Shown here: positions 1-64,000 of the stretch, one piece after another
Numbering within the stretch: position 1 is the first letter of the stretch
Layout of the letters: the number at the start of each line of letters is the position of its first letter
Assembly (NCBI GenBank): GCA_015956445.1
Contig: WIUZ02000013.1
Coordinates: 620,001 to 684,000 of the forward strand
Direction of reading: 5' to 3'
DNA from: Thelephora terrestris
Lineage: Eukaryota > Basidiomycota > Agaricomycetes > Thelephorales > Thelephoraceae
DNA length: 64,000 nt
Made by a program: the position numbers and the translations under genes
Notes under the pieces: model-generated
What the model was told of the DNA's origin: nothing
The model's database searches: none
The model's input: the letters and a program-made list of their open reading frames with translations, nothing else

Positions 1-2292
1 CGTCACGTCTTAACACGTGAGGAGTCTACGAACAACCAATATCAGTCGGTAAGCGCAGCTCTCTACCTGCAGAAACCGGGCTTCTGATCTCGTCCTAGAC
101 TCAAGCCAGGTCAGTGGTTCCATACACCAGGAGTCCAAAGTCTTACGATTGCATAGTTTGACTGTTGGAGAATCGCCTCCCCCTCGACCGAGGGCCTGTT
201 TCGGTCGCGATGAACTGATCGAACAGATCGTCGGTCTCGCAGACAACTTGAACCCCATCGCTCTCATCGGCCCAGGTGGGATCGGAAAGACGTCGATTGC
301 TCTCGCTGTTCTCCACCACATTCAGATCAAGGAACGGTTTGGCGAAAACCGGCGGTTCATCCGCTGCGACAAGTTTCCAGCTTCCCGGTCAAATTTCCTC
401 CGCCGACTCTCAAAGGCAATCGGTACTGGTGTCGAGAATCCCGAGGACTTGGATTCCCTCCAATCATTCCTATCTTCCGAGGAAATTTTCATAGTCCTCG
501 ATAATGCGGAATCGATTCTGGACCCACAGGGAGCCGATGGGAAGGAGATCTATCGTGTCGTGGAGGAATTGACTCAATTCAGCAACATCTGCCTAACCAT
601 CACCTCACGTATCACCACTGTTCCCCCGGATTGCGAAACTCTCGACGTTCCAACGCTATCGATGGAGGCCGCACAGGACGCGTTTTATCGCATCTACAAG
701 CATGGCGGGCGATCGGAAGCGGTTAGCGATATCCTGAGGCAATTGGACTACCATCCACTTTCGGTCACATTGCTAGCCACAGTCGCACATCAAAACAAGT
801 GGGATGACGGTCGGCTGGCCAGAGAATGGGAGCAACGTCAAACGGGCGTGCTTCGTACTGAGCACAACAACAGCCTCGCAGCTGCGCTCGAGCTCTCGCT
901 TGCATCCCCAATGTTTCAAGAACTGGGCCCTGACGCCCGAGAAATTCTCGGAGTCATTGCGTTCTTCCCGCAAGGTGTCCACGAAAACAACCTCGACTGG
1001 TTGTTTCCGTCCATCTCCAATCGGAACACCATCTTCGACAAGTTTTGCATTCTTTCCCTCGCATATCGCAGCTGCGGTTTCGTCACGATGCTCGCCCCTC
1101 TCCGAGATTACCTTCGTCCCACGGATCCAATACAATCCCCGCTTCTCTGCAAGACCAAGGAACTCTACTTCACCCGGTTAGCAGTCAAAATTGATCTCAA
1201 CAAGCCCACATTCAGAGAATCACAATGGATCATGTTGGAGGATGTGAACGTTGAGCACCTGCTTGATATCTTTACCTCCATCAAAGCAAACTCGGAAGGA
1301 ATTTGGGATACCTGCAGCAACTTTATTCGGCACCTCTATTTTCACAAAGTACGGCAAACGATACTGAGGTCAAAGATGGAACAACTTCCGGACGACCACT
1401 GTTCCAAGCCTACATGCTTGTTATGGCTCTCACGATTGTTTGAATCGAACGGAAACCATGCGGAGCAAAAATCCCTCCTTCTTCGCCTCTTAGCGCTCCG
1501 TAGAAAAGAAGGGAACGACAACCAGATCGCTCGAACACTTTGGGAACTCTCTCACGCGAATCGATTGCTTGGCCTCTGTGAGGAAGGAATACGAGAAGTG
1601 AAGGAAGCATTGGAAGTCATGGAAAGGGTTGGTGGCGCTACGAACCGAGCGAAGTGTTTGGTGGCCCTCGCCTGGTTATTGCACGATGACAGACAACTCG
1701 ACGCGGCAGAAGATGCGATATCTGGCGCCATGAATCTCTGGGAGAAAGGCCAAGAATTTTATATCTGTGCATCTCATCAAACCCTTGGCAATATATATTT
1801 CTCCAAAGGCGAGCGAAGGAAGGCAACTCATCATTTCGAGGTAGCACTCGGAATCGCATCCCGTTCCAAATGGCATAATCGGGTCTTTTGGATTCATTAC
1901 TTCATGGCCGAGTTGTTCAGCAACGAAGATGAGCTCGACGAAGCGCAAGCCCATATTACGCAAGCCAAGCCGCATGCGGTCGACGACAAATATTGCCTTG
2001 GTCGCGCAATGGAGATTCAGGCTTGGATTTTTCTCAAACAACATAGGCCCAAAGACGCAAGGTCCGAGGCTTTGGGCGCGAAGGAGATCTTTGAGAAGTT
2101 TGGGGCGGCGAGGGATCTAGAGTGCGTTGGGGATCTCCTCCAGCGTATTGAGCGAGCGATGGAAAGTCAGAATACATCTTTTGAACTAGATCCCAGCGGT
2201 GAGTTTCCGTAAACTGCCTCCGACCACGCCTGCTAACTCTCCCTTCTTAACACATGACAGATCATTCAGAATCTCAGCATCCAGACGAGTGA
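1..2292 (+). CDS. NB-ARC/TPR NLR-like protein, copy 1 (5' end outside window)
   Basis: Fungal STAND (NLR-like) signal-transducing ATPase, expected to act in the cytosol in self/non-self or stress sensing. Visible exons, set by alignment to the two sister copies, are 1-48, an 11-nt exon at 99-109, and 157 onward. The main exon gives a P-loop (GPGGIGKTS) about 30 residues in, a Walker B-like FIVLDNAES, an NB-ARC winged-helix region (LDYHPLSVTLLATVAHQNKW) and a C-terminal half of tetratricopeptide-like helices rich in ALE and AKE motifs. The frame stays open to TAA at 2210-2212. A GTGAGT donor at 2199 with a GCTAAC branch site and acceptor at 2260 suggests the main transcript ends at TGA 2290-2292 instead. 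There is no ATG at the start of the main exon, so the gene begins before the window. The ligand is unknown. The family call is firm; the immune role is inferred. Confidence 0.88.
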
Positions 2293-2739
2293 CCCATTTC
2301 CCGGCATTCTCTTTTTCACGCTCTTTCGAGGTTCCCTACCAATGGACCTATTGTACCCACACATTTTTCTGTGACCCATCGTCGACTCCGTCGCCCCACA
2401 CCTCCTCTGTGAATCCCGCCTCATCAAACCGCATGTCCTCCATTTTGTATCCGGTTTCTTTTCATCTGTCTTAGACCGTCTGTACTTTTTGTTATGTTTG
2501 AATTTTCAATCATATTATCGGCGGCAAAAGAGCTGGAGGGCATCGTGAATTCCTGGCAATTCCAGTCCCCCCCTCTTGTAATCGTGTATCTTTCCACCTC
2601 CGACTGCTCAATTCAGAGGCGTACGTAGCTATACGCCAACATGGATGTTACAACACAAATATATGATTTCACAATGTCCACGGTGGAATCAAGCAACTCA
2701 GCTCTCTTTCATTCATCATACCTTCACCCTCACCACAGC
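2293..2739. other. 3' flank of NLR copy 1, convergent with trehalase remnant
   Basis: No further coding signal. Part of this stretch (about 2300-2480) is alignable with the sequence after NLR copy 2 (about 8480-8640), so the duplicated unit includes 3' untranslated sequence. It lies between two tail-to-tail genes. Confidence 0.5.
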
Positions 2740-4800
2740 ACCACCCCGCTGACCGTGCCATCGCGAGGGCCACAGAAAAAGTGACAGACACAGCACCGGA
2801 CTGAGTGGCGCCGTTTGTGCTGCCGAGTTATTCTCATCCGAGACAGCATCAGCGCTGATGTTAGGCTACTTCAGAGCGTCCAGGATACCTCCATATGCAT
2901 TCGCGACCCACAACACGACGCCGTTCGTCCACCAGCCTGAACGATGTATTCTCCACCGCTCCCGGCAGAGTCGATATCGAGGTTTGAAAACTTCTCGAAC
3001 ATCTCAAAACACATCGATGTGTACGATCAGCAAACCCAAATACAGTCCAGAAGAAGGAGGCGTAAGCGCAGTGACGTTGCCAGTGTTATTCAAACTCCCC
3101 GTCAAGTTGAGGTCCTGATTCGACCTCCTTGGGTGAACGTTCAGGATCGACCCGCTGGTCGCCGACCAACAAAATGTGGCCGCAGTGTACTACCTGTTCA
3201 CCGACTCTCTCTGCAGAGTCTGACCCCACCCTTCTCCGTTTACGGCGGTACCGCCATTCACCACCGTTCTGTTCAACTTGCTGACGTCCTCCCTCGTGCT
3301 CGTGCTATTAGTTCCCCTGATAGGTTGGAAGGGCAGTTGGTCCTGTGTTATCCCAAGTTGTCCGGACGGCACGGGCCCAAAGGACTTCCCGTTCGGGACG
3401 GCGTTCATGATCAGGTTACTCGGGAGGCTTCGCAGGGCCTCGAGAGCGATGTATGAATGCGGCGGCCAAGCGTTCGGCAAATTCCATCGGAGACCGGTTT
3501 CGACGAAGCTCGAGGGGAACGTCTCGTTGTACCGGTTCAGGACCAAATTGATGGGGGGGAAGCGCCAAAGGGCTTGCTCTGATCTTTGAGGACGTCGGGT
3601 GGGATGATTCCGACCCAGAAGGAATAAAAGGTGGCAGGAGAGTAATAGCCGTTACGAGCGTTTGAGGTCAAGTGGTAGTCGTAGAAGGCGAGATTTTTGG
3701 GATTCCAGAAGAGATCGACAATATCGGTGCAGAGGTTGGAAGTGGTGTCGCGGTGGCTTGCGGCTTGGGAGGTGGAGCCCGCCTGGTCGAGGTATCCAGC
3801 GAGGATCTGGTGAGACTTGTCTGAAAAGATTCAACAGCATGTTCTCAGCTGTAAATGGAAACGTCACGTACACAAGAGGGAATTCAAGTCGACGGGGATG
3901 GTGCTCCTAATCTTTAGCGTCCTGAGCTTGGGATCTTGATCGGTCGAGTTTCTTCCGGCCAAGGGTTGCTTGAACTATCGGCCGATGTAATCCCAACCTA
4001 GTGAAACGCAGTGAGAAAGAATTCGTCAAAATGGCCAAGTCAGGTCAGGGTGTTACCGCATTCAGCGCTGGCTCGGCATACAAGTCCGAATGCTGCTGTT
4101 CGGTCAAGTTTACGCCGCTCCCGGTCTGATAGGTCTCTCGGTGGGACTATGGCGGTGGTGCGATATTTTTGACAGTAGACGCGTCTGGTGTTGGGGATGA
4201 ATCCGAATTGCTACAGCTGACCCGGGACGACCAGGGTATTATTCAAGGGAATGAGAGAGCTTTCATGAGTAACACTGCCGCATAAAGCGGAATCGTTAGC
4301 GTGCCTGATGAGTTGGGTCTCGTAACCGTGGACGGTGCCAGACAAACCCCTGACGCGGACGAAGGAATTTTTGACGCCATCGAGGGAGAAGTCGGAAGCA
4401 GAAAAGTCAGTATCAACAAACCCTTAGGAAGTCAGGCTTGTTCCGTTGGTGTAGGCGGAATCCGTGAGGACGTAGCTGGGTGTTTTGTTGACCGGTCTAT
4501 CAACGAATGTCTGAGTCAGTATGTAGTTTACAGTCTGAAGGAGCTACCACACGCGGTCCCTCGTTTTATTTAGCCTTCCGGTACACATCACCCGTAGGAA
4601 ACAACACAGAAGACCACCCACCGGGGACGAAACGAAGAACATCTTATGTGTCCTTCTTTGGCCTTTGCGAAAAGGACAAGCAATCCTGCACCTTCCTGTG
4701 ATGCCCCCCAATTCTGGACGCCACTTTCTTCCGATATCAGCGAGCTGTCGCAACCGATATTCGGCCGCCGGAGGGTCGAGGATCGTTTGTGTGGACTACG
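2740..4800 (-). pseudogene. GH37 trehalase pseudogene 1
   Basis: Remnant of a secreted or wall-bound fungal trehalase (glycoside hydrolase 37), which splits trehalose into two glucoses. Going 3' on the minus strand one sees TILDPP near 4790, a VHGY-type segment near 4330, SYLEDY-region remnants, a tryptophan-rich YSFWVG piece near 3620, the trehalase signature RWNLPNAWPPHSYIALEAL (about 3400-3490), SGQLG, NGGTA, and MFEKFSNLDIDSAGSGGEY near 2970. It is broken: an indel in a C-run near 3555 shifts frame, a TAG follows the conserved NR near 3190, and a 7-bp deletion removes part of the GFGWTNG motif near 2920. The 3' end faces NLR copy 1 and the 5' end faces NLR copy 2. The family identity rests on recognised motifs, not a search. 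Confidence 0.82.
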
Positions 4801-5542
4801 GCGACGAAATGTGTGGACAACTGGAACTCATAGACTGGGCAGTGCGCTCGAAGTCGACTTATTCACAGAACCACGGGATGTTCGATATCTGCTGCCCTTT
4901 CGACAGAGACAAAAGATGAGTGGAGACTAATCGATAAAACGCTGCCGAGTGAGCATTGGGCTCCAAACGTAAAACCACCTCGTAATTCACAGAGGGTCGG
5001 CAGAGTGTGAGATCAGGGCGTCGACGCTCCAAGCAGCGTCTGCTCAGTCAGAGGGGGATGAAAGGTAAAGCGTGAGCGCGAGTTGTTTGTGTAAACACCA
5101 GATCACTCCTCCGACTCGCCTCTGAATTCAAGGCTAAATTCCAGCCAGCGGAACTGCGTTGTCTCCGTGGGAACCAATGGGAACTAACACTTGGATTTTG
5201 ATCGCGTTTGTGATGCGGCACCTGACATTGCACCATCGACCCATTCGCCCTCGACCTCTTGTAGGCCGCAGACTAAGTTCTACTATGCAGTGAAAGCGAC
5301 GCCCGGCTTCAGCACCGCGCGAGACCGGGAGGTCGAGCCCTGAGCTCATCCGAAGCTGTGTGGACAAAAATTGGGACTTTGTCGAAAACGACCGGAAGAA
5401 TCGGGACGCAAACCGACGAGAATACAATCCTCTTCATGCAGAGTCAACAATGGCTATGCTTGTACGGGACAAACAAAAGGACCGTCCACCTCAAATAGCA
5501 AGAACAGCCTTTGTGCCCTATCCTTTCCTCGCAGCTATCACG
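4801..5542. promoter_or_regulatory. Divergent upstream region between trehalase 1 (-) and NLR copy 2 (+)
   Basis: About 740 bp between the trehalase 5' end and the NLR start codon. Parts recur upstream of NLR copy 3: an AAAAATTGGGACT block and an AATACAATCCTCT block lie about 110-190 bp before each ATG, followed by a pyrimidine-rich leader ending GCAGCTAYCACG just before the ATG. Conservation between duplicates supports a shared promoter or 5' leader. No clear TATA box is visible. Confidence 0.45.
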
Positions 5543-8346
5543 ATGGCCACGCGCTCGCCACAACCGGAAGAGCGCGATGCCAGTCTCTCCTCACTGACCG
5601 CGTCCATCGAGACTCTACACCTTGCGGAGCAGAACTCGAGCACCGACCCAACCAAGAGTGTCTTTGGCTCGGTTAGAGGTCTTCTAGCGACAATTAGAGT
5701 ACGTCCGCAGCTTTATAGTGACGATCTTCTGGTTCAAGTTGGTCTAGGACTCGAACGAACAAGACTACATCAAGCTTGGGATATCCTGCGCTGATGTGTG
5801 CCAAGCCCTTGACCGGGGTTTGGATGGGAGACGAACGGATGAGCTCAGCAGACCCCTCCTCGGGGCGATCGAGAAACTGACAACGTGAGTTGACCCTAGT
5901 GTTGTGTGCGTTGAGCGACCCGTTCACCGATGCCTCAATCGCAGGGCTGTCGCCGCGATCCAGAAGCAAGTGGTCCAGCGGGGGAAACAAAACCGGGGCT
6001 CACCTTCTTTCCACCCGAGGAACGATAAAGATTCAATCGCTGCTTGGGGGCGTGACCTCGATAGGGTCCTCCTTATCTTCAACGTGAGTCCAGTCGGGTT
6101 GATGTGACAATCACTAAGCCCTTCTCTTTCAGACGGAGTTCTCATTCAATAACCACCTGGTACTTTTGGACATACGTCGTGATCAGATAGGCCAGGGAGG
6201 CACCGCCGGCCGAGCTCGATCCGTAAGTACGACCTTCTATTCCCTAATGACAAAAGACTGACGGCCCTTTAGACCCAAGCAAGGTCAGCGCTCATTCGCA
6301 TTAGAGGAATCCACGGTCTTACGTTTGAGCAGCGCCCCTCTTGGAGAATTGCCTCCCCCTCGACCAAGGGCCTGTTTCGGTCGCGATGGACTGATCGAGC
6401 AGATCGTCGGTCTTGCAGAAGACCTGAACCCCATCGCTCTCATCGGCCCTGGCGGAATCGGGAAAACATCCATCGCCCTCGCCGTTCTCCACCACGACCG
6501 CGTGAGAGAACGGTTTGGCGCAAATCGGCGCTTTATTCGATGCGACAAGTTCCCAGTCTCCCGGTCCAATTTCCTCCGCCGGCTCTCAAAGGTCGTTGGT
6601 GCTGGCATCGAGAATCACGAGGACTTGGACTCCCTCCGACCATTCCTATCTTCCGAGGAAATGTTCATTGTCCTCGACAACGCCGAATCGATTCTGGACC
6701 CACAGGGAGCTGATGGGAAGGAGATCTATCGCATCGTGGAGGAATTGAGTCAATTCAGCAACATCTCCCTAACCATTACCTCCCGCATCACCACTGTCCC
6801 CCCGGATTGTGAAACTCTCGACGTTCCAACGCTATCAATGGAGGCCGCGCAGGACGCATTTTATCGCATCTACAAGCGTGGCGGGCGATCGGAAGCGGTC
6901 AGCGACATCCTGAGGCAATTGGACTACCATCCACTGTCGGTCACGTTGCTGGCGACTGTTGCACATCAAAACAAGTGGGATAACGGTCGGCTGGCCAGAG
7001 AGTGGGAGCAACGTCAAACGGGTGTGCTTCGTACCGAGCACAGCAATAGCCTCGCAGCTGCGGTCGAGCTCTCGCTTGCCTCCCCGATGTTCCAAGACCT
7101 CGGCCCTGACGCCCGAGAAATTCTCGGAGTCGTCGCGTTCTTCCCGCAAGGTGTCGACGAGAACAACCTCGGCTGGCTGTTTCCATCCATCTCCCATATC
7201 AACACGATCTTTGATAAGTTCTGCATCCTTTCCCTCGCATATCGCAGCGGCGGTTTCATCACAATGCTCGCCCCCCTCCGAGATTACCTTCGTCCCACAA
7301 ATCCAATACAATCCCTGCTTCTCTGCAAAACCAAAGACCTCTACTCCACTCGGTTAGCAGTCGAAATCGATCATAACACGCCCACATTCAGAGGATCACG
7401 ATGGATCACGTTGGAGGATGTGAACGTTGAGCACCTGTTTGACATCTTCACGTCCATCGACACAGTCTCGGAAGACATTTGGGATACCTGCAGCAACTTT
7501 TTTTGGCATCTCTATTATCACAAACCGCGGCAAACAATACTGAGGTCAAAGGTGGAGCGGCTTCCGGACGACCATCCCTCCAAGCCTATATGCTTATTCT
7601 TGCTCTCGCGATTGTTTGGGTTGATGGGGAACCACACGGAACTAAAATCCTTCCTTCTTCGCCTCTTAGCACTCCATAGAAAAGAAGAGAACGATCTTCT
7701 GATCGCTCGAACATTGCGGGAGCTCTCTGATGCCAATCGGATGCTTTATCTCTTGGAGGAAGGGATACGAGAAGCGAAGGAAGCATTGGAGATTATGGAA
7801 AGGGTTGGTGGCGCTACGGACCGAGCGATGTGTTTGGACACCCTCGCTCGTTTGTTGCTCAGGAACAACCAACTCGACGCGGCAGAAGACGCAATATCTG
7901 GCGCCATAGATCTATGGGAGAAAGGCCAAGAATACGAGATGTGTCGATCTCATCAAACCCTTGGCAAAATGTATTACTCCAAAGGCGAGCGGGAGAAGTC
8001 AATCCATCATTTCGAGGTGGCACTCGGAATCGCATCTCGTTTCGAATGGCACAATCGCATCTTCTGGATTCATTACGCCCTGGCCAAGCTGTGTTACAAG
8101 GAATACGAACTCGACGAAGCGCAGGTCCACATTGCGCAAGCCAAGCTACACGCGGTCGATGACAAATTTTGCCTTGGTCGCGCGATGGAGATTCAGGCTC
8201 GCATTTGGCTAAAACAAGGCAGGATCGAGGACGCGAGGCCCGAGGCTTTGGGCGCGAAGGAGATCTTTGAGAAATTTTGGGCGGCAGGGGATCTAGAGCG
8301 TGTTGGGAATGTCATCCAGCGTATTGAACGAGCCATGGAAAGTTAG
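5543..8346 (+). CDS. NB-ARC/TPR NLR-like protein, copy 2 (complete)
   Basis: Complete six-exon gene: 5543-5698, 5748-5884, 5945-6083, 6133-6222, 6273-6283 (11 nt) and 6330-8346. The exons sum to 2550 nt, giving 849 residues. ATG 5543 is chosen because copy 3 has its ATG at the matching place after the same leader. Residues 1 to about 175 form a helical N-terminal domain (KSVFGSVRGLL, CADVCQALDRGLDGR, WGRDLDRVLLIFN) that resembles fungal STAND N-terminal helical domains such as Goodbye; that name is tentative. NB-ARC follows (GPGGIGKTS, FIVLDNAESILDPQG), then TPR-like repeats. Compared with copies 1 and 3, the codon after GIERAMES-type text is TAG, so this copy stops just before the last intron and lacks a short C-terminal tail. 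It is flanked on both sides by trehalase remnants. Confidence 0.9.
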
Positions 8347-8639
8347 GCTACCTCCCTCAAATCAGACTCTGTTGGTGAGCTTCCGAGAATGGTACTACCT
8401 CCCCACACCTGCTAACTCTCCATTCTTAACGCATGGCAGGTCGTTCAACATCTCAGCATCTACACGAGTAACCCATTCCCGAGCACTTCTTTTTCAAGGT
8501 TCCTACCAATCAACCTACTGTACCCCCACATTTTCCTGTGATCCATCGTCAACTCCATCGCCCCACCTCTCGTCTATGAATCCCGCGTCGTCAAACCCCA
8601 TGTCCCCCATCTCGTATCCGGTTTCTTTTCATCTATCCG
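8347..8639. other. 3' flank of NLR copy 2
   Basis: Aligns with the last intron and 3' exon of NLR copy 1 (donor GTGAGC, GCTAAC branch site, GCAG acceptor). In this copy it follows the earlier TAG and is probably untranslated. Confidence 0.55.
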
Positions 8640-9420
8640 TCAAGGCGCGTTGCAAGATGCTGGTGCCGTTTGTAGCGTGAATATAGTGGTCGAGCATGTA
8701 GATGAACAAGGGTGGTTGAGACCGATTCAGATGATAGATACGTCCACCATTGAGGATGGACCCGAATCGCTCCAGAAGATCCATCAAATTCCGAAGGGTG
8801 TTGACAACAGCGTAAATTTCGGAGTGAATGAGACCTTCGATTATCCAGAGGCTATCCCGATAGTCTGATGGCCAATATTGCGTTGAGGTACAGGATTGGA
8901 GATCTCACAGATTTGTCGAAACAACCTGGCAGGGACAACGCCGTCGCAAAGAGTAGTATCGTTGGTGTCCCCGATGAGTCGTGTCCAGTAACCGTGGACG
9001 GCGCCAGACCAGGCTTCAGTGAGGGGATCCTTGATGTCGTCGCGGATGGCAGGGTTACTAAACGATAGTCACCGGAAAAGTCAGTATGGGCGAGTTGTTC
9101 GATCGCGCGTCGGCGATACTCGTTCCGTTGATCATTGATGGCAGCAGAGTTCGTGAGGCTTTTTTTATATTTTTACGGTGCTAGTGTGCAGAGGCACGGG
9201 GTCTCTACTTCAGGCATCGGTAAGGTCAGCGGTGTGTGGATTAGGAGATTTTTTTTTTTGGGGGGGGGGGGATATCTGGAATCTTCTACACAACTTGAAA
9301 ACACCCTCGGCTAGATCTGACCGTTGCTCTCGTTCGAGATCAGCAAGCTCCCGCAACCGTCATTCCGCCCGGAGAGTCGACGATAGTTTCCACAACCTGT
9401 GGTAACAAACAGCGCGCAAA
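8640..9420 (-). pseudogene. GH37 trehalase fragment 2 (N-terminal part only)
   Basis: On the minus strand this encodes trehalase N-terminal catalytic-domain sequence: DSLWIIEGLIHSEIYAVVN, then GGRIYHLNRSQPPLFIYML near 8700-8860, preceded by a VHGY-like segment and a TIVDSP motif near 9380. The signature that should carry the catalytic-domain start is not continuous, and the C-terminal half seen in copies 1 and 3 is absent, because sequence passes straight into the NLR copy 2 3' flank. It is a truncated, non-functional copy. A T-run followed by a G-run at about 9250-9271 interrupts it. Confidence 0.75.
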
Positions 9421-10375
9421 ACCTGAATCCGCGGGTCCCGAAATTTCGCTCGACGTCGACGCTGGAAAGACTCATTTACGAAACTTCAGTGTGCTCAACT
9501 CCACCTATTCTTTTCCGACGTCGCAGACAAAACATGGTCGAGAAGTCGGTTGTTTGGGCGTTGCGCTCTGTGCGTGAAACCACGCTGCAATTCATGGTGG
9601 AAAAGCGAGTACAGTCACTGGGGCACCGTTGACCCTAATTCCCTCCGTTACAGAAGTAAAGTTGATGTGCGAGAACTGCGAAGAGATGTATCTCGCTCCG
9701 CACGAGCTGAAGCGCTAATACACTAAGAAGGATATAACAGCGAGTCTCAGAGAAAGTTGAGGGAAGGACATGCTGACGGAATAGCGCCCGCAATTCCTCG
9801 AGGATGTCGATGAGCTGGAAAACTCGTCGGGTGGATGGAACGAGCCATCGGAAAAAACGTTGAGAGGAGTGCAGAGTCGTCTCAACGTGAGGCACTCGCG
9901 AAGAGTGGGATCAGAGCGTCGGCGATCCAAGTCGAATCTCCTGAATCAGAGGGACGCGTACGAAAGAGAATGCCTGAGCTAGTTTTGTCTTGTATACGGA
10001 GGATATCGCGTTGCGGTGCCCCGAGGTATATTTTGGAAGTATAGCCACGCCCAAGCCAGAGGACGGAACCGTCAGCCTTCTTGTTCACCTTGTTGCATTG
10101 GGTTGGCGTTGGCCATCTCGTTGACTTTCCCGCCTATGGAATTCGAGCGATTGGCGGAAAATAGAGTTGGCTTCTGTGAAGTATGCAGAGTACTTGAATG
10201 ACGTACCCGGAATGGCCTCTCGAAAACTGAACTTTAACCTGGTTCGAATAACACGTGTAGCGGTTGGACAGTTCGAGGAGGATTTAAAGGAGGGTGGCAT
10301 TGCGGTGACCCGTAACCAGTACAACAAAAGAGAGTTTTTTGGTCCCCGCATCGCATTGCCTCCAAGCCGAGAGTC
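9421..10375. other. Intergenic, remnant of duplicated trehalase/NLR flank
   Basis: About 9410-9600 resembles 50920-51110, and about 9895-9960 resembles 4995-5060, so this is the upstream flank of the trehalase unit. The NLR that should follow is missing and a MBOAT gene lies there instead. No convincing gene was seen here. Confidence 0.4.
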
Positions 10376-11797
10376 ATGCGTCCTTCGGTCTGGCAAGAGT
10401 GAGTGTCTCTGATCCCGATCCACGAACAAACTGATCCCGCCACCTCCAGGATCTACACAGCGAGCCACCACGCCTTCAGGATCATAGTGCCGCTACCACA
10501 CCATCGAACACCATGGGCCTGGAACAACGCTTATTGGGCCATAGTTCCCTTCATACCTCTTGGAGTAATGGCGTATCTGGTTAGGAGGAGGGACACATTC
10601 GTCATGAGGTTGTTACTCTTGCCAGCAACTATCTGCCTCCTCGTTCATTCCGCCCATGGGTGCGTATCTTCACAATTCCTGGAGACTTGTGGCTGAGATG
10701 TGGCACTCGCAGATTCTATTGGTCTGACCCTCTGGTCGAAACACGTAACTGGTCCCAGAGTCTGTCGCCTCTCATCGTTGTAGGGCATGTGGCGTACAGT
10801 TGACTATTTTTCTCTAGGATTTGTATGCGCGCAGTTCATATCCAAGGCCCTCGAATGCGCTCTGACCCCAAGTGGTCTCTCCAAAGTTGGCGAGACAAGG
10901 CTCCCACCGATCGGAGGAGAGAAGGACGTGTATGTGCGGTCATCACCCACGGCCAAACATGGAGTACCAAATCTCATCTTCTTTCCTCCCGCTGTAAGCG
11001 ATGCTTTCGAGGTCCTGTTTGCCTGTCGAGGGTATGGTTGGGATTTTGAGCAAGGTGTGCACAAGCCACAGGAATATCGACCGTTGGAACGACATGCTTT
11101 CGTAAACGCGACGTGGATTATGGTTTTCAGGAACTTCATCGTAATCGACTTCTTGGACGCGGCCGTGAAACTTGTCCCCGAGGCTTCTTCGCCCTCTGGC
11201 GGCTCGATATTCTTACCTTTACCGCCCGTCCAACGTTGCGTTGTCTCTGCGATCATTGTGATCATGACTGCGATTGGCATTCGAGCCGGGTTCGAAGTCG
11301 TGTATGGTGTCGCGACTCTCATAGGTGTTGGACTTCTCAACCAATCTCCTCTTCTTTGGCCACCCCCCTTTGACCACCCATTCTCCTCTGACTCGCTGAC
11401 CGTCTTTTGGGGCAAGGGCTGGCATCAATCCCTTCGAAGAATGTTCTTTATCTATGGAGGCTACCCCGCGTTCTGGCTTGGCTCGTGGATCTCCAAAGAA
11501 ACCGGCAAAGCCTTGATGGTGTTCGGGGTATTCACCGCAAGCGGGCTGTTCCATGAGCTCTCGACCTACACGCCAGGCAGAGGGCTTGACATGAGAACCA
11601 CTCGGTTTTTTGTCGGGCAGGCTGTTGCGGTGCTGGGTGAGCGTGCGTGGTTCAAGCTGACCGGAACGAAGGTCCATGGATGGATTGGGTTTATTTGGGT
11701 GTGTTTTTGGACTGCGGTCCTCGGGCAGCAGTGCAGTGAGGGTTTCTCCACCGACTTTGTTCTGCACGTCCCATCTACTGACTGTACGGCACAATAG
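10376..11797 (+). CDS. Wax-synthase-like membrane-bound O-acyltransferase (MBOAT)
   Basis: Probable integral membrane acyltransferase of the endoplasmic reticulum, of the wax synthase-like MBOAT group common in basidiomycetes. It would move a fatty acyl group from acyl-CoA to an alcohol or terpenoid hydroxyl; the substrate cannot be read from sequence. Exons 10376-10398, 10450-10659, 10713-10744 and 10800-11797 join in frame to give 420 residues. ATG 10376 opens a 23-nt first exon with a GTGAGT donor. Hydrophobic segments begin around AYWAIVPFIPLGVMAYLV. The family motif SLTVFWGKGWHQSLRRMF lies mid-protein, and the likely catalytic histidine is in SGLFHELS. The reading frame is intact. It lies between two flanks of the trehalase/NLR unit, so it may mark an ancestral gene split from its neighbours by duplications. 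Confidence 0.85.
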
Positions 11798-13772
11798 TTG
11801 ACGCTTGGTATCGCCGTGGCCTCGGCAGTTCCGCCGCCATACCAACATACATGAGTCCGACTAGAAATTTGCTCTGGCCGATCCTTAGATGGGCTCATCC
11901 TGTTTTTAAAAGTTTGCCCTAATATTATCTGTGGTGTACATCCCCCAGTTGAGCGCCGCACCCCGTCTGTTCCTTTGTTATTTGTTATTCAACACGTAAC
12001 ACGTAAAGATCACAAAGTTGGAGCGCCTGCACGAGTCGTTCCGGTCACCGTTCAATTGCTCGATTTCCTTCCTTACCCTTCCGTGTTCTATCCGTGGCAC
12101 TCGGACGATCTCCAACCTTGCCGTGGTCGGGAAGGCTGGGGGCTACCACGCTGGTTGTGGCCATTTCGAGCACTTGGGCTTGTGGTTGTGACCTCATCAC
12201 CCCGTGAATTTTCGACCCATTTATGGCCCAGGCGGCGAGGGAAGGTCTCGTCGGTTCACTCCCCAAAAACTACTGCGCATGGGTCCACGCTTCCAAAAGA
12301 CCTGATCACGAGGCCTGGTCGATATACCACAGCGATGCACCCGTTCTCACTTGTGTGCTGAGTCCACCTATTGAAGGCCTAACGTGGACGGTTACAAACC
12401 GGTTTCTGGGCATCAGGTAGCATTGTTCCAATAGATCTCATATATCTTGGACTTCGAGATCCTACCGCCCCCCTATAGGGTACCCCGCCGCAGGCATGCA
12501 GTTGACGACGATGGGAGACCCTGTTCTGAATTCCCATGTTTAACGGTCTCCATTTTCCTCGCAATGATCGTTCTCGATATCGTATGAATGAGAGGAGGCC
12601 GACGTTATCACTGGGACCAGCTTGTTTCCGCTCACCTGAGCCAGCCCTAATTTACATTGGGCTCGTGCCCATCTTCCAGCTAAGAAAAAGGCCATCTCTA
12701 TACTAAGAATGTGATCTCCAGGAGAGGAGGATCAAAAAACCGCTTGCATGTAAAACAAGAGGATGTAGGACTGACTGTAAGTCTTGAATTTAAACAGGAA
12801 GATGCTTGCCCTCTGTGACGAGGAACTGGCGACCATTGATGAACCCAGGCGTGAGTGGTTTGTCGGGGGGAAGATGTGGGTCGGGGAAGCCTCCGATTAG
12901 GCATTGGGGTCTGTACCTAAAACCATTTTGGAGAGGATAGCTGGATGGTGGGTTGTATATACCACCAGACCCCTATCACCTCCGGGGTGCTGGGTGGTGT
13001 GTTCAGGCGAACACCACCGAGATATTGGACGAGGCTAAAAAAATGTATATCTTGATGAGAGTTTACAAGAAGACTTAGCAAAAGGCATGCTTGACAAAAC
13101 AGCACTTGCATTTCCTCGTGAAAGAGTTGGGAACAGTGAGAAACATCCTTGCTGGAATGAGGTAAATCATCTGAGGGAGGTGCAGTGTGATCTCCAAGTC
13201 AGTCTCTCTAGGAGTGTAATCCTATCAGAGGGCCGGTGATCCAAGTTGCGCCTGCTCAATCAGAGGGACAAAAAAGAATGTGTGAAGTAATTTCAACACA
13301 GGATACTGCATCTTGGTGTAATTGTATGTTCAGTGACGAGAATCCTGCATTACCTCGGGGGTAGTACCTTCTGGAGTGCAACCCAGACAGGGGCACAATA
13401 TTGTGAGCAAGTCAGGGCCGTCACCTGGTAACTTGGCATCAGCTGGATGGCTGGAGACAAAGGCCCCTTGTGTGTGGTGGGACGCATGATGTGAAAGAGG
13501 CTACTATGGTATCTAAGCAAGGGCCCTCAACTCTGTGCAGTCCATCTCATCATTGGGGGCACCCTGGGAAAAATTTAGAAATGTTGGGTTTTTTCTGGGT
13601 CAGAACTCAGAATTTATTGGAGCACACAAACAATGAAACATATACAGGTCTTTTCAGAGTCCAGAGCTTTAGAATTCTAAGACTTCAACCCAGCAGGTAA
13701 CAAGAGAAATGTGTTAAAATTGATTCCAGTACAAACAGGATCTCAGAAGAGAAATACATTGACAACCATTCT
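11798..13772. other. Intergenic, no gene recognised
   Basis: No supported coding sequence. About 13400-13440 (AGCAAGTCAGGGCCGTCACC) matches 51109-51140, and about 13230-13275 matches 9920-9955, so flanks of the trehalase/NLR unit recur here too. The right edge adjoins the 3' end of the NACHT-WD40 pseudogene. Confidence 0.4.
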
Positions 13773-14318
13773 TTACCTAGCCAATACATGACTAAAATCA
13801 AGAATCAATATCTCACTGGGCCCAAAACACATGAATAGGTGCTGATCATTCCACTGCACATCAACAGGCTCTCCAAAGGCCTTAGGCAGCTGAAAAACTA
13901 CCCTTCCATTGACAACATTCTGAACCTGGGACTGAATGAAGTCCCATAGCATAGTGCCATTAGGTGTCACAAACACATGACATATTGAAAAAGATCACAC
14001 AAGTTATTCAAGACATTGGTCTTATTCGTAATAATACAAAGCGAACAAAAGCACAAACTAGACGAGGAGGAAAGGATCTACTTTACAAACACAGTCCTGA
14101 TCCAACGGACAACGATGAGCGAAATGGAAAGGGTTATATACCGATCGAGGACAATAAGGATAATCCCGAGATACCGGATCCACCCAGCAGTCCCGACACC
14201 CCATAACATCATGTTCCAACCCATCAAACATATCTCTCCTCACTGAATCTAGACCTTCACGTACTAGATTGAACCCATACTGCTCCTGCAGACTTGCCAC
14301 TTCCAACTTCAGCCACAT

Positions 14319-14927
14319 TCAAACTTGGCGAGCCTTGCTTGATGGGCAACACCGCTGTCCAGAACGAGTCATCGGACTTTTGTGCAACCTCTTCGGTGTT
14401 CTCTCCACCATCTGAAGAACTGGAGCAGGACTCCAGGGGGGGATTGAGGGAGAGGAATGCCCTGATCCTGGCAGAGTCGGAGGGACGACGGGGGAAGACT
14501 GAGGGTGGTTGGTGCAGTAGGCACCTCGACATTGGTGTCTGAAATATTGGAAGAGAGATGTCTGGAAAGGCCCCCAATGTTCCAAGGCGAAGTGAGTAAA
14601 GTTGTCATTTAGACTATTCACAATCACGTACAGCAGATCCAATCGCTTCTCCAACTTAGCGATCCTATTTTCCCTCTCTCTCTCCATAGCGTCCAATAGA
14701 GGAGAGATGCCAGGAGCACGCATGACGGTGTGGTTGGGATCTTCGTAACCCACTTGGTCCCAGAATTGAGGGGGAGCATGGTGGGCGGTCAAGAAGTCCA
14801 CGGCGACCCTATTATTGTGAGCAATTTTGGTGGGCGTATCGTACAAGTGTTGTTCGACGTTGTAGGGAGTGTTGACCTCATAAGGAGAGGCAGAGACGAA
14901 AGGGGTAGTGGTGGCGTTGAGAGACAT
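14319..14927 (-). CDS. Coiled-coil hypothetical protein carried by element A
   Basis: Frame from ATG 14927 to the stop at 14319, 202 residues, starting MSLNATTTPFVSASPYEVN. A short heptad-like segment (ERERENRIAKLEKRLDLLY) lies around residues 75-95, and the C-terminal third is rich in proline and serine. A TATA-like stretch (TTATAAAAATA on the minus strand) lies about 150 bp upstream near 15080. Short introns in the 3' half cannot be excluded. I do not recognise the family. Its position inside an LTR-like element, with a second gene diverging from it, suggests cargo or an element-encoded accessory protein. Confidence 0.5.
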   Translation of the reverse strand: MSLNATTTPFVSASPYEVNTPYNVEQHLYDTPTKIAHNNRVAVDFLTAHHAPPQFWDQVGYEDPNHTVMRAPGISPLLDAMERERENRIAKLEKRLDLLYVIVNSLNDNFTHFALEHWGPFQTSLFQYFRHQCRGAYCTNHPQSSPVVPPTLPGSGHSSPSIPPWSPAPVLQMVERTPKRLHKSPMTRSGQRCCPSSKARQV

Positions 14928-15138
14928 AGTAGTAAAGGTTGAGAAGAGAGGTGTTGTTGCTAAAGAGGATTGGTGGGAGCAGAAAAGAGATGATGAGGGA
15001 AAAGACCAAGAAAGCCCATGCCCTAAATACGCCCAGATCAATGGAACGCTCAAAAAGGGGAACAACAGCACTCCATTATTTTTATAATCCCAAAAGGGAC
15101 AAACGAACCCTCAGCCCCAATCAATCCCATCAGTTCTG

Positions 15139-15300
15139 GGAGAAATCCCCACCGATCAGGAGAAATCCCCATCACTCTTCTAATGCCACTGTGAAACCTG
15201 AGAAATCCCCACTGATCATGAGAAATCCCATCACCTGTCTAATACCACCATGAAACCTGAGAAATCCCCATCGATCATAGGAAATCCCTATCGCTCTTCT
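15139..15300. repeat. Degenerate tandem repeats between the divergent genes of element A
   Basis: Five to six copies of GAGAAATCCCCAYYGATCA-like units, alternating with CTCTTCTAATGCCACTGTGA-like spacers, the whole repeating at roughly 55-60 bp. It lies between the two divergent promoters, so it could act as an enhancer; that is inference. Confidence 0.6.
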
Positions 15301-15455
15301 ATTGACTCATTCCCCATTGTTCCCATCGTGCTATGTATCATCAATCGTCCTAAGTCCTACTCCTCTGACTCATCCACCCTACCCTAAACTACGCACAGAC
15401 CATGTTGACTCTTGTTTGACTCGGTGTGGAATTACTAAGCATGTAGAGGATTGGG

Positions 15456-15462
15456 TATATAA
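15456..15462 (+). promoter_or_regulatory. TATA box, plus strand, element A
   Basis: TATATAA followed by a pyrimidine-rich initiator stretch and, about 75 bp later, CAATAAAC. This arrangement resembles the U3-R core of an LTR. It lies 149 bp before the ATG at 15611. Confidence 0.5.
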
Positions 15463-15610
15463 GGAAGAGCATTCGCTCCTTTCTTTTCCCCATTCTCAAT
15501 CTCTTCTGTACTCTCCTACCAACTGCTCAATAAACAAAGTAAGCTGAGGAATTCTCCTCTCACCTTACTCTTTATCTGACTCATTTAAGCAGGAATTCTC
15601 CTGCTAGTGT

Positions 15611-16234
15611 ATGTTCAGTGCTCCTAACCCCTTCCCCTCTACCAGTCCCGTTCAATGTCCGGTCATACCTGACGCTTGACGCTCTATCTGGGAGTATAAA
15701 CTCATCAGAAGCCTCCAAGTTAATAGAAACTCTGGTCTATTAGCTCACCATCCATACTATCGACCCTTTGCCGCACTCGACGCCGGAGTCACCACTCCCC
15801 CCTTCCTACTCGGAGCTGATCATCAGTTCCTCTGAAAGTCTGACTTTACTGAGAGCGTGCTAGCCACAGTCTACTTCAGTATCAGCCCAGCCTTCTACTT
15901 CCCCACTCCTCGTATTCACCTCACCACCAATGTTCACACTCATTGCCCAGCTATTATTGTTCTTTGGTGGGACATCCCAACTGACCTACCTTTCACTGTA
16001 ATAGAATACCTCAATAGCTTCAAACAACTTAGCGGTCAAGACTTCAAACCATTCATTCAACGCCTCGTTGAATTCTGTCAAGACTACAACTCACCCATTC
16101 ACCCTTATCAGTTCGAGTCACCACTCACCCTTGATATTCCTCCTCCTCTCGTTTCCACTCCAGGAACCCCCTTCGTCAAAACTCGCCCAGACACCCCATA
16201 CCCCGCTAATCCTCTAGCACCCCACAAACAGTAA
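15611..16234 (+). pseudogene. Second gene of element A, interrupted by two in-frame TGA codons
   Basis: One frame runs from ATG 15611 to TAA at 16232-16234 (207 codons) except for TGA codons near 15677 and 15830. The translated text (AHHPYYRPFAALDAGV, GVTTPPFLLGADHQFL, PTPRIHLTTNVHTHCPAII, FTVIEYLNSFKQLSGQDF) looks like real protein across both stops. TGA from CGA by C-to-T change is a likely cause. I do not recognise a family; a Gag-like role is possible but unproven. Confidence 0.5.
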
Positions 16235-18538
16235 GCAGGCCTTCAACCCTGACATTAGGGTGGGGTTTGCTTGGGGGTATGTTGGACAATTGGATAGGTG
16301 ATGATCCTGGAATTACAAAGTTCCACCCCTGGTATTGTGATTGGGGATAACAAGCCCAGACCCTTGGGCCATCTGTGACTAAGGACCCTAGATTATACAT
16401 GTACTCAATCTCTACTTCACCCAAAACTTCCCCTGTCATGATGGACCAAGCCTGGATATGCTTTGGACCCAGACAGAAGATTTTGGATCCATCCCCTGCC
16501 ATCCTAAGACTCTTGACTCCTCGCTTTGGTACCAGAATGAGTTCCTCTTCACTAGCACCATACATGTGGATGTTTTTCCTCACAACCCAAGCAAAGATTA
16601 ACCTGCCATTGACAAAGTGACCATCTCTTTTGCTGTCACCTGTAGCTGGAGTTTGGAAGGACATCTTGCAGAGGCCAGTTGAGATATCACAGATCCTCAC
16701 TGTCCCATCTGAATCACTTGTGATAGTGATCCCATCTTTTGCTTGCATAGTGGTGTGCACAACTTCATTTGGAGTGGAGGATGTAGGATCCGGATTGGTT
16801 TCAACTGACTTCGTTGATAAAGTACCAATCTTCCAGAATTTGACTGAGTAATCTCCAGATGCTGATGTGAGAGAGGATGGAGAGTAGAATGCAAGGGCAG
16901 TGATCTGACCAGTGTGTCCAATGAACGTCTCAATGGGATGAGGGTCTGAGCTTGTAATGTCCCAAACATAGGCAGTTGTATGAACAGCTGCAGCAATGAG
17001 CCTGCCGTCAGGGGAGAAACAGCAGAATTCAGGAGTGCCATCAGTTGTATTAATTTTTTTAATCTCTGCTCTTGATTCAATAGCTTGAACTGTGATGGCT
17101 CCTTTGTTGCATAGAGCGAGCTGTTTACCATCCAAGGAGAAAGCAAAGTGATCACCACATATGATGGTCCAATCTGGCAACCATTGGTGTCCCAATTCGG
17201 AACTGTCTTATTGTCAAGTCTGCCTACAATCTGTTGGAGATGTGTTGGAGAGAACATAACTTGGTACACCCAGGCCTGTTGCTCTATGACACAGTGGCAC
17301 TTCCCTGTTGAAATGTTCCACAGGTGAATTGCGCCATCAGAAGACCCTGAGGCAATGGTGGCAGAGTCTGCTGAGATGGAAACACTGCGAACCCAGTTTT
17401 GGTGACCAGAGAAGTCCTTGACAGTTCCACCAGTCTGTATATCCCAAAGCTTGACAATGCTGTCATCACCTCCAGATGCAAGCAGTTTCCCATCTGATGA
17501 GAAGGTGACAGAGTGAACCCCTTTAGCATGTCCAGAAAGGGTGGCTGTGCAGCTACCAGTGATTGCATCCAGGATGAGAATGTTTCCGGATTTCAAGCCA
17601 ACTGCAATAGTGGCATTCCAGTGTGAGATAGTCAATGGTGTGGAGCTAAGAGGAACTGTGTGGGAACATTTTCCCCATTCAGCTTGAAGTCCCTTGACCA
17701 CCCTGACTTCTTTTGACACCCCCACACTATTATATTCACAGAGCCATGATAAAGGGGGACCACCAAAGAGGAGGGCATGATGGTATATCAGAGAAGGGGC
17801 ATCATGGATTGTTTCATAGTGTTTTTAGAAGAAAACACTGGGTGTCATTGGTCCACTTGCATGGAACTCCCACCTGAATGTCTATCAAAACAAATTCCTG
17901 TGCATGGTTTATGTCAGGCCGACGCGACCTCTACAGTTCAATAGCACTCTTGCTATCCAAACCTATCACACTCAGGGGTCAAACACACAGTTATAACCCT
18001 GTTGCAAACCCAGGGATATCAGAAGTCTCTTCACGGACTAGATTGGAGAAGAGGAGAAAGAAGGAGACAAGGGTCTTCAGGCACTCTTGCTCTAAGCACA
18101 CAGCAGTAGAGGTCATGGAGAGTCTGATGATAACAAATCTAAGGAGTACAGGCTAAACTACTCTGAGTATATATACTACTTAGATTTGTGACGTGACAGT
18201 GACATGTAACTACACTATGGATACAAACACAGACAAACATGGTCCGTGCGCAGCACTGCATGGTCTGTGCGTTACGTGGTGACTAATGCTACAAATTATC
18301 AGCTGATAAACGAAAGTGTGGCGGCCAATAGCAATTTGAGAGCATTACAAAGCAGTTACAAAGCATGACGTATCCTGAGAATGTTCGGAAGGAATGTGGG
18401 TATGGCTGACTAACAGCCAATGGCAAAAGGGGAGCATATGACTAAGGATAGGGGCATATGATGTCATGTGGGTCATGCGCAGTAAACAATAGAAAAGATG
18501 ACTCAACTCCTGAGTCGTGGAAGGGGCGTGGCATTTGG

Positions 18539-18546
18539 TATATAAC
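18539..18546 (+). promoter_or_regulatory. TATA box of the element B gene
   Basis: TATATAAC, 66 bp upstream of ATG 18605, in a spacing typical of a strong fungal promoter with a short leader. Confidence 0.6.
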
Positions 18547-18604
18547 CAAAGGGGGTTGGATGACTGGTCTTCCAACAAACCCACCTTTGTTACACACAAC
18601 CAAC

Positions 18605-19857
18605 ATGCCTCGTGCTCAAACTCGTATTCCTACTCGTCGCTCTACTTCCAACTCTCCTGTTCAGGAGACCAACTTTAACATCGACCGCTTTACCCATGCT
18701 CGTGATAATAGGGCTCGTCCCTATCCTACTTTGGGGAGTGTCTTGGACCGTTCCGCCACCGCCGACCCTCAGGAAGGGTTTACTGACTTAGGTGGGGGGT
18801 CTGGTTGTGCATTCCGATTTAGGAAAGCGAACTAACTCCTTTTAGGATTCAGGGATTTCATCCAAGCTTCTTGGAGGGTGTCTCGGCGCAAGTTGGCGCG
18901 TATCGAGACTAATCCTTATACGGCCGAACTCTTGGGTCGTGGTGTTGAGTTCGTTACCGAGGCGAAAGAAACTTTCAACTCAGTCCTCGACGCCAGCGTT
19001 GTTCATACGAGCAACGTCGGTGTTATGTTGATGGACGAGATTGCTCATGTCAATGAGCGAGTTGATGGTCGCCGCAAAGAGATCGAGAAGTTGGAGAAGG
19101 AATTCCTTGGATGTCACGAGGGCATCTTGAAGATCGAAGATGAGCAAGAACAGCAGGGTATGGCGATTGACAGGTTGAAGGTAAATGTGGGGTCGGGAGA
19201 TATTGACTTTTCTAACCAAACATTTCCTTTAGGGAGAAGTGATCACATTGAAGGACTTGGTCCGAAGTCTGGTTGCCAAGACCGGAGAATTGGAGGACGA
19301 CAAGGTAAGGGGTAGGGGTTGAAGGTTTTTAATATCTTCTAACCCTATTCCTTTAGGTCCGCCTCACTCGTCGTGTCTCCGAGTTGACTGGAGAAGTCCG
19401 TGATCTTCAGAGGAGGTGCAACGAGCCAGAGGTTCGAGTGGAAGAAGAGGAGTTGCCGATTCCGGAGCGGGCCGAGTCTCCGCCTACTCGTCTTGTGGTC
19501 CAGTACGAAAATAGGTTGGTTCCTATCGATGATGAAGTCGTTGAGATTCAGGAGGAGGAGTTCTACAGGAATGTCAGAGTTGTTTGTAGGGACACTCCCG
19601 TTCCTCGTAGAAGAATGACTCCCCTGATCACGGTTACGGATATGACTTTGCCGAGGAACCGGTGGCCGGCTTTGGAGTTCGATCCGTATGCCGAGTTCGT
19701 TCCTGACTCAGAACCGAACTCTGATACTGAACTTCCAGATTACGCGGACCTGTCGGACGTGGATCCGAGTGAAATTCGTGAGCAGAACTGGGCGAATGAG
19801 GAGTTGGTGAGGACGGCCTTGGAGGCAATACAAAGGATACGCAGAGATATTGATTAG
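18605..19857 (+). CDS. Coiled-coil protein gene carried by element B
   Basis: Four exons, 18605-18791, 18846-19180, 19233-19304 and 19357-19857, join in frame to 364 residues. All three introns (52-54 nt) end in CTTTTAG or CCTTTAG with CTAAC-type branch sites; the first donor (GTGGGG) is weak. The protein starts with a basic, serine-rich segment (MPRAQTRIPTRRSTSNSPV). About residues 120-215 form a long heptad region (RKEIEKLEKEFLG, LKDLVRSLVAKTGELEDDK, VSELTGEVRDLQRR), and the C-terminus is acidic (DSEPNSDTELPDYADLSD). No enzyme motif was seen. The frame is intact although the host gene around it is dead, which suggests recent arrival or selection on the element. Function unknown. Confidence 0.72.
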
Positions 19858-22800
19858 ATAACTCTTTTGTATTGTGGCTCCTGGAATCTATCTTCTTTCT
19901 TGTCTTATTGCGTATGATCCATGAGTCGTTAAGCATAATGGTTTTCGTAAGTCCAATCCAAGGGTCAGATTAATAAGCCGGTTGACTTCTGCAAGAGGTC
20001 AACACGCGACACTTATTAATACATCCCTTGTTGTCGGTAGCCTGAATATCTACTAGTCGTCCAGGGGCAACGGAGGGCCAGGTAGGGGGAATCTTCGTAT
20101 GAAGGTTCGCCGGTACATGTTCACGTATTATACCTCAGGTCTTCTGGGGTATCTTGACTAGTAGCACGTTCCACGTATTGGACTTTGAATCGTTAGGCAT
20201 AGGGCATATGGCATAATAAACAGTTTACCGCCGTGTTTAGGGCAGGGCACCAACTGACTTAGTGGTGATGAGGCGTTTAAATAAAGGAAATAAAAGGGGG
20301 TAAACGGCGAAATCATCACAGTTTATATAACACTCACCAGAGTATACCATTGCTCAACATCATTCATGGCATAAACCCCAGCTCCAAGATTTTTTGTCAG
20401 ACCAAGGACCTCAATCCAATACAAGAGACTTGTTGTAAAGAATCCATCAATTGCCTCCTGTACCTCTTTGGTATATGGACTGTTTCCAGGAACTCCAAGA
20501 AGGTGTTTTGACCAAAAATGGCATGCATATTCCAGAGCATTTCCAATGTGTTTTTCTTGGCAAGCAGAGAGATCTTCAACATCACTGAGACCAACACAAG
20601 AACCCAGACCACAGATATTCTCCTTCAACCTTTCCCTCATCAACCTCAAACATGAAAGGAAGATTTTTGCATGATGAACTGCTGGATCTATGAAAACCCA
20701 TTTTGCTTTGCATCACTTAGGGTCCATAAGAAAATCAGGGAATGACTTGTGGAAGGTGCGTATTGGACCATCTGCTTCCTCTGGTACAAGAAAAAGGGAA
20801 TGCAGATGATTGAGGGTGGTGGAAATGTCAGATACTCCAAGAAGGTCTGAGAGCGATGTTATTGAAAGAGGGTTCAACACAAGCAAAACTGCTCCAACAA
20901 CAGTCCTGAAACAAGAATATATCTCCTCTTTATCCTCATCATCCACAGCCACATCATCCACTGCTTGCTCAATAATCTGGGTATACAAGTGGTCAATCCC
21001 CCTTCCCTCCTGAGCAGTGCTTTGTGGGAATGTGATGACCAGTTCCAGTTGCTTTGGGGGTGTTCGACTTTTGGAAGCCACATACTTCATAACTGTTGCA
21101 GCGTAGATAAAGAACCCTCCTGCTTTTGTGCAAAGAATGTCAAGATGAGATGGATTTGGCCAATCTTGTGCAAAGTTACAATCAACCCGGGTTTTAGCAA
21201 TCTGAGTTTACTGGCTCCTAAAGAACAGCCTGATATCACCATCTACTGAAGAGGGTTCAACGCCATGCAGCCTGGGCACTTCTGTGATTGGTTGAAGTGA
21301 TTCTAGACGGAACCCCAATCGGATTGGAGGTTCAGGATGACCGGTAATGAAGAGCTTGACAGTGGGGATCTTGTTCATGTAGTGGGAGAGAACAGAAAGG
21401 ATGGCAGAGGCAGGTTCATCATCCTTGCATTCATCAAGGGCATCAATGATGATGAGAGTGGAGATTTGGGTTTCTTTGAGGGGGCCAACAATGGCTTTCT
21501 CCAACTGTGAATGGAAAGATTTGTGCCCAATGTCAGGATCAGCTCTCAGGACTTGAAGCAGTTGCTGTTGAAAGGAGGGGTACCGGTATGCAAGCTGAAA
21601 GGCAAGAGTTAGAAAGATTGCTTGGATGTTGCTCCTGTTCTCAGAATCTCGAGAACAGAAGAAGCTTGCACCAAGCTTCCCTTCTGCAAAGGCAATCTCT
21701 GCAAAGGTCTGGGCAATGGTAGACTTGCCAGTTCCTGCCAGGCTGTTGAACCAGAAGATGGGTTGGCTTTGATTGTCCTCCAGCCAATCTCCCAATTGTA
21801 GGAGAATGTCACTCCTTGTGCCCCCAAGACAACCCTGCCTGTTCGCAGAAGAGTGTCCAGCATCAGCGGTGTGTCGCATGTTGTTCAGGAGGTTCAGATC
21901 CACATTTTCCTACTTCCAGGTTATATATAGGGTCGGCAAGAAGGATGTGATGCTCACAATAAGCTGACAACTCTTGTAATAGATGTCTTGTTGCAACAAA
22001 GTCTGAAACACGCATCTATGGCAACTGAATTTATTCAGTTCACGAACCTGGTAGTCCATCACTGCATCTCGGACATCTCCAACCACACCCACAAGTCTAT
22101 CTGCATTCTCAACATTGTTGAAAAACCCCTCAACTTTTCCTTGCTTCTTCAATGGATCCAGTTCTTGAAGAACCTTGTTCAGCTTCCTAATGATCAGTGA
22201 TTGTCAGATTCAGATCTCAACCTTACAGAGAGTTGGCTTACTCTTCCAGTTGTTCTCTTCTTTCTCACTCTTTGGCATCACCATCAGGACCAGGTCCACA
22301 GAGTTGTCCGGCAAGTGCCTTGACCCGTGGTGCCAGTGTTTCTATGTCTCGCAGATTTGCATTTGTATGCTGGCAAATCCATCAGCGTTGCATGTTGGGC
22401 ACACAAGAGACGGGGCATACCTCGCAATTCTCAAGGATAAAGCAGAGACCTCCTGCAACTGACTTGAGGGGGCCGAAGGCATCTGCGATGTCTCTCACCC
22501 CACAGAGAATCAATTTGGCTGTGGCAGACGCGGTGGACTTCCAGTCTGATTTTTTCTCGCCTGTAACAGTGCCCGGTTCGGTGGCGACCCTGTGTTGAAG
22601 ATCTTTTGGTGCGTGATCAGAAACGGGAGCAGGATCTGCATTGTTCACGGAAATGAGAGACTGCAGCGGGGATATCGAAATCCACATACCGTTGGATTTT
22701 GCATTGTCCGGAATTGCGGTGTCTGATAAGGCTTGCTCGACCTTTCCACTGTGTCCAGTTTCTGCCACAGTTTCGACGCCTGGGCGTGGATACGAATGTT

Positions 22801-22995
22801 GAAGATGGTCGATTTTGTTTTCAATAGCATCGTTCTCTCCCTCCCCTTCTTTGTTGTTCTTGCTTTCATGTGTGGGCACAGGCTCCGATCCATCTTGTCG
22901 CGCAGGGCAGTCAGTCAAACGGACATGTTCGTCAACCGTACCTGGTCTGCTGCTCTCAAGATCGCGGCCGCTGCCCCCTACAAAGGGGGACTCTG

Positions 22996-23329
22996 TGTTG
23001 AGCAGGTAGAGTATAATACTATACTACTACATGGGTACTCTAATCCTTACCTGAAGGGGAGAGGCTTATAGTTGCTAGTGGGGGAGAGAAAGAGAGAAGC
23101 AATTGATTGATCTATCTACACATGTGGGGTATATATATCTATCTACTCTATTGACGTCACAACTATACAGCGTGACTGATGCAAGGTCCGTGCAGCGGCT
23201 TTAAGGCACACGCGCGTCATACCAATCGATCGGATCACTGATGTGATACCGCTCCTTCGGGTCACTTATTGAGCGCTCTCTGGCATCGGCTCTCGCACAA
23301 AGCGGTGGAGTCAGTTGACCCGTTGCCGG
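22996..23329 (-). repeat. Copia left LTR, major part (3' LTR of the element)
   Basis: 334 bp matching 46675-47008. It breaks at CCGG, where the gypsy LTR begins. It contains a TATATATA stretch and a TGACGTCA palindrome (in ATTGACGTCACAAC). Confidence 0.9.
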
Positions 23330-24333
23330 TGACCCGCTGTCTATTCGCGCGACCTTCGAATCTAGTGCTAGTCCCCAGTCCCTACCTCCCTACCCCGCTA
23401 GTTACTGACTACGCGAGCCGACGACCCCTCGATCGGTCACAGGAGGGTCACGCCCACTTGACGCCCCGATCATCGAACCGTTCCCGCGATCCCTTCGACG
23501 CGCGTCATCGCACGCTGTTTCTGCCTCCGTGGCCGTCCTCCCCGAACGGCACGTGATGTTGCGATCGGCCGATGTCTCCCGATCCCTTATCTCGCCGAGA
23601 TGACGTGTCCCCTCCCTCGGTCCGGTTCCCTTCAGTCTATACACGTGTCGACTCGTTCCCTCTCGCTCGCCAATCATCTTCGACTGCTCCCGCTCTCCCG
23701 CCCGGTTACGATCTTTTGATCTCGAACCCGTAGACTTCCCCTTTCGGTCCTGTTTCTCACGATCGCTCCATCCTCTCGGTAAGACCTGTCCCAGCCTCGT
23801 TCCGGCCTCCCAATGAACCGTTTGTCTCCCTACCCTGCATCGGACTCTCGTTTATCCCCTTCTATCTACCTGTTCTTATTCTCCCACCGTTTCTCCATTT
23901 GTTCGCTACTTTTCCCATCTCTTTCGCGTAGATCGCACTGTCTTTACCTATAAATACCCTGTACTAGCTAGTTGAACGACCAAGAAACCCCTGGGCCTCT
24001 TCACACCTCTTCTCCCTTCTGCTTGAACGACCTGATCATCGAAAACCTCCAGCTCCTCGCTCTGACATCGATTCCACTAGCCCCATAGTTCCAATAGACC
24101 CCTAGCCTACTAGCCCATCGCCCACTAGCCCCTTAGCCCATCGTCATCGTCTAGCAGGAGTTTGCTAGTACGGAGTTCTCCCTTCTCGTCCCGACAACGT
24201 CGCGACCTACCGTGGTTCCCTCCCCTCTGCCTAGCTTCTCTCCCCTTCCCGACCTCTGCACAACCGGTGACCCCTCACCCCCACTCCTGCTATTCTGGTT
24301 GTGTCCCGACTCCACCCGGATAGTAACAGTTCA
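23330..24333 (+). repeat. Gypsy 5' LTR (1004 bp)
   Basis: Direct repeat of 40285-41288, TG..CA. A TATAAATA core lies near 23949 (CTATAAATACC), giving a transcription start near 23980. Confidence 0.95.
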
Positions 24334-24336
24334 TTT

Positions 24337-24355
24337 TGGAACCCACGCCGAGACC
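24337..24355 (+). other. Possible primer-binding site of the gypsy element
   Basis: Three T after the LTR, then TGGAACCCACGCCGAGACC, which starts TGG as expected for pairing to a tRNA 3' CCA end. I could not assign a tRNA. Confidence 0.35.
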
Positions 24356-24379
24356 GGTTCAGAGGTCACTTCTGGCTAG

Positions 24380-26304
24380 AAGCTATCAGCCATTCCACCC
24401 CGCGGACGAGGTCGTGCGCAGAAGGTTATCCCGCTAGATTTCTCCCCCCCTCAGACGCGATCTCGCGCTCGGCTCCTGGCTTTGCAAACCCCAGCCGAGA
24501 TTAACCAAGACGTTCGGGAAGCCCGACAGGCTATTCTCGACACTCGCCAAACTCTCTCTCTACTCGACAACGTTGTTTCCGCCATCGTAGCCCGGCAGAT
24601 CGCTTCCTCATCGAACAACCCTCTCCCGCATCCCGAACAAGACGAGACCTTCTTCCGTACCCCACTATCTTCACCCACCGACTTGCCAGGCACCGTTCCG
24701 CCGTCGCGATCGCCCACTCCCCCAGACTCCCCGTCGCGACTCGCGCAGGCCCTCCCGATAACGACACCAACTTTTCCCACCCGCCCACCCGTATCTTATC
24801 CAGCAATGACGGCCAACATGCCCCTGACGCACAGTCGCGAGGCTCCCCGGTTTGCCTCCGATACTGAGCAAGGCTTCAAGACCTTCTTTGACGAGCTCGA
24901 GGAGGTAGCCAAGCGCGCAGGTCTAGACGACGCACAGATGATTGACTGGGCTCAGCGTTACGCCGGTCGCGCAGCTGAATCCTGGGAGCACGTTCCCTGC
25001 TTGCACCCGGACGTCCTCGCTCACACTCCCGCCACTTGGGCTCAGTTCAAGATCGAAGTTAGACATCTGTACTCCCACCTCCAAGCGGATCGCCGCTGGA
25101 CCACTCGAGACCTGGATACCCTCCTGGAACGCACTCGCGGGTACCGGGACATGAGTCGCGAAGACCTCGGCGACTACCACCGGTCCTTCCTTACCTATTC
25201 CGCGTACCTCATTGCGAAGGGACGCTACACCGCTCGGGAGCGTGACGCCGCCTATCTCAGGGGATTCCCCCAGCCTATCCGCGCACGAATCCTGCATCGA
25301 CTGTCGATCAAGAAGCCTGACGTCCTTCCCGACGACGGTTACCAGTTCTCTGATGTCCACGAGGCTGCGTTGTTCGTCCTTAACGCACGCGCTCCCGACG
25401 ACAACCCCGACTCTCGAGCCGTCATCCCGAAGACGGAGCCCGCAGAGCAGGGGGGCGTCAGCGAGCTCATCCAGGCAATGTCAAACCTGACTCGGGTCTT
25501 CACCGCGAACGTACAGCCTCGCCGTGGGCCCCCTCCTTCTGCCCCTCCACCGCGCCTCCCTCGTCCCGCTACTTCCCAGACTACTCCGGGAGGAGTATTT
25601 CAAAACGTCCCCCGGTGGAACACCCTAAACCCAGAGCAGTACACCCAGAACTGCGTGTTCTGTAGCGCCCATGACCACTTCGTTCGCGACTGCCCCATTG
25701 CAGCGGACTACCTCGTACAAGGGAAAGTCATCAAGAACGGCTACGGGAAGCTATCCTTGCCCGATGGCCGCTACCCTCCACGCAACATCCCTGGCAAGAA
25801 CCTTCGCGAACGTATCGACAACTACTGGACATCAGAGGGCCTCGACGAAGGACAAGGTCGCGACGCCTTTGCAACCAACTTCTTAGAAGGCCCAGACGAG
25901 TGTGTGTTCACCATAGACATAGACCCCCCTGCCGAAGAGTATTACGCCCATCCCGACGAACAGTACGACCTCTTCGAGGAGGAATGCGATCCCGACCAAG
26001 AGGACTACCCGACTACCAGCATACCACACACTCCCGTCGAGAACCGCTACGCTCCTAACCCCCTCTCCAAGTACGACGACGAGACACTAGAACAAGTCGA
26101 ACTGATGCAAGCCCAGCTCGACTCCATTCGCAACGCCCAGATCTACGCCCTGCAGACTGGCCCCAAGAAAGTCAGGTTCGACGGTGTCGAGATCGCGAGA
26201 AGGACGGGCCCACCCCAAAGGGATGGACGATTACCACCTGCCCCTACGGGCCCTACCCCAGCCAGTCGCGAGTCGGGACCGTCCAAGCCCACTCCTGCGC
26301 CTAC
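24380..26304 (+). CDS. gag: Gypsy Gag
   Basis: Capsid/nucleocapsid polyprotein of the Ty3 element; it forms virus-like particles and binds element RNA. The frame is open from 24380 after an AG that could be a splice acceptor (CTGGCTAG), and no ATG occurs before 24806, so an upstream exon, perhaps from the LTR, is likely. The capsid-like region (FFDELEEVAKRAGLDD, YAGRAAESWEHV) occupies about residues 130-300 counted from 24482. A zinc knuckle CVFCSAHDHFVRDC (CX2CX4HX4C) lies near 25656, and acidic linkers follow. The palindromic insertion at 26305 interrupts the frame. Without it, Gag reads straight into protease with no stop. Confidence 0.85.
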
Positions 26305-27144
26305 CACTGGGGGCAAGGGGTCACTTACCCAGAGATTACATTGTGATTACATTGTGATTTTTTAGACAATGTGTTCAGCCTGTGGCCAGGAGGTATATGT
26401 TGAGTTCTTTTACAAAGTACCCATCAATGTGACCACAATGTGGCCAGTGGGTCCATCTTGATCACTTTTACAAAGTGCCCATCAATTCGATCACAATGTG
26501 CCCTGTGGATCCATGCAGGATACATTGTAAAAGTATCCATCAAAGTGGCCACTGGGCACTTTGTGAAAGAAACCCCTAGGTTCTTTCACAATCTTGCTTA
26601 CAAAGTGTCCAGCATACACCTGAGCCACTCATTGAGAGTTCTTTCATAAAGTATCCAGCAATGTGTCCACAAAGTATTCAACCAGATACTCAATGGTTTC
26701 TTTGAGAGTTTGTTGTGAAATCCAACCACATTGAGAGTTCATTGTGAAAACATCAAGAAGAACCTCCTGGGGACATTGTGGTCACATTGCTGGTTACTTT
26801 TTGAAAGAACTCTCAAGGAGTGGCTCAGGCACCCAGTAGGATACATTGTAAACAATATTGTGAAAGAAATCCCTGGTTTCTTTCACAAAGTGCCCAGTGG
26901 CCACTTTGATGGATACTTTTACAATGTATCCTGCATGGATCCACAGGGCACATTGTGATCGAATTGATGGGCACTTTGTAAAAGTGATCAAGATGGACCC
27001 ACTGGCCACATTGTGGTCACATTGATGGGTACTTTGTAAAAGAACTCAACATATACCTCCTGGCCACAGGCTGAACACATTGTCTAAAAAATCACAATGT
27101 AATCACAATGTAATCTCTGGGTAAGTGACCCCTTGCCCCCAGTG
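26305..27144. mobile_element. 840-bp palindromic CACTG element (MITE-like)
   Basis: Near-perfect inverted arms starting CACTGGGGGCAAGGGGTCAC and ending with its complement, flanked by TAC at 26302-26304 and 27145-27147. CACTG/CACTA ends with a 3-bp duplication fit the CACTA (CMC/EnSpm) superfamily, so it is probably a non-autonomous hairpin derivative. The arms contain repeated ACATTGTGA and ACAAAGTG words. No protein is credible. Confidence 0.8.
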
Positions 27145-28006
27145 TACCCAGACCCAGACGAACCCCGCCAACACCTCCGGAAAGCCTGGAGCTCGAGCGG
27201 GAGATCGCCAGACACAGCGCCCCCAAGGGCCGATGCGACCAGTCTCCTATCCACCTAGACCACCTCCAGACGACTCCAAGTATCGCTTCCAGGCCCCAGT
27301 CGAACACAACGTGAAGACAAGCGACATAGTCCATCGTGTGCTCGACTCCAAGGTCAACCTCAGCGCTCGCGAACTTCTGGCCGTCGCTCCCGACCTTCGA
27401 AAACACGTCAGGGAGATTGTCACCAGCAAGAAGATCTCGGCCAACACGGTAGAAGTCGATGAAGTGGATGCTTACCTAGCTGGATGTTTCGATGCAGAAC
27501 CCCCCTCAGTCTTCTTGGACCTCGTGAAGTACGACTCCTCATCCTCCGCAGCAGCCTCCTCCCTTCCCCTTCGCGTCATCCACCCGACGTTTGGGCCGGG
27601 TGTCGAACCCGAGTGCATTCTCGACGGAGGTGCTCAGGTCGTGGTGATGAGAAAGGATGTCTGGTCCCGATTGCAAGCACCTATCGTCGCGAGTCGCGCT
27701 ATGCCAATGGAGTCGGCGAATGCAAGCACCACCATGACGCTAGGCCTTATTGAAGACCACCCAGTTCAGCTCGGTCCCATCACTATCTATCTCCAGATCC
27801 AGGTCGTCGAAGAAGCGCCTTTCGAGGTTCTTTTAGGACGACCTTTCTTCGATGTCATCAGCTGCTCCGAAGTCAGCAGCGCAGGAGGGAAGCACGAGAT
27901 CCGCGTCAAAGATCCGAAAACGGGAAAGCTCTACGTGTTCGCGACGCAGCCCCGAATCCGCAAGTCTCCTCGACCAAATCCCGAGGAAGCGGTAAATTTT
28001 CATTAG
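27145..28006 (+). CDS. Gypsy protease (C-terminal part of Gag-Pro)
   Basis: Retropepsin-like aspartic protease that would mature the polyprotein. The frame continues that of Gag once the palindromic insertion is ignored (TQTQTNPANTSGK follows directly). The active-site region is ECILDGGAQVVVMRKDVW, with DGG where many retropepsins have DSG or DTG; related basidiomycete elements often show DGG. The second conserved block is FEVLLGRPFFDVI. The frame ends at TAG 28004-28006, just after a slippery heptamer that opens the RT frame. Confidence 0.85.
27994..28006 (+). promoter_or_regulatory. -1 ribosomal frameshift site A AAT TTT at the Pro/RT junction
   Basis: In the protease frame the codons read GTA AAT TTT CAT TAG. 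AAATTTT fits X XXY YYZ in the correct phase, 3 nt before the TAG. After a -1 slip the ribosome reads TCA TTA GCA and continues in the RT frame without a stop. A downstream structure was not tested. Confidence 0.7.
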
Positions 28007-29382
28007 CAGACGGCACTACGGTCGCGACAGAGCCCCAACCTCCCCCGCTCTCGCGCAAAGAGCCCCACATCTTTGTGGAGCCGTCTGAACCTACTCCCGC
28101 GTCCCGACCCAACCGACTCCCAGTGTCTGCAGTGCACGCCAAGCTGCAGGCCGCAAAACATCGGATACCCTATGATACCTCCCTGTCCCGGTCCCCTCTA
28201 CCAGAACTTGCGTCAGTTTCACCTATGTCTCCTCTCCCACCTCCTCTTGTCTCGATTTCTTCCGTCCTTTCTCCTTTTATCTCCTCTGCTCCCTTCCCCA
28301 TATCATCCTACTATGCTGCCCCCACCCCTTTCTCCTCTTTCTTCATAGGATACGATTCTATAGATGGCCATCCTGAGACCCCACCGGATCGCTCCACTCT
28401 CGATATCCCCGATCCTCCCGACGTCGCGACCACCTCATCGACACCAGCTCTCACCCGCCACCTGGCATTAGAGGTCTACAGAGCTCTCAGATCGAGTGTG
28501 ACGGAAGGACCGCCCCAAAACAACGCAGGCACCCAGGATGGTTACCCACCTCTCGAAGTGGCAGGAACTTCGTCAGAACGCCTAGAACATCTCTTCCTCG
28601 CGATGGGTAACGCTCACGCCCGTCGCGACCTTTCGACAGAGTTTGCAGCCCTTCGCGAAGAGTTACCATCTCCCCCTCTCGACCCTCTTACTCCCGCACG
28701 AGCAGCCAGCATGTGGTTATCGGAGCTCTACTCCCAGATCCCGCTCGCTAGCGAAACCTTCGGTGGATCCACGTTCCTGTACAAGAAAGTAGCGAACAAG
28801 ACTCGACCCGTCGCCACCACCCTGCCAGAGAACTTTCGGATCATTCGGCACGACCATCCCGACCCCCTTGCCGACATGCCCCCCTTGCCTACGCACCCTC
28901 CCGAATACGCCCCCGTCCCCCGCTTCACTCCCGAACGCCGGAAGCAAATGGCGCTTGGCAAAGGACTTCTGCTACCAGAAGAAGTGAAGCTCGCGGAGTG
29001 GATCGTTAGCACCCATCACACGGCATTCGCATGGACTGACGACGAGAGAGGGACATTTGATCCCAAGTACTTCGCCCCCATCGAGATCCCGCACATCGCG
29101 CACACGCCCTGGGTACTCAGACAAGGCCCCATCCCTCGCGGGATCCTCTCTGAGGTTACTCAGATCATCGAGAACAAGTGGCAGTCCGGTGTCTACGAAC
29201 CCTCGTCCTCCTCCTACAACAGTAGATGGTTCTGTGTCTACAAGAAGGATGGGAAGTCATTACGTCTGGTTCATTCCTTGGAGCCTCTCAACGCCGTTAC
29301 GATCAAGAACGCCGCTATGCCTCCCTACACCGATGTGGTTGCCGAAGACTTCGCTGGCCGCTCCATCTACACCACGCTCGAC
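28001..29382 (+). CDS. pol: Gypsy Pol, first part (linker and RT N-terminus), interrupted
   Basis: Reached by -1 shift from protease, with a proline/serine-rich linker up to about 28650. Conserved Ty3 RT N-terminal text follows: VPRFTPERRKQMALGKGLLL, FAPIEIPHIAHTPWVLRQ, SRWFCVYKKDGKSLRLVHSL and GRSIYTTLD. The next expected residues are those encoded at 33411 (LYVSFDQRQLHPDSRDM), so the reading is cut by the foldback element at 29383. GCTCGAC is present on both sides of that element. Confidence 0.88.
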
Positions 29383-29399
29383 GAGCCCATTCAGCTACT

Positions 29400-30560
29400 T
29401 TTTCCCCATGACCCATGGACCGTACGGCGTGACAAAATCCCATGACCCATGGGCCATACGTCGCCGTACGACAGGTACAAATCCCCATGACCCATGGACC
29501 GTACGATGGTGTGTGGGCCCCATGACCCATGGGTTGTACGGTGCTGTATGACAGTATGGCCTGTCCATGACCCATGGGTTGTACGATGCCGTACGGTGGT
29601 ATGCCCTTCCCATGACCCATGGGCCGTACGGTGGTGCTGGACAGCCATCCACCCTGCCCATGACCCATGGGTCGTACGGCACCGTACAGGGGTTTGCCCT
29701 ACCCATGACCCATGGAGCGTACGGCGCCGTACGGTGGTATGCCCTACCCATGACCCATGGAGTGTACGGCGCCGTACGGTGGTATGCCCTACCCATGACC
29801 CATGGGTCGTACAGCGCCGTACGACAGTATGCCCTGCCCATGACCCATGGAGCGTACGGCGCCGTACGGGGGTTTGCCCTACCCATGACCCATGGAGCGT
29901 ACGGCGCCGTACGGTGGTATGCCCTGCCCATGACCCATGGGTCGTACGGCGCCATACGGTGGTATGCCCTACCCATGACCCATGGGTCGTACGGCGCCGT
30001 ACGACAGTATGCCCTGCCCATGACCCATGGAGCGTACGGCGCCGTACGGTGGTATGCCCTGCCCATGACCCATGGGTCGTACGGCGCCGTACGGTGGTAT
30101 GCCCTGCCCATGACCCATGGGTCGTACAGCGCCGTACGGGGGTTTGCCCTACCCATGACCCATGGGTCGTACGGTGCCGTACGGGGGTTTGCCCTACCCA
30201 TGACCCATGGAGCGTACGGCGCCATACGGTGGTATGCCCTACCCATGACCCATGGGTCGTACGGCGCCGTACGACAGTATGCCCTGCCCATGACCCATGG
30301 AGCGTACGGCGCCGTACGGTGGTATGCCCTACCCATGACCCATGGGTCGTACGGCGCCGTACGGTGGTATGCCCTACCCATGACCCATGGACCGTACGGC
30401 GCTGTACAGTGGAATGCCTTGCCCATGACCCATGGGTTGTACGGTGCTGTATGGTGGTATGCCCTATCCATGACCCATGGAGCGTACGGCGCCGTACAGT
30501 GGAATGCCTTGCCCATGGCCCATGTATTGTACAGTGCCGTACGGTGGATTACCTTGAAAA
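29400..30560. repeat. 45-bp tandem repeat array, left arm
   Basis: About 26 units built on CCCATGACCCATGG, then a GTACGGCGCCGTAC palindrome, then a GGTATGCCCT-type segment. As 45 is a multiple of three and the unit lacks stops in several frames, long open frames appear on both strands (for example 15-residue repeats of the MTHGAYGAVRWYALP kind). These are artefacts of the repeat. Confidence 0.9.
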
Positions 30561-30800
30561 AAAAATTTAATGGATTACCTAATAAGGAACTATATGATGG
30601 ATTACCTAAAAAAGAAATATTTGATGAATTACCTAAAAAGGAAATATTTGATGCATTACCTAAAAAGAAAATATTTGATGCATTACCTAAAAGGAAATAT
30701 TTGATGAATTACATAAAAAGGAAATATTTGATGGATTACCTAAAAAGAAAAATTTGCTTGACTGCCTAAAAGAGAAATAGTTGATGGATTACCTAAAAAG
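30560..30800. repeat. AT-rich short tandem repeats, left arm
   Basis: About eight copies of GATGGATTACCTAAAAAGGA-like units of 24-30 bp. The mirror copy is at about 32110-32330. Confidence 0.8.
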
Positions 30801-30949
30801 GAAATATCTGATTGATTCTGGAAAATAGCAACATCCTAACCTAACCTCAAGGCACTGCCAGATCAGGAATCCATTCACCTCTTGCATTAGTTTTCTGTTT
30901 GTAGTCCTGACTAACCCAAAGTGGTTAAGCTAACATCATCCAATCTAAC

Positions 30950-31060
30950 CTCACCTAACCTAACCTAACCTAACCTAACCTAACCCTGACCTAACCCTAA
31001 CCCAACCCTCACCTAACCTAACCTAACCTAACCTAACCTAACCTGAAACAGCCAATCTAA
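30950..31060. repeat. (CCTAA)n interstitial telomere-like array, left arm
   Basis: Runs of CTAAC/CCTAA with occasional CCCTAA and CCCTGA variants. The mirror array (TTAGG)n is in the right arm. Confidence 0.85.
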
Positions 31061-31859
31061 CCCATTTCACCCTAACCTAACCTGCAGTGGTCTATCCAAC
31101 CTGACTATAGCTTTGCTTAAGCTGACCCATGACAAACAAGTCCTAACTTAAACTTGACCTTGCCTAGCACACCAACATGTAACATGGGTTACAGGAATGC
31201 AGTGCAAAGTGCATACCCCTTGTGGGACCTCCACTTGTATTTAGCCATAAGCTGGCTATCACTTGAACACACCTACTAACCTGGACCTACCAGTTGGTGG
31301 ACCTGCAAGCCAAAAGGTCCTTGGACTGGTATTCCATAAAAGATCCTGCCACTCAATTACCACCAACCACATTCACAAAACATCTCTTGCCCAGGCCAAA
31401 ACTCAGCAACAACTCAAATTTACCTACCTGAACAGACCCAGAATCCAGCTGGGTGTGTTCCTCCACATTACAGGCCCACAGACCTATAGACTTATGAATT
31501 AATGAGTCCAATGGGTCATAGGTTCAGCCAGGTGGATTGGCTTTATTTGTCATCAAGTTAATATCTGGTACAAGAGAGGTGAATATGGTTGGGTGGCAGG
31601 CACAGCTTATGGAATATAGTCCATGGACCTGTTGGCTTGCAGGTCTACCAACTGGTAGGTCCAGCTCAGTAGGTGTGTTCAAGTGATAGCCAGCTTATGG
31701 CTAAATACAGGTGGAGGTCCCCCAAGGGGTATGCACTTTGCACTGCATTCCTGTAACCCATGTTACATGTTGGTGTGCTAGGCAAGGTCAAGTTTAAGTT
31801 AGGACTTGTTTGCCATGGGTCAGCTTAGGCAAAGCTATAGTCAGGTTGGATAGACCACT

Positions 31860-31990
31860 GCAGGTTAGGTTAGGTTGAAATGGGTTAGATTGGCTATTTC
31901 AGGTGGGTTGGGTTAGGTTAGGTTAGGTTAGGTGAGGGTTAGGTTAGGGTTAGGTTAGGTTAGGTTAGGTTAGGTTAGGTTAGATTGGAT
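31860..31990. repeat. (TTAGG)n interstitial telomere-like array, right arm
   Basis: Mirror of 30950-31060, mostly TTAGG pentamers with some GGGTTAGG. The usual fungal telomere repeat is TTAGGG, so this is a pentamer variant. Confidence 0.85.
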
Positions 31991-32329
31991 GATGTTAGCT
32001 TAACCACTTTGGGTTAGTCAGGACTACAAACAGAAAACTAATGCAAGAGGTGAATGGATTCCTGATCTGGCAGTGCCTTGAGGTTAGGTTAGGATGTTGC
32101 TATTTTCCAGAATCAATCAGATATTTCCTTTTTAGGTAATCCATCAACTATTTCTCTTTTAGGCAGTCAAGCAAATTTTTCTTTTTAGGTAATCCATCAA
32201 ATATTTCTTTTTTGGGGAGATCCATCAAATCTTTCCTTTTTAGGTAATTCATCAAATATTTCCTTTTTAGGTAATCCATCATATAGTTCCTTATTAGGTA
32301 ATCCATTAAATATTCTTTTCGAGGTAATC

Positions 32330-33380
32330 CACCGTATGGCACTGTACAACCCATGGGTCATAGGCAAGGCATTCCACTGTACAGCGCCGTATGGTCCATG
32401 GGTCATGGGCAGGGCATACTGTCGTACGGTGCCATACGCTCCATGGGTCATGGGTAGGGCAAACCACCGTACGGCGCCGTACGACCCATGGGTCATGGGT
32501 AGGGCATACCACCGTACGGCGCCGTACACTCCATGGGTCATGGGCAGGGCATACCACCGTACGGCGCCGTACGCTCCATGGGTCATGGGCAGGGCATACC
32601 ACCGTACGGCGCCGTACGCTCCATGGGTCATGGGCAGGGCATACTGTCGTACGGCGCCGTACGCTCCATGGGTCATGGGTAGGGCAAACCCCCGTACGGC
32701 GCCGTACGCTCCATGGGTCATGGGTAGGGCAAACCCCCGTACGGCGCCGTACGACCCATGGGTCATGGGCAGGGCATACCACCGTACGGCGCCGTACGAC
32801 CCATGGGTCATGGGCAGGGCATACTGTCGTACGGCGCCGTACGCTCCATGGGTCATGGGTAGGGCATACCGCCGTACGGCGCCGTACGCTCCATGGGTCA
32901 TGGGTAGGGCATACCACCGTACGGCGCCGTACGCTCCATGGGTCATGGGCAGGGCATACTGTCGTACGGCGCCGTACACTCCATGGGTCATGGGCAGGGC
33001 ATACTGTCGTACGGCGCCGTACGCTCCATGGGTCATGGGTAGGGCAAACCCCCGTACGGCGCCGTACGACCCATGGGTCATGGGCAGGGCATACCACCGT
33101 ACGGCGCCGTACGCTCCATGGGTCATGGGCAGGGTGGATGGCTGTCCAGCACCACCGTACGGCCCATGGGTCATGGGAAGGGCATACCACCGTACGGCAT
33201 CGTACAACCCATGGGTCATGGACAGGCCATACTGTCGTACAGCACCGTACAACCCATGGGTCATGGGGCCCACACACCATCGTACGGTCCATGGGTCATG
33301 GGGATTTGTACCTGTCGTACGGCGACGTATGGCCCATGGGTCATGGGATTTTGTCACGCCGTATGGCCCATGACCCATGG
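32330..33380. repeat. 45-bp tandem repeat array, right arm
   Basis: About 22-24 units, the inverse complement of the left array. Unit order differs from the left arm, so the arms have changed by unequal exchange or slippage since the palindrome formed. Long open frames here on both strands are again repeat artefacts. Confidence 0.9.
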
Positions 33381-33410
33381 GGAAAAAGTAGCTGAAACCT
33401 GTGGCTCGAC

Positions 33411-36140
33411 CTATACGTTTCCTTCGACCAGCGTCAGCTTCATCCCGACTCTCGCGACATGACCACGTTCAACACTCCCCTCGGCGCGTTCCGACTCACA
33501 GTTCTACCGATGGGTTGGACGAACTCCCCAGCCGTGTTACAGGGCGACGTATCCCACATCCTTCGACCCGAGATTCCACACTGGACCCAGCCTTTCGCCG
33601 ACGACGTCCCCATCAAAGGCCCAAAGTCGCGATACGAGCTTCCCGACGGAACGTATGAGACTATCCCCGAAAACCCAGGCATACGACGATTCGTCTGGGA
33701 GCACTTCCAAGCAGTCCACCGGATCATCCAGCGCGTCAAGTCCTACGGGGCTACGTTTAGCGGGAAGAAGGCCTTCATCGGAGTACCTCAGGCCGACATC
33801 CTTGGACACATCTGTACTTACGAAGGTCGTATCGCGGATCCTTCGCGAATCCAGGCCATCCAGGACTGGCCAGTCCCGACAAATGTTTCAGAGGTTCGAG
33901 CTTTTCTGGGAACCTGTGGAGTCCTTCGAATCTTCATCAAGAACTACACTCTCGTCGCGAGGCCCCTCATCCAGCTAACACGGAAAGACGAACCCTTCGA
34001 AATTGGACCCCCGCAGTTGGCAGCTATCGAGAACCTCAAGGCCGCGATCGTAAACTCACCAGCTCTACGCCCTATCAACTACGAGTCGCAACGCCCAGTC
34101 ATCCTAGCCGTCGACTCCTGCATGAACGGTGTTGGTTTCATTCTCCTTCAGGTCGGTGAAGACGGAAAGCGCTACCCCAGTCGATTCGGGTCCATCACGT
34201 TCAACGATCGCGAGTCGCGATACTCCCAGGCCAAGCTCGAGCTCTTCGGGCTGTTTCGCGCACTCAAGCAGACGCAGATTTACACCATCGGCGTGAAGAA
34301 ACTCACTGTGGAAATGGATGCCAAGTTTATCAAGGGGATGCTCAATAACCCTACACTCCATCCCAACGATGCCGTGAACCGATGGATATCCGCCATCCTG
34401 CTCTTTGACTTCGAACTCGTCCACGTCCCCGCTGACAAGCACACCGGAGCTGACGGTCTCTCCCGTCGTCCTCGCGCCCCTGAGGATCCGCCTCCCGACG
34501 ATCCGGACGAACTAGAAGAGTGGATAGACCTCGGCGCAGGATTCTTCCTTGAAGTCAACACACCTCGATCCCCCCTAGACCCAGCACCTTCTATATTATT
34601 CGCCATCGAACCCGAACCAGCTCTGCATGCCTCCTCTCCTTCCCCTCGACCCTCTCCAGAACCTCCCGACGACTCTGCCGCTCCGTCGCGATCCTCCTCA
34701 CCGGATTCTGAGACTGATGTCGCGATCCCCCAGTCCCCCAAAGGCCTCCGTCGTGAAGAACGGCTGGTCGTGATACAGAAGTTCCTGTCCGACTTGGAGC
34801 GCCCTCCAGACCTCTCTGACCACGACTACCAGCAGTTCATCCGCCAAGCCACAGACTACTTCCTCGTTGGCAACAAGCTGTTCCGGAAGAATCGCAAGGG
34901 TAGCCCACAGCTCGTTCCTCCTCCTTCAGATCGCCTCCGCCTCATTCGGTTTGCCCACGACAACCTCGGCCACAAGGGAGCCTTCGCGACGACAGCCAAC
35001 CTCCTTCTGCGTTTCTGGTGGCCCTGCCTCAGTGAGAACGTCCGATGGTACGTCAAGACATGCCACGAGTGTCAACTGCGCCAAACTGAATATTTCTACA
35101 TCCCGCCAACCGTCCCGACCGTTCCCGGCTTGTTTTGGAAAGCCCATATCGATACCTTTCTTATGCCCAGGACTGGAAGCTACCGATACGTCATCCACGC
35201 TCGCGATGCGCTTACATCTTATCCCGAAGCTCGGGCAACTACCTCCGAGTCTGCCAAGGTCATCGCCGACTTCATCTTCCAGGACCTCCTGTGTCGTTGG
35301 GGTGGCATCGCCGAGATTGTCACCGACAACGGTTCCTCCTATATCGCAGCCCTCGACATCCTCGCATCGCGATACGGTATACGACACATCCGCATCTCTG
35401 GCTACAACTCCCGAGCCAATGGGATTGTCGAGTCGAAGCACTTTGATGTCCGTGAAGCTGTCATGAAAACCTGTCATGGAAACGAGTCCAAGTGGCGCGA
35501 GGTTCTCCCGCAGGTCTTCTGGGCCGAGCGTGTCACTGTGCGGAAGGCGACTGGGTTCTCCCCTTACTACATGGTCCACGGTGTCCACCCCATCCTCCCC
35601 TTTGACATTCTCGAAGCCACTTACCTCGTCCCTGCCCAAGACTTTGGCATCTCTACCGAGGAACTCATCGCGATCCGGGCTCGTCAGCTGGCGAAGCGTG
35701 AGGAAGATATCGAAAAGATGCAGGAGACAGTTACCGCTTCCCGCATCAAGAACCTAGAACGGTTTGAGAAGCGCCATGGTTCACAGATTGTAGACTTCGA
35801 CTTCAAGCCCGGATCTCTGGTCCTCGTTCGGAATTCCCGCATCGAAGAGTCCCTGAACCGCAAGACCAAGCCCCGGTACAATGGCCCCTATGTCGTCATT
35901 CGCAAGAAGGCTGGCCCCTCTTACATCGTCGCTGAACTCGACGGCGCCCAGTCTCAGCTCAGGGTAGCCGGGTTTCGTCTGATTCCCTACCTTGCTCGTA
36001 CAGAGACTCGCGACCCAAGCTTCGCGACTCTTCCCGACGACGAGGACTCCACCAGCGAGGACCCTGAAGATGTCCACTTCTTCGATTCCTTGGACCCCGC
36101 TGTTGGATCTTATCGCGAGGTTCCCTCCCCTTCGTTCTAG
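33411..36140 (+). CDS. pol: Gypsy Pol, second part: RT core, RNase H, integrase
   Basis: Continues RT after the foldback element. RT has LPMGWTNSPAVLQGDV and a catalytic FADD (usual YxDD or FIDD). RNase H has LAVDSCMNGVGFILLQ, an E in QAKLELFGL and VHVPADKHTGADGLSRR. Integrase has a zinc-binding HDNLGHKGAF..CHECQ, then D in KAHIDTFL, D in IVTDNGSSY and E in NGIVESKHFD, giving the DDE triad. The C-terminal domain has the GPY motif (YNGPYVVIRK); no chromodomain was seen. The frame is intact to TAG at 36138. Apart from the foldback insertion, this pol looks functional. Confidence 0.93.
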   Translation, partial: LYVSFDQRQLHPDSRDMTTFNTPLGAFRLTVLPMGWTNSPAVLQGDVSHILRPEIPHWTQPFADDVPIKGPKSRYELPDGTYETIPENPGIRRFVWEHFQAVHRIIQRVKSYGATFSGKKAFIGVPQADILGHICTYEGRIADPSRIQAIQDWPVPTNVSEVRAFLGTCGVLRIFIKNYTLVARPLIQLTRKDEPFEIGPPQLAAIENLKAAIVNSPALRPINYESQRPVILAVDSCMNGVGFILLQVGEDGKRYPSRFGSITFNDRESRYSQAKLELFGLFRALKQTQIYTIGVKKLTVEMDAKFIKGMLNNPTLHPNDAVNRWISAILLFDFELVHVPADKHTGADGLSRRPRAPEDPPPDDPDELEEWIDLGAGFFLEVNTPRSPLDPAPSILFAIEPEPALHASSPSPRPSPEPPDDSAAPSRSSSPDSETDVAIPQSPKGLRREERLVVIQKFLSDLERPPDLSDHDYQQFIRQATDYFLVGNKLFRKNRKGSPQLVPPPSDRLRLIRFAHDNLGHKGAFATTANLLLRFWWPCLSENVRWYVKTCHECQLRQTEYFYIPPTVPTVPGLFWKAHIDTFLMPRTGSYRYVIHARDALTSYPEARATTSESAKVIADFIFQDLLCRWGGIAEIVTDNGSSYIAALDILASRYGIRHIRISGYNSRANGIVESKHFDVREAVMKTCHGNESKWREVLPQVFWAERVTVRKATGFSPYYMVHGVHPILPFDILEATYLVPAQDFGISTEELIAIRARQLAKREEDIEKMQETVTASRIKNLERFEKRHGSQIVDFDFKPGSLVLVRNSRIEESLNRKTKPRYNGPYVVIRKKAGPSYIVAELDGAQSQLRVAGFRLIPYLARTETRDPSFATLPDDEDSTSEDPEDVHFFDSLDPAVGSYREVPSPSF

Positions 36141-36358
36141 GACAGACCAACCTGTCTCGTATTTATTCCGGACTATAGCTATGCACCTCTCTATTCACTT
36201 TTTCCGCCCCCTTCTAAGATTCTAATGCTGTCTCACTTTCGATCTACCTTCTAGACACCCACGTTTCCTTCGCCCGCTATTCTTCTTTCATCATCTTTAC
36301 AACCCCTTTGTCTTTGCAGTTGCGCATCAATGACCAGCTAGTTCACTCTTACCTTGGG

Positions 36359-37669
36359 CTATGCCCCGTCGCCTCTGCGGTCGCGACCCTCTCCAAACTC
36401 AGCCCGAATGCGTCGCGAGGTCTCCCCAACCACGCTCATCATGGCGTCCTCCGTGGGGTCAAGGTCATCTTCATATCCCGCATATCTGCCCGTGGATCTC
36501 GCGAACATCTCACGAGCACGGAGCATGTAGGCGACAGCGTGCTGCAGCATGCGTACACGAGCGGCCACGTCTGATTCCGCAGGAGAGAGTCGCCCGTAGT
36601 TGCGGTGGCGTGTATAGGAAGGCGGTGGACCCTCTTGCGGGATGGTGTTAGCCCCGACGACCGTCGCACCTGGCGTTGGTACCTACGATTCCCCAGGTCA
36701 ACCAGTGGACGTCGCGACAAAGATGATGAACTCACATGGTCAACACCCCCCGTGGTATCAGCGGTTTCGGCGCGCTCGAGCGGCACCGGAGCCTCCTCGC
36801 GATCCTCCCCGTGCGCAAGAACAATATCCAAGTCCTCGTCCGTCGCCTGAGCGTGGAACTCCGTAACCACAGGCGGATCTTCCACCCCACCAACGGCTAC
36901 CGGCTCCTCCGCGGTAGCGGTGACTTCCTCGCGACGGACCCCAACTTCCCCATAGTACTCCCGACGCATGAGAGACGCCTCGACGAAGTCCGCGAGCGAT
37001 TGCTCCAGCCACGCGATCCTGCCGTTCAGACCCCTGACCTGTGCTCCAGTCAGCGTCACGACCCTGCGCGGGACAGCGGGGACTCACATAGTGACTCCCG
37101 GCCTCGCTCTCTGCGGTGTAGTGCCGATCCATTTCGTCCATAGCCTGGTCCATCATTCCCACGCGGATCCTCAACCATTCATTGCGAAGACGGACTTCCT
37201 CAATCTACCATTCAAGAGTTAGCACTATGCTCGGACGCGACCACTCCCAGCGACATACCCTATTTTCGAGTCCCTCCTGACGCCTCATGAGCTCGTTCGC
37301 GATTACAGCGGTATAACGAACGGCTTGTCGTGTCGCGATGCTTTCACGAACGTCTCCCGACATCCCATCAGCAGCGAGACCCATCTCTAGGAGGCGCCTC
37401 CAAACCCTGTCCTCCCCCAGACGCCCTGGGCGACCTCGATCGTCCTCAATAGCCCTGATAGCGAATCCGAAGAGGGCATCTGAGCTCGTGGCCCTTTCCA
37501 AGGCATCGCGATCCCCACGCTCGCTCCGAACGCGTTCCACGATATCTGCAAGAGTGATGTCGAGAAAGCCGACCCCTGGACGATCAGTGGGGGGATCGCG
37601 AGCTTCAAGGTTGTTTATCCACACAGGATTGTCGCCGTCGGTGAGATAGTGATTCCCGATGAGAGGCAT
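36359..37669 (-). CDS. Antisense coiled-coil protein gene inside the gypsy element
   Basis: Four exons on the minus strand, 37669-37259, 37204-37088, 37038-36736 and 36682-36359. Every intron (49-54 nt) is phase 0 with GTATGT or GTGAGT donors, and the product is 384 residues. ATG 37669 starts MPLIGNHYLTDGDNPVW. Heptad-like segments run across exons 1-3 (ELMRRQEGLENR, LRNEWLRIRVGMMDQAMDEM, LNGRIAWLEQSLADFVEASL), followed by an acidic linker and a basic helical tail (MLQHAVAYMLRAREMFA). The frame is undamaged. It lies head-to-tail with the cysteine-cluster gene and opposite to pol. I recognise no known family. The coiled coil suggests oligomerisation, perhaps with Gag or the neighbouring protein; that is speculation. 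Confidence 0.8.
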
Positions 37670-38192
37670 TGCGGTCGTGCTGGTGGTGGTGGACTTCAAA
37701 ATTTTTTTTTTCACTCGATCCCCCTCCCTGACGTTTTCCCCTGTCCTCGCGGACCGTACGGTGTCCCACGTGATTCGGAAGATGCCGGCACCGTCCCGAT
37801 CATCCCGTCCGGCCCGTGTTATCGTGCCTCTGAGCCGGGTGGGCTCCCAATTCAATGCTGGCCAACCGTCCCGCCGTTTCCAGGCGTTTCAGCATTTCAC
37901 CCCGTCGTTGTTGTGACCGAGGACGGTCAGTATTCAAAAGTCTCGAGGAGAGCCAGTCCCCAATATCGCGCTCGCATCCCGATCATCGTTCATACCCGCT
38001 GGAAGGACACAGAGGAGGTACCCACCTTGCAGAACTCGTCTCACGCCTTACCCAACTCGATTCCACGAGCCTCACCACACTCCACACGCTACGGACCAAG
38101 AAAACACGAGAATTCAGCAAAGAAACAGGCCAAGAAACTAGTAGTACATGATGATGATGGCTAAAAAGTTCGCGCGACCTCCTCCCCATTCC
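37670..38192. other. Spacer between the two antisense cargo genes
   Basis: Holds the putative promoter of the coiled-coil gene and, at 37937-37952, a second copy of the 16-mer AAAAGTCTCGAGGAGA found next to the 3' LTR. A short T-run near 37700 may belong to the leader. No gene seen. Confidence 0.5.
37937..37952 (+). promoter_or_regulatory. Internal copy of the polypurine-tract 16-mer
   Basis: AAAAGTCTCGAGGAGA, identical to 40269-40284. It could be a second plus-strand primer site, the scar of a duplication, or, on the other strand, a shared promoter motif of the two antisense genes. Confidence 0.5.
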
Positions 38193-40132
38193 TCAGACCC
38201 TTCGCGACCCCTCCGCAACCATACCCGAGTCCTCAACGTCGTCAACATCCCGAAGCTCCTCTCCCACATCCCTCACCGCAGCCCCACCATCCGAAAACAC
38301 CTCGTCGTCACTCACAGCCCCCACAGACACATCACCGTCGCCCCCTTCCTCTCCCGAACACGCAAAGTCAGAGGAGTCCCAGATCTCCTCCCCACCACGG
38401 CGATTGATCTCCTCGTTCATCCTAGCCAGGATCCTCTTCGCAATGTACCGACGACTCGCGACGAGATCAGCAATCTCGTCCACCTCGTTGCGCTCCTTGG
38501 CAAGCTGGGAACGAAGAGCCGCGCGAAGTTGCTCCACAGCAACCGGGGAATCCGTCGACGGGCCCCACTCCTGCTCGAACTCACGGAGATCGACCTCCCA
38601 GCTGTGAAGTCCTGAAGAGGGACCCCCGACAGACAGACCAGCCATCGCGACTGTGGGAAGCGCAACGTTCGAACTTGCTGTGGCAGCCTTAGTCTTGGAG
38701 CGGGTAGAAACGGAGGGGGAGGGCTCAGAAGCCGCAGAGGTCGCAGCCTTCCTCACGCGAGGGGCTCTCTTCGGTTTCGGGACTTTCCCACCGTCGTCGG
38801 CAAGCTCGTTCGTAGGAACCTCCGTCTTGCGACGGTCCGCGGCCTCCTTCCTGCGACGACGATCTCCCGCGGGCGTGCGAGTAACCGTGGGCCAACCAGT
38901 GATCCCGAAAGTCATCCATTTGAAGGAGCAACCCTTCTTGTCCTTCCTACAGGCTGCGCAGATGAAGGTCGGACGCTCCTCCTTGAGCGCGAGGCACCAG
39001 GTTGGACGACACGCATCCTTCACCACCTTCGACGAGGACGAGTCGCACCGATCACACGTCTGGAAGAAGTATGAGACCTCCCGGATACAGCGCGAAAGGT
39101 TTAAAAGACTCACGTATTTGCGCGCACCCGGAAACTTCACCGTATTCAGCTGCTCCCCCTCCTCATATGTCTCGCCGGAGAGGTCGATGGCTGGAAAGGC
39201 CGGGACGTGATCACGTTGAACGCCCTTCCCCTTCCCGGTGGTACCCGTCGTCCGCGAACGTTTTGAGGTGGACTCCTCCTTACTCGGCGAGCTGGAGAGA
39301 TCCCGCTTCAACCCGACGTTCGACTCTGTGGCCGAAACATCCCTTCTGGTAGCCTGGGGACGAGGAGGGACGGCAACGTATGGGATGAGCGCACTTTTAC
39401 CCCCCGTCGTGTTCCGACCACCCCCAGCGCTCCTTCTGGGCGTATCCTCCATCTCAAAGTCCTCGTCTCGCTCGGACACCTGTGGAGTTGGCTGAATGGA
39501 GGGCTCGCGACTGGTGGGAGGCGGCAGATCGCCCACCGTGCCCCTGACCGCCTGGATAGACGGCTGACGACTCATAGCTGGCGTAGTAGCCCCCCCAGCA
39601 CTCCCGACCGGTCGAAGCGTCGATTGACGACTAATCACGGGTGCGGGAGCCTCCTCTGCATCCTCGCCAAAAGGGGTCGAGCCCGGAGTTAACCAACCAA
39701 TGGACTCTGCCGCGTCTGCCCAGTCGACGATCAATTGCAGAGGCGGGAGCCCAAAACTACGGCACACGTCCCGATGACGAGCCTACAAACTCGACGATTT
39801 AGTCCCTCCCTCCCGCCACATCGAAACGTCGCGACTCGACTCACCAGCCAAGCCAACGCATGCATCGCCCAAGGGTCCCGCAACTCCTTATCCCCCTCCA
39901 GCCTTTCCTCCAACCCCTTGAGCCGCCAAAACGGCAGGACCGTCGCCCAGACGGGCTCGAACGCTTCCGGACGTCCCTGAGCCGACACCAAGGCCTTGAT
40001 CGTGGGGCGAGCCCAATCGGGATGCTTCTCGTCGTCCGGGATCTTCACCGCCTTGGCGCTCTGTATCATAGCGGCCAGGATAATCGGGTCGCTGGCAGCA
40101 GCAGGAGGAGTCCATTTAGAAGAGGAAGACAT
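38193..40132 (-). CDS. Antisense cysteine-cluster protein gene inside the gypsy element
   Basis: Three exons on the minus strand, 40132-39845, 39782-39114 and 39059-38193, with phase-0 introns of 62 and 54 nt. The product is 607 residues. The second intron is a multiple of three without a stop, so it can also be read through. N-terminal about 120 residues: WTPPAAASDPIILAAMIQSA and HALAWLARHRDVCRSFGLPP. The middle is disordered, with SRQ/SRE-PSIQ repeats. Near residue 320-370 lies a cysteine cluster: CDRC, then DAC, TWC, CAAC and KGC, typical of the six- to seven-cysteine clusters often seen in agaricomycete proteins of unknown role. Basic stretches (KRSR, RRRRK) follow, then an acidic C-terminus. 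A nuclear DNA- or RNA-binding role is plausible but unproven. The frame is intact. Confidence 0.8.
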
Positions 40133-40268
40133 GATGAGGACCAGAAAAGAGAAGTGATGAGCTGGCGAAACCGCGATCTCGTCGTTTTGCTTCCGCGCGG
40201 CCTTCCCGATTCGGACGCCTCACGTGTGCCTCATGGCGACCTCACGCAACCAAGGGTGGTTGAATTTT

Positions 40269-40284
40269 AAAAGTCTCGAGGAGA
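40269..40284 (+). other. Polypurine tract of the gypsy element
   Basis: AAAAGTCTCGAGGAGA directly abuts the 3' LTR (TGACCC at 40285). Its purine-rich end GAGGAGA is the expected plus-strand primer. Confidence 0.65.
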
Positions 40285-41288
40285 TGACCCGCTGTCTATT
40301 CGCGCGACCTTCGAATCTAGTGCTAGTCCCCAGTCCCTACCTCCCTACCCCGCTAGTTACTGACTACGCGAGCCGACGACCCCTCGATCGGTCACAGGAG
40401 GGTCACGCCCACTTGACGCCCCGATCATCGAACCGTTCCCGCGATCCCTTCGACGCGCGTCATCGCACGCTGTTTCTGCCTCCGTGGCCGTCCTCCCCGA
40501 ACGGCACGTGATGTTGCGATCGGCCGATGTCTCCCGATCCCTTATCTCGCCGAGATGACGTGTCCCCTCCCTCGGTCCGGTTCCCTTCAGTCTATACACG
40601 TGTCGACTCGTTCCCTCTCGCTCGCCAATCATCTTCGACTGCTCCCGCTCTCCCGCCCGGTTACGATCTTTTGATCTCGAACCCGTAGACTTCCCCTTTC
40701 GGTCCTGTTTCTCACGATCGCTCCATCCTCTCGGTAAGACCTGTCCCAGCCTCGTTCCGGCCTCCCAATGAACCGTTTGTCTCCCTACCCTGCATCGGAC
40801 TCTCGTTTATCCCCTTCTATCTACCTGTTCTTATTCTCCCACCGTTTCTCCATTTGTTCGCTACTTTTCCCATCTCTTTCGCGTAGATCGCACTGTCTTT
40901 ACCTATAAATACCCTGTACTAGCTAGTTGAACGACCAAGAAACCCCTGGGCCTCTTCACACCTCTTCTCCCTTCTGCTTGAACGACCTGATCATCGAAAA
41001 CCTCCAGCTCCTCGCTCTGACATCGATTCCACTAGCCCCATAGTTCCAATAGACCCCTAGCCTACTAGCCCATCGCCCACTAGCCCCTTAGCCCATCGTC
41101 ATCGTCTAGCAGGAGTTTGCTAGTACGGAGTTCTCCCTTCTCGTCCCGACAACGTCGCGACCTACCGTGGTTCCCTCCCCTCTGCCTAGCTTCTCTCCCC
41201 TTCCCGACCTCTGCACAACCGGTGACCCCTCACCCCCACTCCTGCTATTCTGGTCGTGTCCCGACTCCACCCGGATAGTAGCAGTTCA
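40285..41288 (+). repeat. Gypsy 3' LTR (1004 bp)
   Basis: Same length as the 5' LTR. Differences noticed by eye are only near the right end (for example GGTCGTG versus GGTTGTG, and TAGTAGCAG versus TAGTAACAG). Confidence 0.95.
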
Positions 41289-41292
41289 CCGG

Positions 41293-41313
41293 GCACAGAC
41301 CTCCGGTTCAACA
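41293..41313 (-). repeat. Copia left LTR, remaining 21 bp
   Basis: Completes the LTR begun at 22996-23329 (334 + 21 = 355 bp, equal to the intact right LTR). On the minus strand the preceding internal sequence is a GTAAGGGGGAG polypurine tract. Confidence 0.9.
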
Positions 41314-41379
41314 CTCCCCCTTACTAAATACAGGTCCCTAGATAAGTTCATTGGTGGGAACTGGACTGTAGTAAGTTGG

Positions 41380-43439
41380 AGGTATGTGCTCAGAAGAATT
41401 TGAGGCCGAGGGCATCTCTGAATTTTCTTAGCTTGACAACTCCAAGGTTTTTCGTCAGGAGATCCGCAGGATTGTCATCTCCAGGAATGAAATACACAAC
41501 CACTCGTCCATCGTTGATGAACTTCTCGGATGTAGTGGTAGCGGATGTCGATATGCTTCAACCTCTTTTCAGTGACTGGGTTTGAGGCTATGAAGATCGA
41601 GCCTTGATTATCTCCGCAGATCGGGATGGCTTTAAGGTTATAGCCGAGCTCCCCCAGAAGGGTATGCATCCAGACTACTTGACGACTGCAATCAGAGAGC
41701 GCCATGTATTCAGCCTCAGTGGACGACAGTGCAATGGTTTTCTGCGCTCTTGAGGTCCAAGAGATAAGTCCTCTTGCCATCCAGACAAAGTATCCACTTT
41801 GGGATCATCTCTGAGTGGGGTCTGAAGCACAGTCTGAGTCGGTACAGGCTGAGATACCTTCTCGTGAATCTTCGTCGTATGTTAATTGGTATTTTGATGT
41901 CCTGATTAAGTAGCGGCAGATGTACAGCGCTTTCTCGACGTGCTCTTTCAACGGGTTTGCAGCATATTGCGCAAGTTTGGTGACCACAAAGGCGATATCA
42001 GGTCGGGTACCCAGCATGAGGTCAGCAAGGAACCAATTATGGTTTGGAACCTGCTTCGTCTTTCCGGGCATGCTACCTCTGTCGACGGAGTTGGCACATA
42101 CCCGGCTGGGAGAGAGGTTGGAGCAACCTTTGCATTCTGCATTCCACATCGCTCGAGGACCGTTTGGAGGTAGGCGCATTGGTCTATGGAGATTTTGCTG
42201 CCATGTCTGGTGATCCTCATGCGGAGGAAATCGGTTAGGTCTCCTAAATCCCTGGTTTCCCATATCTTCATGAACTCCCCCTTGAGCTGCTCCATAAGCG
42301 CTGTGTGGGGTCTGGTAAAGATGGCGTTGGCTACGTAGATTAACACAATTGCGAATCTTCCATCTTTGTCCTGGTAAATGAAGATCCCGGCATCTGAGCT
42401 CAAGGATTTAAATCTGAGCTTTTCCATGGACTGTTTCAGGGCTTGCCACCATGCGAGTCCGGCTTGTTTCAGTCCGTAGAGGGCACGCTTTAAGCGGAGA
42501 ACATGGGTCTCTTTTCCTGGAGCTACGAACCCCTCTAGTTGTTCCATGTAGATTTCCTCGTCGAGTTTGCCGTATAGGTATGCGTTGCGAACGTCAAGTC
42601 CTTTAAGGACCCATCCTCCGAGGGCAGCCATTGCAAATATTAGGCGCACTGTCTCGAATTGGACAACGGGGGAGAACACGGCATTGTAGTCCATTCCCTC
42701 AACCTGTGAGAAGCCTTTTGCTACTAAGCGGGCTTTTGGTCGAATACCCAGCGGTTTTTGATAACCTTGCGGCCTCGAGGGTGCTCTACCAGGTCATAAA
42801 CTTTGCGCTTGCAAAGAGCTTCCAACTCTTCGTTGCAAGCTGTCCTCCATTCCTTGAGCTCAGCCTTCGGTAGTGTGGCGATGTCTCGGTATTTCCATTC
42901 TTTTGGAGTTTTTCCATTGGCGGTTGGTGAGACAGCCTTCAAAATTAAGAGGTTTTGGAGTTCTACTCCCCCTTCCCGGCATAGCCTAGCTAGAAGGGCA
43001 TCTGTGTCCTCTTCCGGGGTGGTGAACCCCGATGGCTCAATGGATTGCTCCACTTTGTCCTCAGACTCTGACGCCTCTTCAATCTCTTCCTCAGCGGAGG
43101 ATTCTTTCTCAGGAAGTGGCTGCGTGCTAGGTCCGGGAACTGATCTTGCTCCTAAACTTTGCCCGCGCCTTGGTGCTACAGAGAAATCTCCAACAACCTT
43201 CTTCCAATCCTTCATTCGCCGGGTAGTTTTCATATTTCTACCAGATGTTTACCTCCGTAAACATTTCCAGGCTTGGCCGGTACTTTCTTCTCACGCTGAG
43301 ACCTCCGAGGTTGCTCGGGTGACGGAGGTATTATCGTCGGCGGAGCAGGTGGTGCGTCCTCAGGGCCGGAATCAGAGCTGGAGCTGGGGGTAGGTGATCT
43401 CGGCAGCTCCGAACTGGGCGCCCTAGATTGTATCGGCAT
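41380..43439 (-). pseudogene. pol: Copia RT and RNase H, broken
   Basis: In minus order: a linker (43439-42724) ending in the RT start (VIKNRWVFDQKPA); RT core at 42694-41948 (MDYNAVFSPVVQFETVRLIF, LDVRNAYLYGKLDEEIYMEQ, RALYGLKQAGLAWW); then RNase H with TIALSSTEAEYMALSDC at 41780-41475. Frames change near 43235, 42720, 42000-42260 and 41790. The catalytic motif normally YVDD reads YVANAIF, so both aspartates are lost. It cannot be an active polymerase. Confidence 0.88.
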
Positions 43440-43445
43440 TTTTGG

Positions 43446-45764
43446 TCATGGTGCAGGCTCATCAGCATGTTCCTTGCCCTTCGAGGAGGGCTTGGGGGTA
43501 GGTTTGGGACGCGCAGAGGGTGCTGCGTCATTTTCCTCTTGTTCTCCTGGAAGGGGACACTGGCAGTCACCGTCTTTGTGACAGTGATGACTGGGTAAGG
43601 GTGGCGCAGTGGATTGCAGCCGAGTGTTACGCCGTATACTGGCAGTCGGGCACTTAGGAAAGTGCAACTCATCGAAGGTGGCCTGAGCAGCAGAGAAGAT
43701 AATATTGTTAGGTCCACGCATAAAAATCCACCCTTTCCCTCCTGGGTGGGTACCCAGGTAGGTCATCAGTTCTGATCGAGGTGCGAGCTTGTTTACCCGT
43801 ACTTCCTCCGGGATGAAGACATAAGCTCCGCAACCGAGGACCCGAAGATGATCAATTGAAGGCTTACTCCCATTTAGTAGTTGGAATGGAGTCTGCCAAT
43901 TTAGGTGACGGTTCGGCGTTTGATTGTAAACGTGAGTTGTGTGATCAAGGGCGAATTCCCACCAAGACTGAGGGAGGCAAGCCTGTAGTCTCATGGATTC
44001 TCCCTTATCCATCAACATGCGAATGATCCTCTCTGCGCGACCGTTTTGTTGGTGTGCATGTGGGATAGATTGGAGGATCTCAATCCCTTTTTCCTTGAGC
44101 ATTGTTGTAAATGTTAGGGACGTGTATTCCCCTCCAGCATCAGACATCCATTGTTGTACTCTTTTTTGGTATTTGGTTTCAACCATTGCCAGGAAGTGCC
44201 TGGCAGCCACGAGCATGCCATCTTTAGTGCGCAAATTCATGGTCCAGGCATGGGAGGTATAGTCGTCATAGAAGACAATTGAGTACTTGTACTTGCGATA
44301 GGATTCGATGGGAAAGGTTTTCAGATCCGAATGGATCAGCTCGAAGGGGGCAGTTGCTCTGGTGCTGGATGGGGGAAAGGCTTTATTTGTCATCTTCCCT
44401 TGTGCGCATCCAGTGCAGAGGTGCTCTCTTGGGATTTCGACATGAGGAAAATCCTTGACATGTTTCCCGGCCTTTTGAATCACCTCTTTGGAAGGGTGAG
44501 CCAGTCGGCGGTGCATGATTTCGAAATCAGCACTGTAGATGGTTTCAATTTTAGTGGCAGTAAGTTGCGCTCCGAGGAGGGTTCTGATGATGTAGATACT
44601 ATCATCCTCGGTCCAAGGGTGGAAGGTGAGAAACTCAGTTTCTTCTTCGTAAAGTGTGATTTCACGAGCACTCCCCCTTGAGAAGAGTCCGCTTTTAAGG
44701 AACTGGCCAAGAGATAATAGCCTATGGGATATATCTGGGACAAAATAGACAGGGTTCAGTCTGACGGCTTTCTTGTTTATGTAGAGGATTACTATTTCTT
44801 TACCGATGATTGTTGTGAAATTGGTTGCGGTCCTTAGAGGAATGGGTTCAATGGCCTCATATTCAACAAAATCATTCATATCAAAGGTAAAGTGCCGGGA
44901 TGCTCCGGAATCGAGCATCCACACAGCTTCAGTTTCACTCAGGGTGGACAAGGTAAGACAAATATATTTTGAAGCAACTACTGAAGAACTACATATGTCT
45001 TCAGGTGCTGTGGAGTCATTAGTTTCGTTACTCAACACTTGATTTGTTTCATACCTTCCACCAAAGCCAGATGGGCCGGCAACCGACGCGGGGGATGCAA
45101 CAACCATCTCATCACTTGACCATCCTAGGCTCACCTCATCCTCGCCCGGCGGGGTACGCGCCTTTTTGCGGGGGCGAGGATCGACCATCTGCTCGCAGGA
45201 GTGCTCCAGTCGCTTAAGGGTCTTGATTGTGGGCTTTACGCCTATCCGTGCTGAGAGATCTCTTGCCTTCTGGATGGAGGGGTAGAAGGATGGAGTCCCT
45301 GCACCTTCACGATGGACCGGGAGGGAACGTAGAGGAAAGGCTGCCATGGAGGCGAAGCCGTAGTCAGTAGCTGACATGCCGGAGCTGGACGGGACCGGAG
45401 GTTGAGGGGAGAAGGGAGGCATGGGAGAGGGTATGGGGGACTCCTCAGTCTGTTGTGCCTGTTGTTGGAATCTTCCTTGGCCACCTCTGGTTCCTCGACG
45501 GTTACGTCCACAGCCTCCTTGGCCCTGGGGCTGGTCTCCGTGGGGCTGTTGCTGCTGCTGCTGGAAATTGGGGTTTCCAGGGGCGCACTGTACGTTGGAC
45601 AGCCTGTGGGCCTGCTGTCTGCCCTTACCGTTGGACGTTTGTTCCCATGCGAGGATGATGGTCCGTCGTAGACCTTCCACATCGAGTTTACTCATGTCCT
45701 CCGTCTGGCATACTGCCTGAGGGATGTTGTTGTAGGACGGGGGTAGTTTCGACATGAGCACCAT
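43446..45764 (-). pseudogene. Copia Gag C-terminus, protease and integrase
   Basis: 772-codon open stretch. Gag C-terminal, glutamine/glycine-rich RNA-binding-like part (CGRNRRGTRGGQGRFQQQ). Protease MLDSGASRHFTFD. Integrase zinc finger (HRRLAHPSKE..CTGCAQGK) and catalytic D in HSDLKTF, D in SDAGGEYTS and E in NGRAERIIRM. It ends in a TGA at 43446-43448, after which the same frame continues, so the stop is a nonsense mutation. It begins after another in-frame TGA that separates it from the Gag start. Confidence 0.88.
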
Positions 45765-45812
45765 CGTTTTGATGAAGGGGGGGACAATGATGTCCTTCCC
45801 ACCGCTCTCGAG

Positions 45813-46280
45813 TCAACTGATGTGGGAGAGGAACTTGTCTACAGCAGCCGTGGGGTCTTGTCCTTCAAGGATCTTGACCTCCATCACATGTTTGAACTCC
45901 AGGTAGATTCCGATGATACCCAGCTTTCCGTAATCCTTCTCGATTTCTTTGAGGAGGTTGGCAGCGCTGGTTTCTGCTCGGTACTTGTACTGGATGTCGG
46001 GGGTAAGACGCAGGAGGATGTTGCCAAGGGCCTTGTCATTTGCTTCGGCCCACATGTCTACTTCGTCCTGGTTATCGCTACCATCCTGTGCCGGAGTTAA
46101 TAGAACATTCTTGGCGTCATAGGTGGCTTCGATCTTTGGCCATACCTCGAGGGTAGGTTCCTTCTTCTGAATCGTCCTCCACTGTCCTTGTGACATCAAA
46201 TATGAGCGCATTGGCCCAGCCCATTGTTGATAGTTGGGGCTGGCGAGAACGGGGACAAGGGAGGTGAGTTGAGAAGACAT
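45813..46280 (-). pseudogene. gag: Copia Gag N-terminus
   Basis: ATG 46280 (MSSQLTSLVPVLASPNYQQW). It has the tryptophan/glycine features of copia Gag (YQQWAGPMRSYLMSQGQW, ALGNILLRLTPDIQYKY) and ends at TGA just below 45813. The same frame runs on through LESGGKDIIVPPFIKTMVLM into the next open stretch, so one nonsense codon truncates Gag. Confidence 0.85.
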
Positions 46281-46662
46281 TTGTTTTGGGAGGTGGAAGT
46301 CCTACGACCAACAACAAGTTTCATCAGTTTTTCGTACACTTTTTATGCCAGAAGCAAGTGAAAGAAGAAAGAAGCAGTCTTTCCCTTTCAGGGATTACTT
46401 TGGTGAGGGGCTTTATTGCATATTGCCTCATTCCACACCATCAGCAGTCGACTACCCTCCCCTGTGGGGTCTACGAATGTGTGTCGTGCTCAGCTTTTGC
46501 CAGTCACTGTTTCATCCCCTCTTGGGGTTTTGACTTTTGTTCTAAGTCCCCTTCCTACGCAGTGGATAGCGCAGTGGCAGCCATTAAGGCGCACTAAGGT
46601 AAGATTAGAGCCTGTTCACAGCGCAGCCATAGAGGCGCAGCTTGGAACACAGGGCATAGCCC

Positions 46663-46674
46663 GGGCTCATAACC
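46663..46674 (-). other. Primer-binding site for half-tRNA priming by initiator tRNA-Met
   Basis: GGGCTCATAACC on the plus strand matches the anticodon stem-loop of eukaryotic initiator tRNA-Met (CAT anticodon in CTCATAAC) and directly abuts the LTR. The element RNA, read on the minus strand, is its complement. Several copia elements prime from this internal tRNA site. Confidence 0.7.
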
Positions 46675-47029
46675 TGTTGAGCAGGTAGAGTATAATACTT
46701 TACTACTACATGGGTACTCTAATCCTTACCTGAAGGGGAGAGGCTTATAGTTGCTAGTGGGGGAGAGAAAGAGAGAAGCAATTGATTGATCTATCTATAC
46801 ATGTGGGGTATATATATCTATCTACTCTATTGACGTCACAACTATACAGCGTGACTGATGCAAGGTCTGTGCGGCGGCTTTAAGGCATGCGCGCATCATA
46901 CCGATTGATCGGATCACTGATGTGATACCACTCCTTTGGGTCGCTTATTGAGCGCTCTCCGGCATCGGCTCTCACACAAAGCGGTGGAGTCGGTTGACCC
47001 GTTGCCAGGCACAAACCTCCGGTTCAACA
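46675..47029 (-). repeat. Copia right LTR (5' LTR of the element), 355 bp
   Basis: TGTTGA..TTCAACA. The uninterrupted copy used here to define the gypsy insertion point. Confidence 0.92.
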
Positions 47030-48399
47030 CACTGCTCGTGAAAGCGGTTGCTCCGAGCCAGTTTTCCCTTTGCCAGTGCCGAAGTGTTCCCCGTCTTGGT
47101 CACGTCTGCTTCATCTGAAGGGACGCTTAATAACCTTTTCAGCCCTAGACAAATTCTCCCGGAAATTCATGTCTATGTGAGACCAGTGATTGAAGATGAA
47201 GAGAGATGAAGATGGTGGTGCGATAACAAATGATGGCCCTCGTGGCTTCGGCGCGATTCGGCACTAGCGCTAAGCGTGGGTATCATCCCACAGCCACACC
47301 ATGGACCTTCATCCGACTTCACTTTCTACTGTTTTTCACTGCCATTTTCCCACAAGTATGCGGTATTTCAAGTTAACATCCTGTGTACCTCAGGTAGGCA
47401 CTTACACTTGAGAGGTATGCTGAGAGTCCACTTCCAGTGTCACTGCTTAGCCTGATGCCCCCAGGCTGGACCGATTTCACCTTGCTCTTGAGCTAGTCAA
47501 TCACCCGTCCCGTTGCAACCACTATCCCCTTTTCGACTCACTTCCAGTCCGATTAATCCATGGCAGTGATAGCACGACCCCGAAGATCCGCTCCGGTCCC
47601 AACTCACGGGGTGTGCGAGACGGTATCGAGATTCCCCACACGGAAGATCCAGATTGAACACCAGGGAACATGAAGTTGTGTGTGCTAAAGAATGGGAGAG
47701 GTATGAAAGGAACATCGAGGTGAGACTCGTAATGCGTGAAATTTGCAGGTTTGCGGCAAGGTCACCATGAAGAACAGAGAGGCCTCGGGAAGATGCTCGG
47801 GTTTTTGGGGTTGGTCCCGGTTTGGATCAGAGCTTCACGGTTCGGTCCGTTCCTTTGTGGTCTGTCCGCCTACAGACTATCATGTCGATTCAGGATGCGA
47901 TGCGACTGCAACGAGCCTTCAATTCCAGGTCCACTCTCTCACCTCTGATCGCCCGGGAGATAGACCAAGATTACCCACTGCCAGTTATCCGGTTATCATC
48001 GACTGTTAGCCCCTCAAATTGCCACATCAATTCCACCGTCCATTTTCAAGAGTCGCGCGACGGGATAGAGATTTTCCCTCATCCCACGTCATCACCAAGA
48101 AGTCCTTCCTCCAGCGCTATCAACTCACCCATACGGCACTGTCCTTCTCTTAGTGGGACAACCCGGATCATTCCAAGACCTCTGCTGTAGACTTCGCGGT
48201 GGAGTTGCGCAAGAACCAAGTCCTGGTGAAATGCAAGGTGGTGGAGCTTGCTGATTTGAAGCTTCGCAGAGTTGTGCTCTAGTTCGCTTAACAGTTCCTT
48301 GGTCAGGATCAGATACTATTAGCGCAGAAATCGTCGTTTCCCCTTTGTTGCACCTCCATTTCAGCCAGTACGGGTGACACCAATCATGAATGCACATTC
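47030..48399. other. No recognised gene
   Basis: Right flank of the copia insertion. It should contain the lost upstream part of the NACHT-WD40 gene. Short open frames here show no family features. Confidence 0.4.
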
Positions 48400-49226
48400 C
48401 CATCTAACGCCACCAATAATCACACCCATGCTCACTGGTAATGTTTTCACCAATAGACGAAACACGATAGGTCGAACTAAAGAAATCACCGCATCAGAGG
48501 ACCAGCTAAATCTTATGAGGTTGTGACAACGGGTTGACACAAATTTCGAGGCCTCCGGGGTCAGAGAGTGAGGGCGTTGACTCGGGTCAGAGATTGAAGG
48601 TGGTGGAGGTGGGACAGAAGGTTGTCTGGAGTAAGGGTGCCAGGATCACGGATTTCAACAGGTCAAGTGTATCGAGAGAAGCGATGTTTTCCCATGTGAG
48701 ACAAGAAGCGGAACTCATGATGACCCGAATTCCGGCGGAGTTTGTTGCTCTCTCTGCGATTGAGAATACTACCTCCATCGTTTCGGCGAGTCAGGCGTAA
48801 CATCGCATGTATGAAGGGTAGATTCGAAGTGGACATCGCTTTGCACTGGGTCGACGAATATGCTGTGAGGGCTCGAAAGTCGTCGCGGAGTAGACCTACG
48901 ATGTGGTCGACGAGTTCTCGGGGCAGGCCCATACACCCGTGCTGGATCGCGGAGCAAATCCGGTTCAGGTCGACATCGGAGGCGCGACGCCAACGAGGGA
49001 TCCAGTCCTTCGGCCAAATACCCGCAACAACTGCGCTGTTCAACTCGCTTAGCAATTTCAGGACCCCAGCAAATTGTGAATACGCACCAAGTTTGGCCAT
49101 TTGGTCTAGTAAGAGCGGTGTTGGATATGGAGGGACTAGCGGAATAAAGGGTACGCCTGTCCCAAAGCGATCTACAAACACCACGTGTGGCTTCCGTCCA
49201 TGGTCTTGAAGATGACTCGCGTGCAA
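48400..49226 (-). pseudogene. F-box protein pseudogene
   Basis: Minus-strand text includes a basidiomycete F-box-like segment (GLPRELVDHIVGLLRDDFRA) near 48905-48850 and the expected following sequence (NLPFIHAMLRLTRR, HEFRFLSHMGKHRFSRYT). The next codon is TGA where related genes have CGA (R), and beyond it the frame still encodes recognisable family text (GTLTPDNLLSHLHHLQSL) before decaying. Upstream, 49226-48910 is open but has no ATG start. Intact relatives would be substrate adaptors of SCF ubiquitin ligases. Confidence 0.65.
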
Positions 49227-49438
49227 GCGTTCCTGAACGACAGGCTCTTGGGAAACTACCCCGGAAGGTCAAGAGGCTGGTAACCTCACGATCCCTGGTT
49301 TCGCCATGGAGTATTGGAATTCCCCATGTCACATGTAACGCATTCAGGTACTCAACAGGAGTGGTTCCGAGGAGGCTATTGCACCAACAGAAGATGGGGA
49401 TGAACGCGTTGACAGTAAGTCGAAACATAAATCGCAGG

Positions 49439-50862
49439 TCATACATCAAAATCAGAGGACATAACGCCCGGTACTCTAGCCGCCGGTGGAGAGGTGAACA
49501 GCTGTTGTCCATCCGCGTCGAAATTCAAAGGTAGGGAATCCTTCAAACTTCCGCAGTTGGGGTCCAGTGGGTGAGTTGATAAAAAAAACAAGGAGAAAAT
49601 CCCATGGGTTCCGTAAAAAAACAACAGAGTCAAGCCTGAGTGAACGATGAAAAACGTACAAGCAACGGAACTGGGCGAACGCACCCTAAACCATGGAGGC
49701 CGAGAGACAATCAAATTCACCTCTCCTGCGAATTCATGTTTTATCCGGGCGATTTCGCCTTCGACTCGCCGAAGGTCATCACACAACCTTTCCCACCAAT
49801 CTCTGGGGTTGACATATCTTGCCATGCTACGCAAACTGAGACGGACGATGGACAAACGCGGTGACGTGGTAGGTTTGAGCGTGGAAAGGGCCACGGGGAT
49901 CCAAAGCAAACTCCCGCCACGCCAATCGACAGCAAACTTCACTTCTTTGAGATTTGGTGATCTTGAAAAGTTGAATGAATGGTCGAGAGCATCAGGACCA
50001 TCTAAGTGGGGAGAAAGTGTGAGTAGAGTACTATGCACACCAAGGTAGAAGGCAGCTAGATTTACATACCGTGATTTTCAACAGTGTACGACAGCTTCGT
50101 GAGAGTCCCTCCACAGGCCTCCGCGAGGCTCGCGGATGGTAGGAGACACCCGTTCACGCTATGGATTTCTACCTCGGGAAATTGCAACCCATTCAGAATC
50201 TCGAGCAGCATGTTGATGATGTCCCCCAAGTCGTCAGCTGGCATCTTCAGCAGTCGCAATTGCCCTCTGAAATCCCCCCTCAGTCCCGTTCTGATCTTCT
50301 GCAAATTACTCCTGTCCACCGCACCGAGAGTCCCTGATAGCGCCAGATCGTTCAAATTCTGTAGCTGCGCCATAACGTCCCGAATCTGCAAGACGGTAGC
50401 CGTGAGGTGATTGAAGGGCGAACAAGCCACAGATGGCATATATCTTCTGCGCTTGCGTAGTTCCATATCTTTCCCTAATACAGTCAACTTCCTCACGCCT
50501 GCAAACCACCGGATGCGTCTGAAGAAGTCGTCAGGGGCATCGTGAAGCCCTCCTAGTGAGAGACATAAATCCCTGACGTGGTGAGCGGGAGTCTGCTCTG
50601 GTATAGGAAACACCTTGAGCCACTTGAACATGTCCCTCCCGGTGAAGGAAAGAGTGTGGAAGAGATGCCACTGGGATGGTGCTATCCATAACTTGGAGAC
50701 GAGCGAGCATGCTCGGAGGGCAAGTCTAAAGTTTGGATCGGGAACGATGTGATATAGGATTTCGTGGATGATATCTTGTGGGATCATTGGGATTGAGAAA
50801 ACGGCGACTGTGCTGGCTTCCGCAGAGGCGTGTTGCTTTGCTTCCAGGGTTCTTGAATCCAT
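49439..50862 (-). CDS. F-box-like protein
   Basis: ATG 50862 to a GTATGT donor after 50070, intron 50069-50002, second exon from 50001. The N-terminal F-box-like domain lies at about residues 25-75 (MIPQDIIHEILYHIVPDPNF, LRACSLVSKLWIAPSQWHLF), followed by leucine-rich-like segments (LTATVLQIRDVMAQLQNLND, LLKMPADDLGDIINMLLEIL). The second exon continues with SPNLKEVKFAVDWRGGSLLW and ARYVNPRDWWERLCDDLRRV. The 3' end is uncertain: after PPWFR a GTGCGT donor near 49700 may start another intron, otherwise the frame runs to 49439. Predicted role is substrate recognition for an SCF ubiquitin ligase. Its start lies next to a trehalase 5' remnant, so its promoter may be borrowed. Confidence 0.7.
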
Positions 50863-50869
50863 CGAGAGA

Positions 50870-51180
50870 GTGGGGAGGGGATAGAATTCCGCCCCGGAGG
50901 ATCGAGGATTGTTCCCACGACCTGCGGTAACAAAACTGACATGAACCTGCGTTCAGAACTGGAATCCGCAGGCCCCACCATTCCGCACTGGGAAGACTGA
51001 TTTACTGAACTTCAGTGTGTTTTAAATCCCCCATTCCTTTCCAAAAGATTAAACATGGCCGAGAACTCTGCTGATCGGGCGTTGGGCTCAGCGCGTGAAA
51101 CCACGCAGCAAGTCAGGGCCGTTACCTGGTAACTCGGCATCGGCCGGTTTGTAGATTGACCGGCAGGCCACCGGCTCGAT
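50870..51180 (-). pseudogene. Trehalase 5'-end remnant and flank
   Basis: The minus-strand frame VVGTILDPPG near 50930-50890 matches TILDPP/TIVDSP of trehalase copies 1 and 2, and the sequence to the right matches 9410-9600. The rest of the trehalase is replaced by the F-box-like gene. It lies divergent to NLR copy 3, as trehalase 1 does to NLR copy 2. Confidence 0.5.
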
Positions 51181-51447
51181 TTTCTTCGCCAACAACCCAT
51201 GCCGTTGCCAGAGACGTTTCGTAGGGTTTCTTTCAACCGGGGCGATGACCGGAGTGACGGACCTGGCTCTAGTATCGTGTCAGACTGTGATGCCAAGCCT
51301 GGACGCCGCCAGCAGCAAAGTAAAAATTGGGACTCAGCGGAAAGTGGAATACAATCCTCTCAAACAATGGCGCATCGTAACAAATAAAACGACCACCCAT
51401 CTGTCCTTGCGTCTTTCATTCCTCACCCTCTCCTTGCAGCTACCACG

Positions 51448-54321
51448 ATGGTGACGGACTCCCCACAGCAGAGGTGGCAGGATAAAGCTCTTTCCTTACT
51501 GAACGCAGCTATCGAAGTTCTAAACCTCGCAAAAGAGATCTCGAGCATCACGCCAGCCAAGGCCGTCTTCGGCGTCGCCAGCATTGTTCTTGCGATGATC
51601 AGAGTACGTTCCCTCTCTGCGACGATGACCTGCTGGCTCACGGTCGTCCAGGATCTGATGGCCAACGAAGAAGACTACGTCAAGCTCGGGCTATTTTGCG
51701 CCGACGTATGTCAAGTTCTTAAGCGGGGCTTGGACGGGAGACAAACGGACGACCTCAACAATTCTGTGCTTGCGGCAATCGAGAAACTGCAAACGTGAGT
51801 TTAACTAGTAACGCATACTTCGAGTGACCCACTTATCGAGCTTTCAATCGCAGGACCGTGGAGGCGATCCAGAACAATATTGTCAAGCAGGGCAAGCGCA
51901 ATGCGGTCTCACGTCTCTTACATTCGAAAGCCGATCAGGCTTCAATCGCGGGTTGGGGGCGTGATCTTGATAGGATCCTCCTCATCTTCAACGTGAGTCC
52001 GATCGGTCTCATCTGAAAATCACTAAGCACTTCTCTTTCAGACGGAGTTCTCAATCAACAATCACGTGGTACTTCTGGACATCCGTCATGATGTCCGTGC
52101 AGGTCTGAGAGGCACCGACGGTCGATCCGTAAGCACAACCTTCTACTCATCAACGACGAAACACTGACAGCTCTTAAGACCCAAGCAAGGTTAGTGCACA
52201 CTGGCGTTAAAGGGAGCCACGGTCTTACGTGTTAGCAGCACCCCTGTCGGGGAATCACCTCCCTCTCGACCAAGGGCCTGTTTCGGTCGCGACGGGCTGA
52301 TCGAGCAGATCGTCGGTCTCGCAGAAGACCTCAATCCCATCGCTCTCATCGGCCCCGGCGGAATCGGAAAAACATCCATCGCCCTCGCCGTTCTCCACGA
52401 CGACCGCGTGAGAGAACGGTTTGGCGTAAATCGGCGCTTTATTCGATGCGACAAGTTTCCAGCCTCCCGGTCCAATTTCCTCCGCCGACTCTCAAAGGTC
52501 GTTGGTGCTGGCGTCGAGAATCCCGAGGACTTGGACTCCCTCCGATCATTCCTATCTTCTGAAGAAATTTTCATCGTCCTCGACAATGCCGAATCGATTC
52601 TGGACCCACAGGGAGCCGATGGGAAGGAGATCTACCGTGTGGTGGAAGAGCTGAGTCAATTCAGCAACATCTGCTTAACCATAACTTCACGCATCACCAC
52701 TATTTCCCCGGATTGCGAAACTCTCGACGTTCCAACCCTATCGATGGAGGCGGCACAGGACGCGTTTTATCGCATCTACAAGCATGGCGGGCGATCGGAA
52801 GCGGTCAACGACATCCTGAGGCAGCTAGATTACCATCCACTGTCGGTCACATTGCTAGCGACTGTTGCACATCAAAACAAGTGGGACAATGGTCGGCTGG
52901 CCAGAGAGTGGGAAAAACGTCAAACGGGTGTGCTTCGTACCGAGCACAGCAACAGCCTCGCAGCTGCGGTCGAGCTCTCGCTTGCCTCCCCGATGTTTCA
53001 AGAGCTCGGCCCTGACGCCCGAGAAATTCTCGGAGTCGTCGCGTTCTTCCCGCAAGGTGTCGACGAAAACAACCTAGACTGGCTGTTTTCGTCCATTTCC
53101 GATATCAACACTATCTTCGACAAGTTCTGCATTCTTTCCCTCGCATATCGCAGCGGCGGTTTCGTCACAATGCTCGCCCCCCTCCGAGATTATCTACGTC
53201 CCACAAATCCAACAGAATCCCTGCTCTTCTGCTCAACCAAGGACCTCTACCTCACCCGGTTGTCGTTCTGTGTTTATCCTGTCACACCCACATTTGGAGA
53301 AACGAGGTGGATCATCTCGGAGGATGTCAATGTTGAACACCTGCTGGACGCCTTGACATTCGTCGATGCAAATTCAAAAGTCGTTTGGGACGCGTGTGCC
53401 AACTTTATGAGGCACCTCTGTTGGTATAAAAAACGGCAAACTATACTGAGGTCAAAGATTGAACGACTTCCGGACGACCACCATTGCAAGCCTTACTGCT
53501 TATTTTGGCTCTCGCGGTTGTTTGAGTCAATCGGGAATCACGCGGAGCGAAAATCTATCCTTCTTCGCCTCTTGTCACTTGATCGAAGTAAAGGGGACGA
53601 CTACGAGGTTGCTCGAACATTGCGGGAACTCTCTTATGCGAATCGGATGCTTGGCCTGCTCGAGGAAGGAATACGAGAAGCGAAGGAAGCATTGGAAATT
53701 ATGGAGAGGGTCGGTGACGCTGCGAACCGAGCGATGTGCCTGGAAACCCTCGGTGATCTGTTGTGCGAGGACAATCAACTCGACGCGGCGGAGGAGGCCA
53801 TCATTGGCGCCATGAATCTCTGGGAAGAAGACCAAGAATTAGGTATCTGTCGGTCTCATCACAACCTTGGCCTTATATATTCCTCCAGAGGCGAGCGGGA
53901 CAAGGCACTTTATCATTTCGAGGTGGCGCTCGGAATCGCATCCCGCTTCGAATGGCATTATAATATCTTTTGGATTCATTACTCCATGGCCAGGCTCTTT
54001 TACAAAGAAGATGAACTCGACGACGCGCAAACCCATATCACGCAAGCCAAGCTGCACGCGGCCGATGACAAATTTTTCCTTGGTCGCGCGATGGTGATGG
54101 AGGCTTGGATTTGGTTCAAACAAGACAGGCTTGAAGACGCAACATCCGCAGCTTTATGCGCAAAGGAGATCTACGAGAAGCTTGGGGCGGCGAGGGGTCT
54201 AGGGAAAGTCACGGATCTCCTGCGGGAGATTGAAGAAGCGATGGAAAGTCGGGCTACCCCTACCACATCAAACTCAAGTGGTAAGTTTCTGTGGGCGATA
54301 CCACCTCCCTACGCCTGCTAA
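51448..54321 (+). CDS. NB-ARC/TPR NLR-like protein, copy 3 (complete)
   Basis: Exons 51448-51603, 51652-51794, 51854-51992, 52042-52128, 52179-52189 (11 nt) and 52236-54321; the total is 2622 nt, 873 residues if the last donor is not used. A GTAAGT at 54281 matches the last intron of copies 1 and 2, so a spliced tail is likely. N-terminal helical domain (EISSITPAKAVFGVASIVLA, CADVCQVLKRGLDGR), NB-ARC P-loop GPGGIGKTS near 52350, FIVLDNAES near 52570, then TPR-like helices. All motifs are intact. The first intron (48 nt) lacks stops and could be retained. Trehalase remnants lie on both sides; the Helitron starts 2.3 kb downstream. Confidence 0.9.
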
Positions 54322-54849
54322 CTCTCCCTTCCGAAAGCATGACACCAATTTCAGAACATACTTTTCCTCACTCTCTTTCGAGGTTCCCTACCACACCGGT
54401 ATATAGACCTCCTGTACCCACACGTCATTCTGTGATTCATCGTGGACTCCATCGTCCCGCACCTCGTTGGTGAATTCCACGTTGACAAACCCCATGTCTT
54501 CCTACCCTGTATCCGTATTCATTCTCATTTGTAGTGGATCATCCGTAGTTTTTTTTGGAACATCTGGATTGTCAATTACATAATGTTGGCAGAAAGAGAG
54601 TCCAAAAACTCCAAGGTGCGAATGTTGTGGGCGCTTGGCAACTTTGGACCGTTCTCCTCGCCATTGTGTCTCCTTTGTGCTACCTCCGATGCGGAAGTTT
54701 CAACGCGAACGCACCATGACAATTACACGACGTTCATGGGGAGAGGGGGGTTAATCAATTCAATGCTCTTCCACCACACCTTCATCATTCTCTCGTCTCA
54801 TAACATCGCCCCACTCACCGCCACCGCGAGACCCACGAAAATTTTGACA
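54322..54849. other. 3' flank of NLR copy 3
   Basis: No gene. It contains the counterpart of the NLR last intron acceptor and 3' region and lies between the tail-to-tail NLR and trehalase copies. Confidence 0.45.
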
Positions 54850-56633
54850 GAAACAACGCTAGAAGCGGCACCGCTTGCACTGTCGCCCGATTTGGTTCAG
54901 CCGAACAGCGTCGGCAGTGATATATAGGCACCTCGGAGCATCCAGGATACTTCCATGAGCATTCGCGACCCGCAACACGACGCCGTTCGTCCACCCGAAC
55001 CCAGCCTGAACGGTATATTACCCTACCGCTCCCGACAGAGTCAATATCTAGGCTAGAGAACTTCTCAGATATCTGAAAAGCAATACAACATACTATGATC
55101 AGCACACCGGAGCGAATTGCGCAAGAAGGAAGATAATAAAAACTGTAAACATGAATCGTACATTACCGGTGGAGTTCAAACTTCCCATCAAGTTGAGATC
55201 CTGACCCGACCTCTTCGGGAGTACATTGCTCAACCCGCCAGTCGCCCACCAACTGTAAAACGCAGCCGTGGTGTACCTGTTCGCCAACGATCTCTGCAAA
55301 GTTGGACCCCACACTTCCCCGTAGACAGCGGTACCGCCATTGGTGACCGTTCGGTCTGATTTGCTGGTATCCTCCCTCGTCTTCATATCACCACCTTCCC
55401 CGATAGGTTGCGACGGGAGTTGATCCTTGGTAACTCCGAGTTGCCTGGACAGCATGAGGTCAAAGGTCTTCCCGTTCGGAACGGCGTTCGTGCTCAAGTT
55501 GTGCGGAAAGTTTCGCAGAGCTTCGAGAGCGATATATTGGCGCAGTGGCCAAGCGTTTGGCGTGTCCCGCTGAAGACCGGTTTCGAGGACGCCAGGGAGG
55601 AATGTCCCGTCGTCCTTGTTGAGACAAGGTTATTGGGGGTGAAAGCGCCAAAAGGCCTTGCTCTGATCGTTCAAGGCGTTGATTCCAACCCAGAAGGAGT
55701 AAAACGTGGTGGTGGAACAGAGGTTCTCACGAGCATTGGAAGTCAAGTCGTAGTGATCGAAGGCGAGTTTGTTGGAATCCAAGAAGAAGTCGAGGACGCC
55801 GGCGCAGGGGTCGAAACGGTGTCGCGGTGGTTTGTCGAGGTACCCAGCAAGGATCTGATGAGACTTGTCTGAAAGAAGTCACGCAATTCAACAGCGTGTT
55901 CTCAGCGGTAAGTTAGAACGTTGCGTACACTAAAGGGAGTTCAAGTCGACAGGGATGGTGTTCCTGATGTTAAGCGCCCTGAGCTTGGAATCTTGATCGG
56001 TCAAGTTGATTCCGGCCAAAGGCGATCGACCGGTGTACATGATCCCAACCTAGCGACGTCCAGTAAGAAAAAAGATCTTGCCAAAATTACCAAGTCGAGT
56101 TAAAGCATTACCGGATTCGGGCCCCGTCGACAACTCGGCGTACAAGTCTGAACGCTGCTGTTCAGTCAAGTTCACACCAGTCGCGGTCTGGTAGTCCTCC
56201 AAATAGGACTCCGGACGGGGAGCGCTACCGTTGAGGGCGTAGTGGAACATGGTGTACGTCTGGGAGGTGTAAGACTTCGTGACAGCGATGGTCCTGTTCC
56301 GTTGGCCACCATTCCAGTTCGAGCTCAGCTAGAGGAAAGGCGCGTTCCAGGTTGCCGGTGCCGATTTTAGCGTGTCAACAACAAGGATGTGGAGGACAGG
56401 TCCGTGTAGTAGACATGTCCGGCGTTGGAGATGTATCTGAATCTCTGCAGTTGAACCGGGACGACGAAGGCGTCGTTCGAGGGAATGCGACTGCTTTCAC
56501 ATGTAACACCGTCGCAGAGAGCGGAGTCGTTGGGGTCCCTGTCTAGTAACCGTGGACGGTGCCAGACCAACCTCTGACAGGGACGAGGGAATTTTTGACG
56601 CCATTGAGGGAGGAGTCGGAAGCGGGAAAGTTC
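54850..56633 (-). pseudogene. GH37 trehalase pseudogene 3, truncated by the Helitron
   Basis: Minus-strand trehalase text: NDSALCDGVTCESSRIP near 56500, GSAPRPESYLEDYQTATGVN near 56190, YSFWVGINALNDQ-like text near 55690, FDLMLSRQLGVTKDQLP near 55440, NGGTAVYGEVWGPTLQRSL near 55320, ISEKFSSLDIDSVGSG near 55070 and GFGWTNGVVL near 54990. An intron with GTACGA donor is still visible at about 55160-55080. Defects include a one-base deletion near 55625 and a one-base insertion near 55025 just before GFGWTNG. Similarity to copy 1 stops abruptly at about 56633, where the Helitron begins, so the N-terminus is missing. Confidence 0.8.
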
Positions 56634-56808
56634 CCGGGACTTTAGTACCGGGTCTTATCGAGTTGAATTTTAAGCGCCACTGCCAAAAATCTGATTTCAC
56701 GGTAAATCGTCACATGTCACATCAGTGACGTTGTCCTTTTAAGTATGATTCTCGCTTTGTCTCGCACCGTCCCCCGCCCTTTCCTCGTCCACCACCTCTA
56801 CCACCAGG

Positions 56809-59800
56809 ATGAGCACTCAACCCATCCGTGCTTTCCTCAACGATGAACGGGTGACCGTTGCTCTTGATCCGATGTTCTCCACCTCAGCAATATTGTTGTC
56901 TCTTGCACACACGCTCAATCTAGCGTGTATATTCACCAATTCCGGCCACCAGTGTTGCTTTGCGACGCTTGTCGTCCCCACTGTCGGCGGATTCTATCAT
57001 TCTCGGTTGAGCTTAGCAACTGCTTTTGACTTGACCGCCGATGTCGTCCTTGGAAGCGATTGGGTTGTGCCATGCCAACCAGTCTTCCTGGACGACAATT
57101 CGTTGCAACGACCCATGCCGCGTTTGCTAGACAGTATCTTACCCCCTCATCGTTGGTATCCCATTGCAGGTCGGTCCTCTTCCCTTCGTTTGCTTCGCAT
57201 ACTTATCAACCTTCAGCACCTGTAGATCTATCCCGCAAACTCAGGGATTCTGACGTGGGAGCGCGGGATGCACTCTCATCATTCATAGCGGGATGCTGTC
57301 TTGATGATTTGTTTTGTGTTGATTTGTTGAACGATCATGCCATCGCTCCTGTCCACGGCTCCTGCGATGAACAACGGGCTGCACTTCTGATGCACCTGTT
57401 AAATGGAAAGTGTGCCTCGGCGCTATCTGTTCCTTCATGCAAGGTACTTGCCCGTGACGCTTTGTCCCCAGTTCATCTTTCCCATCTCCTTTGTTCGTTA
57501 CTGTTGGCTGCCTATCAGAATAAATCAGTCACCTTGCCGGTGTTTTTTCTCTGTTGTGAGTCAATTGGTTTGCATGCGACCACTGTCTCTCCTGGACGTG
57601 TGCTACAATCAAACTTACAACAACAGCTGAAACGTCGTGAACCGCTGGTCGAGTGCCAGGACGTGTTTGGTTTGCTTAACAGATTGGAGACGCTCGGCGC
57701 CGGTTCTCTTTCCGAACTAATTTCTCTCCATGGAATTGAATCTAGTTCACACAACAAGGATATTGCATGTGATGCGATTGTTCGCCACCTCGTAGCTGGT
57801 GCTTGTGAAGACACAGACAGTGGACTATGTCACTTTGTCTGCTCTGTGTACCTCCGGACTACCGGTTCAAGTCGATCTGGGCGCGCCAGTTTACGGCTGT
57901 ACGTCCTGGACGGTGTATTGAGAACTGCAAACCGGAAAATATTCTCACGCATCCTACGTGCACTCGATGTTCTTCATTCTCCTGTGGATCCCATCAAGGT
58001 TTACCGATCATTGCTGCGAGAGTATCTTCGTGCCAATAAACAGGCGATTCGTTTCCATCCTCATGAGTTGGATTTTCAGAGAGACTATGACACCAAATTT
58101 ACAGCGGTTGCAAAGGCTTGGCCGCAGCGAGTTTCTCATAGTGAGAAGGCACACATGATTGGCGAGTTTCGTGCTCTTACATCATCGAATGCTCTGAAAA
58201 CCTTCACTTGTGCCTCTTGTGCCGAGCGTGTTCGTGATAGCAAACAGTCCAATGTTCCTCTCGATGACATTAATCTCGAACTTCTTCGTCCTGCACAGAC
58301 TGCATCTGATGTTGGTTGTGCCGCTCCCCCCACGCCTTTCACAAATGGTCCATTGGAGCAGGTTCTGGTTGACCCTGCCGGTGTTTTCTTTGACGACAAC
58401 CGCACGACGCGTTTAGCACTTTGTCCCTCATGCAAAAGTTCTCTTTCTCGGAACAAGCTCCCCCGGTTCTCACTTGCAAACATGAATGTCATTGGTCCTG
58501 TCCCCGACGAGTTGAAGGACCTTACCTTAGTCGAAGAGATCATTGTTGCCCGCTCCCGAGCCAAACTATGTGTTGTCAAGCTTCAAGACCATCGCGGTGA
58601 TGTTGAGCTACCAACGGTTCAGCGAGGGATTAAGGGCCACGTTATCGTCTTCCCACAGCACCCAGAAGCGTTATCGAACGTGATGCCTGCTCCCCTCAGT
58701 GATATCGTTGCCCTTGTTTGCGTCATCTTCTGTGGATCGATGAAACCTAGTCTCCAGTGGCTGAAAGAGAAGGCACGCCCACTTGTTGTTCGTCGGGAAG
58801 CTGTGCTAAAGGCACTAGAATGGCTCCGCATGCACAATCCTTTGTATCGAGACATCATTATAGATGCTACACGAATCTCTGCATTGCCTGAGCAGGATGT
58901 GCTCGATTACAACGTCGAACAAATACCATTGTCAGCGACATCTCGTGTCCTTGTCTCTCGATACGATGCCCCGAGTGAACCGACCGATGCAAACAATGTA
59001 CTATTGCAGCCCCCTGAGGAATGTGTGCAATTCGAAAGTGTTGTGATCACCGATGTTGAAGCTCATATGCCGTCATATCAGCTGAAGGCAGCGGCTCTCC
59101 GGCATTGTAAACGAGGAGGCTCGTGTATTGAAGTTCCTCATGATCCTGATCCCGTCAACGAGTTCTTCGACCCCTCCATGTTTCCGATGCTTTATCCGAC
59201 CTTGTTTCCATACGGGATTGGTGGCTTCGAAGACAGGCGAAGGCTCGTCCCAATTGGTCTAGAGAATCATGTCAAACACGTGCTGGCCCTTGCGGACAAA
59301 CGCTTTCAGGAACACTACTCGTTCATGTTTGTGGTCTTCAACGTTCTTCAGCGGAGGAAGCTCCTACTTCATACGAGCCTCAGAGTGAGTCGAAACAACT
59401 TTAACTCATGGGCGCAACGCTTTTCGCGCCTTCCTGTTGAAGCAATAAGTTCGCTGATGACGCAAACTTCTGAGTCCGAGGGTATCACACCGATTGCAAC
59501 GAATGATGACGAACGCCTAGCCTTGGGATTGATGAAAGAAGTTAAGGCAATTTCTGCTAATGTCCCTGGATCACCGGAGTCCCGTTTGACAATGAGGAAC
59601 GAAATTCGTGCAATGATCTTATCGTTCGGTGTCCCGAGTTTCTTCGTCACAGTCAATCCAGCAGATGTATACAACCCCATGGTTAAAGTCCTTGCAGGTC
59701 ACGACATTGACATCGATAACCTTCTGCCAGATCAGGTCCCGACTTATTGGGAACAGGCTGGTGTTGTTGCGCACAATCCCTGTATTGCTGCGGAGTTCTT

Positions 59801-62800
59801 CGATGCATACATCAACGCGTTTGTTTCTTCGTTTCTTCAATATGATCCGAAGCAGCAATCAACCACGACAGGCATACTCGGCGTGACGAAAGCCTACTAT
59901 GGTTGTGTGGAGGCACAGGGTCGCGGTTCATTGCATTGCCATATGGTTGTATGGGTTCACGGAGGATTGACGTCGGATAAAATAAAGGAACGAGCGTTGG
60001 ATGATCACTGCTGGAGAGACCGCCTTATAGAATTCTTGGATGATACCATATGCAACGTGATCCCTGCAGATCCTGATCCATCGGTGTGCACTGTGCAGTC
60101 GTCACACCATCACCCGTGTGCTGTCCGCGGCGTCGCTATTACCGAAGATCCTGTTTCAGAAGGTACACTGAAGGCGCGGTTGAAAGATTTGCGCAACGTT
60201 GTTCTCGAATCTCAGCGCCATTCACACACAGGCACGTGTTACAAGTATCACAGGTCAGGTGATAAAAGACGTTGCCGCTTCAATCTTGATGAGCAGAACG
60301 TTGAGCCAAAAACCCACTTTGACGAGCAGCTCGGTGTGGTTGTCATGAGACGCTTGGATGGGATGGTTGCCAATTTTTGTCCATCGATCACAGAAGGCGT
60401 TCGTTGTAATACAGATCTCAAGTTCATGAGCTCAGGGGACGCTGCCAAATCTGTCTTATACTACACAACGAACTACATGACTAAGACAGGAAACAGAATA
60501 CATGTCTCGTTCGGAGCACTTGAGGTTGCACTGAAAAAACTTGGAGATTACGACCCGACGGACACAGACACGGAACTCAGGGCGAAAAACATGCTCCGAA
60601 AGTGTGTTTATTCTATGTTGTCCCACCAAGAGTTGTCTGGTCAGCAAGTTGCTGCATATCTAAAGGGGTACGGAGACCATTATTGCAGCCACAAATATCG
60701 AAATCTATACTGGACGGCGTTCGAGAAGAGTGTAAACTGTGATGATCCATCACCAGAGTGCTACCGCAATAGTGAGGAGGTTGCGGTTGACTTGGCAGGC
60801 AACATCGACGGAGACGTTGGCCTCATACCCGACGAAACCTCTGATGCGACTGATGATCAACTTGATGAGGATGCCGCAACGGTCAGATCCACGAACATTG
60901 AGCTGCTGTCAGAGATCGAACAGGATGAGGATGTGACAATTGCGGCAGCGGGCAGTGGGACTGTCGTCCAGTGTAGTTCGCAAGTCTATGACTACCGGTT
61001 CCGTGCCAGAGAGTTGAGCCACCTGTCGGTTTGGCAATTTATCGCTTCTGTGGACAAAGCGTCAAACTATAACTCTCGGTGTATGCAGGTGGACAACGAT
61101 TATGAGCACAACGTTGATGGTGAGGATGTGATTCCACACGAATGGGCTGAAAATGCAGATCCTGACCCGGGCGCACATTCGCGCGATCTTCGAACTGGCA
61201 GGGAGAATAAAAGGTCGCGGTCGTTTCAACTTCATGAAGAGCATATACAGAGCGGGAAAAGGTTACAACGGTTGCGAAGCGATCCATCGACTCACTATGT
61301 CCCGGTACCAATTGGCCCAGCTTTCCCTCGACGAGACCGCGATTCACAGCGTGCCAAATATTGTCGCCTGATGTTGATCTTATTCAAGCCATGGCGTGTG
61401 GCTAGTGACTTGCGAGATGCTGGAGAAACATGGACTGCGGCTTTTGATCGGTTTACGGGTGTGCACACTGGAGGAACTGGATGCATCCTTGACAACATGC
61501 AAGTTATGCACGAATGCAAGGATGCAAAGGACGTGGAGGACAACCGCAGGAGAGATGCCCGCCGAGATGCTGCTGGGTCTGGATGGTCAGATAGGAATAA
61601 CGTTGAAGAATTTTCCGGGGAAAACATTGACGACGACCTTTTGGAACATATCAATTCCGTTGCCAACTATGCAGCTGACCGGAGATCCAGGACAGATGCA
61701 GAGGTTGTTGAATGTTTGAACGAGATTTGGCGGTCTGGTGTTCTCGCTCAATCAGAACAGCAGCAGGTTGAACACGTGCAGAAAGAAACTGAAATTGTGC
61801 TCCCTGATGATCTACCACTAGAGGACATGTGGAGAACGACCTACAACGACCGGCGAACGAGATGGAAACATGACCTGCGCACGCCTCCTGAACAACCTCC
61901 TGGATTGCAGACTGTCAATAACCCTCACTTGTCCGGTTTCAACGTGGCATCACACACTCACACAGTGACACGTCTTGACATCCAACCACAGCAGCCAGGT
62001 GTTGTTATTGAAGATGTGGTCGTGAAATGGTCGTTGAACGAAGAGCAGGCGCGCGCGTTTTCTCTCGTCGCATCTCACTCGCAAAGGAGCGTTCGAACAG
62101 AGCCTTTGAGGTTATACTTGGGCGGTCCTGGCGGAACAGGGAAGTCAAGGGTGATAGCGGCCCTGACAGATTACTTTGCTGAGCGTGGAGAATCTCGAAG
62201 ACTTCGCCTGGCTTCATTTACAGGGATAGCGGCAAAGAACATCAATGGTACTACGCTCCACACTGCACTCGCCCTGAAACAGGATCAAAAGAACCGCCAC
62301 AGAGGAAATGCAAAGACCAGGGCTGACCTTGTTGCGATGTGGTCTGGTGTAGACTACCTTTTCATAGACGAAGTTTCGATGATCGGGTGCCATCTGCTCT
62401 ACCAGATCCATACAGCGTTGGTGGAGGCAAAAGGGTGTGCTGATTTGTTCGGAAGGATGAACATCATTTTTGCTGGAGATTTTGCCCAACTGCCCCCTGT
62501 CGGACAGACCAAGCTCTTCAGTCGAACGAATTCAGCGAAGGAAGCTATTGTCTTTGGTCAGCTGTTGTGGCGATCGGTCACAACGATTGTCATGCTTACC
62601 CAACCGATGCGCCAGATAGGCCCCGAGAACAGATGTTTCGTGGAGCTACTCGAAAGACTTCGCGACGGGAGATGCACAGCCGATGATTACAATCTGTTGA
62701 ACGCTCGGCTGTTGAATACTGCACTGGACGATCAGTCCCGAACACAATGGCAATGTGCCCCGATGATCGTTTATACGAACGCTATCAAGGACGCAATCAA

Positions 62801-64000
62801 TCTTGAGGCGACGCTGGCATTTGCAAAGAGGACTGGTCAGGAAGTTCATCGGTATCGTGCCGTTGACACTTACTGTGGGAAACCGATTGATGACGAGGCA
62901 ATCAATTGTCTCCTCGATACCTTGCCATCGAACAAGACTGGTGGTCGTGTCCGTGATCTCCCTCTGGTGCTGGGCATGCCGGTTGTAATCACCGAAAATT
63001 TTGACGTGATTGGAGGAATCGTTAATGGGAGTGCTGGGATCCTCCGGAAGGTTCGGTACCGTGTTGATGACACCAACAGGAGGTACCTCACCTCCTGCAT
63101 CGTGGAACTTCCTGACATCACAGCTGACGCCCTTCCCAACCTCCCTCCCAAACACGTTGCTATCCTACCCGACACCGTTGACATGAAGCCAATTCGTCAC
63201 CCAAATTCTGGCCGCACCTGCACACTCCGCCGATATCAGGTACCCCTGGACGCTGGGTTTGCGATCACAGCACACAAGGCACAAGGCCAAACATTGAAAA
63301 ATGTCATTGTTGACCTAGCCAGCTGCATTGGAACGGAGGCCGCCTATGTCATGGTCTCTCGATGCATGAGCCTTGAAGGACTGATGATTCTCCGACCATT
63401 TCCGATCAGCAAGATCACGACCCATCGTTCACAAGAGGCTCGGGATGAGTTCCGTCGATTGGAAAGACTCAATCACCAAACAATAATCAGATGCAGCGAT
63501 CACCCAACGGTCAATGTCAGCTCATCTGCCGCTCACGAGATCTCCGCCACAGAGGAGGTTTCACAAATTCCAACTTTATTTTCAGGGCCAAGTCCTCCGA
63601 ACATTGGCAGTGCAAGCCGGCTTCTAGGCCATATATGGAATGTCCAGGAAGGGAATGGTACGCAGCTTCTAATCCATTCCTGGAGTCAGTCGTTAACGTT
63701 CCTGATCATGCATAGGGCGCAGCGGGAAAAGGAAGATTTCCTGTTCAGAATCGGCCGGCGAACACCCACCGAAGAGGAAGAAATAGCCTTGACGACAATC
63801 CCGTATTTAAGCACTTTTTATCTGTTCAGGGAATGTTTGCTCCACCTCTCCTCTTCGAGCCTGAATCCCCCCGTCTTGTTGTCATCATTTCATCATCCAT
63901 GCCCCCTCTGTCTTTCGAAGAGCGTGGTTCATCTGGCCTCTACACTCAGTTGGCGACGACTTTTGATGAACGGCTGGATTCGCTCGCTACAGTTGACTAC
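56809..64000 (+). CDS. Helitron Rep-helicase polyprotein, open to the window edge
   Basis: Rolling-circle replication initiator fused to a PIF1-type helicase. Exon 1 56809-57169 (MSTQPIRAFLNDERVTVALD) has a retropepsin-like segment (LTADVVLGSDWV). Intron 57170-57216. Exon 2 from 57217 has no stop in its frame through 64000, so the protein exceeds 2000 residues. A cysteine-containing N-terminal domain (CASCAERV, LCPSCKSSL) is followed by KLPRFSLANMNVIGPVPDEL. Rep has the HUH motif LHCH at 59931-59942 and the tyrosine pair in YTTNYMTK (60462-60485). Helicase has GGPGGTGKS (62121-62147), FTGIAAKNINGTTLHTAL, LFIDEVSM (62358-62381), FAGDFAQLPPVG, TQPMRQ and AHKAQGQT. All catalytic motifs are present. 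Past about 63770 the text looks less like coding, so the true stop or another intron may be there. Confidence 0.88.
63899..64000 (+). CDS. Possible second gene start at the window edge
   Basis: ATG 63899 opens a frame different from the Rep-helicase frame (MPPLSFEERGSSGLYTQLAT), preceded by a TTTAAG-type TATA candidate near 63803 and a pyrimidine-rich leader. Only 34 codons are visible. It could be a cargo or accessory gene of the Helitron, or chance. Confidence 0.25.
   Translation, partial: MPPLSFEERGSSGLYTQLATTFDERLDSLATVDY

Follow-up and report, generated by a model that had tools for sequence, protein, structure and literature searches.

A Ty3/gypsy LTR retrotransposon of the root-symbiont fungus Thelephora terrestris, located within a 64,000-nucleotide stretch of genomic DNA (the window), carries two spliced genes, B and A, on its minus strand. 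Based on comparison with other copies, both genes are antisense, keep their splice sites, evolve under purifying selection and are fixed in the family to which the window copy belongs.

Element architecture and gene models

Features of the window copy are listed in Table 1. Pfam domains follow the order protease, reverse transcriptase (RT), RNase H and integrase, as in Ty3/gypsy elements, and the near-identical LTRs, TG..CA-type ends and short target duplication agree with this assignment. The LTR pair differs at 2 positions over 1004 bp, in line with the young age originally predicted, and CCGG flanks the element on either side (elsewhere, the C14 copy has ACGG on either side and the C1 copy is without matching flanks). 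The RT score of 25.4 bits falls below the Pfam cut-off of 29.6 because an insert splits this domain in the window copy. The gag-like frame gave only zinc-knuckle hints in Pfam (E 0.1 and 0.18). Two nested inverted-repeat inserts, overlooked in the original prediction, interrupt gag and pol of the window copy; the C1 copy has an uncut gag frame (927 aa) and is without the ~4 kb inverted-repeat element at the corresponding RT site.

Table 1. Positions of element features within the window
Feature	Position	Strand	Description
5' LTR	23330..24333	+	1004 bp, TGA..TCA ends, CCGG precedes
gag-like frame	24380..26365	+	truncated by inverted-repeat insert
Inverted-repeat insert, gag region	26305..27144	.	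arms 306 nt, 97% complementary
Retroviral-type aspartic protease frame	27125..28006	+	Pfam
~4 kb inverted-repeat element with 45-nt tandem units, in RT-coding region	29383..33404	.	CTCGAC at both ends
3' pol	33396..36140	+	RT end, RNase H, integrase (H2C2, rve); Pfam
Gene A	36359..37669	-	exons 37669-37259, 37204-37088, 37038-36736, 36682-36359; 384 aa
Dyad by inner polypurine tract	37915..37928	+	ACCG-N4-CGGT type
PPT2, second polypurine-tract core copy	37938..37950	+	between genes A and B
Gene B	38193..40132	-	exons 40132-39845, 39782-39114, 39059-38193; 607 aa, six-cysteine domain
Six-cysteine domain of gene B	38895..39059	-	start of exon 3
Dyad by terminal polypurine tract	40247..40262	+	ACCA-N4-TGGT type
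PPT1, terminal polypurine tract	40269..40284	+	abuts 3' LTR
3' LTR	40285..41288	+	1004 bp, then CCGG

The introns measure 54, 49 and 53 nt in gene A and 62 and 54 nt in gene B; all five are GT..AG and in phase 0, as had been predicted (canonical, 49-62 nt). Intron 2 of gene B is stop-free in the window copy, where NCBI model P0001 leaves it unspliced (625 aa = 607 + 18). Models P0002-P0004 splice at this intron and P0005 differs at both introns, so that both gene B splices are present in three of the five proteins. Intron 2 is further supported by gaps of 1-2 nt in copies L011, L015 and L020, and its length is 49 and 58 nt in other families.

Selection was assessed by comparing the window genes with ten other copies, and inserted letters and unaligned places were dropped from codon-position counts and identity profiles. 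Informative comparisons gave an omega of 0.17-0.24 for gene A and 0.20-0.27 for gene B; the dN/dS comparison suggested beforehand thus indicates purifying selection. Relative to the L015 copy, differences at codon positions 1/2/3 numbered 6/7/26 in gene A and 63/57/152 in gene B. Gene A is free of gaps, insertions and stops in seven of the ten other copies, the damage consisting of one inserted letter each in L014 and L019 and a deletion in L020. Under the window's gene model, gene B is clean in L010 and L011 and has one stop in L015 and two in L020. In L013 gaps and stops are absent but inserted DNA splits the gene; L014 likewise contains inserted DNA, along with one inserted letter. For L016-L019, the window-model comparison covers only 303-305 of the 607 codons, and gene B is clean under each copy's own model. 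Together, the exon models, the bias towards codon position 3, omega and the introns of related families bear out the prediction of two intact, spliced minus-strand genes.

The coiled coil originally predicted for gene A did not rise above shuffled sequence: in a simple heptad count the best value was 7 of 8, and 102 of 300 shuffled sequences reached at least 7. No match to gene A was obtained in Pfam or the PDB.

Distribution, polypurine tracts and sequence motifs

In an integrase search of the genome (40 of 46 candidates scored), sequence of both genes was present in 13 of 13 integrase-bearing loci of the window family (F1; C59 has remnants only), a comparison akin to the one proposed in the original prediction. 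The two genes also agree with the description of antisense aORF-3R genes, being coding frames between pol and the 3' LTR, opposite to gag-pol, that occur in all or most copies and are conserved as element proteins (the 13 loci; omega 0.17-0.27). Gene A was found in F1 only. Gene B occupies the equivalent antisense location in F1b and in the related families F2 and F4, and its two introns keep their positions there; its proteins share about 26-35% amino-acid identity between families. The third related family, F3, is without genes A and B; two copies read were without gene B and had tracts 56 nt apart, and the 100 of 113 places listed included 18 tandem tract pairs with a spacing of 54 or 56 nt. 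F3 is numerous although it has no gene B, which makes the gene dispensable in cis. Gene-less relatives, proposed as a sign of one-off capture, therefore exist in the form of F3, and within the window family no clean capture was found. Judged from this distribution, genes A and B appear as standing parts of the window family and not as a one-off capture.

A genome search with gene B found no host source gene apart from a paralogue cluster that lies at C1 outside recognised elements, adjoins host-like genes and is closely copied at C23, C16 and C8. The idea of moving genes, if taken to mean captured host cargo, was not supported, given the 13 loci, the presence of gene B in three families and this search result. 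The search (72 of 104 candidates scored) omitted the gene of F4, and distant members were therefore missed. The main forks of the gene B tree are open, so that the outside cluster is not placed as a source; F4 sits on a very long branch.

Introns are kept in the antisense genes because genomic RNA carries only their complement and they are unspliceable there. The same intron positions at this low identity agree with numerous retrotransposition cycles in which no intron was lost, consistent with the prediction that such introns are heritable through sense RNA. Intron-bearing genes would thus survive RNA-mediated copying across a three-family divergence, which the antisense orientation permits.

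In the copies read of F1, F2 and F4, a polypurine tract stands on either side of gene B. The PPT2 core is 92-100% identical among these families and identity of its flanks drops to about random, as for a central polypurine tract (an internal second tract conserved relative to its flanks). Within any one copy read the cores match exactly, yet they differ between F1, F2/F4 and F3. Some copies resemble one another at 93-100% in the pol stretch and at 87-99% in gene A, but their identity falls sharply over the gene B block, which diverges more than any other part of the stretch compared. The block has thus been swapped between otherwise similar copies, so that the sharing of gene B across families could partly reflect exchange and not descent.

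Two hexamers, TCGCGA and TCCCGA, are enriched in the element and scattered through its coding regions. Using a Markov expectation from trinucleotides followed by synonymous-codon shuffles, TCGCGA was counted 15 times in pol versus 1.6 expected (0 of 2000 codon shuffles). Hexamer enrichment is strong in F3 and mild in F2; in F4, which has gene B, TCGCGA shows no enrichment in gag and a mild one in pol (6 vs 1.9). Gene B was considered as a reader of TCGCGA and not adopted as such, since the enrichment is real but uncoupled from the gene: F3 shows it strongly, F4 weakly or not at all. Most TCCCGA words are on the sense strand, both within pol and in the antisense gene region, although codon shuffles expect part of the pol share; its strand bias would fit an RNA signal better than a two-way DNA site.

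The gene B protein and explanations for its role

The Gal4-type Zn2Cys6 pattern is C-x2-C-x6-C-...-C-x2-C-x6-C. All six cysteines of gene B are unchanged in eight of eight rows aligned, three of which are paralogues outside the element. The second half of the domain fits C-x2-C-x6-C in every row, and the first triad has x6 in F4 only and x9 or x11 in the other seven; the F4 protein reads C-x2-C-x6-C, a 15-residue loop, then C-x2-C-x6-C. The top solved-structure match for the domain was the Zn2Cys6 domain of AlcR (E 0.021). One of seven rows matched Pfam Zn_clus (PF00172), scoring 13.2 bits where the cut-off is 21; for one row DUF2387 (probable metal-binding) is the better match (E 0.0017). Structure models gave no significant fold match for the whole protein (pLDDT 48.3) and none for the cysteine domain, which was modeled better. 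The likeness to AlcR and other Gal4-type proteins thus lies in the six-cysteine spacing and is closest in F4, whereas the first triad is longer outside F4 and the Pfam score stays below its cut-off; the spacing is partly Zn2Cys6-like, and gene B is a candidate member of this class. Basic stretches in gene B are candidate nuclear signals.

Protein searches with gene B returned no homologues beyond T. terrestris at the thresholds used, and this protein family has been seen only in that species. Low-complexity words crowded the first two of these searches, in which only 7999 candidates were scored, and words for the third came from one 86-residue stretch (65 candidates); distant relatives may therefore have escaped.

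The best explanation, which we regard as probable with ample room for doubt, is that these are resident antisense accessory genes and that gene B encodes a nuclear regulator of the element. Gene B would be transcribed from a promoter within the 152 bp separating its start from the 3' LTR. Its protein would enter the nucleus and bind element DNA through the six-cysteine (Zn2Cys6-like) domain, the likeliest sites being close to the dyads that adjoin the polypurine tracts and the LTR, and would thereby set the element's own expression. Gene A may act as its partner. Exchange of the gene B block would most simply arise by template switching between co-packaged RNAs. A more specific proposal, that gene B is a VANC-like sequence-specific regulator reading the polypurine-tract dyads and/or TC(G/C)CGA words distributed over the element, with its specificity block swapped and F3 served in trans, is considered improbable.

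In the copies read of F1, F2 and F4 gene B stands between the tracts, and the cores match within each copy yet vary between F1, F2/F4 and F3; these features could also point to a function in replication. Gene B would then encode a nucleic-acid-binding accessory protein that cooperates with the doubled polypurine tract, for instance by assisting plus-strand synthesis or by shielding the cDNA of a 13-kb element. We hold this unlikely, as F3 has the doubled tract without gene B, making the tract independent of the protein, and an antisense promoter would be an odd route to a particle protein. Somewhat less likely again is that the antisense transcript itself matters (dsRNA with the sense RNA, small RNAs or copy-number control) and the proteins are secondary. 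Transcription of both strands would inevitably yield complementary transcripts, as raised for plants in PMC7264820, and the gene B block diverges most in the stretch compared; the omega values, period-3 differences and kept splice sites, however, argue for selection on protein.

That the genes are captured host passengers is given a very low probability because gene B has one location and matching introns in F1, F2 and F4 and because of the purifying selection. The paralogue cluster near host-like genes (C1; C23, C16, C8) would favor capture, but the tree does not make it the source, and a cluster in four close copies could equally descend from an element. Long frames do occur on both strands of this GC-rich element, and chance antisense frames opposite a sense-coding or structural region were accordingly considered; selection on the antisense frames, homologues at ~30% identity with the same introns and the NCBI splices in three of five proteins led to their rejection, leaving them a negligible probability.

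Comparison with known systems

The original prediction held that neither protein is a known retroelement component. This has to be set against a described class of antisense genes at that place (PMC7264820; brtn, cited in PMC8365987), including plant Grande, RIRE2 and Retand and fungal Boty, all with accessory genes between pol and the 3' LTR (PMC7264820). The gene brtn lies antisense in Boty-like Ty3/gypsy elements of Botrytis cinerea (Zhao et al. 2011, cited in PMC8365987 and mentioned in PMC7264820). As far as these citing accounts describe it, Boty is likewise a fungal gypsy element with an extra antisense gene between pol and the 3' LTR, but it belongs to an ascomycete and has one gene; the comparison is one of description.

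Retand, Grande and RIRE2 encode TRP28 proteins and GENE23, for which DNA binding has been proposed, and GENE23 is reported to localise to the nucleus and to be expressed from a promoter of its own (PMC7264820, PMC11963269). Genes A and B gave no Pfam match at E up to 1, the domain listed as pfam04195 in PMC7264820 included. The role of antisense genes for retrotransposons is called open (PMC7264820, PMC11963269). The word "intron" is absent from the main text of the Retand paper. These plant elements resemble the T. terrestris element in a long region between pol and the 3' LTR and in antisense genes present in most copies; they differ in their proteins, and the T. terrestris element has a pair of genes with five introns in all and a polypurine tract that is doubled, one copy to each side of gene B.

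HBZ and APH-2, leucine-zipper proteins of deltaretroviruses, are likewise products of an antisense gene in a retroelement and are likened here by description. Both proteins, from human T-cell leukaemia viruses, are nuclear (PMC11963269). VANC proteins are anti-silencing proteins of Arabidopsis VANDAL DNA transposons that are associated with a short element-enriched motif, mainly non-coding and often in tandem repeats (PMC5735166, PMC10398659). The T. terrestris element likewise combines element-encoded proteins with short enriched motifs (TCGCGA, TCCCGA), but these hexamers are scattered in coding regions and do not track the presence of the protein, F3 being enriched without gene B and F4 only weakly so with it. 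The range of antisense accessory genes, so far plants and a single ascomycete element, is thus extended to a basidiomycete, with two genes and five introns, and the doubled polypurine tract with its dyads, the swapped gene B block and the gene-B-less F3 offer a natural comparison for the role of an antisense gene.

Structure of the window element

The gypsy element was bounded by two LTRs that differed at two positions, with CCGG flanking both sides, and its pol encoded domains for RT, RNase H and integrase, preceded by an aspartic protease. The original prediction of a young element carrying two intact, spliced antisense genes (gene A and gene B) between pol and the 3' LTR was confirmed; the models were exact, and all five introns were canonical (GT..AG), 49-62 nt long and in phase 0, as had been described. 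It appears to be nested in a copia element, at that element's edge.

The window copy was not intact, as it contained two inverted-repeat inserts. The insert within the RT-coding region contained CCTAA repeat stretches together with a 45-nt, TACGGCGCCGTACG-rich unit arranged in arrays, and was missing from the corresponding site in the copy on contig C1 (L009). This C1 copy spanned 13,088 bases from one outer LTR end to the other, with a long gag frame of 927 aa and a pol frame of 1452 aa. These frames (L009:1268-4048 and 3799-8154) overlapped in different reading frames, so a frameshift would be needed.

Features of the window and their positions
Feature	Position	Strand	Remarks
Related frames (three)	53-2212, 6262-8346, 52195-54321	+	STAND/AAA-type and TPR domain matches; further shared repeats nearby
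Direct repeats	22996-23327, 46675-47006		332 nt, 95% identical; bracket copia-type pol
LTRs	23330-24333, 40285-41288		1004 bp each
Inverted-repeat insert	26305-27144		gag region; 306-nt arms, 97% complementary
Inverted-repeat element	29383-33404		~4 kb; in RT-coding region; CTCGAC at both ends
Gene A	36359-37669	-	384 aa, 4 exons
PPT2 (inner polypurine tract) + dyad	37915-37950
Gene B	38193-40132	-	607 aa, 3 exons
PPT1 (terminal polypurine tract) + dyad	40247-40284
Copia-type pol	43446-45812	-	SH3, rve, gag_pre-integrs

Among five NCBI protein models from the same species, intron 1 of gene B was spliced as modelled here in four and intron 2 in three (P0002-P0004, which splice both); P0001, the model of the window copy, retains intron 2, and P0005 differs at both introns. 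Intron 2 was nonetheless taken as real, since it showed gaps of 1-2 nt in copies L011, L015 and L020 and lengths of 49 and 58 nt in the related families F2 and F4.

The element contained 49 occurrences of the word TCGCGA, where 10 would be expected; the flanks, 46 kb in all, contained 10. Synonymous-codon shuffles gave means well below the counts in pol (15 vs 1.6), gag (9 vs 1.55) and gene A (9 vs 1.56), none of 2000 shuffles reaching the count in each case, and in gene B (4 vs 1.07; 28 of 2000). Five other frames of the window had no TCGCGA excess (270 to 2000 of 2000 shuffles reached their counts). Within pol the word was equally distributed across the three codon phases; among other families it was enriched in F3, less in F2 and hardly in F4. 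TCCCGA was also strongly over-represented across gag, pol and gene A (23330-29389 and 33396-41288), mostly on the sense strand.

Copies, selection and probable exchange

The genome examined comprised 40.6 Mb in 60 contigs, with the window at C5:620001-684000. Loci of the element's own family (F1) were counted using integrase as the marker, with 40 of 46 integrase-search candidates scored. This gave 13 loci, one each on C1, C2, C5, C7, C13, C14, C23, C25 and C59 and two each on C4 and C16; pieces at C23 and one C16 locus were scattered over up to ~22 kb and each counted as one locus, and C59 held remnants only, following deletion. All 13 loci also matched the gene A and gene B probes, so the pair is not a one-off capture.

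Differences between copies were enriched at codon position 3. For gene A, omega was 0.19-0.24 against copies of subfamily F1b (dS ~0.14) and 0.17 against L015; for gene B it was 0.20-0.27, the F1b comparison spanning about half of its codons. The near-identical copies L010, L011, L013 and L014 gave 0.2-1.3, with changes too few to tell.

Relative to the window copy, L015-L019 showed 93-100% identity along the pol stretch compared and 87-99% along gene A, but 51-82% for the greater part of the gene B block. In L015, identity of 98-100% resumed from ~39750 into the LTR, except for one gapped LTR stretch. A different rate alone is unlikely to explain this block, because dS was 0.10-0.19 for gene A versus 0.43-0.67 for gene B. 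The simplest reading of the alignments is that the gene B block was exchanged with a diverged relative.

Related families and the doubled polypurine tract

Three related families were represented by one or two copies apiece: F2 by L024 and L025, F3 by L026 and L027, and F4 by L028. Their pol proteins were 67-76% identical among themselves and to F1. Gene A was confined to F1 copies and F1-like fragments; the F2, F3 and F4 copies read, in which the inner polypurine tract followed the pol frame within ~260-360 nt, had no room for it. Gene B lay antisense in the same place in F2 and F4, with both intron positions matching F1, and was absent from F3, where 56 nt separated the tract copies in each of the two elements read.

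The core AAGTC(T/C)C(G/A)AGGAG occurred twice, once just before the 3' LTR (PPT1) and once separating gene B from pol/gene A (PPT2). Genome-wide, this 13-base pattern had 113 matches versus 5 for a reversed control. Among the 100 matches listed were at least 11 F1 pairs (2.25-3.7 kb apart) and at least 18 F3-core pairs (54 or 56 nt apart, no gene between); for at least nine of these 18, an integrase match belonging to the 72-74% group was no more than 4 kb away. PPT1 and PPT2 cores agreed within each copy read and differed between F1, F2/F4 and F3. The PPT2 core was 92-100% identical among F1, F2 and F4; its flanks were 67-69% identical within F1 and 54-63% between families, against a baseline from random 150-mers with a mean of 58% and a maximum of 62%.

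A dyad (ACCG-N4-CGGT or ACCA-N4-TGGT) lay ~10 nt upstream of PPT1 in all four families, and upstream of PPT2 in F1 and F2 but not in F3 or F4. Dyad and tract combined had 77 matches, as against none with the control pattern, and in 76 the inner pair matched. Because most of these arose by descent, the paired changes in the dyad represent few events only. The dyad could be either a DNA site or a hairpin; CCG-N4-CGG may be an everted repeat of the kind in Leu3 sites.

Outside any recognised retroelement, C1:2634800-2644700 (L029) contained at least four gene-B-like genes on both strands, three of which had the two introns as well as the cysteine domain; the polypurine-tract core was not found there. 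The adjoining frames resemble genes for F-box proteins. A 1963-base stretch of L029 recurred on C23 (100%), C16 (100% over 1704 bases) and C8 (97%).

By descent, gene B reads as ancestral and would have been lost in F3. Alternatively, it could have spread by exchange between families. The F2 protein was 35% identical to F1a and F1b and 27% to F4; its identity with one of the paralogues outside was 39%. F1 and F4 shared ~26% in the matched piece. The L029 cluster may represent a family of host genes or the dispersed gene of an old element, the tree favouring neither.

Gene products and known antisense genes

With E values up to 1 allowed, neither protein had a Pfam match. Six cysteines of gene B were invariant in all eight aligned rows, three of them outside-cluster paralogues. 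The best solved match to the cysteine-domain profile was the Zn2Cys6 protein AlcR (E 0.021), followed by AIR2 (0.041); Pfam Zn_clus scored 13.2 bits in one of seven rows, below the cut-off of 21, and one row matched DUF2387 (E 0.0017). AlphaFold2 pLDDT was 72.8 for the domain and 48.3 for the whole protein, and fold searches with either gave nothing significant. 'Zn2Cys6-like' is thus a lead, not membership.

Both A and B are accessory genes resident in the element, for which a regulatory role is the favoured reading. The antisense gene of Boty, brtn, was reportedly described by Zhao et al. in 2011. In titles and abstract openings of the open-licence literature, no antisense genes of such kind in basidiomycete LTR elements, or T. 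terrestris retrotransposons, were recognised. The VANC anti-silencing proteins of Arabidopsis VANDAL transposons are covered in PMC5735166 and PMC10398659. For plants and for fungal Boty, PMC7264820, PMC11963269 and PMC8365987 describe antisense genes located between pol and the 3' LTR; such accessory genes are already known, and the T. terrestris case is a variant of this kind.
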